From contig OX467086.1 in NCBI GenBank assembly GCA_950106755.1, positions 15,394,001-15,458,000 of the forward strand: 64,000 bases of DNA, written 5' to 3'. Both the position numbers and the translations under genes were made by a program. The notes beneath the pieces are model-generated. The model was not told the DNA's origin, ran no database searches, and worked only from the letters and a program-made list of their open reading frames with translations. Below are positions 1 to 64,000 of this stretch, piece after piece (the stretch's first letter is position 1; each line of letters begins with the position of its first letter). This DNA is from Climacium dendroides. Taxonomy: Eukaryota > Streptophyta > Bryopsida > Hypnales > Climaciaceae.

Positions 1-1620
1 AAAAAATCTACATTTCTAAAAAAGAGTACGTGTGCACATGTTGTGACAAATTTTCCAAAAGATCCATTTAAAATTGACTTCGTAGGAACCCAGGCCCAAA
101 TTTTCAATTGATTATTTAATGACCATTTCATCCTTTAGTTAGGGGTTAATGCAACTCCTAAAATGGAATTGGATTCTAATCTTAGAAGAATATTAAATTT
201 GAGAAGGACAATCTCTCCTTTAGTGTTTGATAGACAACAATCATTGTACATCCACAATGATAGAAAAATAGGAAACATTGTAATTTTTGCTATTTTTAGA
301 AAAATTAAAAAGTCTGCACTCAACCAACTTTGTTTTGTATGTAAAATTATTTGATTTTGTGTGATCATCATTTCTTATTTTTGGAGTGACCTATAAGAAA
401 ATTAAACACTTAAAGTCATATTTTAAATCAAATATTGTAAATTGTCATTCAATAAAGTTTAAAATTTATGAAATTTTTACCACATGTTCCTAAAAAGGAT
501 TCTTATTATACCAACCAAAAAATGTTGTAAATTTTGTTAGTAAAAAGTATAAAAAATTAATTTGTATTGAGAAATTTGTTTACGTTCAAATTAGATTTAC
601 AATTGATTTTAGAATCTATTTTAATACATAGAGTGTTACCAATACTTCAAGATGTATAACTTCTATTTTAAATCCACCAAATCTCAATTGGTTGAGATAG
701 TTATAATTTAAAAATGCATGAGGCTTTTTGAAAAACCCTTGTACCTCTTCTCTATCATCAACAAATATTCTTTCTTCTAAGAGCTATGTCTTTATACATG
801 GGCCCTATCAATTTTTCCTTTAAAGATGTTCTTATGTAATTCTAGCTAATTTATGTGTTGACATATGTAGGGGCCTTTTGTCAAATTTTGAGTGTCCATG
901 GGATCCTTTTGTCAATGACAATTACAACATTTTATGAACCAAGATATTTAAAGCCATAGAATAGCAAAGCCATGCATGCTTTATCTACCACCTACTTCCT
1001 TAAATTACCAAAACCACAATTAGAAATATTTTGAAGACCATCAACATCTTTATAAAAGCATTTGAAATTCCAATGCTTTAAAATCTAAAAACTTCTAATT
1101 GGGCTTCACTATCTAATAGCATGGGGAAAATGGAGCTCCAATTACAAAATAGAAGTTAAATTGAAGCTTAAATACGTTACTTATGGAATACTTTTACCAA
1201 AACAAAACCATCACTTTAATTTTTTGTACATGTGATTGGCCCAATCAATTACCCCTTTGATGCTTAAGCATCCATTGGGCGAAATATATCATGGAAAGAA
1301 GAAACAAATGTTTTATATTTGTAATCAATATTATAGATATTTTGGAGGAATTTTATTTTATTTATTATGATTTATTAAAAGAATTGGTCTTCCTATTTTT
1401 AATTTGAGCACTTAGAAATTAACAAACAACCTCTAATTAGAACAACTTCCAACTTATGGCAACTATCTATTCTTTGCAATGTCCAAACTTGTGAGGAATT
1501 TTGTTTGTTTTCCTTGATATACAATATATGGAGATCCATTTTGGTAGAGAAGTGCCCAAATTGAATTTCCATGTATGATTTGGAGAGGCTCAATCACCTT
1601 CAACTAATTATAAGACAACG
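1..1620. other. AT-rich intergenic DNA, no gene seen
   Basis: This stretch is strongly AT-rich and has stop codons throughout every frame. The only open frames are short, overlap on opposite strands and resemble no family I know. I see no tRNA, long repeat or transposon end in it. Confidence 0.6.
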
Positions 1621-1627
1621 CGTGGCA

Positions 1628-1885
1628 TTTTTTTTGACAAAGATCAATTTGTTTAAACCAAATTTGACCTTCACATAGAGTCCATTAATTGTTTGATAGA
1701 TTATGTTGTAGTGATCCTAAGAGTTGGGGTAGGGGAGTTTTTTTTTTCTCCTATAGGTGAGTACATTTTTTTGACAAAGATCAATTTGTTTAAACCAAAT
1801 TTGACCTTCACATTGGATAGATTATGTTGTAGTGATCCTAAGAGTTGGGGTAGGGGAGTTTTTTTTCTCTCCTATAGGTGAGTAT
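1628..1885. repeat. Two-copy tandem duplication of about 120-140 bp
   Basis: A block beginning with a T-run and tgacaaagatcaatttg, and ending in ggggtaggggag followed by another T-run, occurs twice in succession, from about 1,628 and again from about 1,768. The second copy lacks a segment of about 20 bp (agagtccattaattgtttg) present in the first. Apart from that indel the copies are nearly identical, so the duplication is recent. No gene is linked to it. Confidence 0.8.
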
Positions 1886-1999
1886 AGATGTAAAACCTTG
1901 CCCCATCTTTGGAACTGGTGGTTTTGTATGTTTGAACTTTCCCAACCACATATAATGACGATCTTTGTGAATTCAAAATTTTTGAAATAATTATTTTGG

Positions 2000-3218
2000 G
2001 CAAGGTAAAATTTGGAGCGGAGCTCCACATGTCCACCTTTTTGCCCTACGAAGAAGGCTCGACTAAATCCAAAGCCATTTCTGGCCTCCGTAAAAGGTTG
2101 AATTATGCTGATAATGGAACCTGCACAATTACTTCATCATCATCTCCTCGCCAGAGCCGCCAGGGAATTGCTGGGGAGCCTATTTAGCACACTTGAACAA
2201 AAACCAGCGGTGCCGAGTTTCATAGAAGGCGTTGAAGAATTTCTGTCGACCAAAATGCAGCAGCAGCGCAGCAGTAGTTAAGTTAGAGGCGTCTGTTGCG
2301 AGCTAAAGTTTCGAGAGCACGCCGGGAAATGCAGAAATTGTGGAGAGTCAAGGTATGCTGATTATGACAATTGCATCTTCACCTCTCAGAGCCAGAGCCG
2401 CGCCACGAGCATTGAAGCCTCGAAGCTGTTTGCTGCCCCCTGTTGCAAGGCCTTGTCAGTTTCCTCAACGTCGTGCCAGAAGAGAATATGTTGCTCGGAT
2501 GATGGCTCCTTTATATTAGGCTCGTCGGTGAGCTTCTGCGAATCGTCCACCCCAGACGCAGCAGTCCGGATTGTCCAAGGCTCGCAAGAACCACCAACTG
2601 CGTCGTGCATCCCGCCTCGTCGGGTCCCGAGGCCGTCTTTTTTTTTTTCCTCTCCAGGTTCTTGTAAGCTTAGGGTTTCTTGCCGCTGCTCATGCCTCGT
2701 TCTCCCTGTCTGTCTGCTGCTTAGGATAGCCTTGCCTGGTGTCCGACGCCACGGCATCCTGATCGTGCAGACGCTTGGATGCGTGCAGCGTGGTTAGGGT
2801 TTCGGTTCCTCTGTGTCCGCGTTTGATCAAGAACGGGTGAAACCCTAGCGCCCACGGGCGATGCGGTCCGTTGGCACCGCGGTGGCGATTGGCGATGCAG
2901 ATTGCTGAGCTGGTGCGCGGAGGAGTGTTTGCGTCGCCTTTTTGGGAGGCGCACCGCGTGGAGCGCGGGGTGATTGCGATTTAGGGTGTGCATGAGAGTT
3001 CGTCTGCGCAGGGGACGTGGAGCGATCGGGCTTGGGAATTGTTGGTCGGGAGCCGCGGGGCCAGCGTTTCGGGCCCAGGGGGACGGCGACGAGTCCGTGG
3101 GAATGCGGAGGCCCTGAGGGATTTCGAGGATTGGCGCCGGGGGCGGAGTGGGGAGGCCGCGAGGAGTTTATTGTGCATTGGGAGTGCATGAAGCGAGAAT
3201 GTTAAAAGCAGGTAAGAA
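2000..3218 (+). promoter_or_regulatory. GC-rich, CpG-rich region upstream of PIE1 (probable promoter and 5' leader)
   Basis: Base composition changes abruptly near 2,000 from AT-rich to GC- and CpG-rich and stays so to about 18.9 kb. No conserved coding sequence lies here; open frames on both strands look like by-products of the composition. I see no convincing TATA box. A consensus splice donor (AG then GTAAGA at 3,210-3,217) just before the chosen ATG means a 5' leader intron, or a different first coding exon, is possible. The TAA at 3,213-3,215 closes the PIE1 frame upstream of the ATG. Confidence 0.45.
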
Positions 3219-4451
3219 ATGCAACAGATTTCGTCGAAGCAACTGAAATGCTATGGGAGACGAAACCGTGCAAAGCCCGAGACCACCACCTCCAGCCTCG
3301 AATCCGGTCCTCCTGCGGTCCGGGATGTGAGGGGAGCCCCGTCGGTGTCGGAAGAGGTTCAGGCGCCCGCCGCAGCGAGCGTCCCGTCGGCGGAGGGTGT
3401 GGTTGCTCAGCCAGCGAAGCGGCATGCAGGCAGGGGCAGACCTAGAAAGGTCGTGGGTGGTCCGAAGCCGGGGGCGAAATCGCCCGGCGATGTGGCCAAC
3501 AAGAATGTGCCGACGACGAGGAGCTCGGCTGTCCGGCTGTTGGCTCCTGAAGGTCGGGAGGTCGTCCGGGATTCGACCCCCGTAGAGGAGTCGGTTTCGG
3601 AGGGTTCCACCTTGAAGACGACTCCGGGTCCGCCCCAGCCCCAGCCCCAGCCCCAGCCCCAGCCCCAGCCCCAGGAGAGAGTGCCGGTGAGAGTGAGGAT
3701 CGTGGGTCCGTTCAGCAATGGGGGCTCCAACCACCATGGCCGGAGCAAGAGCCTGGGTTCTGCTTCTCCCGGTTCTCAGAAGACGAGGGGCCAAATCGCG
3801 AGACAGGAAGCCCGGCGAGCTGCGGACGAGGAGACGCGCGGCGACGGAGTCCAGGGTGGTCGGGGAAGACCAGGTGAGGGGGAGGTGGTTCGTGAAGGGA
3901 ACGGCGAGTGGCCTCCGCATGAGGAGAGGGCGTTGGACGGAAATGGGAATCGTGAGAGTCTGGATGCAGGAGAGCCGGTCGTGGTCGAGGCGGAGCAGGG
4001 GCCCCCCGTTTCCGAGAAGAGAGCGGGTGGGAAGCATCATCGTCGTGAGAGGAGAGTTGCCGGAGAGCAGGTCGTGGAGAGGAGGGATGACTTGCGAGCG
4101 GCCATGGACAGCCGAGCGGGTGGAGGAGGGTCGCAGGGAGAGCGCGACGACGCAGTGGGGCAGGCGGTCGAGGAGAGGGAGGAGGGGGTGGGTGGAAAGT
4201 CTCATCGCGAGAGGAGAGATTCAGTGGACGGGGGGATGGGCAGGAGGCACGGGGGCCCATCCATTGCGGAGAAGAGCGTGGCTGGCAAACCCCATCGCGA
4301 GAGGAGGGACGGAGGTCTTTCCGGTGGAGACAGGGACGGCGTTGCTCTGCAGGGTACATTGGCGTCTCGTCGTCGGCTCCTGGCCTTGCAGAGACGGCAG
4401 CGCGAAGACGCGGTGCTGGCTGAGGCAGACGACGTCCTTCTGAAGCAAGAG
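3219..4451 (+). CDS. PIE1: PIE1 exon 1: low-complexity basic N-terminus
   Basis: Encodes residues 1-411. It has an AT-hook-like RGRPRK core at 72-77, a Pro-Gln dipeptide run encoded by CCCCAG repeats at 3,633-3,674, and three loose repeats around G-K-x-H-R-E-R-R near genomic 4,030, 4,195 and 4,290. The end at CAAGAG before GTGCGG gives phase 0, matching the HSA exon. The start is the first ATG after an in-frame TAA. The sequence is poorly conserved, so part of it could be leader or intron rather than coding. Confidence 0.6.
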
Positions 4452-7400
4452 GTGCGGCCCTTTTTTCATGAGCCCTTCATCCCATCTTGAGCCCTTGTGC
4501 TTTAGCTGGTTTTTGGATGGTAGGGTTTTGTTTTCGTCTCGACTTGTACGTCATTCCCGAATGACGCACCTTATGTCCGTCACGATCGTCGGGGTGGGTG
4601 GCATCCTGTGTGGGCATGGAGTATGGTCACGGAGCACCTCCGTTGGGTCCGATGCGTGTTGTGAATCGGTCGGTTGTCTCTTCCCCGTTGTCGAAATGGC
4701 GGTCCGGAGGATTGCGCATTTGGGACTGGGTTCTTGTCGGATCGCGTTGTGGTGAGCGGTGAGGTTGTCGTGGGAAACGAGGCCCGAGAGCGTTGGGTTG
4801 CAAGGAGTGGGCGTGGTGGTGAGGGACGTGCAGTACGCCCGTCTTGTTGTTGTTGTTGTTGTCTTAGTTGACGGGCAGGTCTGACCCGTTGTTTGGGAGT
4901 TGTTTGTGCAGTACTTGGAAGCGAACAAAGACAAGAAGGGGCTACCGAAGAGCAAGGAGCCCGTTCGACCGAAGACTCACTGGGATTTCGTGATCGAGGA
5001 GATGACTTGGCTGGCGAAGGTGGGCGAGTGTGTGTCTTGATTTGCTTGTTCTGTTTCCGCGGTTTTGTTTGCCGTTGGAGGAGTTTTGTCGATCGTTGGG
5101 ATCCGAGTCGAAGCGCCTTGGCCTGTTTTGTACTTCTGCCCTCGTGGGTCGTTTGTGTGGGTCTCTTGCGTGTCAGAGGTTGTCCAAGATGCTGCTTTTA
5201 CATCTGCTTTGGAGCCCCCGAAGGTGCGCAAGTGTTGTATTGAAGTGTGCTGACGCCTTGATGTGGTGGTGGTCCCATGTCAGGATTTCGAGAGGGAGCG
5301 GAAATGGAAGTTGAGTCAGGCGAAGAAGGTCTCTTTGCGTGTGAACCGGAGCAAGCTGGACGTGGTGGCCCGTGAGAATCGGCGATTGAAGGTGGGTGTG
5401 ATTCTCGGATCCCTTTTTTCGGTTTGATCGTGGTAATGGTTGTTGCGGTGTTTGTGAGGAGTGCCTGTGGATTTTTTCCCCCGTCGTGGTGGAGGAGCAT
5501 GTGGTTGTTATGAACGCTTTGAAATGTGTGTGTTTGCTGCTCAGGAGGAGGAGCAGCGAATGCGGCGAGTGGCGAGTAACATCGCGAAGGACGTGAAGAA
5601 GTTTTGGCTGAAAGTGGACAAGCTGGTAACGTCACTCCCGTCCGGGTCTTGGGTGGTGCTAGCAACTCATTTGTTCGGAGTACTTGGTGACGCGTGTATT
5701 GGGCTTTCCAGTTTTGTCGTGCTGTCCGGTCTTCGTCCCACGGACCAGTCGGTCGTCGATGTCGAGTGCCCGTTGCGTTTGTGATCCGTGGAGTTTCGAG
5801 GTGGTTGATTCTTGGAGGACCTGGCATCGTGCGTGGGGGCGATTCGGTGGGGTCGGTTTTCTCGGTTTCCGGAGGAGTCCGGTCGAGCCTTATCCGTCGT
5901 GGATGATGGGGAATTTTGCGAGGGGTGAGTGGTCAGGTCGTTTGTGCTGAATGGTCGATTTGTTTTCGGTTTTGGCAGGTTTCGTATAAGCAGCAACTAC
6001 TGGTGGAGGAGAGGAAGAAGAAGGCGCTGGACAAGCACCTGGACTTTTTGCTGGGCCAAACAGAGAGGTACGCGGTTTAGGGCTACTGGGTGTCGTCGCG
6101 TGTGATCTATTGTATGTTCCTCGTGATCACGGGGTTTGTCTTTTTACTGCGAGGGACAGCTGTGCATAATGGAGCGACCCCGGTGTAGGGTGTCGGGATT
6201 CGTTTTAGCAGTCGCTGTGATGGCGTAGCCGTTGTGAGTTCCTAGCTGAATGGCCATGTTGGGGCAGTTGCATTGCCATTCCGAGGGCGGGGGTGTTTCT
6301 CCCATTTGCACTGCTAGTGTTGGTTTTGATTGAGAAATGAGGGTTGGGACTGATGCGGGATGGGGTGGTGGTGGACTGTTTTGTTTAGGTATTCGACGAT
6401 GTTGGCCGAGAATCTTGGGGACACTGCGAGCGCACAGGAACCTGAAGGCGTTTTCCTGCTGCCTCCGGTTCCCGCGAAGGATGCCTTGCCTGTTGATGGA
6501 GGAGTTACGTCGGAGCCCGTCGCCGGTGGCGGCGATTTGGAGGGGTCTGTTGGGATGGAGATCGAGGGCGGCGCGGATGCCGATTTCATGGTCGAGGACG
6601 GAGAGGAGCTGGTAAGCCATGCGGAATGTCTTGTCTTTTTTTTTTTAATGTGGCGGAGGAAATGAGTAAAGTAGGCGGGCGAGGTTGGTGTTGAAACGGG
6701 TGATTAGCGTGTTGGGAGTGTTTGCACGGATGCCTTTGAGTTTCTCGGTGACTCCGTCGGAAGCGTGTGGATGGATCGAGAGTTGTCCATGTTGTGATAG
6801 CCCCTGTGCTTGTGACGCTCCCTAACGTTGGCATCCGCAGGAGGATGACGAAGCCACGTTAGAGGCGGACGAAGCTTTGATCACGGAAGATGAAAGGAAA
6901 GAGGAGCTCAGTGCATTGCAGCGGGAGAGTGAGCTTCCGCTGGAAGATCTTCTGAATGCGTACAAACTGATGAGAGGTTGGTTTTTTTTTGAGGCTTTTT
7001 CGGCTCGTTCCATGGGGTGTCACCAGCTTGAGCTTCTTGGACGTGTGCTTGTGGGCACGATGGGTAGGGGTTCTTCGTATTTGTTGATTGTTTTGGGTTT
7101 ACGACTTTGTCAGAGAGCCTGCCACGGGAAAGGTCCGGCCTGTTGTAGCGCTGTCGCGGACCTGTGTATCGGTTTGACAGGTCGTACAATAACGTGAGTT
7201 AGGAGGCATTTTGGTGGATTGATGTGTGGCTTGGGTGGAGTGGGACGGGAGAGGTTCTTGGGCGGTTTTAGGGATCTGAGTGGGAGGCGAGGAATCGGAT
7301 AGTAGTCTGAGTCCGAGTGGATTGCGTCTCGTGGTTTCTCAGGTGATTCCGTCAGCGAGTCAGAGGCATCGGAGGCATCGGAGGCATCGGAGGAGGAGAG

Positions 7401-10400
7401 CGGAGAAGCCGGCGGAGACGAGGAGTCCTCGGAGGGCGCGGGTGGTCCAGTGCCTGCGGACGCCCCAGTGAGCGACGAGTCGAAGAAGCATCCAGCGTCG
7501 ACCTCTGAAGGGTCCGGCGCAGATTTACCCGACGCCAGGGCGGTGGGAGGGAGCGTTTCCGTGGAGGGGCGTTTGGTTTCCGACCGTGGTGGACGTGTGG
7601 GGGATGTGGGTTCTTCGAGTCCGATTGCGGTCGCGAAGGGAGGGACGCCTGGAGTGGGCGTTGGCGTGGCAGCAGGTGCATTGTCAAGGTCCGAGGCGTC
7701 CGTGATCCCGGTGGACGAAGGTGAGGTCGGAGAAGCTGGTATGCGTGTGTCGGTCGGAGTTGCGCGGGGTTCCTATGGTAGTGGATCGGTTGAGTCTGGC
7801 GGAGAGTCGACGAAGCTGGTGGTGGAGCTGAGCCATCGGAATTTCGGAGGCGTGGGTCGGTCTTGGAGGGAGGTGAAATTGGAGGAACGGAGCCGTGTCA
7901 GTCCTCCGAAGTCTTTGGACGAGCGCGGCGCTGAGTTGCAGGTATGTCTATCCGTGTGCTGACGATTAAGTGCAGAAGTGATTTGCGGGATTCCATTATT
8001 TGAGGGATCGTTTCATGAGGATCTGGTACGTGGGACGACGAGAATCTTTGGGTGAGTGTGCGAGAGCGAGAAGAGTGGTTTGGAGGTCTTTCGATGGAGA
8101 TCAGGTCTCTTGGGCGTTTGAGTGGACGCGTGAGTTCTGGGAGGGCTTTGAACGCCGTCTGATTGGGTAGAGGCATGTGTTGTGCAGGATGACACGGACT
8201 ACGTCCCCTTCGCTTTAGCCGACGGGAGCGACGAGGTACTATGTGCTTCTGGCGTTTGCTTTGTACCGAATGAATCAGGGCGTGTGCATCGGGGAGAGCT
8301 CTCGTGCACTGTCTTATGCGTAGACCTGTGTGCGGAGTCTTGGGTTGTGTGCACTGCTTGGAGTGATTAGCGTGTGTCATGGCGGAATGTGTCGCCGTGT
8401 TATGTTTTTGTTTATTTGTCGAATCTGCGTGTCAGTCTTCCTCGTGCACATGCGTGGTTTGTTTGCTTCGTTGGAAGTCCATTTTGTCCGTGAGCCGCTG
8501 CTGCGTGTCGCACGGGGATGGTCGGGCTCGTAGGGTAGGGGTATTTGCAGTGCGGTGGGACGACGCTTGTGGATGTCTGACGGCTCGGTCGTCGTTGTCT
8601 CAGGCTGACGATGAGAGAACGCTGGAAGAAGAGGAGCGACTTGCGAAGGAAGAGGGCGACGGAGACGCGGACGAGGTGAGTGATGTTGTGTGTGCTGGTA
8701 GTGGGTGGTGTCCCAGTGCGATTTGCGTAGGTGGAATGGGGTTCCTTTGGTGTCGCGATGTGATGTACATGCATGCAAGGGGTGGTGCGTGGTGTTGCCG
8801 ACTGGAGATGGTTGAGGCACGCCGTAGGAGGTTGGTGAGTTGGTTACCGATTCGGAATACGCTGAGTTGCGTCGCGTGATGCATGTTTGTGTGGTGGTGG
8901 TGGTTGTAGATCGATGCGCTGAAGTTGGAGGGCGAGATGCCGTTGGAAGAGCTATTGGCGCAGTACCGATCTGTAAGTGCTCTTGAACGTTGGCTGTGGT
9001 GCATTCACATTTCTCACTTTGGGTAGGGGTTTGGTTTGAGCTCTTGGTGTGGGAGGAAGGAATGGCGAGTGTTTGCGTGGGTGGGAGCGAGGTCCAGTCT
9101 TCGTGATGCGTGCGGTTAGGTCGTTCCAGAGGCTGTCTTGCTGTCGGATCGGGCGGTGTGCCTTGGGCGCTATTTTCGTGTGGTAGGCGAACATTTTGGT
9201 TTGCGTGACGCGGGAGGTGAGTGGGCCTTGATTTTCGGGGATGAAGGGGTCGCCTGGTTGGAGTGTGGTCGTGGCGGATCTGGTTGGTTTGCGGGTGTCG
9301 TTCGTTCCGGATGGTTGCTGAAGCCGTGTTTTGCTTTGCGGCAGGATATGGCCGACGGTGGAGAAGAGAGTGACGATTTTTCGGAGGATCGTCGAGATCG
9401 TACGAGTGAAGCTGGCACGAGTGGGAGTGGTAGCGCCGAAGACGAAGACGACGTGGATGAGGATGCGCGGTACTCTTCGGACGTGAGAGAGAGGATGGGG
9501 GAACCGAGCACGAGTGGGCGGGATCACCGGGTCGCGTTGTCGAGCGCAGTGATAGACACGGCGGAGGTGAAGGAAGAGATCGTCGAGGCGAAGTTGTCGA
9601 GCCACGCCGTTGGAGCGTCCGGGAAGGTGTGGTCTCTGGACGATAGTGAGTCGCTGTGTGCGAGGGAGACGGGTCGCGTGTTGGGGTTGATGAGAGGAGT
9701 GGGGGGAGTTGTTTGACGTTGCAGTCGGGGCGGTGAATTGTGTAGTTGCGGGTCCTCGTTGACGTGAATGTGGGGCCTGCGTTTGGTCCTGTCTGCTGAT
9801 GTTGCGTGGTTTCATGGTGTGGTGAGATGTGATAGATGGACGTCCATGGAAGGGGGTTGTATTCTTCGGCCCATCCCTCGAGGAGGAATGGGTTGTCGGG
9901 AGCAGCGAGTTCGAAGGACTCGGTATCATCCACCGGTTTGTTGCTGGGAGTGTGGGACCCGGTGGATGCGGAGACCGCGGCAGCTGTGGCGAAGGTGAGC
10001 GAGGCCGCCAGACGTCGTGGCGATCGTATCCTGATGAGGTCGTCCGATGAAGGCATGCGAGTCCGGGAGTCCGGCGGGGAATCTGAGGCGAGGTCCGTTG
10101 CGAAGACGGGAGAAGCGGAGGAGAGTGAAGCCCGTGGTGACAAGGTGTCCCCGACCGCCCTACCTGTGACTGTGGACGGGGGCGTTGTAGCCACCTCCGA
10201 GGCAGTCGAGTCGGAGAATGCGGTCGATGGAGGTTCGGTGGAGGCCGTTGCGGGGGCCGGCTTTGACCTCCGCGGCGGAGACGAGAGTGCGGATGCGAAG
10301 GCCGTGGGTGTCGTCGAGGCGTCGAATGGTGCAGTGGCCGAGGAGAAGAAGAGCGAAGACCGTCTGGCGGATTTTGCCGCAGCTGCTCAATCGGCGCAAC

Positions 10401-13400
10401 CCACTGGGTACACGTTCTCGACGACGAAGGTGAAGACCAAGCTTCCGTTTCTGTTGAAGCATTCGCTGCGTGAGTACCAGCACATTGGTCTGGATTGGCT
10501 GGTGACGATGTACGAGAAGCGTCTGAACGGCATTCTGGCCGACGAAATGGGTCTGGGTAAGACGATCATGACGATCGCCTTGTTGGCTCACCTGGCTTGC
10601 GAGAAGGGCATCTGGGGCCCGCATCTGATCGTGGTGCCTACGAGCGTGATGCTGAACTGGGAGACGGAGTTCATGAAGTGGTGTCCTGCCTTCAAGATCC
10701 TGACGTATTTCGGCAGCGCGAAGGAACGTAAAGTGAAGCGTCAGGGTTGGTCTCGCGGCAACTCGTTTCACGTTTGCATCACGACGTACCGCTTGGTGAT
10801 CCAGGATGCGAAAGCCTTCAAGCGGAAGAAGTGGAAGTATTTGATCCTGGACGAAGCGCACCTGATCAAGAATTGGAAGTCTCAGAGATGGCAGACTCTG
10901 TTGAACTTCAATTCGAAGCGCCGTATTCTTCTGACGGGGACTCCGCTGCAGAACGATTTGATGGAGCTGTGGTCTCTGATGCATTTCCTGATGCCTCACG
11001 TGTTCCAGTCGCACCAGGAATTTCGCGACTGGTTCTCGAACCCGATCAGTGGGATGGTGGAGGGCGCGGACCAGGTACGGGCGCGGCCCTTTGTGTTGTT
11101 TGAGCTTGTGGGTATCCCTCGCGCGCCGCGCCCCGGTTGTGGGTCACGGAGGTGGAGTGCGTAGGGGGGGCGGGGGATCGGAGGGGTTTAGGATGTAGCG
11201 TGGTATGTCTGTCGTTTGTGGATGCCGGCAAGAGCGTGGTTTTGACTGTTCTGTGTGTGTGCGTGTTTCAGGTGAACAAGGAGCTTGTGGATCGTTTGCA
11301 CAACGTGCTGCGTCCGTTTCTGCTGCGTCGTTTGAAGAAGGACGTGGAGAAGCAGCTTCCCGGGAAATTCGAGCACGTGATCCGTTGCCGTCTTTCGAAG
11401 CGTCAGCGTAACCTGTACGAGGATTTCATGGCGAGCTCGGACACGCAGGCGACTCTTTCGAGCGGCAATTTTCTGGGCCTGATCAACGTGCTGATGCAGC
11501 TGCGCAAAGTGTGCAACCATCCGGACTTGTTCGAGGGCCGTCCGATCGTGTCGTCGTTCGACATGCCGGGCATCGAGTTACAGCTGAGCTCGGCCGCGTG
11601 CTCGGCCCTGTGCAGGGGCCCGTTGGAAGCTGTGGACCTGGAAGCGCTGAACCTTCAGTTCGGTGGTCTGGACGGAACGATGAGCAGGTGGGAGGCGGAG
11701 GAGGTCTCGAGGATCAAGACTCCGGGTCCGTTGATCGTGGAGCTGGCGAGTACGGGCGAGGACAGTTGGAAGGCGCAGGAGTCGCGGCAGAAGGCCAGCC
11801 GGGAGGTCCGCGGCGTGATCGATGAGATTCAGTGGGCCCTTCGGGACGAGAGGGAGAGGCGGAGGAGGGAGCGTGTTCTGGCGCTGTGGGCGGTGAACGA
11901 GTTGCGTTGCGGGCAGCAGCCTGTGTATGGATCCGACGTTTTGAGGAGGGTGGGGGTGTTGCACCCCGTGTACGACGTGCACCGGGTGGAAAGCCATCCG
12001 AGTCAGTACTTGGAGTTTTCGAGCATCTTGTCGGAAATGGTGCAGCTTCCGACGACTCGTTGCGAGCGCGTGATGGATTTGGTGACGGCGTTCATGTTCG
12101 CGATTCCTGCGGCTCGGGCTCCCGTTCCGGTGGCTTGGTGCAGCCATGCGATCGCCGGCGGGCCCGTTGTGAGTGGGTCGGTGTCGGAGGACGCGCTGCA
12201 GGAAGCGAGCCGGATGCTGGTCCCTCTGCGGCCCGTGGTGGTGCGCCGGCAGCTTTTTTTCCCGGACCGGCGTCTGCTTCAGTTCGACTGCGGGAAATTG
12301 CAGGAGCTGGCGTTGCTTCTGCGTCGCCTGAAATCGGAGGGTCACAGGGCGTTGATTTTCACTCAGATGACGAAGATGTTGGACGTGCTGGAGTCTTTCA
12401 TCAATTTGTACGGGTACACGTACATGCGTCTGGACGGTTCGACGAAGCCTGAGCAGCGTCAGATTCTGATGCAGCGCTTCAACACGAATCCCAAGATCTT
12501 TCTGTTCATTTTGTCGACGCGTAGTGGCGGCGTGGGCATCAATTTGGTGGGCGCGGACACCGTGATTTTCTACGACAGCGATTGGAATCCGGCGATGGAC
12601 TTGCAAGCCCAGGACCGTTGCCATCGCATTGGTCAGACTCGGGAGGTTCACATCTACCGCCTGATCAGCGAGAGCACGATCGAGGAGAACATTCTGAAGA
12701 AGGCGAACCAGAAGCGGATCCTGGACGATTTGGTGATTCAGAGCGGGAGTTACAACACGGATTTTTTCAAGAAGTTAGACCCGATGGAGCTGTTTTCCGG
12801 GCTGAAGGGGGTCAAGGTGGGTGGATCGTCGGACAAGATCCCCGGACCGGGCCGTGCAGCCGGCTCGGCCTCTTCTGGCGCGGGAAGTCCGGATGAAGCG
12901 AGCGCGAAGGCGTTCGAGCCCAAGGAGCTGTCGAGTGCCGAAGTGGAAGCGGCCTTGAAGAACGCGGAAGACGAGGCGGACTACATGGCCATGAAACGAG
13001 TGGAGCAGGAAGAGGCGGCGGAAAACCAGGAGTTCACGGAAGAGTTGTTCGCTGGTAATTTGGACGACGAAGATCTCGCGGACGATTTGGACGAGAACGG
13101 GAGGAGCGTCCGACCTCCGAGCGACGTGGCGTTGGTGGGTGGTCCTGCCGCCGGGGACAGGGTTTCGGAGGATGGCGGGGCGTTGGTGGGAACGGAGGAC
13201 CTTCCGTTCGGCGAGTCTTCCCTGCTTCCCACTGACGCCGACGAAGAGATGGACATGCTAGCGGACGTGCGTCAGATGGCCGCCGCCGCCGCGGCATCCG
13301 GACGTGGGAGCGTGTCCTTCGAAGACCAGCTGCGTCCGGTGGAGCGTTATGCGATGCGGTTTCTGGAAGTGTGGGATCCGCGAGTGGACAACTTGGCCGT

Positions 13401-16400
13401 TGTAGCACAGGTACTTTGGGGACGTCCACTGGGTGCATTGGCGTGGTGTTGTGGACGAAGAATGTGTCTGTGATGGCGGGCAGTGCCTTGGCATGTTGTG
13501 TGCAAGTGCCTGTTTCGTTAACGAGGGTTTGTGGTCCGGTCTGTCCTTTGACGAACGTGTCGCGTTGATTGGGTGTTTGTCGAGTGTGAGTGCTTTTGAG
13601 TGTGTTGGAGGAGCGGGACGAGTTGATTTGAAGCATCTTGGGAGTCCTGTTTTACGATGCTCCTTGGGAGCGATATCATTGTCCCACCGTGTGTGGTGAT
13701 GGTGGCACGTGGCGGCGATGTCTTGTGGAGCGATATCAGATTGTGAGCGATGTTTGCGGTGAGGGTGTGGCGTTTGGGTATGGGATTTCATCCCGATGGT
13801 TTCGGACTGAGTTGGAGTCGGCCTGTGACCATCGGGATCCCGGGGGGAGGGTTGTTATGTTTTTGGCTAATTTTTTTGAAATATTGGTGCGCGCGCGCGC
13901 GCTCGTTTGGATTGCAGGTTGCGTTCGAGGAGAAGGAGTGGGAGTTGGATCAGCTGGAGAAGCTGAAAGAGGAACAGGAAGCGGAGATCGACGAGGATAA
14001 TGAGCCTTTGTTTTACGAGAGTACGTGGTGACCATATCCTTTTCGGTGTGGGTGTTGTCTGGATGGGAAGAGTCAGTCGATGCGGCCTCAAGTAGGCGGA
14101 GTATGGGTGGTTTGAGAGTGCAGGAGTTTGTTGAGAGCGTCGGTTTCTTGTGAATTTTGTAGTGCATGGTCAGTTCGCATGGCCCTGGTCTGTTTATTCT
14201 CCATCATCGGATGGTCATTTTCTGGTGGGGCCACTGTCAAGGTGGATACGTGCATGAGCGTTATGGGAGTTGTGTTGGTCGGCTCTGGAAACGGTGATGG
14301 TGAGTAGGTGCGGATGAAATGACGGAGTGTGTCGAATGTCTTGCAGCTTGGGACACAGCATTCGCCGACGAGGCTTATCGGCAGCAAGTGGACATTCTCG
14401 CTCAGCAGCAGGTGGGCACATCCCTTCTGGAGTCCGACGTGCCGACGTTCTCGAGATCTTTTGAGTTCATTTTTTGGAGGTTTCCTTTGTTTTCGAATTG
14501 TGCTGGTCGACGGTGGACGCTGGGATGGGAAGGGTGGTATGGTTGGAAGTGGTCGAGCTGCGTTTCCGTTGCGGCTTAGGTTGCTCTTTGGTTGTTTATA
14601 GTTCTGGCGGGCGATGGATATGTCGCAGGTCGGTTTGGGCGGTGGGCGGATGGGTTTGTGTGTTGTTTTGGAGGCGTTGGAGTGCTTTGAAAATGGATGT
14701 GGGTTGATGGTTCTGACGCACTCGGTACTGAGCAGGAACAGAAGCAGCTGGAATGGGAAGCCATGGAGGCCGAAATGCGTGATGCTGACAGGTGAGGGTC
14801 CCGTTGGCTTACTTCCGTGCAACTTGTGCCGTGTTAGATCGCTCTCTTCGACCCGTATTGGGGCGGTGGTCGTGGATGGTTATCCTTGTTAGAGACCGGT
14901 CACGAGGGATGCTGTGGCGGCAGTAGGCGGTTCTGTTTTCCGTGGGGTGGGTTTAGCAGCCAGTTTGTCGTGCGTGAAGCCGAGTTTTTGACGATGCCGT
15001 TTGTGGTTTGCGTGGATCAGGGCTTTAGCGGCAGCTGCTGCGACGGTGAGAGGCGCGGAGAACTTCGGTCCGAAGTCGAGAGGAAAGAAGAAGTTGAAGA
15101 AGGCCAAGTTCAAATCTTTGACGGAAGGTTCGCTGATGTCGGATACGGAAGAGGAGAACGTGGGAGAGGATTATCAGCTGGACAGGGGCGGCGACCCTTC
15201 TTACCGGGACCTGCAGTCGGAGCTGATGGGCCTCCCGCATCGGAGCCCGTCTCAAAGAAAGCGAAAGGCACCGAAATTACTGGAGGAAGAGCTGTCGGCG
15301 GAGAAGCATTCGAAGAAGTTGAAGAAGGATCACTTGGTAAGAGCGACAGGGTCTTCCCGGCGCAAATAGTGCCGTTTGGGACGATGAGAGTTTGGGAGTA
15401 GACCGAGTGCGGGAAGATGTGGAGTGTCGTCGCTTCAGGAGCCTGACGATGGGAAGTGTGGGGAGGGCGTTAGTGACTGGACGCATGGAACGTGGTGGTG
15501 CTTTCGCTGTACGCTTTGTTGGTTCGCGTCTGATGTGTTCGAGACTCGTTGGGATGTGTTGTTTGCAGGGCAAAGGGAGGGCGAGGACGCTGGAGGCCAG
15601 TCTTTTCAGGACCATTTTCGGGATTTCCAGCGACCCGAAATCGTCGGTTGGTGGGGAGGCGAGCTCTGGTGGTCACGGAGGAGTTGGTGCGAGCATCGGG
15701 AAGGAGAAGGGAGGGAAACTGATCATCTTGGGATTGCCGGCGAAGAAGGGACCTCTGGTGATGCTGGAGAAGGAGCGTAAGAAGGATAGTGTGAGGTCCC
15801 TGGACCATCTTCCCGCCGCCTCCGCGTGGACGCACGGGGAGGATGCGGTGCTTTGCGCCGTGGTGCACGAGTACGGCGGCAACTGGCAGCTGGCGAGCGA
15901 TGCTTTGGCCGGGGTCCCGGACGGTGGTGTGTACCGAGGTCGACACCGTCATCCCATTCACTGCAGGGAGAGATTTCGTCAGCTTCTGGCTCAAAATGCG
16001 GCTGCCGCGAGTGGGGATCCGACGAGCGAGAAGAGTGCCCTGAGTGCTGCGACGAATGCGCAGCTGAGGGTGACCGAGGTACGCGTTCCGCCGAGGTCTT
16101 GGTGTTGTGGAGTGTGACTGATGGTGTGGAATTATGTCGGTTGGGATTTTGGGCAGCATGGGTTGTTTGTGATTGTGTGTGCGTGTTACGTTTCAGGAAC
16201 ATACGAAGCGTCTACTGGATGCAGTGTTGCAGCTGCCCGATCAGGAGCTCCTTCTGCAGCGGCACTTTGTGGCCGTGTTAGCCGCAGTGAAGAGCGCGGG
16301 GAAGGTGGGTGTCCGTCAGGGTCCCGACTTGTCGGGCTCGTCCGGTGGGACGCACGCGCCAGGTGGTCGCGGTTTCGTCGCCCTGAGAAGTCTGGTGAAG

Positions 16401-18690
16401 TCCCATGTCGCGTCGAGCAAGGTGGTGGCGGGGAAGTTGTCCCCCCGTGAGGTGTCGGCTGCTTTAGCTCAGGCCGAAGGAGAGAGAAGGGGTGCGTCCA
16501 AGCCAGCCGCATCGAAGGCGCATGCGAAAGAGTCCGTGTCGAAGGATCCGGTCGTTGGGGCCGAGAGCGAGGGCTTCAGCGTGACGCAGTTCCTGGTGGG
16601 ATCTGCCGAGTACGGCGAGCCGAGTGCGCTGGACGGCGAGAGAGTTTTGCCTGCGCACAGGGCCCCGGCCGCCGTGGGTCTGGAGGACTGGTTGGGTTTG
16701 GGTTTGGGGTCATCGCCTCCCGCGCGTCTTTCGGAAGCCGTACGAAAGCTGGCGGAAATGCTGGTGGAGAATCGGTTCAGGTGCTGTATCCTCTCCCCCC
16801 CCCCCCCCCCCAGTTGCAGGTTCCTTGGTTCGTGGTGGTGGTGTGTCCCTCAGAGTCGGATGTCGGATTTGAGATTGGTAGAACGGACTTAGGCCTGTTG
16901 TGAGGGGAACCGAATGCGGTTCGATGGTTTGTCGGGGTCTTGGATGGTGTTTTTCTTGGGCGGGCGTTCACATCTTCTGCAGGCTGAAGTGTGGGCATTG
17001 TTTTCTTCGATGTGACGCGGTTGTGTGTTGACATGTGGTTTGTCTTGGACATGGCAGGTTTGCCGCGAGGATCGGGTGGGATGGGGGCACTCGTGATTGG
17101 GCTGCCGCGGGTGGGTCTGGCACGGGCGTGCTGGGGCTGCACATTCCTTCGAAAGGAAGAGTGGCGGGCAAGAAGAGGCCGGCCCCCGACCCAAGCAAGC
17201 CGCCGAAGGCGAAGCTGGCGAAGACGTCCAAGGCGGACGTGAAGAAGGGGCATGCCGGTTCCACAGCCGGCGAGCCGGTGGAGAACGGAGAGGATTCGGA
17301 CGTCCCTCGGACTCGAGAGGGAGATGCGAACGGGCAGGAGAGGGATTCGGAAGCAGCATCGCGTCGTAATCCGTCGCTTTCTGGGAAAGTCGTGGTGAAG
17401 CGTCCGAAGAAGAGTGTCGCGAATTCCGCAGTGCCCGCGTCGCCGCCTGGTTCCGGCAGATTGGACTTAAACCAGCAGGCCGACCCCGCAGTTGCCGTTG
17501 CCGAGGTTTCGAGGAATGCCAAGAAGGTCGGAGCATCTGGTGGTTCCGCAGCAGCAGCCCAGAGGCTGGAGGAGAAGTCTTCGGCGAAGAGTTCACAGTC
17601 TGTGGCAGCGGCGAATTCTGTCCCGGGTTCTGGTCGTCGAGCGGTTCCAGGCGGTGCAGGTCGTGAGTTGAAGAGCGGCATCGGCGGAAACCAGGACCGG
17701 ATTGGGAGAGGAATCGATCTTAACGGGTCCAGCGACGACGACGTGACCATCGTGGGGGTGTCAGCGGGCAGCCGATTTGCATCGGATGCATCGGAGGCTC
17801 CCATGGCAGGCCCGGTGAGGAGGTTGAAGATCGCGAGAGATTGGGCGAAGAGGACAAACGCGGCGGAGCGAGGCTCGTTGGAGGAGGCGAGTTTTGCCGC
17901 GTCGAGGTCCAGCGGAGCGGGTTACGGAGGCGGCGTTCTCGACGAGGATGCGAGTCTGGCATCGCACCTGATGACGAGGCTGGCCGGTTCTTCGGCTGCG
18001 GACTTGCTGTCGCCGGGGGCTTCCGAGGGTCTGTCCCCAGTGCAGTGGCCTCCCGCTGCAGCAGGCTCTGGGCCCTTGGCTTCGCTGAACGAGGATCTGG
18101 ACTTCACGGCAGATCTGTCGTTTCTGGAGTCGGGCAGGCCGAAGTCGTCGGGGGTTGGGGGCCCTCCGTTGAGAAGCTCTCCCCCAGGACAGGCAGCAGG
18201 ACGAATTTTGGGAAGGGGAGGTGCGTCCCCTGCAGTTGGGCGGTTGCAGTCTTCGGACGTCCCGACCAGGAGGGGCATTTCGGAGCAGGACCCGCGCGGT
18301 CCGACGCCGGCTTGGATGCTTGGGCCGCAACCGAGTCGGGTTCCCGACGGCCACGGCCAGGCAGCGGGTGCGAGCCACGAAGCGGGCGGAATTGATCTTT
18401 CGAGACCGGTGCTCCGGTTGGGTCCTTCCAGCCCCGTGCGACCTGCAGCGGCGAGCGGCCCGTCCGCGTTGCATCAGGCCCACACTCGGGCTCACTCTTC
18501 CCCGTCTCGCGGTGGGATGCCAGGTGTGCGCGGCCGGCCCGGTCCGCTGGGTGGTCAGCGAGCGTATGAAGCTGGAGCATTTCCAGGGCAGCCGCTGGCA
18601 AGTCCCGAGTCTCCTGTGGACACGGGGTTGGGTCTGTCGCTCGGATCAGGTTCGCGGCATCGTGGCCGAGGCAGGCAGGTTGGAGATTAG
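3219..18690 (+). CDS. PIE1: SWR1-complex ATPase, PIE1/SRCAP/Domino family (21 exons)
   Basis: SWI2/SNF2 ATPase of the SWR1 complex; in plants this enzyme exchanges H2A for H2A.Z in nucleosomes. Exons from splice sites and frame: 3219-4451, 4912-5019, 5284-5391, 5545-5625, 5979-6067, 6389-6611, 6841-6976, 7343-7941, 8188-8235, 8604-8675, 8910-8972, 9345-9645, about 9906-11074, 11272-13410, 13918-14020, 14347-14411, 14736-14791, 15021-15336, 15569-16078, 16197-16780, 17058-18690. All junction phases agree and the sum is 9,636 nt, or 3,211 residues plus stop. Domains: AT-hook-like RGRPRK (72-77), HSA (about 425-510), ATPase N-lobe with DEMGLGKT (1233-1240) and DEAH (1336-1339), an insert of about 250 residues typical of INO80/SWR1 enzymes, C-lobe with QDRCHRIGQTR (from 1857), and SANT/Myb-like (from about 2389). 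It is much longer than Arabidopsis PIE1 (about 2,050 residues); the excess is acidic, Ser/Gly-rich linker. The exact start and the exon-13 acceptor (9,903 or 9,906) are least certain. Confidence 0.93.
3633..3674 (+). repeat. CCCCAG hexanucleotide microsatellite (Pro-Gln repeat)
   Basis: About seven perfect CCCCAG units in the first PIE1 exon encode alternating Pro-Gln. Every unit change keeps the frame, so length variation would be tolerated. Confidence 0.9.
4912..6067 (+). CDS. PIE1: PIE1 exons 2-5: HSA domain and following helices
   Basis: Four short exons (4912-5019, 5284-5391, 5545-5625, 5979-6067) encode the helicase-SANT-associated domain, which in SWR1/INO80 ATPases binds actin and actin-related proteins. 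Visible signatures are RPKTHWDFVIEEMTWLAK, then DFERERKWKLSQAKKV, RMRRVASNIAKDVKKFW, and the conserved end KKALDKHLDFLLGQTER. This is the expected order for SRCAP/PIE1 proteins. Introns are about 260-350 bp with GT-AG borders. Confidence 0.9.
7343..7941 (+). CDS. PIE1: PIE1 exon 8: acidic Ser/Glu/Gly-rich linker
   Basis: Encodes about 200 residues between the HSA and ATPase regions. It starts with a 9-bp repeat (gaggcatcg, 7,363-7,390) giving E-A-S repeats, then an acidic serine-rich tract. It has no recognisable fold and is probably disordered. The frame is fixed by the preceding exon (ending 6,976, phase 1) and by the donor after GAGTTGCAG. This and exons 12-13 account for much of the extra length over other PIE1 proteins. 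Confidence 0.75.
9906..11074 (+). CDS. PIE1: PIE1 exon 13: SNF2 ATPase N-terminal lobe
   Basis: After a variable acidic start, the exon encodes the first RecA-like lobe: the LREYQHIGLDWL entry, Walker A DEMGLGKT (10,541-10,564), motif Ia VVPTSVMLNWETEF, Walker B DEAH (10,850-10,861), and motif III LLTGTPLQNDLMELW. All catalytic residues expected of an active SNF2 enzyme are present. The 5' edge is the least certain splice site in the gene: AG at 9,904-9,905 gives the required phase, as does the AG ending at 9,902. Confidence 0.92.
11272..13410 (+). CDS. PIE1: PIE1 exon 14: ATPase C-lobe with SWR1/INO80-type insertion
   Basis: Encodes 713 residues. [30 protein letters not shown] completes lobe 1 and RKVCNHPDLFEGR follows. 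About 250 poorly conserved residues then separate the lobes, as in SWR1/INO80 ATPases, where this insert docks the RuvBL1/2 ring. Lobe 2 runs from FDCGKLQELALLL to QDRCHRIGQTREVHIYRL with an intact arginine finger. The tail has the PIE1-type segments EDEADYMAMKRVEQEE and SFEDQLRPVERYAMRFLE. Confidence 0.95.
13890..13901. repeat. GC dinucleotide run in PIE1 intron 14
   Basis: An alternating CG run (gcgcgcgcgcgc) lies about 15-25 bp before the acceptor of exon 15, within the final intron region that also holds the T-rich tract. Such a run can adopt left-handed DNA; no function is evident. Confidence 0.7.
13918..15336 (+). CDS. PIE1: PIE1 exons 15-18: conserved post-helicase region
   Basis: Exons 13918-14020, 14347-14411, 14736-14791 and 15021-15336 encode VAFEEKEWELDQLEKLKEE and an acidic E-I-D-E-D-N-E-P stretch, then TWDTAFADEAYRQQVDILAQ, EQKQLEWEAMEAEM, and a Lys-rich segment with AENFGPKSRGKKKLKKAKF. 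The order and spacing match the region downstream of the helicase in plant PIE1. Phases across the very short exons 16 (65 bp) and 17 (56 bp) agree, which supports the model. Confidence 0.87.
15569..16078 (+). CDS. PIE1: PIE1 exon 19: SANT/Myb-like domain
   Basis: Encodes 170 residues with a SANT/Myb-like helix set: WTHGEDAVLCAVVHEYGGNW, then a second helix with A-S-D-A-L, and a third ending in HCRERFRQLL. The Trp-Glu-Asp start and the C-R-E-R-F recognition-helix pattern match the SANT domain in the C-terminal half of PIE1/p400-type ATPases, thought to contact histone tails. Confidence 0.9.
16197..18690 (+). CDS. PIE1: PIE1 exons 20-21: low-complexity C-terminus
   Basis: Exons 16197-16780 and 17058-18690 encode about 740 residues rich in Ser, Gly, Pro and Ala. 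The region starts with a short conserved helix pair (HTKRLLDAVLQLPDQELLLQ) after the SANT domain. Later short matches are sparse (for example IDLNGSSDDDVTIVGVS, an acidic SUMO-interaction-like patch near 17,710). The frame stays open to TAG at 18,688-18,690. Confidence 0.82.
16795..16811 (+). repeat. Poly-C run in PIE1 intron 20
   Basis: About 17 C residues directly after ctctc lie 15-31 bp inside intron 20 (donor at 16,781). The tract resembles a very strong pyrimidine tract, and the AGs that follow could be alternative acceptors, but only the acceptor at 17,056-17,057 restores the long 3' frame. Confidence 0.7.
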
Positions 18691-21600
18691 CTGCAGTCGT
18701 TTCTGGCGTAGAACGCAATGCTCCTTCGGGGCGTCTGGGTGCATTCCGGGGTACTGAAGTTGGACTGGACGTTCCGCAGGGCCGTTGCATGTAGCCATTT
18801 TTTCCAGAGCGTAGTGACATTGGAGGCTTGAATGCCTGTAGGATATCTGAAGATATTGAGCCTTTTCTTTTCTTTTCATTTTTATATTCTTTTTCTCCAT
18901 GGCTTTCACTCTTTCGATTCATTCGATCTGTGCCCATTCTGCCTGCTTGGACCAGGGATTGCTCAATGCCGTGAGTGAGTGTGCCCGTTCGGATAGGTTA
19001 CTACTGGGGAAATGAAACGGAGATGGGTCTGGTGGCATCTCAAACCAGACCGAAGAGGTGCCCTTCGGTCTGTGGCCACCGTATCGCTAGTTTCAAACTC
19101 GAGTAAGCTAATCGTCAAGTGGATCACTCTTACAGTTAATGACGAGCCCGTAGATTGCGGTTCGAAGAATAGAGGAGGTGGTCCAACAGAATCACCGCTT
19201 TCTCATTCTTGCACCGAAGGGTTTGTCTCACCGGTACTCGTCAGTTCGGGTGCGATTCGCCATCCCTGAACTCCACGGTGCGACGAATGTAGTCAGCATC
19301 ACCTTCACGAGGGCTACAGTATTGTGACTGAAGGCCTTCGAGGCGTTTGGTATGCCATTCATCCGGTGTTTATCCCTCTGATGACCACTGTTTTTTCACA
19401 GAAATTTGGGAATCCAAGCCTGCAGATGGATAGAAAACACGGTTGTTTTTTTGCCTTTGATAACGATATGAGGAGGGTCCACGGTCAAGACGGGGAGATA
19501 CTCTAATAGTACATACGTACACGCGAATGTGGAGGATGACTACTACCTTTTCCAGGTCCCTCCGTATTTTTTTTTTATCACCGATCACCATTGACGAATT
19601 TGAGCATGTCTATTGTAACGTTGCGTTGTGAAGACGATTTTAAGGGTCTTCTAGAGGATGTGATGTCAAAAGCATTGGCCTAGAACCCTCGTGAAGTCAA
19701 AACAGGTCATACCATATCGTTTTGAAGCTGAACAGTTGTAGCTGAACAGTTGTAGTTGAACCATGACAGATTTGGAAAGTTAGTCCTACTGACCGTGTGT
19801 GCAACACATGAATTACTCACATTCACATGGAAAACTACCAAAAGCATTTCATTAGAAGGTGAATGAATTGTATAAATTCTTGGAAACATTTTGTACAGTA
19901 CATTCATTAGTTCCCCTCCCCTCGTTACTGTCTCTCTTAACATACCGTAATGGTTGTATCCAAATCATCTTGAAGTTGTCCCATGGGATGTCTAATCTGC
20001 ATATCAGGATGACGACCTTGTATTGAGATTCACCCTTGTATTGAGATTTCAGAGAAAATATAGATCTAATTCGTAAGCTGAATTCAAGAGCAGGAATTGT
20101 GCAGGACAAAATTTGTAGAACAAGCTACAAATTGTAAGACAGATCAAAAGGACAAGGTAATTAGTGTTAAATGATTCTTAATATACTTCATATCCTTGTT
20201 GATTGTCTTGAGGTTAGAAAGTAAAATCCTATACATAATTAAGTGAACACATATAAAATTTGGACCAAAGACTTGCTTCCAACCAATTAGAATTAGCATA
20301 TGTCCAACCAAATAGAATTAGAACATATTCTGACCTAAATAGAGACCAACTTTGGGGTTCACTATTGTCTTGAAGGAGCGCAAATGCCATGTAATTGTCA
20401 TCCAAATTTTATCTAATTATTCAAACTAATGAAACCACGTCATTTTTTAACATCCAAATTTGGGAGAAGCACGGATGTTTTGAGTTTAGACATTGAGTCT
20501 AAAGGGTGCTGAGCCACCAATGTTTCAAACTTGGATGTAGCCACTTTGGCAACCTATGACAAGCACCAAAGCATGAAATGCATACTTAATTTGGAAAGTA
20601 AAACTATCAGCACTATAGACATATGCAAAAGGAATTTTGATAGACAATACACTAAGAATGACTTTTGATTGACTAGTGCACGGAAATGATTTTGGGTGAA
20701 CAACTGGAATAACTAACAATATGCAACAATTCATTATTCAAAACAAAGCAGCAGGATTTAGACTTTAGATGGCAGGTAATAATTTTACCAATTCACTTCA
20801 ACTCACATTTGCTTTCAAAAGTTCACCAATGTTCATTTATAAAACTATGTCTCTAAAAGATACTATGGTATTACTTCATTAGAGGAAAAATTTATATTAA
20901 TTTTGTACCAAAATTACGTTGAACCAAATTAGGTGCATTACATTCCAATTCGGTAATTGTCCAAAAATGAAGTGCTAGACCCTAAGTAATAAAAAATCCC
21001 ACATACAAATAGGCTCAAAACCTTAAAGACTTGGAAATGATAAATCACCTCTAATTAGTAGAAATTGTTCATTAAAAGACATTTTAAGTGTCCTTGTCCA
21101 TAAAAAGTTTAAAGTTGGCCATTAAAAATTGTCACCTGGTAGCTAATATCTTGCATTTTCTCCACATGAAGCCAAGTCTCCTTTTCCTTTTTTCACGATC
21201 TTCTCAATGGAAAGTCACTTTGTCAATCTATTCATTCTACATCTTGAATCAATGCCACAATCCACACCTTAGGCACCAACAAAAAATCATGAACCTTGCC
21301 AATATCCACCAAAAGGATTTGCTAAACTACTATGCTTCTCTTTGAATCTATGATGGTATCCTATGCCATATGAATTGTAAACCATAGGGGGTGGATACAA
21401 ATGTGTTGGACTTGCAAACCTATGACAAGCAATAAATATGGAATTCACCCGAGAACAAACAACACTCATTGAGAAAGTAGAAGGAGGCTGAAAATGTGGA
21501 AGAATTTCAAAGAACAATATCAAAAACAATTTATTGTCCATGCTAGAAGTAACTGCAGGATCTACATCATTAACAACGATATTGTTGGAATTTGAAGATA

Positions 21601-21794
21601 AAATCCAAAAGTTTGTGGCCCATGTGTAGATCCAGAGGTTTAATCAAGCAAAATTTGGCATGGACCTTCGAAGGCAAGTGCCACTTGGTGCAGAAAATAA
21701 GGTCCATGCAGACATTCACATGCTAGAAAAATTCTCAAAAAATACATAATGTATATAAGGTGATGAAAACTTCGGAACAATAGAGTTTAGCGAT
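18691..21794. other. PIE1 3' flank, then AT-rich non-coding DNA
   Basis: The first 200-300 bp after the stop should be 3' untranslated sequence; I see no clear polyadenylation signal. GC content falls between about 18.8 and 19.4 kb and then stays low. No frame of convincing length or composition exists, and I see no tRNA or transposon end. A small inverted motif (ccgaagaggtgcccttcgg) is at 19,051-19,069. Confidence 0.5.
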
Positions 21795-23982
21795 AATCTA
21801 TTGATCGATTTCATAATGTGGGACTTGCAATGACAATGCTATAAAAGAGAGAGGAAGTAAGTTGCATTTCAATAGACCAAATTCAATATAAAATGCCGGA
21901 TAACAAATATACAAATGCTTAAGTGCATGCTTGGATTGACCAATGTAAGCGATAAAATCACCAAATCTACTACAATATGCATGACATGATGATATTGTAC
22001 TTCATACTAACCCTACCATTCCAATGTTGTTTTATTTATTTATTTTGTAGGCCTTTTTAGAGGATGAGAACTCCTTCCCTATACCTATATTTTAATGATG
22101 TGCACTAATTTTTGTTTAACAAAACGCAATGTCTCAGGCTTAGTGCCTGACAATTATGTTTGGACCCAAAGAAGGTGATTCCAATACAAACATTTTGTGT
22201 CCTTTGGTTGATTCCCAACAAGCAAGTCACAAGGATGGCATATAATACTTTCTCATCCCAATTTTTCAGCAAGGATTGTTGGACCCTAATTTCAATGCAA
22301 AAGATGTTGGATAATCCTTCCTTGCAATATTTATTGACATTCCTATATAGTTCAAAATCAACAAATCCACTAATCACCTTGCAATGTATTTTTGAAAGTA
22401 AACTTGTAAACTTGTAGCATTTCTAAATTCAATTTTTTTCATTTAAAAAGAAAAGTGTTAAAAAATGATGATCTCTTGCCAAAACAATCTCATTGTTGAG
22501 TTACTGTCTTCCAATTATGCCTTAGTTAGAGCTATTCATGGTTTAGTTTGTTTTTTCAATCTTGAGCTTGCTTCTACTTAACAATTTTGCAATGAGTGAA
22601 AACAAAACGTCTTTTCTTTGAATTTTTTTCATGGGTTCTCCACTTAGTTCTTCAAAACAAAAAATTGCAAAACCAAAATATATATTGCAAAAGATTGATG
22701 TTAAGAAGATTTCAAAGCCAAAACATCTAGTCAAGCAAGTTGCCAAAAAATGCGTTTTCATCACTTTCAATACAAATATCTCACTAACAATTTTCAAAGT
22801 CAAACTTTTAGAAATTCTTCTACACATTCTTAGACTAGTCTAAGTACCAAATTCTATGGTTTGATATGCAAAAAAAATCCAAAGCTTTTAGCAATTTGCA
22901 ACAAAAATGGTAATTTTGAGTGGTTTTGATGGAGAAAATAAAGATCTTCAAACTTTAAGAGTTGTAACACACAATGCATGCAAAAATAAGAAGCTCAAAT
23001 GAAGTAATATATCAAACTCAACATGATTTCATTTGACCAATATTCTATCCAAAAGTCTTCATTTTAAATTTTTGTGCTTTCTAATAGATTTTAATTATAA
23101 TTTTTGCATAGTTGATTTGCCTAGTCTAAAATTATTACAATCCAATTTTCAATCCAATTACAAATAAATCCAATCCAATCATGATGTACAATCCAAATGG
23201 CACAATACTTGTCACTTTCAAGGGTGAAAGCCGTTTGTGAAACAAGTTATGGATGATGAGGGCTTTGATATAGAGAAGTTTGTAACACGAAAGGAATTTA
23301 CAAAATAATAGAACAATGAAGCAATGGATTGGACCAATGTAGTTATCTAGAACCAAACTTAAAATTTGGCCCCACTTTATTTATCTAATTTTTCAACAAA
23401 CTTAGACTCTAAGATAACTTATTCAAACTAATTTGATGGGCAACATTTGGACAAATCATTTTGGCGCATCGCAACAAAATGGGGAGTTTCGTTTAAATGG
23501 CACCATTCCACAAACATTGACACTTTTACAATTTAAATTGCGCAATTTGAAATCTATTCCTATACTAGATGTTTTGAGCGAGTTAGCTTGAGTGGTGCAA
23601 AGCCAACATGGTATAATTATGCAAAGTACAAACAATAGAGGTAACATATGTGAGCATTCCAATTCAGAACAAGGCAAAACATTCATGCAACAATTTCATA
23701 AAGTTTCAACAATTTTACACGTAGACACCCAAAGCAACCAAATCACGGTAGCTCATTAAGTTGTTTCAAATAATATTCAATTGTTCCATCACACGTGCAT
23801 ACAAATTCTTGCACCAATCATTCAATCAATGAACTAGTACTATCTACAATAAATGATCAATGGCTAGCTAGCTCAACAAATTGATTGACTTCAATCTACA
23901 ATTGGAGAGACTGATCGAGTGATCCCAATATATATTCTTTGTACAAAACAAACTTTGTCAGTTTGTCATGGTTCATGCTACC

Positions 23983-24492
23983 CTAGTCAATTTCCATAGG
24001 AGTCACTTCACTTTGGGCCTCCAATTCATATAGTGGATGCGCAAAAGTATAAAATTGATTGAGGCTCTCAGGAGCATCTTCCATCAACTGGTCTTGTTGC
24101 TTGTTGTCAATTGGATGGCTTTGAGAGCCAAGTTTGGAAAGCACAATCGGTGGCTTCTCCACAAAAGTGGAGACTTGCTTGGTAACAATATTGGGAGCCA
24201 ATTGAGGGCCAAGCCTAGAAAACACAGACCGCGGTTTTTCCTCATAAGTGGGCACAAAAACTTGTTGCACATCAAGTTGTTGTCCGTCTTGTTTGGGGAT
24301 CCGCCTCCATACTCGAGACCTGTGTGGTTTGGGAGCACTTGGAGTAGGTGCAACGTATACATAGTTTGGATGCACGTAATGGGTATTGTGGAAATCACGG
24401 TGAAGACCACTTGAGCCCCTAGAAACTATGGTCGCCATAAAAGAAATGGTGAAGAACAAGACTATTGGCGCAAGAGAGTAATTGGATGGCAA
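23983..24492 (-). CDS. Predicted secreted 169-residue protein, unknown function (copy A)
   Basis: I do not recognise the family. The product starts with an N-terminus of signal-peptide type (hydrophobic core about residues 7-24, LAPIVLFFTISFMATIV), followed by a His/Pro/Tyr-rich stretch and a Gln/Val/Pro-rich body. Two internal repeats share the pattern E-K-P-x-x-V-x-S-[RK]-L-G-x-Q (about residues 91-103 and 121-133). The C-terminus is acidic. A TATA box on the same strand lies about 165 bp upstream of the ATG. Copy B encodes a product differing at two residues (Ile/Val near 21 and Ser/Phe near 95). The V-F-x-R-L-G motif recalls linker sequences in some plant retroelement proteins, so a transposon origin is a weak alternative. 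Confidence 0.55.
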   Translation of the reverse strand: MPSNYSLAPIVLFFTISFMATIVSRGSSGLHRDFHNTHYVHPNYVYVAPTPSAPKPHRSRVWRRIPKQDGQQLDVQQVFVPTYEEKPRSVFSRLGPQLAPNIVTKQVSTFVEKPPIVLSKLGSQSHPIDNKQQDQLMEDAPESLNQFYTFAHPLYELEAQSEVTPMEID

Positions 24493-24656
24493 TGGCTATA
24501 TGATCAATATGATTGCCAAGAGAATTGTGTGCCTCAAGAAAAATTAGAATGCTAGATGTGAGAATGAATGAGGCACGAGTTCAATGGGGCTTAGGTTGGT
24601 AGGTACATTACATTACATTACAAAAAATAATCCTAAAACCGAAGGAGAGGCTCCAA

Positions 24657-24664
24657 TATTTATA
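24657..24664 (-). promoter_or_regulatory. TATA box of the secreted-protein gene, copy A
   Basis: The minus strand reads CTATAAATATTGG, a canonical plant TATA box. A start of transcription about 30 bp downstream (near 24,630) would leave a leader of about 135 nt before the ATG at 24,492. The same element is intact in copy B. Confidence 0.55.
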
Positions 24665-24676
24665 GTTCACTTTGAT

Positions 24677-24804
24677 GAATGCAAAGTAAAAGAAAAAGTC
24701 CCATTCCAAATGGTTGGCTTAGAATGCAAAACAAAAGTAAAAGTCCCATTCCAAATAGTTGAATTAGAATGCAAAACAAAAGTAAAAGCTTCATTCAAAA
24801 AAGG
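24677..24804. repeat. Tandem repeat of about 50 bp, upstream of the copy A gene
   Basis: Blocks containing aatgcaaa, gtaaaagtcccattccaaat and ttagaatgc repeat two and a half times. They lie just upstream of the TATA box of the minus-strand gene and could act as promoter repeats. The array is conserved in copy B. Confidence 0.7.
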
Positions 24805-25099
24805 TTGGATGAACATGAATCCAAAGTAAAAGATTGGACTCAAGTTGAGGCTTGGCATGGCATGGCATGTGTGGCACCAATGGTTCTCATATTTTGGCTA
24901 TGAACACTTTGCTATGATTTCCAAGCTCATTGTTTTTACTTTGCATAAGGGTGTGCATCTTGCTAAGTGCTCATCTCAAAAATAATCCAATGAACTTGCT
25001 AAATCCAAATCATTTCAATAAATCTAAACTACTTTATGTCTTTACTTAGGCTGTCGTAACCTAAAAGACGAAGCCTATAACAATGTAGTCAAACTTGAA

Positions 25100-28000
25100 A
25101 GTCCCTCACTTTATATCCTCCATTTCTTTGTTATTTATGAGTGAAGTTTTGGATTTCATTTTATCACAGATGAAATCATATGTTTGATATATAGTGTCTC
25201 TCAAAATGTTCTGTACGCTTACAAAACTACTTGATTTGAAATAAATTTGGACATATTGTGGCACAAGTAAGAAAATTGCATAAAATAAACTTTTGAAAAT
25301 TCTGAAATGAATTTTGAATTCTTTATAATTTTATCAAATTATCATAAGTGAACCAATTGAAGTAAATTTTGTTCAAGATTTTGTAGTAAGTCAAACGAGA
25401 ATTATTTTTGGCTGTTTTTTTGGTTAAAATTTTACATAGTAAAGTTTTACTCACTGAAATACAACTCCAAATATTTGTCATTTTGGATTATTTCCTCCAA
25501 AAATCTCCAAAAAAATTTGAAAAATTTGAAAAGTGTATAAAATATTTATATGTTATTTTTTCATGATATTTTGGAGATTTTTGGAGTGAATTATAAGGAT
25601 TTAGGTATTTAAATTTGTATTTTAGTTAGTAATTTTTGACTCCATCCATCCATTAAATTCGGTTGTTTGTCTCTTTGTTATGTTGAGATCTCCTCGATCA
25701 ACCCCCAATCACGTTTTGGGTACCATTAGCAATCTCTTTGTGAAGAGGGGTGCATAGGCTTTGTTGGTACCAACGGAAAGCTCTTTGCAAGAAAGGGGTC
25801 ACAAACTTTGTTTTGTGGCATTTTGACCTACAATTATTGAATTTCAAACTTTTGTGAATGAAAAAAATTAGAAAATTACTTTTACTGGCAATTATTGTGG
25901 CAATGGCACAAGGCATACTAGTATATACTTTAAGTGAGGTTGTTTGTTTTCTTTGATACTATGAGATTTAAGAAACCATGAGGCTTCCAACATTGTTCTA
26001 GGTGCCCTTGGAAAGCTCTCAATAAGGAGGGATACACAAACTTTGTTTTGTGGTGTTTGGAACTATGGTGTGAAACCTGATAAACTATCTTTTATTTTGG
26101 AAAGAAACCATAACTTTCACATCGCATGTCTAAACACCACAAAATAAAGCCTTGCACTTCTTTGTGCATACAACTTTCTCTAAAGAACGCAACCTTTCAC
26201 ACTATGGTGTGAAAGGTAAAGTTATTGAATTTCAAAGTTTTAGTGAATTAAAAAATTAGAAAATTATGTTACTTTTATTTTGGCTATGGCAATGGCATAG
26301 GGCACACTAAAGGAGTTGATCCATTTCCAAATGTCATCCAATTCTTATAGCTTAGGATCCTCCATTTGTGATAACTTGTATTATAGGTGAAAGCTCATGT
26401 ACATCATGGATAATAACAACAACAACAAAGATGTGTGGGAGGTATACATTGAAAGCAAAAAATGATCACAACATGTACATTGAAGGCCACAATGATCCCC
26501 TCCATTGGTTTTGTACGCAGTCTATGGCTAGAAATTGGTTTTCCAATAAATCGAGAATGGGACAAATAGAATCTTCACCAAAAAAATTCATGATAATTTT
26601 GTTTGGGAAGAAAACATTGTCAAAAGTTATGAAATCTTTCTTAAATCTATTTCTCTACACATGAAATTTTTTTCCTCAACCTCCCTCATGCCATAGATAG
26701 GTTGAATTTCTTAATCCTTGAGGGCCCTAGCAACCCAAATATGGCCTTCATTAAGTGAAAGGTTGCCTTGTTTGACTATCATAATCTTTTCAACGATACA
26801 GTCAAAACATTTGTCCATTTTCCGTACTTTTGAGCCTATATCCACTATTGATTTCTACAATCAATTGTGATGGATCTCGTTTTCGGTGACAACTTGATTG
26901 GAATGAAAGGGTATGAATTTTGGTAAATATGTAATGGGCACTCAAAGGGTTAAGTAGTTGGAAGTAAGGTAGAAGGCTCAAGAATGACACATCTAATGAA
27001 AAAAACAAATGTGTGGAAGAAAGTAACTAACTAGCCAAAGATTTCCAATTTTTATTGGTAGATAGAGAAATGGAAAAGAAAAAAATGGCAATTTAAATTG
27101 TAGTCTTCTAACTTAGAATGAATTAGGTATGCCTTTCTAAGGTGAAGAACCTATAGGTCGCTATTGATGGTCATAGATTACAAGAGCAATGAATCAACAT
27201 GTGCTTTTGGAAAGGGCTCCAAAAAGATGAATAAGGTGATTATTATGTTCAAGAAAGTTCCATAATGTGTGAATGAAATGTCCTCAAGCAAGCAAGATAA
27301 ATATGTACCCTAAATTTAATATTTACCTCTTCTTTTTTATTGTCTTTTAGAATTTTGTGTTCACAATTGAATGATGCATTCATGATTCATACACATATGA
27401 CACATGATAGTGGTCCAAAAGCACTACTCACTTCCCTAAAATCACTCACTTGGAGTCACATTTTCCTACCTTAGAAAATGGAATTCATTTGAGCAACAAC
27501 ATGCCCTCATTATGGACATGTCTTAGGGTCCATTGTAAATGCCCACACTATTTAAGGACCTCTTCCTATAAGTATGACAAATACCAAAAAAATGTGTGTT
27601 TAAGTAGCCAAGGTGGTGAACTTATCATCCACTATCCAAAGTACACTTCCACCTATTTGTCTCTACAATTATGAATAATCACATTCATGAATTAAAAACT
27701 ATGAAGTATGCATATTGCATTCTCCGTACATTGCTCTACACTCGGTCCATTATATTTGAATCTATGATGGTTTTCTTTCACTTTGCTTTTGCTTAGTATT
27801 AGTACAGTTTGGAATCAAAAAGTTATAAAAAAAAATGTTCAAACCATAATTGATTAAAATTCCTACTAATATTATGGTTTATCTCCAAAAGCTTAGAGTG
27901 CTTGCAATACTCCAATTTTCTACTTCTAGGGGATATAACCAAGTGTTTGATAGGTCAAATGGGTATCTAAGAAACAACTAAGAGTCCAAAAGATAGCTAG

Positions 28001-28804
28001 ACCTTGTAATTGCAAGATTCCCATCAAAGACTAAATGAACCCATCATCCTTATATGTCACTAAACATGGCAAAATGCAAGCTAGTGGTAGCAATAGAAAA
28101 GCCTTTTTAGCTTTAGATATACTTGTAGTTGAACAAATTAGAAGTTACATTTCATTCCGTGAGAATTGTAGAAAATTAGATGTTGGCCTTGCAAACAAAA
28201 CTTCATGTAGTAAAAGGGACGGTGCAACCAAACATTGAAGAGACATGTTCTTGTTACAAAAACATGTGAGGAGCTCAATGGCACAATCAGGTTGTCAAAA
28301 TTCCCTTCTAGTCAAAAGATTCTTTATCCATTTAAATTAAGAAGAGGTATTTAATTTAGACCTTGTGAAAAGTGCAAAGCAAGAATATGAGCTTGCACTT
28401 AGTGTTTGAAAACCCCCTAGACAACCTAGAGCCTAGAGGTTACCTAAAATTTTTCAAAGTTATCTAGAATGCAGAAGATGACTTTATGGAAAATCAACCA
28501 CTTTAACCAATGATTGAAAATTCCTAAAAAGTATCCAAGTGGTGGTAAAATTCCACTAAAAATTAGGATTGAATGTTTAGAGATAATAATGTACCGCAAA
28601 AACTCTCAAGGCATTCTAACACTACAAGTACATGAACTAGTAGCTTCTTCAAATTAGACAAAATTTAAACAAATTTGATACATTTATCGACAAAGTGGAA
28701 GCTTGCAATTACCAAACAAGGCCAACGGGGAGTCTTTTCTTTCTCTCATAACTCTTCCAAACACTCTATGGAAGTCAAAATATTTAAAAAGTGCAAATTC
28801 CATC
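25100..28804. other. Right half of copy A: no intact gene
   Basis: Copies A and B both have short open frames here (near 26,368, 27,450 and 28,035), broken by stops and differing by small indels. A distant relative at about 47.0-47.8 kb keeps patches that translate alike, so an old protein-coding element may underlie the region. I cannot assign it to a family. Confidence 0.35.
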
Positions 28805-28810
28805 GGCAGG

Positions 28811-28912
28811 GTTGCTAGCAGGCGAGCTTGTGAGCGTGAGCCCATGAGCCTGTGAGCCTATGAGCGGGAATTTTTTTTTTTATGAAAATGTAGGGGACCT
28901 ATGACCGTGGAT
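28811..28912 (+). repeat. Candidate left terminal inverted repeat of the MULE
   Basis: Contains gttgctagcaggcgagc, several tgagc motifs, a T-run and gggacctatgacc. The order matches, in inverted orientation, sequence near 43,180-43,385. Spacing differs by about 55 bp between the ends, so the match is patchy. Confidence 0.4.
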
Positions 28913-29960
28913 GTAAGTGTCTTATTTTTTCTGAAGATGTGAGGTCATTCTTCAAAAATTTAACTTACTTACAAACTTAAATGAAAAAAAAAATTGCAAC
29001 AACCAATTGTGTTTAATCCATAAACGCCGCGGAGGACGTCAAATGTCTAATGAATGACAAAAGAATCTCATATGTAGGACGTAACTGCAACTATTCATCC
29101 ATATAATTAAGGGTGGGAAAGAGAGATCTTCTACAGTACTTTTAAAGTAAATGATTCCAGAATCACTGATTTCCATGGTAACCAGACCGACGTTCAAGAG
29201 TTTATTTTGATAGAAAACATAAAATGAAATTTTTTGAAGGCGAATGAATCATACTAAAGATGTAGCCATAAAACACACAATCAAATCAAATTATATTGAA
29301 AATGAATACATAATAGTTTGACTCATGAGATATATCAATCTCATGAATCTAGATTGTAGTGGATTCAGTTGCAGACGTCAAGCTACTCTCATACTCTGAA
29401 GTCTCTTTCCCCTTTGATGCTGATCCATCTATGAATTGCAAAACATTAAGAGCATATGTGTCTTTTCTACGTTTTGGTTCTAAGCTACCAAAGTTTGCAA
29501 ATGCTGATGCTAATTGCTCAGCATAAACTAGGAGATCAAAAGACTTTACTGGACTTAGTACCAGTTTGCGTCTCTTCCTCAATGCATCTGCGAACATTAG
29601 TTTCTGACGCCTAAAAAAAAATTTAGAGTATTAGAGTCACAAAATAAAAGAAGTAGAATGTCAAATAAACACTTAAAAATTTTGAAAAACTTACTTACTA
29701 GGTTTAGTTCGGCGAGGAAATTTTCAAGGAACCACAGTCATTGTGTCCGGATCTTGTGAAGATGCAACCGGCATTGGCGGTTGCGTTTCTGTTATTATCA
29801 CATCTTCTTGAGTGTTCCTTTTCATGGGTTTGAGGACGCCATGAAAAACACTATTGTCTTCCTCTAAAGCCACTATGTGTCGTCCTGTGCCGCGACATGC
29901 TGTAATTGATGCACCTACAATTTACAAAATGCAATTCATATCAATGAATCACTATATCAC

Positions 29961-29979
29961 TATATATATATATATATAT
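29961..29979. repeat. AT dinucleotide microsatellite in a methyltransferase intron
   Basis: A (TA)n run of about ten units lies in the 95-bp intron between the two exons that together form methyltransferase motif I. Confidence 0.85.
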
Positions 29980-30009
29980 GAAAATCCAATTCTTGAAATG
30001 AAAACTAAC

Positions 30010-30289
30010 CAGTGGATGTTGTGCAGTCCAAAACCAAGTCGCCTTCTTCAGTTGTCTCTTCTATAAGAAATTAGAAGAACCTAGTATCCTTTTCACGAGG
30101 CCTTTGCTATGGAATTTTGGTTTGTGGATTGACCAACATGCTCTCTTTAATTGTGTAGTTAATTAATGTATCATCCTTGCGTAGGTCTACTTTTGCTTTC
30201 TGCATTGCTTCTGACCGCTTCAAAGAGAACTTCGACTTCTCTTTATCACCGAGGTCCTTCACCAAGAGAGTGATTCCAAACTTCAAAGT
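30010..30289 (-). pseudogene. Exon with methyltransferase motif I start (SAM-binding region)
   Basis: Reads in one frame from TLKFGITLLVKDLG to GDLVLDCTTST and ends in phase 1. The next exon (29914-29699) supplies G-A-S-I-T-A and GRHIVALEED. Joined, this fits the V-L-D-x-x-x-x-x-G pattern followed about 17 residues later by an acidic residue that binds the ribose of S-adenosylmethionine. Two in-frame stops (30,107-30,109 and 30,071-30,073) interrupt the exon. Confidence 0.65.
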
Positions 30290-30384
30290 CTACAGTCATA
30301 AAAAAATTATATATTAGAAAAGAATACAACCATCTGTGAATGTCAATTTCCATTAAAATCATGAAAATATTTGAAAACACTAAC

Positions 30385-30738
30385 CGTTTCCGAGTCATCC
30401 ACAGCTGAAGTTAAGTGCATACGATTGATGCCCAACCATTCCTTCTTCTTCACCAGTGAAGGATAAGACTCGCACAATCCTACAATAATGCCCTTTGAAT
30501 CGGCACACCACAACTGAAATACTATCATACAACCATGGTCTTGTAAGTGCATATCTGCAAAGAAGAAGGCCGATTGAATGGCCTCATACTCTAGATCTGA
30601 ATTCCATGAAGGTATTGCTTTCTCTGGAGTACATACATCCGGGACAAGTAAATTTTCTTGGCAGTCAAAAAAGATGAGGTCCACTAAAGGTGCTCGGCTC
30701 ACTTTACCTCCATACATACGGGGCTTCCCTAGTGCCAA
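30385..30738 (-). pseudogene. Exon with motif IV-like region of the methyltransferase
   Basis: This 118-codon exon is open throughout and in phase 0 at both ends. VDLIFFDCQENLL sits where N6/N4 methyltransferases carry D/N-P-P-Y/F in a hydrophobic strand. It is followed by PEKAIPSW, a helix with FFFADMHLQDHG, and the strand CMIVFQLW, a spacing typical of the catalytic core. The catalytic P-P-[YF] is replaced by C-Q-E here. Confidence 0.6.
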
Positions 30739-33116
30739 CTGCAGAAACAAATTTATGCAAACAATCAATTATTCATACAACTTTGTTTAAAAGGTCCAAA
30801 AAATTAAGGTTTATTAGTTTCAGGCAAAACATCAAGGTTACCTTCTTCAAAAAGGTTGTTACTTTAGTATAGCACATAGACACGTCAGACTCCATGTTAT
30901 CCATTATGTCGACAATAGAGACGTTCAAGATCAATTCCTCTAAAATGACGTCTGCATCATCACCAAGAACTATGACCTGAGTACCTTGTGTCACGATGTC
31001 CTCAATGAAATCCGGAAGTATCGCCTTCCTCTTCAATCCACTTTGGGATCCACTTTGCATGTGTGAGTTTTGATCAACCATTGAAGAGGCCGGTACTTGT
31101 TTATGGCCTTCTTCCTTTTTCTTGCCTTTGCCTTTCCCCTTGCCCTCTTCTTTCTCCTTCTCCTTCTCCACCAACTTAAGAAGACGCTTTGCTTCTTTTT
31201 TGTCCTTGTTCTCATGAATCTTTTGCTCTTTGTTCTCTTTCTTCTTGTCAGCAACCATTCTCCTTGCAATTGCTCTCTTCTTCTGTTGATCACTGTAGTT
31301 GTTGAATTCGAGAACATCCAAGTCAATGACACCGAGACCATCTAGTGATTTCCGAAGTTCTATTTTGGATGGATGAGTGAATGTCAACGGACAATCTAGA
31401 TACCACGCACCACCACTGAAATGCGTCGTCGTGAAGGTCTTCAGTTGGCTTGACGTGTACATGCACTCTTCAGAACTCCGGTCCAGCCATGTGGTTAGAA
31501 ATGGAGGAAGGTCCTCCCTAGAGATGGCGTTCTTCTCTAAGAGCTCGTACTTAAAATACCTAAAATAAGAACATTACAAAAATTAGTAACAATCACATAG
31601 CCGAATTCCTTGTTACAAATAACACACATTCAATGAACAAATAACTACATATGTAAATCCTTCAAAGAAATTAAGAAATTCTAAAATTTATATTTATATA
31701 CATGTACCGGAAAATAACTCTACGAACAGCGTCATTTGATCCATCAAAATTTGAGAAGGTCTCTGACTTCTTGAAAGGGTTTGATCCCTTCAAAGCCGGG
31801 CCAAATCCTTGATCCCAAATCTTCCTTCTCCATCCTTCTATATACTCTGGAAGATACTCCGGTTGAAGCGGGGCTGCCATATTGATTTTGAGGCCATCTT
31901 TATTGACTACATTGTCAAAATACTCTACCGCACTATCCTCAATCTGCATCATGTTCTTGTCAATACATTTTCATTGTTGTTTGATATACATGAAAAAACA
32001 AAAGTTTACAATGTAGTACTTCAAGATTTTGACATTACATACATGAAAAGTCATTTAAATAAATACAAACACTTACCCCTGTCCACCAAACCCATTTATT
32101 GAGGAAGGGCCCCAATTTCTCTTCTGAAACTAGCTTTGGAAGGAAACGTCTAGCATCTCGTGAAGGCATGGATGAGTTCCACCACTTCAACAACTTTGTC
32201 TTCTGTGCTGCAGAGGTATTGCAAGTAGCTATCATTTGGAGCTTTTCCAAAGTCCTTTCAGGAACCTCATTTGTGCCCAATGCTTTTCAACCTTCAAAAT
32301 GAAATAGAATTATATCAACAATAAATAAACCATAATAACAAAAAATAAGACAACCAATTTTTACATCAAAATTGTCCATCACCTCTTCCAAAAATCCTGG
32401 ACCGTGACTAGGATTTGCCACCGCAAGCAATTTTCCCATTTTCACGTACAACCTTGCCACCTTCTCTTTAGCCCCAACCCTCATGGCATTAGCCACCCCT
32501 TCATCACTTTTATCTTCAGTTGCTGTCACTTCATTGTACTTTCGTACTGAGGCATCCGCTCCTTGTGCTATCTCTTGCTATAAAATAACATCAACAAAAT
32601 TTCAATTATACCAACACTAGTAGAAAAATACAGTGACCAAATTAACAAAAATCAACAGAAAAGTATTGATTTTTTTTGTTAATTTGGACGTGTTAATTTG
32701 GGCACTTTTGAACAGAAAAGTGTTGATCTTTGAACAAAAATGTGTTGTTTAAGAACAAAAAAGTGTTGAATTTCTAACAAAAAAGTGTTGTTTTAGAACA
32801 AAAAAGTGTTAATTTTTTTGTTAATTTGGTCACAATATTTTTTTTGAAAAAAAATGAATAAAAGGTGACACATGGAAATGCCACATAGGCACCCCAACTA
32901 GCCACGTGGCATGCCACACAAGCTACTTGAATGCCACATGGACAGTCCAAATGCCACATTGGCAATTCATGTGGCCAATGTTGGCATCAAGGTTTGAACC
33001 TTGAACCTCATGGTTGAGGCCCAAGACTCAAACCAATGCATCACTTATACATATACATGTTTAAAGTGTATATAAAATTTTATTTGTTTAGTTTTTCATT
33101 TTTTTCCCATTTTTTT

Positions 33117-33479
33117 TTAAAGTCAGCGTACTTCAGGGCTGGTTTTGACTTAGTAAATGACCTTTTCTCAAGAAACTTTGAACTAATAAAAGTTGGAAAA
33201 TCAAGCCAAATTTCACCTCCAACAATCCGTTTGAGATTTCGATCCTCCAATCAAAAGTTATGGACAAAAATCAGAGAGGGGTTTTAAAAATGTAAAAGAA
33301 ATGATTCATTCTCACCCCTCTCTGATTTTTGTCCATAACTTTTGATTGGAGGATCGAAATCTCAAACGGATTGTTGGAGGTGAAATTTGGCTTGATTTTC
33401 CAACTTTTATTAGTTCAAAGTTTCTTGAAAAAAGATCATTTATTAAGTCAAAACCGGACCTGAAGTATGTTGACTTTAA
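33117..33479. repeat. 166-bp inverted repeat with 31-bp loop inside the CACTA element
   Basis: The left arm 33,117-33,282 and right arm 33,314-33,479 are reverse complements with about 8 mismatches in 166 bp (about 95%). Mismatches cluster at the outer ends; the inner roughly 110 bp is perfect. Transcription through it would give a long double-stranded hairpin. Confidence 0.93.
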
Positions 33480-33536
33480 GAAATACCGAATTGTTAATGT
33501 TTAGTTTTAAAAAAAATCTACATTGTACAATTAAAG

Positions 33537-33620
33537 ATTCCAAGAGATTCCAAGAGATTCCAAGAGATTCCAAGAGATTCCTAAAGATTCCTAAAGATTC
33601 CAAAAAGATTCTAAAAGATT
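33537..33620. repeat. Short tandem array, 11-bp unit (attccaagag)
   Basis: About seven units of gattccaagag drifting to gattcctaaa and gattctaaaa lie in tandem inside the CACTA element. Confidence 0.85.
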
Positions 33621-34191
33621 TAACAAAATTTTGTTGATTTTAGTTGCACTATCCAAATCAACAAAAATAATGTGACCATTTTGTTAATTTGGGCAAAATC
33701 AACAAAAATTTGTGAAAATAGACAATACAGTACCCAAGTTAACAGAAATTTGTTGACTATTTGTTGATTTGGTCACTGATTTTCTACTAGTGCAAATTTA
33801 TACATTCTTTAGCCTTTCCTATATTATCATGACATAAAATGAAGGATATATAAAACAATTCGAACATTTTCACTCTTACCCGAAAAACAAATGCTGTAAA
33901 GACCTCCATTGGCATTGAGTACCATGTTTTTCTCACAGATTGCGTACCACAACGTTTCCTCTCTAAAGGTCTCAACATTTCATTGAACTTCTCCATGGGA
34001 AGAAGCCCATACTTCTAAACACGATAAAGAGTGTGAACTAGATTGGTCTTCACATGGGAATCCTCTGTCGACCTACAATTCACATTAAACAATAAGTTCA
34101 TTTCATAGATATGAAGTAATTGAACCTCAAAATACTAAAAGTAAAAGATTATGTTCAATCAAAGAATATTATATGATACCCTTTTACTTAC

Positions 34192-34856
34192 TTGTTGATG
34201 TCATGCATAATCTACATGACAAGCTCTATTCTCCCTTTTGTATCTAAAATGATGCTGTCTACTGAAATGTGCCAAGCCCGGTCCGCCACATGCAACCTTG
34301 ATATATGATTCATCCATGCCAAGCGACGGTGATTTCCATCACAGACAAAGAACTTGGAGTTCTTCAAGTAACTCAATTCTGGCAAAGAATCTAAGTACTC
34401 ATTGAAGATGTCATTCTCCAATTTCCACAAAGGACCCCAGGCATCTATTTCATCTCTTGAGAATTATGAAGACTCCCCCGCCTCATTAGTTGTGGACACG
34501 TAAAAAACTACGGCTCCATCCCGATATCCATGAACAAACTCTTGTTCAAGTTTTACAAGATCACAAGAGAGGGTGGGCCTAACCATTAGCATGGGTACCA
34601 ATCTGCACAAAGGTATGCGCATTCGGGAGTGTTTTTGAGGCCTCATCCTCAAACTCTCAATGGTAGCCACGGAGTCTACCTTTTGCAACTGTCGCAGTTC
34701 ATCTTCCAACAACTCCTTCTCCTCCTCCTCCTCAACATCATTCAGCTCAACATCTCCTTCTTCCTTAGTGCCAATTTCTGGTTGACCTCTTTCACTGGTA
34801 GGTGGAGTTGAATGAACTTCCTCTAGCTGTGACAGATTAATTGGTGACTCCTCCAT
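34192..34856 (-). pseudogene. Exon with ParB/sulfiredoxin-like domain
   Basis: Starts with ATG at 34,854-34,856 right after a CTTGTAG acceptor-like sequence, so it may be an internal exon. It encodes a Glu-rich leader, then R-I-P-L-C-R-L-V-P followed by R-P, and about 75 residues later FFVCDGNHRRLAWM. In ParB-like domains the second block (G-x-H-R) binds the nucleotide or forms the active site. Stops at 34,464-34,466 and 34,212-34,214 lie in the same frame, with matching protein sequence on both sides. Confidence 0.6.
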
Positions 34857-35076
34857 CTACAAGATCATGTACATTCTTAGGTCAATTAGGAAATACACGG
34901 AAGTCCTCATGAAGTTCCAAGTTCAATTTGCAAACCAAATCTTTACTATGATGGTAAGAAATTTCCTCAATACAAAGGATTGTACAAATAATACATAATA
35001 GAACGTCTTATGATAACACCAATGACTAAGTAATACAAATGCTACAACACTGAAATGGTTTCTATTCTTTTCAAAT

Positions 35077-35529
35077 TCAATCAATTTCTACACTAGCATC
35101 TGAGTCAGAACTCAAGTGGATGAGGACAATTTTGTGTTTGCCCAAATCAGAGCTGCAAGCACTATCTCTAATATCCTCTATTGGTGGACTAGAAATGGAG
35201 ATTGATGTTTGACAATTACAGCTACTATACTCAGTCTCAGAACTCTTAGTAGAGAACACTGGTTGTTTTCGTTTTTGTTTGTAGGAATCACTGAACCTAC
35301 TACAAGAAGGCTCATCTAATCGATCAGCTATTCAGTCACAAGCATCAAGAATGTCTCCAAGGCTTACCAAGTCAGTGTCTTCATGAGGCAATGACTGGCT
35401 AGCAATGTTGACGTTCCTTTCTTATGGAGTCCTAGGTTCCGAAGTTCCCGGAACCTCTGCAATATGGATTGCCATATTGGAAGGTACTGATAAAAGGGCA
35501 TGGTCATCCAGACTCTCATGTGTATTCAT
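35077..35529 (-). pseudogene. Degenerate upstream exon or separate ORF with a SUMO-interaction-like motif
   Basis: One frame from ATG at 35,527-35,529 runs 151 codons with internal stops at 35,422-35,424 and 35,332-35,334. Its end encodes K-H-K-I-V-L-I-H-L-S-S-D-S-D-A-S, a hydrophobic core followed by acidic serines, like a SUMO-interacting motif. It lies 220 bp upstream of the ParB exon on the same strand and could be an earlier exon of that gene or an unrelated remnant. I do not recognise the rest. Confidence 0.35.
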
Positions 35530-35764
35530 CTGCAGAAGCATTTTAATAATGAGGTAGGCCAATGTCAGTCAGAATGGAATAAAATTTTCAAAAACTAATA
35601 CTAAGAACACACCAATAAAAAGTAGAAAGAAAAAATCAATATTAAAAACAGAACCTCACATCTCAGAAGTACTTGACTTCCATTTCCAACATTCCTATAG
35701 CTGGAATACCAAATATTTGTAAATTTTGTAATTTTCACCAAAATAGGGTCCGACAGGGTCCACT

Positions 35765-35784
35765 GGGGTAGTACACGCTACCCC
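35765..35784. repeat. Palindrome 1, imperfect (GGGGTAGT-acac-GCTACCCC form)
   Basis: First of five related palindromes in the block; one arm base differs from the GGGGTAGC consensus. Confidence 0.8.
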
Positions 35785-36054
35785 TGGTTCTTGTCTTCCA
35801 TTTTGATGGTGTGTGCAATGAGGTCCACGGCGTCTAAATTCTAAATGAATTTCTCAATGAACTCAAAGTCACATCAGGCAGTATTGCCTAATACCGCAAA
35901 TGAACTACTCCTACCGGAGCATGTTGTACCAAAATGCAGGACCCAACGGAACCCTCATGACGTGACTGGAGGAATACAAAACAATAAACTGAATAAAACT
36001 AGGGGACCCTGTGGAAAATTACAAACACACTACAATATTTGAAAACCAGAAATT

Positions 36055-36074
36055 GGGGTAGCTCACGCTACCCC
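36055..36074. repeat. Palindrome 2 (GGGGTAGC-tcac-GCTACCCC)
   Basis: Perfect 8-bp arms with a 4-base centre. Confidence 0.9.
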
Positions 36075-36106
36075 AGGGAAGGCTATCAGGTCCAACAGGG
36101 TTCCTT

Positions 36107-36126
36107 GGGGTAGCTCATGCTACCCC
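36107..36126. repeat. Palindrome 3 (GGGGTAGC-tcat-GCTACCCC)
   Basis: Perfect 8-bp arms; centre differs by one base from palindrome 2. Confidence 0.9.
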
Positions 36127-36378
36127 CACTTTCCGTCTTGCTACTTCATTCTGGTCCAGCCATGTCCACTCTGGTCCAGCCATATTCAATCTGGTCCAGC
36201 CATGTTCACATTGGTAATTCAATCTGGATGGAAACCTGTAGGAACTAGAGGACCAAACTGCAGGACCCAACGGAACCCTCACGACGAGACTAGAGGAATG
36301 GAAAACAATAAACTGAAAAAAACTAGAGGACCTTGTGGAAAATTACAACCACACTGCAATATTTGGAATCCAGAAATG

Positions 36379-36398
36379 GGGGTAGCGTGAGCTACCCC
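36379..36398. repeat. Palindrome 4, inverted centre (GGGGTAGC-gtga-GCTACCCC)
   Basis: Perfect arms; the centre is the reverse complement of that in palindromes 2 and 5, so this copy has flipped relative to its neighbours. Confidence 0.9.
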
Positions 36399-36430
36399 AG
36401 AGAAGGCTATCGGGTTCAACAAGGTTCTTT

Positions 36431-36450
36431 GGGGTAGCTCACGCTACCCC
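36431..36450. repeat. Palindrome 5 (GGGGTAGC-tcac-GCTACCCC)
   Basis: Identical to palindrome 2. Confidence 0.9.
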
Positions 36451-36727
36451 CAGTTTCCGTCTTGCTACTTCATTCTGGTCCAGCCACCCTGAAGTCTGGT
36501 CCAGCCATATTCACTGTGGTCCAGCCATGTTCAATCTGGTCCAGTGATGTTCACATTGCTAATTCAGTCTGGATGGAAACCTGTAAGAACTAGAGGACCG
36601 AACTGCAGGACCGAACGGAATCCTCATAACAAGACTGGAGAATGGAAAACAAGAAACTGAATAAAACTAAAGGACCCTGTGGAGAATTACGACGACACTG
36701 TAGTATTTGAAATCTAGAAATGTTGTG

Positions 36728-36799
36728 CACCTCATTTGAAGTCGGTGCTGGCTCTATGTCTTCCGGCTCCACTCGCCGGCATCTCCTGCTCTTGCGCAT
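36728..36799 (-). pseudogene. Possible first exon with basic N-terminus
   Basis: An ATG at 36,797-36,799 opens a short basic frame (MRKSRRCRRVEPEDIEP) that could end at a GTGCAC donor near 36,728. It resembles a nuclear localisation signal and might be exon 1 of the minus-strand ParB-methyltransferase gene, but nothing proves the link. Confidence 0.2.
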
Positions 36800-36894
36800 T
36801 CTCGGAATATGGAACGTTTGAGAGCCACCTACAGGACTGGAGGTATGACAATTCTTAATTACTTCATGCGTGGATATCTAAGGTAGTGTGCTGA

Positions 36895-37022
36895 AATGAA
36901 TGAGGCTTCAATGCAAACTGGAAGCTGCAGTAGGAGAGAAAAGAGGACGCTTACCGAATGAACGAGGCTTGAATGCAAACTGGAAGCTAGCTGCAGTAGG
37001 AGAGAAAACAGGACGCTTACCG
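36895..37022. repeat. Two-copy tandem repeat of about 60 bp
   Basis: gaggctt-aatgcaaactggaagct-gcagtaggagagaaaa-ggacgcttacc occurs twice in direct order. Each copy carries a GGTAAGCG-like splice donor on the minus strand, so it may be a duplicated non-coding leader exon edge. Confidence 0.8.
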
Positions 37023-38023
37023 AAGAGGACTTTGGGGTGACGACGGAAACGTGAAGACACGAACGTGAAGATACGAAGCATTTGAAGATGTGGTGAAGAC
37101 GCTGCAATTATATACTGCACTCACCGGAAGCTAGAGTGAGGAAGTTTAAACGGAAGATTCAAAAAAGAGCATGTGGAAATGCATTTGGAATTTGCAACAT
37201 TCCGTTCCTCGATTTCAGTATGGTCATGAAATTTCAGTATGGCCACATGCGATCCTAGATTTCAGTAGGCCAGGAGATTCCAAAGTCATGATGGTGTCAC
37301 ATGGAGTACAGGAAATCTAGGGAGGAAAAGAATTTTTGGTGGCCTTCAGATTTAGCAAATGCAGATCGCAAGATGACACCTCGTGCATGCGACTTCGGCC
37401 GGTGTTGAAAATTTGGACGAGGCGCGCATTTGTATTTGCTGATTTCAAGGAAAAGAAAATTGCCATGCATGAGCTCGGCTGTGTTTGGCGGAATCCGAGG
37501 CAACTGGCAGTTTAGAACTCGATGGCTGTGTTTGGCGGAAACCGAGGCAATTGGGAGTTCAAAAGTCACTGGACGGATTTGGAAGTTAGTGTTTTCAAAC
37601 TTTATTTTTATTTTTATCAAAATAATTAATAAGTAAATTACTAATTAATATTTTATGAAAATAAAAATAAGTATTTAACTTATAATAAATATTAAATGTT
37701 ATTTGTTCTATTAAAAGCTTCGTATTCAAAATAATGTTCTCATTTTTGTTAAAATATTCATAGTTGTTGGAGAATAAATAAATAATTATGAATTTTTATT
37801 AAAAAATTTATCAAAAAAATCTATAAAAGTTTTATAAAATATATAAGTATTTTTTTTATTTAATTTATTAGACCATCTAGGAACTAATTTTCAAATATTT
37901 ATAAAATTTATTTTATTAGATGAAGATAATAAATTTGTTTTAATTAAAATATTTTAATATTTCTTTGTTTTTATATTTTTTATGAATTAAAGTATATTGA
38001 TTAAAATTATAATTTATCGTATT

Positions 38024-38235
38024 CAAAGAATAGGTTATTCTATGGTATCTGAAGAATAGGTTATTCTATGGTATTTTGTACTGTCTACCTCACTGGTAGT
38101 CATGTTATTCTATTTCATGTAATTGGTGCGCAAATACTTATATTGTAGACAGTCTAAGTCTACTAGTCTACTAGGTTTAGTTGTCAATTATTCTATTTTT
38201 TGGAATTGGTGCGCAAGTACTTCTTCTATATGTAG
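38024..38235. repeat. Tandem duplications upstream of the transposase pseudogene
   Basis: A 27-bp unit (gaataggttattctatggta) is doubled at 38,028-38,075. A longer pair containing ttattctatt and aattggtgcgcaa recurs at about 38,103-38,140 and 38,188-38,220. Confidence 0.65.
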
Positions 38236-38508
38236 TGTAAGTGTGCTAGGCATAGCCGCCAACATCAATAAATGTTTTACTGTAGAGCACTATTATTAGA
38301 ATGGTTTTGAAGTTGTAAGACAATTGTGAATGTCTTGTACATTTGAAGTTTAACTACTTCCTAGCATCCTATTCAATTTTCACTAGTTGTATAGTAAAAT
38401 CAATATGCATAAAAACACTCACTATAAGAAAGTGAGTGTTCATACTCACAACACCAAGGACTAATTTCTGGTTGATCTTCAGTACTGTGTTCAAGCAAAG
38501 ATTGTATC

Positions 38509-41500
38509 ATGGCTTGCATCTGTGTAGATGGCCATGACATTCCCTTAGTGTTTCCAGTTGATGAGGGTGGACACGCTAGGGTTCTGAGCCATCTGTTGCA
38601 TGTGCGCTTTAGATTTATGGAGTCGTCCATCTATGTCGAAGAAGAAAGAATGTCTAAATCAGGAGAAGTGCAGCAGTTAATTCCAGTAATAAAGTCTATA
38701 GAGGAAGGAAGGAAGTGTTGGTATCTTCCTATTGGAAACTATAGAGCTTATAGGCTACCGTTGTCTATGGTAAGTGCATCAACAGAAATTCAAAGTCGGC
38801 AGTTAGACAACTCTTCTGTAGATATGCCATATGTTGCTCAAATGGTTTCATCCAGTCCTAGTTGTCAAGCTCTTCCAGTCGGCCAGTCCTTCTTGATAAC
38901 TCAGGTCTTCGCCCAGTGAAAATTGAGAAGTTAGACAGCATCATAGAGTTGTCTAGTGAATCAGAGGGAGAGTCCCCTGACTTAACAGTTCAGAAAAATG
39001 CATGCAAAATTGAAGTTGCATGGCAAGAAAATACTTTTGTGAAGCCATTGTCAAGCACCCCATCAAACAGTGGAGGTCAAACTGAAGTGTCCCGTCCTCC
39101 ATTGCATCCAAATATAGGGAACCGAGTGAGTATAATGGAGTCTTTGAGGGGATTAGGCAAAATGCATCGTTCACGGAATGAGTTGTCAACGACAGACTTG
39201 AACAGCATGAAGCACCATCGTGTACAGTTTCTTCCACCCATGTTCAATGGAAATGTCATATTTGAGTTGCCTCCATGTTGTTCATCTTCATCTTCATCAG
39301 CGGCCAAGAACTTGGAAAGAATGGATAAGAGATATGATGGACACCAATGGTACAAGTTCGTGACCACAAACATTCACAACTCCGATAAGTTGAAGTTCCG
39401 TAAGTCATACTGCGCTGGTCATCTTGTTTGTCTAAATGTAGAGTGTGACTATCTGAAGAGGGCTTCAAAGCGCAACGAAACTGAGTGGAGTGGTGCGACA
39501 ACCTTCGCTTTCACAGTAGGGGATACTCCTCCCAAAGACTGTACTCTGGTTTGCAAACTCTGTAGAAAAACTCCTATATGTCTAAGCACCTGTGATGCTA
39601 GGATGTACTACTGCTATAGTGAGAATCCTAAAATGACTAGAGCCGCTATTCATTTCGGAGATTATGCTCACCCTGTTGCCAAAGGCATGTACAGGGATTC
39701 TGTAGAGAAGATTAGTGAATTGATTGCGGAACAAGTGGCCAAAACACCTACGGCCACGAACTCCGCCATTGCTCTATCGGCAAACAAAGACTTCCTTACA
39801 AACTATTCTACAACGGAAATGGAGATAAAAAGATGTTGGAAGGGGAAGAATTGGAGGAAGTAATGGATCGTTTCTAGTATTTGAGCAGTCCCAACATTCG
39901 GAATGTGATTTCTTCATTTCGCTCAAACAATAGAGGAGGAGTCATAGACAAGATTATGACCATGAAGAGAGACTCGAAGTTTGAGTTCATTCATGATAGC
40001 GTTTTTCCTAGTCAAGGAAAGGAGAAGGTATACCTTTTCAAGATGCTCACCGAAGGACTTGGTAGTGGAGTAGACTTGGTGAAGCGCATGCAACCAGGGG
40101 GGAATTTGCAGAATGCATAGATGATGTTTGACCACGTTAAGCGTGTGAAGGATTGGACCACAATGGCTTGCCACGTGAACGATTCTGAGTACAAAAAGGT
40201 AATGACCATTGCAACATGCGATATGCAGTCTGAAGATACAGAAATTCAAGTACAATTCTGGAGGTCATTGAATGTTGTAATGTCAAGGCATGGACTAAAT
40301 CACCCAAACTTCAAAGGGTTCATGGCAGATAGTGCTATGGCCAATTGAAATGCAATTCGAATTGTACGGAAGTGGATGTGCCAATGACAAAATGGAGAAT
40401 AGGGAGAGGACATGCTTACTGCATTGGAGTACTTCTCTTCAAAAACATACTCAAAAACATATAAAGGAAGCATTTCAACAACAGCACAATACACTCTGCA
40501 AACAGTATAAAGATGCAAAAACTATGGAGGAGGCAGAGACACGTTACCTAGCAATTCGTTCATGGTGGTTATCATCAGGTGCTACAATGGAAGATGCACT
40601 TCATCACTTGGAGCATTGGTTGGCATTTTGGCATTTCAGATACCGACAGTGGGGAGGCTCATGCAAATGGTAAGGCAATATTTACTTTTCTTTATGTCAA
40701 TTTATTACCATACGGACAAGTAGTAGTCATATTGGACTTGAAAAATGAGTAGTATGTTGATGATGTATTTGTTTCAGCAAGAATAGTATGTTTTCCTAAA
40801 TAATTAATTAGGAATGCCTTTCATCCCATTTGAACTATACATGCACATAGTTCATGGTCTTCACTATTTTTTGTAGCTGGAATGAATGAAAGTAATTATG
40901 AGAAGTAATTTTGATTATTGGATGCATGTCTAGGATTTGAATTTGGAGGAAATGGCAGACATGCCTTCGTGCAATCTATCAGAGACAGTTCATAATAAGT
41001 GGCTTCAAATGTCTGGCAACCAAGGAAATAATTTGTTTGATGCCACATATGATGATAGCATCCGTGCGTGGATGCAAATAACAAACTACCGTGCATATCT
41101 GAGAGGCCATGCCTCTGGATTCAATCCGTCGAAGGGGGAGTTGAAGTTGAGAGCTGCAAGACGAAGTGGAGATCCTAAAAAAGTGGCAGAAGCATTGAAT
41201 TCCCTACCTGGATCTGAAGGAATTGGAAGTCGTATACCACATTTGGAAGAAGAAGAGATCTTTGGGAGTACAAAGAGGAAATTGGACGCGCCAATTGGCG
41301 ATGCAGGAGATTCACATCGAACAGACAAAGTAAATTTCTTTCAACCTCGTGTCCGAACAAGGTCCACTATTCCTCCTACAAACTCTTTAGAGGGCAAAGG
41401 AAAAGAACCAGAGTCAAATAGGTATAACCATGTCACAATTGCATTTGAAAGCGACTGTGACACATCGAAGTGGCACATTGCAAGGATCAATCACAAATCT

Positions 41501-42323
41501 AATGCTAAGTGTCAAGCTCAACAACAAGGGTCAAATATGAAGTGCACTGCTTGAATTGCAAGAGGATGAAAGGGGAACACCAGCTCCAACTTATCGTGGT
41601 AGAAAAGAAGATTACGAAACTAAACGAGAGGTATTTGTAGACTTCTAGTTTTGTGCAGATGATATAGAACGATGTGTGAAGGGTACGAAGCGTAAGTGGG
41701 TAATAGATTGGCCAGATGTGCCAGAAATTTGGCCTGTTTTGACAGGGACAAACCTCAGTCGAGACGAGACTTTGCTGTTGCAACATGCTGGCTTTCGGTT
41801 GCAAGAACAACCTACATTGTCACCACGTCGCTTGTTCAGCATGTCAAAGGTTTTTGAAAGTGTTTTGTATGATGAGGTCCCGCCAACAAATGCAGATCTG
41901 TATCCTATAGTGAGGAACAATCGAACCATACGGCGAATAGCAAATGCACCAACTGTAGAACAACGCAATAAGTGGGAGAGTGCAGGCAATGTTAGAGGTC
42001 AAATTCTAGGAGTGACCTTGCTTCCTTTCCCAGGACTAGGTGCAATCATATCTCTGGAGACTGGGATAGATCAGAACAAAAATGTGTATCGAGTGACAAT
42101 GGGTATGTTTCCTTCCTGCACATGTCCAGACTTTGTGAACATGTCTACTTCAGCTATTGGAGGACGTCAACAGTATGTGAATTGCAAGCACCTATATTAC
42201 TTGTATTGATATTTCTGTAAGATGGACATCCATGACGACAAATTCATTCGTGCACCGAGTTATAGTTTCAATGAGTTGAAACTTCTTTTACTTCGAGCAG
42301 GAATAATCACTGTGCCACAATAA
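38509..42323 (+). pseudogene. SWIM zinc-finger MULE-like transposase, degenerate
   Basis: Fragments in all three frames line up as one decayed MULE transposase. An N-terminal part (38,509-38,919) precedes a frame change and a SUMO-interaction-like IIELSSESEGESPD near 38,940. A Cys/His DNA-binding region follows (39,330-39,690) with GHQWYKF, a C-x5-C-x4-C cluster and a distal H-x5-HPV. The catalytic core (40,121-40,660) includes VMTIATCDMQSEDTEIQVQFW-like and NFKGFMADSAMAN segments and AFWHFRYRQWGG. An intron with GT-AG borders is likely at 40,670-40,933. The SWIM finger C-T-C then C-K-H is at 42,118-42,192. Premature stops are at 39,875, 40,118, 40,346, 41,646 and 42,207, with frameshifts near 38,900, 39,830, 40,365 and 41,545. 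The gene cannot make an active enzyme. Confidence 0.83.
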
Positions 42324-42865
42324 GCATGTAGTAAACTTCATATGTATTTCAGTGGTATTTTATTAATATATTTAAAATACCATTGAATTGATGGGAAGTA
42401 AAGAAAAATAGAAGCTTGAAAACTACAATTGAAAGCGATAATGTAGTTATGAAAATATGAATATGTGACATTTTTTTTTCCATATTTTTTTTTCCTTGAA
42501 TTGTATTTCTCATGTCTTTCCCCTTTTTTTCCCTTGGGTTTCCATTAGTATTTCCATTCTTCTTGAAATTGACTTTCATTTATTTCGTCTTGCATTTGTA
42601 TGTTTTTTTTATTTTTTTCCTATCCTAAGTCCATACTATTGTTTTTTCCTCCATTGTTACTTTTATTTCATTTTAGTTTTCTATTTTTTATCATTTAGTA
42701 CCCTCCTTTTTACACTTTACTTCCCATTTCTTCCTTTTGTTTTCCTTTTCTCTTCTATGTCATTTCTTTTTCATAGTTGCTTACCCATTTTTCTAGTCCA
42801 ACGTCTTCTATGCTTTATATTTATTTTTTTCACTTGAGTAATCACTCCATTAAGTTGGAGTATAT

Positions 42866-42924
42866 TAGCGAGAGGTCTATGAGACTGAAATGTGATGGCC
42901 CGGGTTCGAATCCCGTGAGGCCCC
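42866..42924 (+). other. tRNA-like sequence with Pol III box A and box B
   Basis: A perfect box B (GGTTCGAATCC, 42,903-42,913) lies inside a T-arm-like CGGG...CCCG stem. An approximate box A (TAGCGAGAGG, 42,866-42,875) is about 27 bp upstream. The 3' end tgaggcccc has no matching 5' acceptor strand, and the anticodon arm pairs poorly, so this is a tRNA pseudogene or the head of a SINE rather than a working tRNA. Confidence 0.45.
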
Positions 42925-43179
42925 AAATTATGCCATTGGGCGCAATCTCTGTACTGAGCTAAGTCTTAAGAATTCTTCAATAACAACTATTGTGGAGGCT
43001 AGTTAATATCCACCAAATATTTTCTATAGTATTAAACCCTAAAATAATTATATTTTTTCCTATAAATGATTGGTGATTGCAGACATAGTTGCATTATAGA
43101 GTTGGAAGTACATGCCTAAATGTATACTAATGTTTAAGGAAATTTTTCCATTTCAAATGGTCATTATTGAAATAACTTT

Positions 43180-43385
43180 TTTTTTTAAAATTCACGGTTA
43201 TAGGTGTCTTGGTCATAGGTCCCAAATTTTACTAAAAATAGTAAGTATACGTCTAATTTTGGAAAGAAAAAATATATTTTTTTTTTGGTTTTTTTTGGGG
43301 GGGGTCCAATTTATGGGGCTCCATGCTCGCAAGGCCTACACTCGCAGCTCACAAGCTCGCCACTCAAGGCTCGCATGCTAACATC
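43180..43385 (-). repeat. Candidate right terminal inverted repeat of the MULE
   Basis: Read on the minus strand: gttagcatgcgagcc, gcgagcttgtgag, further gcgagc motifs, a homopolymer run, then gggacctatgacc. These are the landmarks of the left end in the same order. Confidence 0.4.
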
Positions 43386-43429
43386 GTTGATCATCAAGGG
43401 GATGTCATTGTATGGGGATTTTGTGTACC

Positions 43430-43930
43430 ACATGTGGCAAAGTGATTTTTTGCCCCCCTATTTACTTTGGAATATACTATAATTTCAACTAATTATTTTG
43501 AACTTTGATTAATATTGACTATAGATTTCTATTGCCAAAATTTCCAACTCAAATGACATTTAAAATGACTATTATAATAGGTTGAAAAATGAACTGAAAT
43601 GGCATGTTTTTCAACTCAAACATTTATAAAGAATACATTTGGATGACCGTTCCATTGGTATGCAAGAAAAATCAATTTTTAATAGAGAGTTATTTATATT
43701 TTAGATGATTTTTTATGAAGTAAGGGGTCTAAAGTTATTTTCAATTCTATAGAGTATCTTTGTTCTTCAAAAATTTGTAACTAATTATTATCAATTTAAA
43801 AAATACCAATCATTCAAAATACAATCTTTCAAAGTAGAGAGCCCTATTCAAATTTTTTAAATTTTCTTTCAATTAAATTTTATGAAGTAGGTAGGGGGTC
43901 CAAAATCATCACTTCACATCGGGGGAGTAA
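43430..43930 (+). repeat. Long inverted repeat, left arm (partner at 50.11-50.66 kb)
   Basis: Its reverse complement aligns with 50,110-50,660 over about 500 bp. Landmarks are ctactttgaaag, tagttacaaatttttgaag, aaataactct, atccaaatgt and ttgagtt-aaaaacatgcc. By eye identity is roughly 70-75% with small indels. It may be the end of an old long-TIR element or two dispersed copies in opposite orientation. Confidence 0.75.
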
Positions 43931-43969
43931 ATGCATAGAGTGACCTACCCTCGATTCCAACCCCACTGT

Positions 43970-44215
43970 GAATTTTATCCATTACTTTTGATTGAAGACT
44001 CAAAATTTGAAACAAATTTTTAAAGATGAAAGTTAGATTGATTATCCAACATTCTTTAGTTCAAAGTTCTTTGAAAAAAGTTTTTTTACTATGAGAAGAT
44101 GGCCTCCAAAGTTTGTTGAAGAACTCAATGTGAAGTTTCATGAGTAAATTTTTGAAAAAAATATTTTGACTATGCAAAAGAAAAAATATACTTTATGTTA
44201 TACAAAACTATTTTG
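43970..44215 (+). repeat. Fragment related to the CACTA hairpin core
   Basis: Starting with ttttatccattacttttgattgaag and continuing with gattatccaacattctttagttcaaag, this resembles one arm of the inverted repeat inside the CACTA element at 32,615. Its right part (44,015-44,215) recurs at 51,778-52,015. Confidence 0.65.
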
Positions 44216-44279
44216 AATGGGAAAATAGGATTTTTGTATTATTGATTTAGGATATTGTACAATGTAGTTGTCATTTTAA

Positions 44280-44893
44280 CTTAACTATTTACAAATCAAT
44301 GTGTTTGAAACTCAACAAACTTTGGTGGCAGTTTTGACATAATAAAACAACTTTTTTGAAAAAACTTTGAACCAAGAAAAGATGTTAAATCATGCTGACT
44401 TTTAGATCCAAATTTTAATTGTGGTTTTGAGTCACCAATCAAAAATTATGGACAAAATTTAGAGGAGGGTAGCAAGGAATAGTTTTTTTGACATTTCAAA
44501 CACCCTTTCTCAATTTTATTGATAACTTTTATTTGAAAGTTGAAAATCACAAACAGATATTTGAAATTTTTGAAAAAGGTTAGTTTACTATGTCAAAATG
44601 GCCTCCAAAGTCTGTTGACTTGACAGAAGATCAAATTGTAGATGATTATTATTTATTTTAGGATTCATTATTCAAAGATTTCTAACCATGGTGATTTAAG
44701 TATAGCCAAAATAAAAATAACAAATTTGAACCCTTCTATGTCAAAATAGACAAAAGAAATGTTCATTTTTTTGTTGATTTGGACATTGTACAATCCAAGT
44801 CAACATAAAAATTGTAAGTACGGCTGATATAGTATCCAATTCAACAAAAAGTTGACAATTTTTTGTTGATTTGGACAACATTTTCTATTAGTG
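44280..44893. mobile_element. Decayed CACTA relative with right terminus
   Basis: The right end reads ttgttgatttgg then ttttctattagtg at 44,893, matching the terminus of the intact CACTA element (one base differs in the last 13). Inside, two diverged arms around aattatggacaaaatttagagg and ctcaattttattgataactttt form a remnant of the same fold-back core. No CACTA left terminus is visible, so it is truncated or too diverged. Confidence 0.6.
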
Positions 44894-44919
44894 GTTATGA
44901 AGTCTAAAGGGGATTCAAA

Positions 44920-45115
44920 AATACTAAGTGCTTGATGTGAGGTTTAGAGAGAATTCCAAAAATATTAAGAACTTGATGTCAACCGTGGAGAGGGGTTCAA
45001 AAATACTAAGAGTTTATTGCAAGGCCTAGATAGAGTTCAAATTAGTACTTAGAAACTTGTTACAAGGCTAGAAGAAAATTCAGGAAGCTTATTGTGAAGT
45101 TTAAACTTTAGTGAG
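44920..45115. repeat. Degenerate tandem repeat, about 55 bp
   Basis: Units of the type ttcaaaaatactaagtgcttgatgtgaggtttagagaga repeat about three to four times with drift. Confidence 0.6.
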
Positions 45116-45119
45116 AGTC

Positions 45120-47000
45120 CAAAAGCAGTGAAAGCAATCAAAGGAGTGAACATGCTAAGAATGAGTGATGTGGTTGCTTGTGAGATCTAAATGTAAGTTA
45201 AGTAAGAAAAATCCTTAAGTTAGAATCTGAAAGAGAACTAAGAATTTATGGATTAAAACAATCTTTAATCCCTTAATAGAGGTTTGACTTAGATTAGGGA
45301 CAAAAGGAAAAGCCAAAACCGATATTAGTTCACCATTTGAGATGCCAAGACTTAGAAATACTTGATGATGCCATGTCATCACTGTTTGTTTGATTCCATA
45401 GTTAATTAGCTATCAATTAGGATTTATAGAAGTCAATAGTTGAGATTCAAAAATATCACAAGAAAAAGGAAATAGCTAAAGAAAAAAGTTAGAAAAAAAA
45501 GAGGTTGGAAAAAAAAGTAGAATTAGTTTGCAACCTTCTCTAGTTCATTTGTAACCATCATTTTGAAGCAATAAAGTAAGTTCAAAAAGATAACAAAATG
45601 GAGAAAGATAGATACTACAAAAAAATTACTATCATGATTAAAGTGGATGGAACTGCAATCTCAACAAAGCTAGAGGTATGTACCTAAATTGTCATATTTT
45701 CATAGTTGTTCTTTTTTATAGGAAGTGTTTATATGCATGTCAATATTGTTAAAGATTTTCTGAGGATATTTGTAGTTTGATGAACACTAAATCACTACCA
45801 AGCTTAGCAATTACTACAAAAAAAACCCAGTACTTTGTGGTTGTTTCTTGTTGTTTATGATTTTGTGTCTTATTATCAAATTTCTTTTGTATTTGTTGAG
45901 TATTGGAGTCTTGTACTAATCCCCTTAGTATAATATTCTAACATGGCAGCTTGCTATTTTAGTATGATTTTTCTAAGGGCTTTAAGAGAAGTGGGTGAAT
46001 GAGTGATTTTCCATGCTTTTTTTATAGTATTTCAATTGTCAAAAATTATCCTACAATAGAGCTTTAAATTGGTTGTACAATTTTATGGATTTTATTTTTA
46101 TTTTTGTGCTAGTCTTCATCTTTGAAAACCTTTGAATAACAAAGCTTTGACCTTGTTTATACCATTTTATGTTTTTCTTCCATCATCTTTTATGTTCATC
46201 TTCATTGTTAAAACCTCTATGAAAGCGAAGCTTCAAACCCCTGCATCAAAATTCCATGTTATCATTTACCCCCAAATCACTCTCTTTTGTTATTATGGTT
46301 TTGGAGGGTATTATTGTTATCATACCCTTTGGGACCCAAAATTCAATTTCTTAAGGGCAATTGGGTTGCCAACTTCAATTAAGATAACTACACCTATGTT
46401 AAAATTCTTTGTCTAAGTGATACACTATCTTAGCCTTCAAATCATGATCTATGGAGTATTAGAGTTCAAAGTCCGATATGGAAGCCCATGCCAAGGCCCA
46501 ACCATAGAGGTTGCAAAAGACTTTTGCCATGCTCCAATGGTGGGTAAAAAAAAGGAAAAGAAGACAAAAAGAATTCCACCAATTGTCCTGCTTTGAGAGA
46601 TGTTGAATGACTTTAAGAGGTATTGAAATTGCTCTAGGATGTTTGAATTTCTCTACAAGGTTGAATTACTTTGGAAGTATGTAAGCTCCCAATTTATAAC
46701 TTGCAACTCACAATTTTTTTTCTTTTTGTTTTTATAGTTTTAAATCAAGTTTTATATACAAAAATCCAAAAAAGAGTACAAAAATTAAAAAAAATATATA
46801 CTATACGCTAATATAGAATTTGTCCAAAACAAAGTGTTATACCCAAAATAAACCAAAATCTTGCATGTGAATAGGATAAAAACCAAAAAATTGTAAAAAT
46901 TAGACATTAAATATTAAGTAAATAGTACCCAAACTATTTAAACCTACCATGCATTTTGGTTGAAATAGTCCAAGGGAATCTCAGAGAGATCTCTAAATCA
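45120..47000. other. AT-rich non-coding DNA
   Basis: No convincing frame. The open frame near 46,132-46,416 has no recognisable features and probably arises by chance. Confidence 0.45.
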
Positions 47001-47820
47001 ATTCCCAAAGATAGTTTTCAATTTCTTACTCAAATTCATAAATTAGTAGAAACTCCAATTATTAGCATGTAGGTGATACAAACTCAAGATGGACAAATGG
47101 AGAGCATCTACACTGGAAATATGGTGTTTCAAGGTAGAAATCACACCAAGAGTCCAAAAGCAAAATTGGTTTGCTGAGATTCCTTTATGTATAAAAGATT
47201 CTTTAGTCATTGGTAATTAAAGAAGATAAGAAGATTTTATTTTCCCTCTTCGAATGTGCAAAGTAAAATCATGAGATTTCACATGTTTTGTGAAATTCTA
47301 TAAGGAATTCAAAAAAAATTGGGTATTTTTTATTTTCAAAAGATCCTCTTCCAAATAGTTAACTGCTCAAATTTATGATGAAAAATTCTGAAAAATTATC
47401 CAAGTTGCAATGAATTCTCACTAAAAATTAAGATATGTAAAGCTTTTTTTTTATACTTACAAGACACTCCAACAACTTTCATAACATTCCGACATCTACA
47501 TGTATCCAAACTAGAGAGATTCTTCAAAATTGACAAATACAAAGATGATTTGTGGAATTGACTAGCATTTTGGGAATATAAAAAATTAGGCAGAGGTCAA
47601 AGAAGGGTTTTTCTTACTCCCTTTTACCTACCAAAGAGCTTAAAGTAGTTACTTTATTAAAAGACTTTTTTGTAAAGAAAAGGAAGAAGGATGTCCTACA
47701 AAATGAACATGGACTTTTAAAGCCAATAGCACAACTTGTGTATAACTTGGAGTCTTTTCCAAAAGTTAGAGTTTTGGATGAATGTAGAAAATAGAAATTC
47801 AAAAACTTAGGATGAAAATC
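47000..47820. repeat. Ancient relative of the right end of the 7-kb segment
   Basis: Sequence at 47,150-47,560 follows the order of landmarks of copy B at about 58,640-59,060 (aaaagattcttta, gtgcaaagtaa, cactaaaaatta, ttcttcaaaattgac). Sequence at 47,715-47,765 matches 59,280-59,325 (taaagccaat, tggagtcttttcc). The latter translates alike (L-K-P-[IM]) in one frame, hinting at an old coding sequence. Thus the family extends beyond the right edge of copies A and B. Confidence 0.5.
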
Positions 47821-48224
47821 TTAAGTGATGAGATTACTACTAGGAAAATGAAAGGGGGAGTACCTTTGGAAAAGTATTTAAGTTCACCCATTCCCCTCTC
47901 TAAAATACTCCTTATTAATACTTTGACTTTGTTGCATTTATTTTAGTGGATTTTAGCCACTTTTTGAGCCAATTTGCCAAACAATTGTTTTAGAGCTTTT
48001 GTTGCTCTATTGTTCTTGTTTTTTTAGCAATCTTTGAAGGACATTGGGATTTCTTAAAATTTTGTATCTACATGCACTTGCTATTCATGGTTTTTGTACT
48101 AACTTGTTGTTTTTGGAGTTATTTTGGTATTTGTACTAATCCTAGATATTAGCCCCCTTTGCACTAATTTTGGTTAATTTTCCCTTGTCCAAATTAGATC
48201 TGTATTTCCTTTGTTTTTTGTTGT

Positions 48225-48415
48225 ACAATGGAGCTTTGTTTTTTCTAGTTTGCTAAGGTATTTAGTTTTTGTACAAAAAAGCAAAGCAACTACAAAGCTT
48301 TGACTTCATTAATTTCCCAAAATATTAAATTTTTGTGCAAAAAAAAAAGTAACAGCAAAGCTTTGCTCTCCTAGTTTCCCAAAGTATTTAGTTTTTTTGC
48401 AAGAAATCAAGCTAA
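48225..48415. repeat. Tandem repeat with caaagctttg units
   Basis: About three units of 60-70 bp containing gcaaagctttg, tttcccaaa-tatt and ttttgtgcaaaaaa. A similar theme (agcaaagccttgac) recurs at 63,545-63,720. Confidence 0.65.
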
Positions 48416-48419
48416 GGGG

Positions 48420-50105
48420 TAATCTTGGACCTAGATAAAACTCCAAAAAAATTCAGCATGTTCCAATTGTCAAAATCTAGCCTAAGTTCCAAGTTCCAAG
48501 TTGGTGTTAAAATTTAGAGTCTAATTACCAAGTAGCCTAAAAATTTAGTACCAAAAATTGGCTTCCAATTTAGCTCCATTATTTACACTCAACTGTTAGT
48601 CCTCAAAAAATAACATTTTTATTTAGTGTCAAAATTAGGATCCAAAAAGATAGACCCTGGTGTTGAAAATTCCAAGTTAAAGGGACCCTATAAGTGTGGA
48701 AAATTATAATTAAATGTTTATTTTTGTTTTGATGTGTGAATAGAGTTTGTTTATACTTGGTTTTAGAATGACATAGTGACAAGAGCTTCAATGTTAATTG
48801 ATTTGAGGAATTACCGTGGAATACTAAGAGTATGCAATTGTTGAATTCTTAATGGTTAATAAAACCAATATGGAATTGTGGATTTGGAAAGATGCTTAAG
48901 CTATTAGAGATAAAGTGGTTTTCCCCTTCTCATTTTTTCTCTCTTTATTTTAAGTGTGTGAATTTTATAATACTCTTGTGTATATTTGTGAACAATTATT
49001 GTGTGTAATAAGCTTTAAGCATATATTCTTGAATTGTGAGTAAATTCTAATGATTGGCATAATTGGTTATATGTTGTGGAATTGTCTTATGAAAAAAATT
49101 ACTTATTTTTGTGCTTTAAGCAATTGTTTGTGTATATGTGTTAGATTAAATTGTTTGGTAAATGTGTATAAGAGTTGAAGCAATGTGTGATCTTATCGAT
49201 GTTTGAAGCAATTGATATGAGTGAGAAAGAATTGTAGCTTAAAGCATATGGTGGTGATAATTTCTATTGAATGGTTGTATTAGTTTGTGTGTGTTTTAAG
49301 TGTGTATGTAATAAATGCACTTAAAACAATCTTATGTATGTTATAACTTAAATTGTCTCAATGTTGTGTGATTAAGTCCATACAATTGTAGAATATATGA
49401 ATCAACACTAGTGAATGGTGAAACCTAGTGGTTGCTAATGCTTTAAGCAACTGTATTATGGGATGAGGTAATCTTGATATGAATGCTTTAAGCAAGTTGT
49501 TAATGCTTTAATTGTAGTGCAATGTTAAATTGCTTAAAGCAAATTAGTGTAGAAATGCTGTAAGCAAATGAGGGGAACTATGATTAATTGGAAATGAAGA
49601 AAGTACTAATTGTGGTTTGTTGAGAGAATGAGAGACGCTTTAAGTGGATGCTTTTTGTGAGTTTGTGCTATAAGCAAATCCAACAAGAAATAGATACTAT
49701 TGTGCTATAAGCTATTTGTCATGCTTACCCTTACTAAAAGCATGCTTCTTGTTTGAGCCAACATACTAGCATAAGACTAGGACAACATGCTTGTTTTCTT
49801 GCATATATATGTGTTGGATAGAAATTAGTGATAGGATGAGAGTATAACCCTTATTTTCAAATCAAATGGGGTATTAGAGTGATATTTTCCATTAGAATTG
49901 AGACTATAAGATATTTCTATTTTTAAATGTGACTTTAGTTACAAAACATTATACTATTGAATCATTCCTTGGATTTTGAACCCTATACTACAATCCTAAG
50001 TATTTGAGGAATAGACAAAAATTTGGACTCAAATCCCAAATAAAACCAATGTAAAAAAAAAATCAAATTTCAGTTACAAGAGACCAACCAATAAGGAAAG
50101 CTAAA
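48420..50105. other. AT-rich non-coding DNA with a scattered GCTTTAAGC motif
   Basis: No gene seen. Between 49,010 and 49,710 the near-palindrome gctttaagc or a one-base variant occurs about eleven times, usually followed by aa. Confidence 0.5.
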
Positions 50106-50109
50106 TACC

Positions 50110-50660
50110 AGATTTTGGGCTTGGGGGACGCACTCCCTCTTTTTTGATATTAGCGTTTGAACAAAACTTTGGATCCTCTATATACTTTTTTAATTTTAAA
50201 TAAAATCAAATGAAAAAATATGAATAGATTTTCCTACTTTGAAAGTTTATGTTTTGAATTATTGATATTTTAATTTGTTAAGGATAATTAGTTACAAATT
50301 TTTGAAGTAAGAAGATACATTGTAGAACTGAAAAATAACTTTCACACCCCTATATTATATAAGGAAAAATTGTTTAAAAAAATGAACAAAAAATTCCTAA
50401 AAATAACTCTTTATTGAAAGCTCATTTTGAGTTAAATATTGATGCAATGGTCATCTAAATGTGTTCCCTAAAAATATTTGAGTTAAAAAAACATGCCCTT
50501 TTAGTGCATTTTTAACCTCTTCTAGAATCATTCCATATTTTATTTGAGTTTGAAAATTTGGGAGTAGAATCCTATAGTCATTAGTAAACAATGCTCAAAA
50601 TTTCAAATTCAAATTATAGTTTATTAGAAACCACTTGTTTGCACGTGGTTTGTTGTAGTA
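50110..50660 (-). repeat. Long inverted repeat, right arm (partner at 43.43-43.93 kb)
   Basis: Reverse-complement partner of the left arm, described there. The tip accacttgtttgcacgtgg corresponds to accacatgtggcaaagtg at the left. Confidence 0.75.
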
Positions 50661-50950
50661 GAACTAAGTGCACCCCCTGAGATTTCGGGACAAAATTTCA
50701 AGGGCCAACAAATCAATCAAGAGCATATACAATTAGATTTTTCTCTCAAGGTTCCGACTAACATGGAGTGATACGAGGTTGGTATAGTCATTAAGCATTC
50801 AACAAACCAGTCAGCTTGTACAAGGGACCAACCAATTAGAAAGCACCACATGGTCCTATATATTTAGGAAGCATCCCATGGCTATTTAGCTTACATGGTA
50901 TCCCAAACAACTAGGGTGCGCCAAGTGTTGCGGTAAAACCATCAAGCTCC

Positions 50951-51000
50951 AACAAATGGAAGCCTACAAATAGAAGCTCCAACAAATGGAAGCCTTTATA
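50951..51000. repeat. Short direct repeat gctccaacaaatggaagcct
   Basis: The 20-bp sequence occurs twice about 30 bp apart. Confidence 0.75.
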
Positions 51001-51774
51001 ATATCACCATATTGATCCTTTTTAATATCACTTCAATGGCAACGACTATATTATTTTTATAATATCACCTTTTGTAGAAAGTGATATTACAGAGGTAATT
51101 GTGAATTGCTACTCTATTTTAGTAATATCACATTGTGTGAAAATATGATTTTTATGTATGTATGATTGGATTTCTTTTTATAAAATAATTAAAATAATTA
51201 ATTTAAAGATTTATGGAAATCATTATCATGCATTCTATTCAAATATATCAAATTTTTACTAATATGTGATACAATGAATGTGTAGCATAGCAAGCACAAC
51301 CCCTAATATTAATGGTAGCATTTGTGATATTATAGAGGGACTTATGATTTTAGTAGTATGATTTCTCTTTATTATTGCCACATAGGATTTTGTTCATTGT
51401 CTTCTACCATATTGGCAAGCCATAAAGGCTATGACTTGTCATTTACCATTGACAAGTTCAAGAGTCATGTAATTTCTATTTCAAAACTTTGTTGTAGTAC
51501 TTTATCCAACATATTTGGCTTAGCTTAAATTATGTAATGTTTTTACTACGATTCTCAAAAAAAAATCCCTTCACATCTAGTCATCATCATCTTCAATGAT
51601 GTGGTTTAGATGCACAAGAGGAAATTTTTGATTCATTTGTCCTTTTTAGTTAATGACCAAACTTTAGTATCTCTTAACAGAATTTCCTTCATTTCAGATT
51701 TTTATATTTCTTTTTTTCAAAATCATATTCTTTGAGGTACTAAATCAAAGCACTTCTAGAACACATTCAATATG
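51000..51774. other. AT-rich non-coding DNA
   Basis: No gene seen. Several aatatcac motifs occur between 51,000 and 51,130 without a regular period. Confidence 0.45.
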
Positions 51775-52035
51775 ATCTTATTTTAAAGATGAAAGTTAGA
51801 TTGATTATCCAACATTCTTTAGTTCAAAGTTCTTTGAAAAAAGTTTTTTACTATGAGAAGATGGCCTCCAAGGTTTGTTGAAGAACTCAATGTGAAGTTT
51901 CATGAGTAAATTTTGTAAAATACATATTTTGATTATGCAAAAGAAAAAATATATTTTATATTATACAAATTCTTTTGAATGGAAAAGTAGGATTTCATGT
52001 TATACAAAACTTTTTTGAATGCAACAATTGAACAG
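51775..52035 (+). repeat. Second copy of the 44.0-kb CACTA-related fragment
   Basis: About 90% identical by eye to 44,015-44,235 in the same orientation (aaagatgaaagttagattga, tatgagaagatggcctcc, gaactcaatgtgaagtttca). It abuts the left edge of 7-kb copy B, so copy B joins directly onto transposon-derived DNA. Confidence 0.8.
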
Positions 52036-54228
52036 CACGAAAATCTATTGAACGACTTTTATAATGTGGGACTTGCAATGCCAATGCCTATAAAAGAGAG
52101 AGGAAGTAAAGTGCATTTCAATAGACCAAATTCAATATAGAGTGCCGGATCACAAATATACAAATGCTTAAGTGTATGCTTGGATTGACTAATGTAAGCG
52201 ATAAAATCACCATATCTATTACAGTATGCATGACATGATGACATTGTACTTCATACTAACCCTGCCATTCCAATGTCGTTTTATTTATTTATTTTGTAGG
52301 CCATTTTAGAGGATGAGAACTGCTTTCCTATACCTATATTTTAATGACGTGCACTAATTTTTGTTTAACAAAACGCAATGTTCCATGCTTAGTGCTTGAC
52401 AATTATGTTTGGGCCCAAAGAAGGTGATTCCAATACAAACATTTTGTGTCTTTTGGTTGATTCCCAACAAGCAAGTCACAAGGATGGTATATAATACTTT
52501 CTCATCCCAATTTTTTAGCAAGGATTGTTGGACCCTAATTTCAATGCAGAAGATGTTGGATAATCCTTCCTTGCAATATTTATTGACATTCCTACATAGT
52601 TCTAAATCAACAAATCCACTAATCACCTTGCAATGTACTTTTGCAAGTAAACTTGTAAACTTGTAGCATTTCTAAATTCAATTTTTTTCAATGAAAAAAA
52701 TTGTGTCAAAAAATGATGATCTCTTGCCAAAACAATCTCATTGTTGAGTAGTGTCTTCCAATTATGACATAGTTAGAGCTATTTATGGTTTAGTTTGTTT
52801 TTCAATCTTGAGCTTGCTTCTACTTAATTCTTTTGCAATGAGTGAAAACAAAACGTCTTTTCTTTGAATTTTTTTCATAGGTTCGCCACTTAGTTCTTCA
52901 AAACAAAAAGTTGCAAAACCAAAATATATATTGCAAAAGATTGATGTTAAGAAGATTTCAAAGCCAAAACATCTAGTCAAGCAAGTTGCCAAAAAATGCG
53001 TTTTCATCACTTTCAATACAAATATCTCACTAACAATTTTCAAAGTCAAACTTTTAGAAATTCTTCTACACATTCTTAGACTAGTCTAAGTACCAAATTC
53101 TATGGTTTGATATGCAAAAAAAATCCAAAGCTTTTAGCAATTTGCAACAAAAATGGTAATTTTGAGTGGTTTTGATGGAGAAAATAAAGATCTTCAAACT
53201 TTAAGAGTTGTAACACACAATGCATGCAAAAATAAGAAGCTCAAATGAAGTAATATATCAAACTCAACATGATTTCATTTGACCAATATTCTATCCAAAA
53301 GTCTTCATTTTAAATTTTTGTGCTTTCTAATAGATTTTAATTATAATTTTTGCATAGTTGATTTGCCTAGTCTAAAATTATTACAATCCAATTTTCAATC
53401 CAATTACAAATAAATCCAATCCAATCATGATGTACAATCCAAATGGCACAATACTTGTCACTTTCAAGGGTGAAAGCCGTTTGTGAAACAAGTTATGGAT
53501 GATGAGGGCTTTGATATAGAGAAGTTTGTAACACGAAAGGAATTTACAAAATAATAGAACAATGAAGCAATGGATTGGACCAATGTAGTTATCTAGAACC
53601 AAACTTAAAATTTGGCCCCACTTTATTTATCTAATTTTTCAACAAACTTAGACTCTAAGATAACTTATTCAAACTAATTTGATGGGCAACATTTGGACAA
53701 ATCATTTTGGCGCATCGCAACAAAATGGGGAGTTTCGTTTAAATGGCACCATTCCACAAACATTGACACTTTTACAATTTAAATTGCGCAATTTGAAATC
53801 TATTCCTATACTAGATGTTTTGAGCGAGTTAGCTTGAGTGGTGCAAAGCCAACATGGTATAATTATGCAAAGTACAAACAATAGAGGTAACATATGTGAG
53901 CATTCCAATTCAGAACAAGGCAAAACATTCATGCAACAATTTCATAAAGTTTCAACAATTTTACATGTAGACACCCAAAGCAACCAAATCACGGTAGCTC
54001 ATTAAGTTGTTTCAAATAATATTCAATTGTTCCATCATACGTGCATACAAATTCTTGCACCAATCATTCAATCAATGAACTAGTACTATCTACAATAAAT
54101 GATCAATGGCTAGCTAGCTCAACAAATTGATTGACTTCAATCTACAATTGGAGAGACTGATCGAGTGATCCCAATATATATTCTTTGTACAAAACAAACT
54201 TTGTCAGTTTGTCATGGTTCATGCTACC

Positions 54229-54738
54229 CTAGTCAATTTCCATAGGAGTCACTTCACTTTGGGCCTCCAATTCATATAGTGGATGCGCAAAAGTATAAAA
54301 TTGATTGAGGCTCTCAGGAGCATCTTCCATCAACTGGTCTTGTTGCTTGTTGTCAATTGGATGGCTTTGAGAGCCAAGTTTGGAAAGCACAATCGGTGGC
54401 TTCTCCACAAAAGTGGAGACTTGCTTGGTAACAATATTGGGAGCCAATTGAGGGCCAAGCCTAGAAAACACAAACCGCGGTTTTTCCTCATAAGTGGGCA
54501 CAAAAACTTGTTGCACATCAAGTTGTTGTCCGTCTTGTTTGGGGATCCGCCTCCATACTCGAGACCTGTGTGGTTTGGGAGCACTTGGAGTAGGTGCAAC
54601 GTATACATAGTTTGGATGCACGTAATGGGTATTGTGGAAATCACGGTGAAGACCACTTGAGCCCCTAGAAACTACGGTCGCCATAAAAGAAATGGTGAAG
54701 AACAAGACTATTGGCGCAAGAGAGTAATTGGATGGCAA
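54229..54738 (-). CDS. Predicted secreted 169-residue protein, unknown function (copy B)
   Basis: Paralogue of the gene at 23,983-24,492, same length, differing at two residues. The signal-peptide-like N-terminus, the two E-K-P-x-x-V-x-S-[RK]-L-G-x-Q repeats, the acidic end, the TATA box and the upstream tandem repeat are all preserved. An open frame of 169 codons kept in both copies, amid flanks with more changes, favours a real gene, but the high similarity of the whole core means selection cannot be separated from recent conversion. Confidence 0.55.
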   Translation of the reverse strand: MPSNYSLAPIVLFFTISFMATVVSRGSSGLHRDFHNTHYVHPNYVYVAPTPSAPKPHRSRVWRRIPKQDGQQLDVQQVFVPTYEEKPRFVFSRLGPQLAPNIVTKQVSTFVEKPPIVLSKLGSQSHPIDNKQQDQLMEDAPESLNQFYTFAHPLYELEAQSEVTPMEID

Positions 54739-54902
54739 TGGCTATATGATCAATATGATTGCCAAGAGAATTGTGTGCCTCAAGAAAAATTAGAATGCTA
54801 GATGTGAGAATGAATGAGGCACGAGTTCAATGGGGCTTAGGTTGGTAGGTACATTACATTACATTACAAAAAATAATCCTAAAACCGAAGGAGAGGCTCC
54901 AA

Positions 54903-54910
54903 TATTTATA
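54903..54910 (-). promoter_or_regulatory. TATA box of the secreted-protein gene, copy B
   Basis: Same CTATAAATATTGG context as in copy A, about 165 bp upstream of the ATG at 54,738. Confidence 0.55.
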
Positions 54911-54922
54911 GTTCACTTTGAT

Positions 54923-55050
54923 GAATGCAAAGTAAAAGAAAAAGTCCCATTCCAAATGGTTGGCTTAGAATGCAAAACAAAAGTAAAAGTCCCATTCCAA
55001 ATGGTTGAATTAGAATGCAAAACAAAAGTAAAAGCTTCATTCAAAAAAGG
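54923..55050. repeat. Tandem repeat of about 50 bp, upstream of the copy B gene
   Basis: Counterpart of the array at 24,677-24,804; one base differs. Confidence 0.7.
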
Positions 55051-56654
55051 TTGGATGAACATGAATCCAAAGTAAAAGATTGGACTCAAGTTGAGGCTTG
55101 GCATGGCATGGCATGTGTGGCACCAATGGTTCTCATATTTTGGCTATGAACACTTTGCTATGATTTCCAAGCTCATTGTTTTTACTTTGCATAAGGGTGT
55201 GCATCTTGCTAAGTGCTCATCTCAAAAATAATCCAATGAACTTGCTAAATCCAAATCATTTCAATAAATCTAAACTACTTTATGTCTTTACTTAGGCTGT
55301 CGTAACCTAAAAGACGAAGCCTATGACAGTGTAGTCAAACTTGAAAGTCCCTCACTTTATATCCTCCATTTCTTTGTTATTTATAAGTGAAGTTTTGGGT
55401 TTCATTTTTCAGAGATGTTTGATATATAGTGTCTCTCAAAATGTTCTGTACGCTTACAAAACTACTTGATTTGAAATAAATTTGGACATGTTGTGGCACA
55501 AGTAAGAAAATTGCATAAAATAAACTTTTGAAAATTCTGAAATGAATTTTGAATTCTTTATAATTTTATCAAATTATCATAAGTGAACCAATTGAAGTAA
55601 ATTTTGTTCAAGATTTTGTAGTAAGTCAAATGAGAATCATTTTTGACTGTTTTTTTGGTTAAAATTTTACACAGTAAAGTTACTCACTGAAATACAACTC
55701 CAAATATTTGTGGTTTTGGATTATTTCCTCCAAAAATCTCCAAAAAATTTTGAAAATTTTCAAAAGCGTATAAAATATTTATATGTTATTTTTTCATGAT
55801 ATTTTGGAGATTTTTGGAGTGAATTATAAGGATTTAGGTATTTAAATTTGTATTTTAGTTAGTAATTTTTGACTCCATCCATCCATTAAATTAGGTTGTT
55901 TGTCTCTTTGTTATATTGAGATCTCCTTGATCAACCCCCAATCATGCTCTTGGGTACCATTAGCAATCTCTTTGTGAAGAGGGGTGCATAGGCTTTGTTG
56001 GTACCAACGGAAAGCTCTTTGCAAGAAGGGGGTTCACAAACTTTGTTTTGTGGTATTTTGACCTACAATTATTGAATTTCAAACTTTTGTGAATTAAAAA
56101 AATTAGAAAATTACTATTACTGGCAATTATTGTGGCAACGGCACATGACATACTAGTATATACTTTAAGTGAGGTTGTTTGTTTTCTTTGATACTATGAA
56201 ATTTAAGAAACCATGAGGCTTCCAACATTGTTCTAGGTGCCCTTGGAAAGCTCTCAATAAGGAGGGATACACAAACTTTGTTTTGTGGTGTTTGGAACTA
56301 TGGTGTGAAACCCAAAAATTGGAATAAACTATCTTTTATTTTGGAAAGAAACCATAACTTTCACATCACATGTCTAAACGCCACAAAATAAAGCCTTGCA
56401 CTTCTTTGTGCATACAACTTTCTATAAAGAAAACAACCTTTATCACTATGGTGCGAAAGGTAAAGTTATTGAATTTCAAAGTTTTAGTGAATTAAAAAAC
56501 TAGAAAATTATGTTACTTTTATTTTGGCTATGGCAATGGCATAGGGCACACTAAAGGAGTTGATCCATTTCCAACTGTCATCCAATTCTTATAGCTTAGG
56601 ATCCTCCATTTGTGATAACTTGTATTACAGGTGAAAGCTCATGTACATCATGGA

Positions 56655-56682
56655 TAACAACAACAACAACAACAACAACAAA
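56655..56682. repeat. AAC trinucleotide microsatellite
   Basis: About nine AAC units in copy B; copy A has fewer units with one interruption near 26,410, so the repeat length has changed since duplication. Confidence 0.85.
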
Positions 56683-59171
56683 GATGTGTGGGAGGTATAC
56701 ATTGAAAGCAAAAAATGATCACAACATGTACATTGAAGGCCACAATGATCCCCTCCATTGGTTTTGTACGCAGTCTATGGCTAGAAATTGGTTTTCCAAT
56801 AAATCGAGAATGGGACAAATAGAATCTTCACCAAAAAAATTCATGATAATTTTGTTTGGGAAGAAAACATTGTCAAAAGTTATGAAATCTTTCTTAAATC
56901 TATTTCTCTACACATGAAATTTTTTTCCTCAACCTCCCTCATGCCATAGATAGGTTGAATTTCTTAATCCTTGAGGGCCCTAGCAACCCAAATATGGCCT
57001 TCATTAAGTGAAAGGTTGCCTTGTTTGACTATCATAATCTTTTCAACGATACAGTCAAAACATTTGTCCTTTTCCTCTAGTTTTGAGCCTATGTCCACTA
57101 TTGATTTCTACGATCAATTGCGATGGATCTTGTTTTCGGTGACAACTTGATTGGAATGAAAGGGTATGAATTTTGGTAAATATGTGATGGGCGCTCAAAG
57201 GGTTAAGTAATTGGAAGTAAGGTAGAAGGCTCAAGAATGACACATTTAACGAGAAAAACAAATGTGTGGAAGAAAGTAACTAACTAGCCAAAGATTTCCA
57301 ATTTTTATTGGTAGATAGAGAAATGGAAAAGAAAAAAATGGCAATCTAAATTGTAGTCTTCTAACTTAGAATGAATTAGGTACGCCTTTCTGAGGTGAAG
57401 AATCTATAGGTCGCTATTGATGGTCATAGATTTCAAGAGCAATGAATCAACATGTGCTTTTGGAAAGGGCTCCAAAAAGATGAATAAGGTGATTATTATG
57501 TTCAAGAAAGTTCCATAATGTGTGAATGAAATGTCCTCAAGCAAGCAAGATAAATATGTACACTAAATTTAATATTTACCATTTAATTTTTTTGTCTTTT
57601 GGAAGTTTGTGTTCACAATTGAATGATGCATTCATGATTCATACACATATGACACATGATAGTGGTCCAAAAGCACTACTCACTTCCCTAAAATCACTCA
57701 CTTGGAGTCACATTTTCCTACCTTAGAAAATGGAATTCATTTGAGCAACAACATGCCCTCATTATGGACATGTCTTAGGGTCCATTGTAAATGCCCACAC
57801 TATTTAAGAACCTCTTCTTATGTGTATGACAAATACCAAAAAAATGTGTGTTTAAGTAGCCAAGGTGGTGAACTTATCATCCACTATCCAAAGTACACTT
57901 CCACCTATTTGTCTCTACAATTATGAATAATCGCATTCATGAATTAAGAACTATGAAGTATGCATATTGCATTCTCCGTACATTGCTCCACACTCGGTTC
58001 ATTATGTTTGAATCTATGATGGTGTCCTATGACATATCAATTGAAAATTTGTAGTGGAAGATATGAATGAGTTGGAGGTAGAGTTGTCCACTTTGGCATT
58101 TGTGAGTCCTTGAGTTGTCAATTTGGTCTAAGGGTTTTCTTTCATTTCGCCTTTGCTTAGTATTAGTACAGTTTGGAATCAAAAAGTCATAAAAAAAATA
58201 GTGTTCAAACCATAATTGATTAAAGTTCCTACTAATGTTATGGTTTATCTCCAAAAGCTTAGAGTGCTTACAATACTCCAATTTTCTACTTCTAGGGGAT
58301 ACAACCAAGTATTTGATAGGTCAAATGGGTATCTAAGAAACGACTAAGAGTCCAAAAGATAGTTGGACCTTGTAATTGCAAGATTCCCATCAATGACTAA
58401 ATGAACCCATCATCCTTATATGTCACTAAACATGGGGAAATGCAAGCTAGTAGGTAACAATAGAGAAGTCTTTTTAGCTTTAGATATACCTGTAGTTCAA
58501 CAAATTAGAAGTTACATTTCATTCCGTGAGAATTGTAGAAAATTAGATGTTGGCCTTGCAAATAAAACTTCATGTAATAAAAGGGACGGTGCGACCAGAG
58601 ATTGAAGAGACATGTTCTTGTTACAAAAACATGTGAGGAGCTCAATGGCACAATCAGGTTGTCAAAATTCCCTTCTAGTGAAAAGACTCTTTATCCATGT
58701 AGATTTAGAAGAGGTATTTAATTTAGACCTTGTGAAAAGTGCAAAGCAAGAATATGAGCTTGCACTTAGTGTTTGAACCCCCCCTAGACAACCTAGAGCC
58801 TAGAGGTTACCTAAAATTTTTCAAAGTTATCCAGAATGCAGAAGATGACTTTATAGAAAATCAATTGCTTTAACCAATGATGGAAATTTCCTAAAAAGTA
58901 CCCAAGTGGTGGTCAAATTCCACTAAAAATTAGGATTGAATGTTTAGTGATAATAATGTACCGCAAAAACTCTCAAGGCATTCTAACACTACAAGTACAT
59001 GAACTAGTAGCTTCTTCAAATTTGACTAAATTTGAGTAAATTTGATACATTTATCGACAAAGTGGGAGCTTGCAGTTACCAAACAAGGCCAACGGGGAGT
59101 CTTTTCTTTCTCTCATAACTCTTCCAAACACTCTATGGAAGTCAAAATATTTAAAATGTGCAAATTCCATC

Positions 59172-62100
59172 ATCATGGGCTTTTTACATTTCCTTGCATT
59201 GACAATTTGTTGGCTCTTGTAAGCCTGAATGACTTTGGAGTAGGTTATAGAGAGTCACCTCACCTTATTCTATACTTCTAAAGCCAATGGTATAGTCCAT
59301 TTGTCATATGGAGCATTTTCCTATATGTTAAGTAGGATGCAATAGTAGATTTGACTTTTTCTAGTTATTAGCTAGCGGTACTTTACCAGGAGTTACTTTA
59401 GAAGTAATATGAGACCTACTAGAGGGTACATGTTATTATCGGTGTTAATAGTTTAAAATATTCAAGTTACCATATCATCACTTCTTTGAAACTTATTGTA
59501 TTACATACAATACATTACATAGTAATGATCCATAGTACATATTTGTAAGTCTATATAAGGATTAGTCAAAAAAGGAAAGGAAAACCCCCATGAGGAGCTT
59601 TTATTTTCCATTGCAAATAGACAAAATAATGAACAACTTTTCATTTTGGGTTGTTATCTCTTTGTCACTCCAACTTAAATATGTGGCAAGTTGTTTTTAA
59701 GGACACGTAGTATAAATCAAGCTTGGCTAATACCTCCCTCTATTTGTAAAAGACCTATGTTTGCTTTGTAAAATACAAAAGAAACAAGGGTCTTTTTCCC
59801 CAACAAAGGGAGTATATTACTACTTGTGTTTTTGTATTTTCTTCCTATTGTACATGTTTGATTCATTTGTATGAATTATTTGATATATGATCTCTATATA
59901 TGTATTATGTATGTGGATTGTGTTCAACGATAGTTAGAGTATATATGTTATACTAATCAACCCTAAAATTGCATAAATTGTTTTTTAATATAGAGACATA
60001 TTTATTGTGAAATAATAGCTAAAGAGTCCCCCAAATTAAAAGTTTTGATGCACATGTATATAGATTAGATTAGAAAGAGGAGAGAGGGGCCTTGGAAAGA
60101 GTGTAAAAGACCACTTTTTATTCTCTCAAACCGCTCCTTTTTTTTTTTTGACCAAATTCAATGGCATCTTGTTTACATGTTAGCCCGCATGTTAGCCTTG
60201 GCCAATTTGGCCATTTTCATGTCTACATTTATTTTGATAGCAACTTTGCTCAACTACCTATAATTTGGAACACTTCTTGAAGGACATGGGAGTCCCTTCA
60301 AGCTTTGCTTAGTGCTTCTCATATCTTGATCTTTTTCCTACTAACATGTGTGTGGTTTTTCCAATTTTTGCTAAGATTTGGAATGAGTGTTTTTCACTGG
60401 CATGGCAAAAAACACCCTTATAAGAGTCTGAAGGGAAGTGTACCTAGCCTAGCCTTCCAAGCAATGGATTCCACCCTAGATTTTAAGCTACAAATTACTA
60501 TTCACCCCTAAAGGACCAAACAAAGTTTTTTGGCAACATAGAAATTTTAGGTAGCTCATTATGAATGGAATTTTTATTTTTTTTCATTGAAATTTGCATG
60601 AAACATGTGCCCGAGGAGTAGCTTTAAGGCCCAACAATTTTCATAACTTTTGACTACATGGTTAAAAAATTATTGTATGATATGTAATTTTTCAACATTT
60701 GGCGGGTAGTCCAGGCAACAAAAAAACTTCTTTAATAATTGCTTTTAAAAAAAATAGAAATTTGAAATTGGTTCTCTAGATTTATTTATACATGAAAAGC
60801 TTTGAATTATTTCATTTTTATTAATGAGATGAAAGTTATGAGGAATTTTAGTTGTGGGTAGTTTGTGGGTAGTTATGGAATCTCTACTCTAAAATATGCC
60901 TTTGAAGTCCTTTCTTTAACTCAATTTTTAATATTAAAAAATAAAATTGAAAAATTAGGCATAGATGGTTTATTACAACATTACAACCACTGATTGACAT
61001 TTTTCAAATCCATAAATAAATTATTAACAATTTAGTATTTTGAATCATTCTCTACTGCTTTCTACTTTCTATTTTTTCCCTATATGTTGTACAATTCCAA
61101 ATGATTTGAAAACTTTCAAGCATGTAGAAAACTTGCCTTGAATAATGAATTCAAAGAGTAACCACCATTTTGGACATTTTTTTATAATGATCTGACCTTG
61201 TAAAATACAACTGCATGTTTTTTCGTAGGGACAAAAAAAGGATTTTTGTTACTTCAAATGCTAGTATCTTGCAATCTCCACAGTGGAAATTTCTTAAATT
61301 TTTTCCACATCTTTTCAAATAAAATTAATATAAGATCCTACAGTTAGATGTGTCTAAAAATGTTTTTTCTTTTTAAAATTTGGTACATGTATTAGAGATG
61401 GCAATTTTGGAGCATTTTTTGAAACATAGTCAAAATCCTTTAGGGGTTAATAGATGTTGAACTTAATGTACTTTGTTTGACATTTTTTGATGTTGCTAAG
61501 ACACAACAAGCATAACCAATGGCTTACATCAATTTCTAAACCTTTGTGGGGCTCATACACCACTCTTTTAATTGTTTATAGCTTACTATTTATAGATGTT
61601 GCCTCCTTTTTACTAGTCATACACTCTATTTCAACCATATTCATTTCATCAAGAACACCACTATTTCTATTGAAATTCTACTCATTCACCAAGGCAACAA
61701 AAACAAGAGAACATGCCTATGTAGTCACAACAAAGAGAGATGTAATTTGACAATTAATGAAGATTACCAATCCATTCATGGTCATTTAAGGCATTAGAGA
61801 TTAAGGGTAGCTCAAAAAAGTCACTTCAAATGATTGCTACCTTGATAAATTCAATGCATCATTAAATCCTCCATTCATTTATCAAAACAATGAACTACCT
61901 TGAGTGTTTTAAGTAGGAATCATAAACCAACTTTAAGTTCTCAACACTCAAGGTTCATGGTAGTAAACATCTTCCTATCCTTCCTAATTGCTAACTAATG
62001 GCCAAGAATCCCATTCATAACATCAAAAGAATTGAAAAGAAAAAAAGTACCACACTCGTATGGCCTTCTCTTGTTAAAATATCTACCACCACCTCATAGT

Positions 62101-62870
62101 ATGTCCAATTGGCATGAGCCTAGGCTTGCCTAGAAGCCTGGCTTAACTAAGAATGAAGCCACCAAAAACAAAATTCAAAATCCTTGTGGTCCTCCCTATC
62201 TTCTTCATCAAATTCACCGCTCCAAATCAAGGTGGCAACAAACCCTCCATGACAAAAATGGTCACCATTGCCTCCTCATAAGTCTATATGACATGAAACT
62301 AGTCTTGTTGAAAAGACAACTTTATTAACTACCGAATTATCAAAACTCACTTTCAAAATCATTGTTATTCTTTTGATCTCTTTTTTCCAAGTTGCCGATC
62401 AAAATCTAGGTGGCAACAAATCCTTTGTGACTAAAATGGTCACTACCACCTCATCCTTGCTCCAAATAAAGTGACTCTAGGCATGTTGGAAAGCCAACTT
62501 AGAGATGTACCAACCCTTTAAAATTGAGCTTCCAAATCTTCATAGTCTTTTTGATCTTGTCCTCCAAAGTTGTTGCTCCTAATCTAAGCTCCATCTCATA
62601 ACTCTAACCTCAACTCAACCTTCTCTAAACTCATGACAATGATTGAACTCAACCTACCTGGCAAATTTTCTAGGTTGCTACTCGTTTCTATTTTCTCTCC
62701 TAAATCTCTTCTTCATTTTACTCCCCTAGTGTGTATTTAAGCTTTCCAAACCCAAGGGCAAGATGAAAAAGAAGGAAACAAGAAACATGAGAGTCAAAAG
62801 AGAAAGAAAGGGGTTACAAACCCTACTCTCCATCTACCACATGCCTTCATTTTTGTTGCTCTTTCTCTTT
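59172..62870. other. AT-rich non-coding DNA
   Basis: No gene of convincing length or composition. The frames near 60,305 and 61,487 are short, with no recognisable domain. No transposon ends are apparent. Confidence 0.45.
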
Positions 62871-62875
62871 CTCTT

Positions 62876-63005
62876 TGTTTCTTCTAGTTTTGGTCTTCAT
62901 TTTTTCTAGTCTTGGTGGTCATGTCTCCTAGTCTTGGTTTTCATTCCTTCTAGTTTTGGTCTCCATGTCTTCTAGTCTTGGTCTTCATTTCTTCTAGTCT
63001 TAATA
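62876..63005. repeat. Tandem array of about 24 bp (ttctagtcttggtcttcat)
   Basis: Five to six drifting units of c-ttctagt-ttggt-tcat-t follow one another. Confidence 0.85.
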
Positions 63006-63544
63006 TTTTGTTTTGTAATTGTTCTTTCCATTTTTGGATCACTCCTCATATTAACTTCTAGTCATAGTATTTTATTTTCTAATTCTACCAAATTTTAATT
63101 AGTATATTTTTGATATTAAAGTCCTAATTTCTTCCTAGGATATCCTCTTTATTTTTAATTGCATCTTTAAAAATTATCACCATTGTTCCAATATTTCTAT
63201 TACTACCTATTGGAACATCTACTAATTTATGAGTATAGCATAACTTCTTTCAACTAATAATTTCTAAATTTAAATTTCACCTAAATTATCTAAATTTCCT
63301 TAATTCCAATTTGTGAGCCAATATAGTAGCTAACATTTGGAGTCATTGATTTGTAGTAACTGTCTTGCACTAGCTCCTTGTCCAAGAATTTCTACTGTCT
63401 TTTAGAAAAATTCACCTAAAGTGTTGGGTTGCAAAAATAGTAGTCTATGTTGGGAGTTTTTGGGAATTTGGTGCATGAATTGGGATTGTTTTTTTCCAAT
63501 TAATATATTGTTCTTGTAACTTGTGGTCATCTCCTTTGTTATAG

Positions 63545-63720
63545 TATTGTTTCTCATAGCAAAGCCTTAACTTTGCACTAGCCTTCTTGATTTCTCATGG
63601 TCTTTTTTTAATTATAATCTTATTTCATATAGCAAAGCCTTGACAATGTAGTAACCTTTTTATTTGCCTCGTTCCTTTTTTTGTTATATTCTCATTATGT
63701 ACAGTGAAACTTTGATTTTT
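63545..63720. repeat. Degenerate tandem repeat, about 80 bp
   Basis: Three units built around tcatatagcaaagccttgac, a T-rich stretch and ttatattctcat. Related in theme to the array at 48,225-48,415. Confidence 0.55.
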
Positions 63721-64000
63721 TTGACTAATTTTAAAAATTCTTTGTTAGAAAATATTTTGTTCTTTAGCCTTTACAATAATCTTACTTCAATCTTTTTCTT
63801 CTAAACAAATCAATGAACCAACAATGTAGTTCTTGTTTGTAAAAGAACCCAAAGGTGAAACCCATATGAGTTGGCTTAGAGGTCAAACTAGTAAGGACTA
63901 GCTCCAAAGCTCAAACTAGTAATGCTAGTTCCAAAAGTTGAAATGCATGTAGGTCAAGTTCATAGGTCAAAACCTATAGGTCAGTCTTAGTAGCCTATCG

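What the first reader, a model, noticed from the sequence alone, without database searches (positions are those of the whole stretch)
29349..34856. A plant transposon-borne ParB-like / DNA methyltransferase fusion
The minus-strand exons give a conceptual protein with a ParB/sulfiredoxin-like signature (I-P-L-C-R-L-V-P ... VCDGNHRRLAWM) near the N-terminus. At the C-terminus it has methyltransferase landmarks in permuted order: VDLIFFD..., a Trp, a strand, then GDLVLDC...G and GRHIVALEED. ParB-like domains fused to N6/N4-type methyltransferases are known from phages and bacterial mobile elements; I do not know of a described plant transposon carrying one. Exon phases, GT-AG introns and position opposite a MULE transposase suggest it was a eukaryotic, intron-bearing cargo gene. 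If relatives exist in intact form, they could be transposon-encoded writers of N4-methylcytosine or N6-methyladenine in plants.
Basis: partly seen in the sequence, partly recalled or inferred. Interest (0 to 1): 0.9.

Follow-up and report, generated by a model that had tools for sequence, protein, structure and literature searches.

The report
Plant transposon gene with dead-looking methyltransferase
A broken gene lying beside a transposase-like gene in what is likely a moss-like plant genome ends in a stretch that matches bacterial-virus DNA-methylating enzymes but lacks their usual catalytic letters, so its working relatives would likely bind the transposon's DNA rather than methylate it.

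Summary
The gene is real. On the minus strand, 34856-29349, ten exons give a conceptual protein of about 1113 residues, broken by six in-frame stops and a frameshift. One relative was found, an unannotated protein of the moss Ceratodon purpureus (788 aa, E=3.6e-47), matching exons 3-10. The C-terminus is methyltransferase-derived: PHROGs E=1.2e-8; profile comparison with phage methyltransferases beats all 150 shuffles of each sequence. Both plant proteins lack the DPPY-type catalytic motif and the FxGxG motif; 243 and 235 of 244 phage relatives have them. The ParB half is not supported: no Pfam or PHROGs hit; 11 of 200 and, with a cleaner profile, 29 and 43 of 200 shuffles score as well. Inverted-repeat-like ends (28.82-28.91, 43.21-43.36 kb) enclose this gene and a divergent, broken transposase-like gene. 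The kind is published: Ectocarpus has a 1104-aa ParB-like/methyltransferase gene opposite a Sola1 transposase, and that paper cites green and red algal cases (PMC12477816). New here: a likely land-plant version with replaced catalytic motifs.

The parts
34192..34856 (-). exon 1; acidic N-terminus, then the stretch read as ParB-like (IPLCRLVP ... VCDGNHRRLAWM); two in-frame stops
   Evidence: no ParB profile match
33880..34072 (-). exon 2; one in-frame stop
   Evidence: GT-AG, phase consistent with exon 1 (end read from the donor printed)
32365..32577 (-). exon 3
   Evidence: open frame, AG acceptor and GT donor; KLLAVANPS stretch matches the Ceratodon protein
32077..32280 (-). exon 4, from where the reading is confident; frameshift at its beginning, acceptor not fixed
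   Evidence: 54% identity over 35 residues to P0001
31708..31943 (-). exon 5
   Evidence: matches P0001
30842..31559 (-). exon 6, with a lysine-rich low-complexity linker
   Evidence: first part matches P0001
30385..30738 (-). exon 7; methyltransferase motif IV region, with DCQE where the phage enzymes have DPPY
   Evidence: P0001 has DAPE
30010..30289 (-). exon 8; REKD stretch and start of motif I (GDLVLDC); two in-frame stops
29695..29914 (-). exon 9; rest of motif I region (STGASITAC...RHIVALEED); one in-frame stop
   Evidence: 53% identity to P0001 over 32 residues
29349..29610 (-). exon 10; C-terminal tail
   Evidence: open to its final stop; collinear with the P0001 C-terminus
38476..42209 (+). 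transposase-like gene, divergent to the above; broken across two reading frames; SWIM-like C-terminus (41649-42209)
   Evidence: (SWIM E=0.02, below cut-off)
28821..28906 (+). candidate left terminal inverted repeat (GGCGAGCTTGTGAGC and GGGACCTATGACC)
   Evidence: two exact collinear inverted matches; 1 of 200,000 sampled block pairs has two such matches, 154 have at least one
43211..43361 (-). candidate right terminal inverted repeat
35928..36722 (.). three imperfect direct repeats, spaced 324 and 344 bases, between the two divergent genes (a shared control region is only a guess)

Best explanation
This is a broken, intron-bearing gene, likely cargo of a decayed transposon of about 14.6 kb in a moss-like plant, whose C-terminal part matches bacterial-virus DNA methyltransferases but lacks their catalytic motifs, so its intact relatives would likely bind the transposon's own DNA as an accessory factor instead of writing a methyl mark. 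Shown: the exons, the stops and frameshift, the methyltransferase relationship, the absence of the usual motifs in both members seen, the neighbouring divergent transposase-like gene and the candidate inverted-repeat ends. Inferred: that both genes belong to one element; that the family descends from a ParB-methyltransferase fusion of the type found in phages and reported in algal transposons; that the N-terminal stretch is a diverged ParB-like DNA-binding domain; that loss of the DPPY-type and FxGxG motifs means loss of methyl transfer; and that the retained fold helps the element by recognising or shielding its DNA during transposition or against silencing.
For: Exon structure. Moss homologue E=3.6e-47, collinear with exons 3-10. 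Methyltransferase domain: PHROGs 1.2e-8, 7.2e-6 and 6.5e-5, and 4.8e-4 for P0001. hhalign of the two plant sequences together against 66 sequences related to phage ParB-methyltransferases: probability 91%, 188 columns spanning both motif regions. Singly, the window reaches probability 89% over 71 columns and Ceratodon 52% over 48 columns, both around motif I only; 0 of 150 shuffles of each reach the score. Motif loss: neither motif pattern occurs in P0001; 243 and 235 of 244 phage-contig relatives have them. The shared STGASI stretch suggests that the altered form is older than this copy's decay. Element ends. Precedent in Ectocarpus, 1104 aa, opposite strand to a Sola1 transposase (PMC12477816).
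Against: The ParB part has no statistical support, and the Ceratodon model lacks that half. Only two members were seen, one a pseudogene and the other an untested gene model. PF01555 stays below its cut-off for the window (17.3 against 26.7 bits) and P0001 (14.5 bits); solved methyltransferases match only at E=0.11 or worse, close to unrelated chains. That DCQE and DAPE sit at the motif IV position rests on the two-sequence profile alignment alone. No target-site duplication was recognised. AlphaFold models were too poor to use (mean pLDDT 33.7 and 40.8). The alignment search found nothing at E<=10, not even P0001. The algal proteins were not at hand for comparison.
Confidence: 0.5

Rival explanations
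1. The intact relatives are active N4-cytosine or N6-adenine methyltransferases that mark the transposon's own DNA, as proposed for the algal proteins; the plant motif changes are a tolerated variant or reflect decayed copies.
For: The Ectocarpus paper predicts this activity for its protein. Overall similarity and motif order fit. One proline of the motif is kept in the Ceratodon DAPE.
Against: Neither plant member has DPPY/NPPY/SPPW or FxGxG, and both share the replacement STGAS.
Confidence: 0.25
2. The gene is a host gene or captured host-gene fragment that happens to lie next to the transposase-like gene, not cargo belonging to the element.
For: The Ceratodon protein comes from a 28.7-Mb contig as an ordinary predicted gene; its context could not be read. 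Plant Pack-MULEs, mentioned in PMC12477816, carry captured host genes (recalled).
Against: Inverted-repeat-like ends enclose both genes; the two-gene layout and product length resemble the published algal element (about 1113 versus 1104 residues).
Confidence: 0.15
3. The N-terminal half is not ParB-like at all; only a methyltransferase-derived protein with an unrelated N-terminal region is present.
For: No ParB profile match; 11 of 200 shuffles score as high, and 29 of 200 and 43 of 200 with a cleaner 25-row profile that recognises 28 of 41 control sequences. Nine of 172 other open frames of the window score higher.
Against: The best local match to the phage profile falls on the DGNHRRLAW stretch, in the N-terminal position expected for the fusion; the algal precedent has a ParB-like domain in a protein of the same size. 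The profile missed 13 of 41 controls, so a miss is not proof.
Confidence: 0.45

Closest known systems
Sola1-1_Ec32 accessory protein of Ectocarpus, and the green and red algal transposon proteins it cites (PMC12477816, section 5 read; the cited Iyer 2011 and Petroll 2025 were not held)
   Same: Accessory gene opposite a DNA-transposon transposase; similar length (1104 versus about 1113 residues); methyltransferase domain of N4/N6 type; ParB-like domain claimed
   Different: Here a SWIM-like transposase partner, a likely land plant, no statistically supported ParB domain, catalytic motifs replaced; sequences not directly compared
Phage ParB_N - N6_N4_Mtase fusion proteins (L003-L005)
   Same: Methyltransferase domain of the same kind; ParB at the N-terminus in the phages
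   Different: L003-L005 are 416-422 residues with canonical methyltransferase domains (PF01555 E 1e-27 to 9e-29); the plant gene has introns, a middle region of roughly 500 residues and a C-terminal tail
DNMT-bearing retrotransposons of dinoflagellates and charophytes (PMC5890265, abstract and outline seen)
   Same: Mobile element carrying a DNA-methyltransferase gene
   Different: C5-cytosine class, in retrotransposons, with activity shown according to the abstract
Marchantia N4-cytosine methyltransferase and bdelloid N4CMT (PMC8885841, passages seen)
   Same: Bacterial-type amino-methyltransferase genes in a eukaryote
   Different: Host enzymes; the passage seen says the Marchantia one lacks extra N- or C-terminal domains and acts genome-wide

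Membership tests
Beta-class N6/N4 DNA methyltransferase (PF01555) | Significant profile similarity | tested here: met
   PHROGs methyltransferases 1.2e-8, hhalign above all 150 shuffles; but the Pfam score of 17.3 bits is below the 26.7 cut-off
Beta-class N6/N4 DNA methyltransferase (PF01555) | Motif IV before motif I | tested here: met
   Both regions align in that order in the two-sequence comparison; single sequences align only around motif I
Beta-class N6/N4 DNA methyltransferase (PF01555) | Catalytic motif IV [DNS]PP[YFW] | tested here: not met
   DCQE in window, DAPE in P0001
Beta-class N6/N4 DNA methyltransferase (PF01555) | SAM-binding FxGxG | tested here: not met
   DCTTSTG and DWSASTG
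Beta-class N6/N4 DNA methyltransferase (PF01555) | Methyl transfer to DNA | not testable with these tools
   needs an intact protein and an assay
ParB N-terminal domain (PF02195) | Profile match | tested here: not met
   none at E<=10 in Pfam or PHROGs; shuffles score as high in 11, 29 and 43 of 200
ParB N-terminal domain (PF02195) | DGxxR-type motif in a ParB-like fold | tested here: inconclusive
   DGNHRR present; fold model unusable, pLDDT 33.7
Transposon-borne ParB-methyltransferase accessory protein (Ectocarpus type) | Gene opposite a transposase inside one element | tested here: inconclusive
   Divergent genes within candidate inverted repeats; no target-site duplication and no second copy seen
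Transposon-borne ParB-methyltransferase accessory protein (Ectocarpus type) | Sequence homology to the algal proteins | not tested
   no call returned an algal sequence
MULE transposon | MULE transposase core and SWIM | tested here: inconclusive
   SWIM E=0.02, below cut-off; no transposase family for the core
MULE transposon | Target-site duplication of 8-11 bases (size recalled) | tested here: inconclusive
   none recognised at the candidate ends, read by eye

The most novel reading that the evidence does not exclude
Land-plant DNA transposons carry a phage-type ParB-methyltransferase fusion that has been turned into a catalytically dead DNA-reading factor serving its own element: a transposon-encoded pseudo-methyltransferase that recognises transposon DNA without marking it.
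Probability: 0.3. Interest if true: 0.72.

Novelty: new variant of a known kind. Interest (0 to 1): 0.5.

Why it matters
Transposons that carry their own DNA-modification genes could shape how hosts silence or tolerate them. The algal cases suggest self-methylation; a plant branch with shared loss of catalytic motifs would suggest a second use of the same protein, DNA recognition without modification. It also warns against treating every such domain as a 4mC or 6mA writer in plants.

Tried and rejected
Unmasked whole-protein search: 7994 candidates scored, none at E<=0.001. Masked search: one relative among 6040 candidates. Alignment search: none among 7142 at E<=10, P0001 included. Scans of viral contigs with A1, the ParB exon, P0001 and the N-terminal half gave one viral-contig methyltransferase (L001) and no other relative; genome contigs gave nothing for A1 and one match for the ParB exon, whose ORF shares little beyond YLKNSKFF and was dismissed as chance. 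P0001 against plasmids: no match at E<=0.01; against phages: 66 records at E<=1, the ten listed at E 0.09-0.5, of which eight are annotated as methylases or methyltransferases, one as 'Rsrl' and one as hypothetical. Solved structures by sequence: 8 chains at E<=10, best 0.11, three of them unrelated T-cell receptor entries. AlphaFold of the ParB exon and of P0001 with window exon pieces failed, so no fold search was run. The 7-kb direct repeats as long terminal repeats: no TG...CA ends or matching flanks by eye. The single best local alignment of the element ends was not unusual (6 of 641 blocks score as high); only the two-match collinear test is, and the left end was chosen because the 7-kb repeat stops there. 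Passages of PMC12695648 (adenine methylation in eukaryotes) held no ParB or bryophyte mention.

Limits of the yardsticks. The 66 profile rows were chosen from 232 ORFs that carry DPPY or DPPF; 41 of them come from the L006 family, whose lead member has no ParB_N hit at E<=0.01. I therefore repeated the ParB test with the other 25 rows; it gave no support either. The counts were made without the DPP filter, on 244 of 245 loci, patterns sought anywhere in the ORF, without thinning of near-identical ones; the loci themselves had been found with peptide patterns from such proteins.

Full report
What is there. On the minus strand, 34856-29349, ten exons can be read. All nine introns start with GT and eight end with AG at the boundaries taken; the start of exon 4 is uncertain because of a frameshift. 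Together they give a conceptual protein of about 1113 residues. The copy is broken: two in-frame stops in exon 1, one in exon 2, two in exon 8, one in exon 9, and the frameshift.

Relatives. A masked search found one protein among 6040 candidates, P0001, a hypothetical protein of the moss Ceratodon purpureus (788 aa, E=3.6e-47). It matches from the end of exon 3 to exon 10 in order and so supports the exon reading, the C-terminal tail included. Its model begins after the ParB-like stretch and says nothing for the N-terminal half. The host species was not identified; a moss-like plant is an inference from this one relative.

Methyltransferase. The C-terminal 247 residues match phage methyltransferase families (PHROGs E=1.2e-8, 7.2e-6, 6.5e-5), PF01555 weakly (E=0.0048, below cut-off) and CcrM weakly (E=4.7e-4, far below cut-off). 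P0001 matches PHROGs at 4.8e-4. Against a profile of 66 sequences related to phage ParB-methyltransferases, the two plant sequences together align through both motif regions (probability 91%, 188 columns). Singly they align only around motif I (71 columns, 89%, and 48 columns, 52%), but none of 150 shuffles of either sequence reaches its score. The relationship is therefore real. The motif order, IV then I, rests on the joint alignment.

Catalytic motifs. Where the phage enzymes have DPPY, the window has DCQE and Ceratodon DAPE; where they have FxGxG, the plants have TTSTG and SASTG, followed by AS. Of 244 related viral ORFs, 243 carry a canonical motif IV and 235 D.F.G.G; P0001 has neither. 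That set is biased, having been found with patterns from such proteins. Because the two plant proteins share the altered STGASI stretch, the change likely predates the decay of this copy. This weakens the idea of active 4mC or 6mA writers; activity itself was not tested.

ParB. There is no Pfam or PHROGs match at E<=10 and no tblastn match in phages at E<=10. With a cleaner profile of 25 rows, 29 of 200 shuffles of the stretch after the first stop and 43 of 200 of the whole stretch score as high; the same profile recognises 28 of 41 control sequences at probability 50 or more, so it is sensitive but not fully. The fold prediction was unusable. The ParB label is thus a motif-level lead, made more plausible only by the algal precedent.

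The element. A transposase-like gene, broken across frames, lies divergently at 38476-42209; its end resembles SWIM (E=0.02, below cut-off), and its core matches no Pfam transposase. The MULE label is therefore unproven. Two exact inverted matches of 15 and 13 bases, collinear, lie at 28821-28906 and 43211-43361 and enclose both genes; 1 of 200,000 sampled block pairs shows two such matches and 154 show at least one. No target-site duplication was recognised. Three imperfect direct repeats lie between the two genes.

What is known. [quoted passage not shown] The two papers it cites were not held. Retrotransposons with C5 methyltransferases are known from dinoflagellates and charophytes (PMC5890265, abstract seen). 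Among the titles and abstract starts listed I saw no land-plant case; several lists were capped, and the library lacks most subscription papers.

Verdict. A real, decayed plant relative of a published kind of transposon cargo, with methyltransferase ancestry shown, ParB ancestry unproven and catalytic motifs replaced. The most likely role of intact relatives, DNA recognition for the element without methylation, is inference.

Noticed in passing
21791-28804 and 52038-59171: Two ~7-kb direct repeats, 97% identical over 6 kb and 95% over 1 kb, each holding a 170-residue open frame; the left one stops where the candidate transposon begins. A diverged third piece (60%) lies at 47150-47662.
   Followed up: partly
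33113-33483: Fold-back insertion in intron 2: two 170-base arms, 95% complementary, 31 bases apart; diverged relatives at 43.95-44.56 kb. Looks like a miniature inverted-repeat element.
   Followed up: no
35077-35528, minus strand: A further small broken open frame upstream of the gene, serine-rich, ending ...IVLIHLSSDSDASVEID; the transposase-like frame holds a similar SIIELSSESEGES. Both look like SUMO-interaction motifs (recalled, not tested).
   Followed up: no
9836-18690, plus strand: GC-rich (about 56-62%) gene region with SNF2, helicase C and Myb domains, likely a SWR1/PIE1-type chromatin remodeller (name recalled), next to AT-rich repeats.
   Followed up: partly
L002:40-2133: A Streptococcus phage ParB-methyltransferase protein with Hint and intein-splicing matches ahead of its C-terminal methyltransferase part (below their curated cut-offs), suggesting an intein in the methyltransferase.
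   Followed up: no
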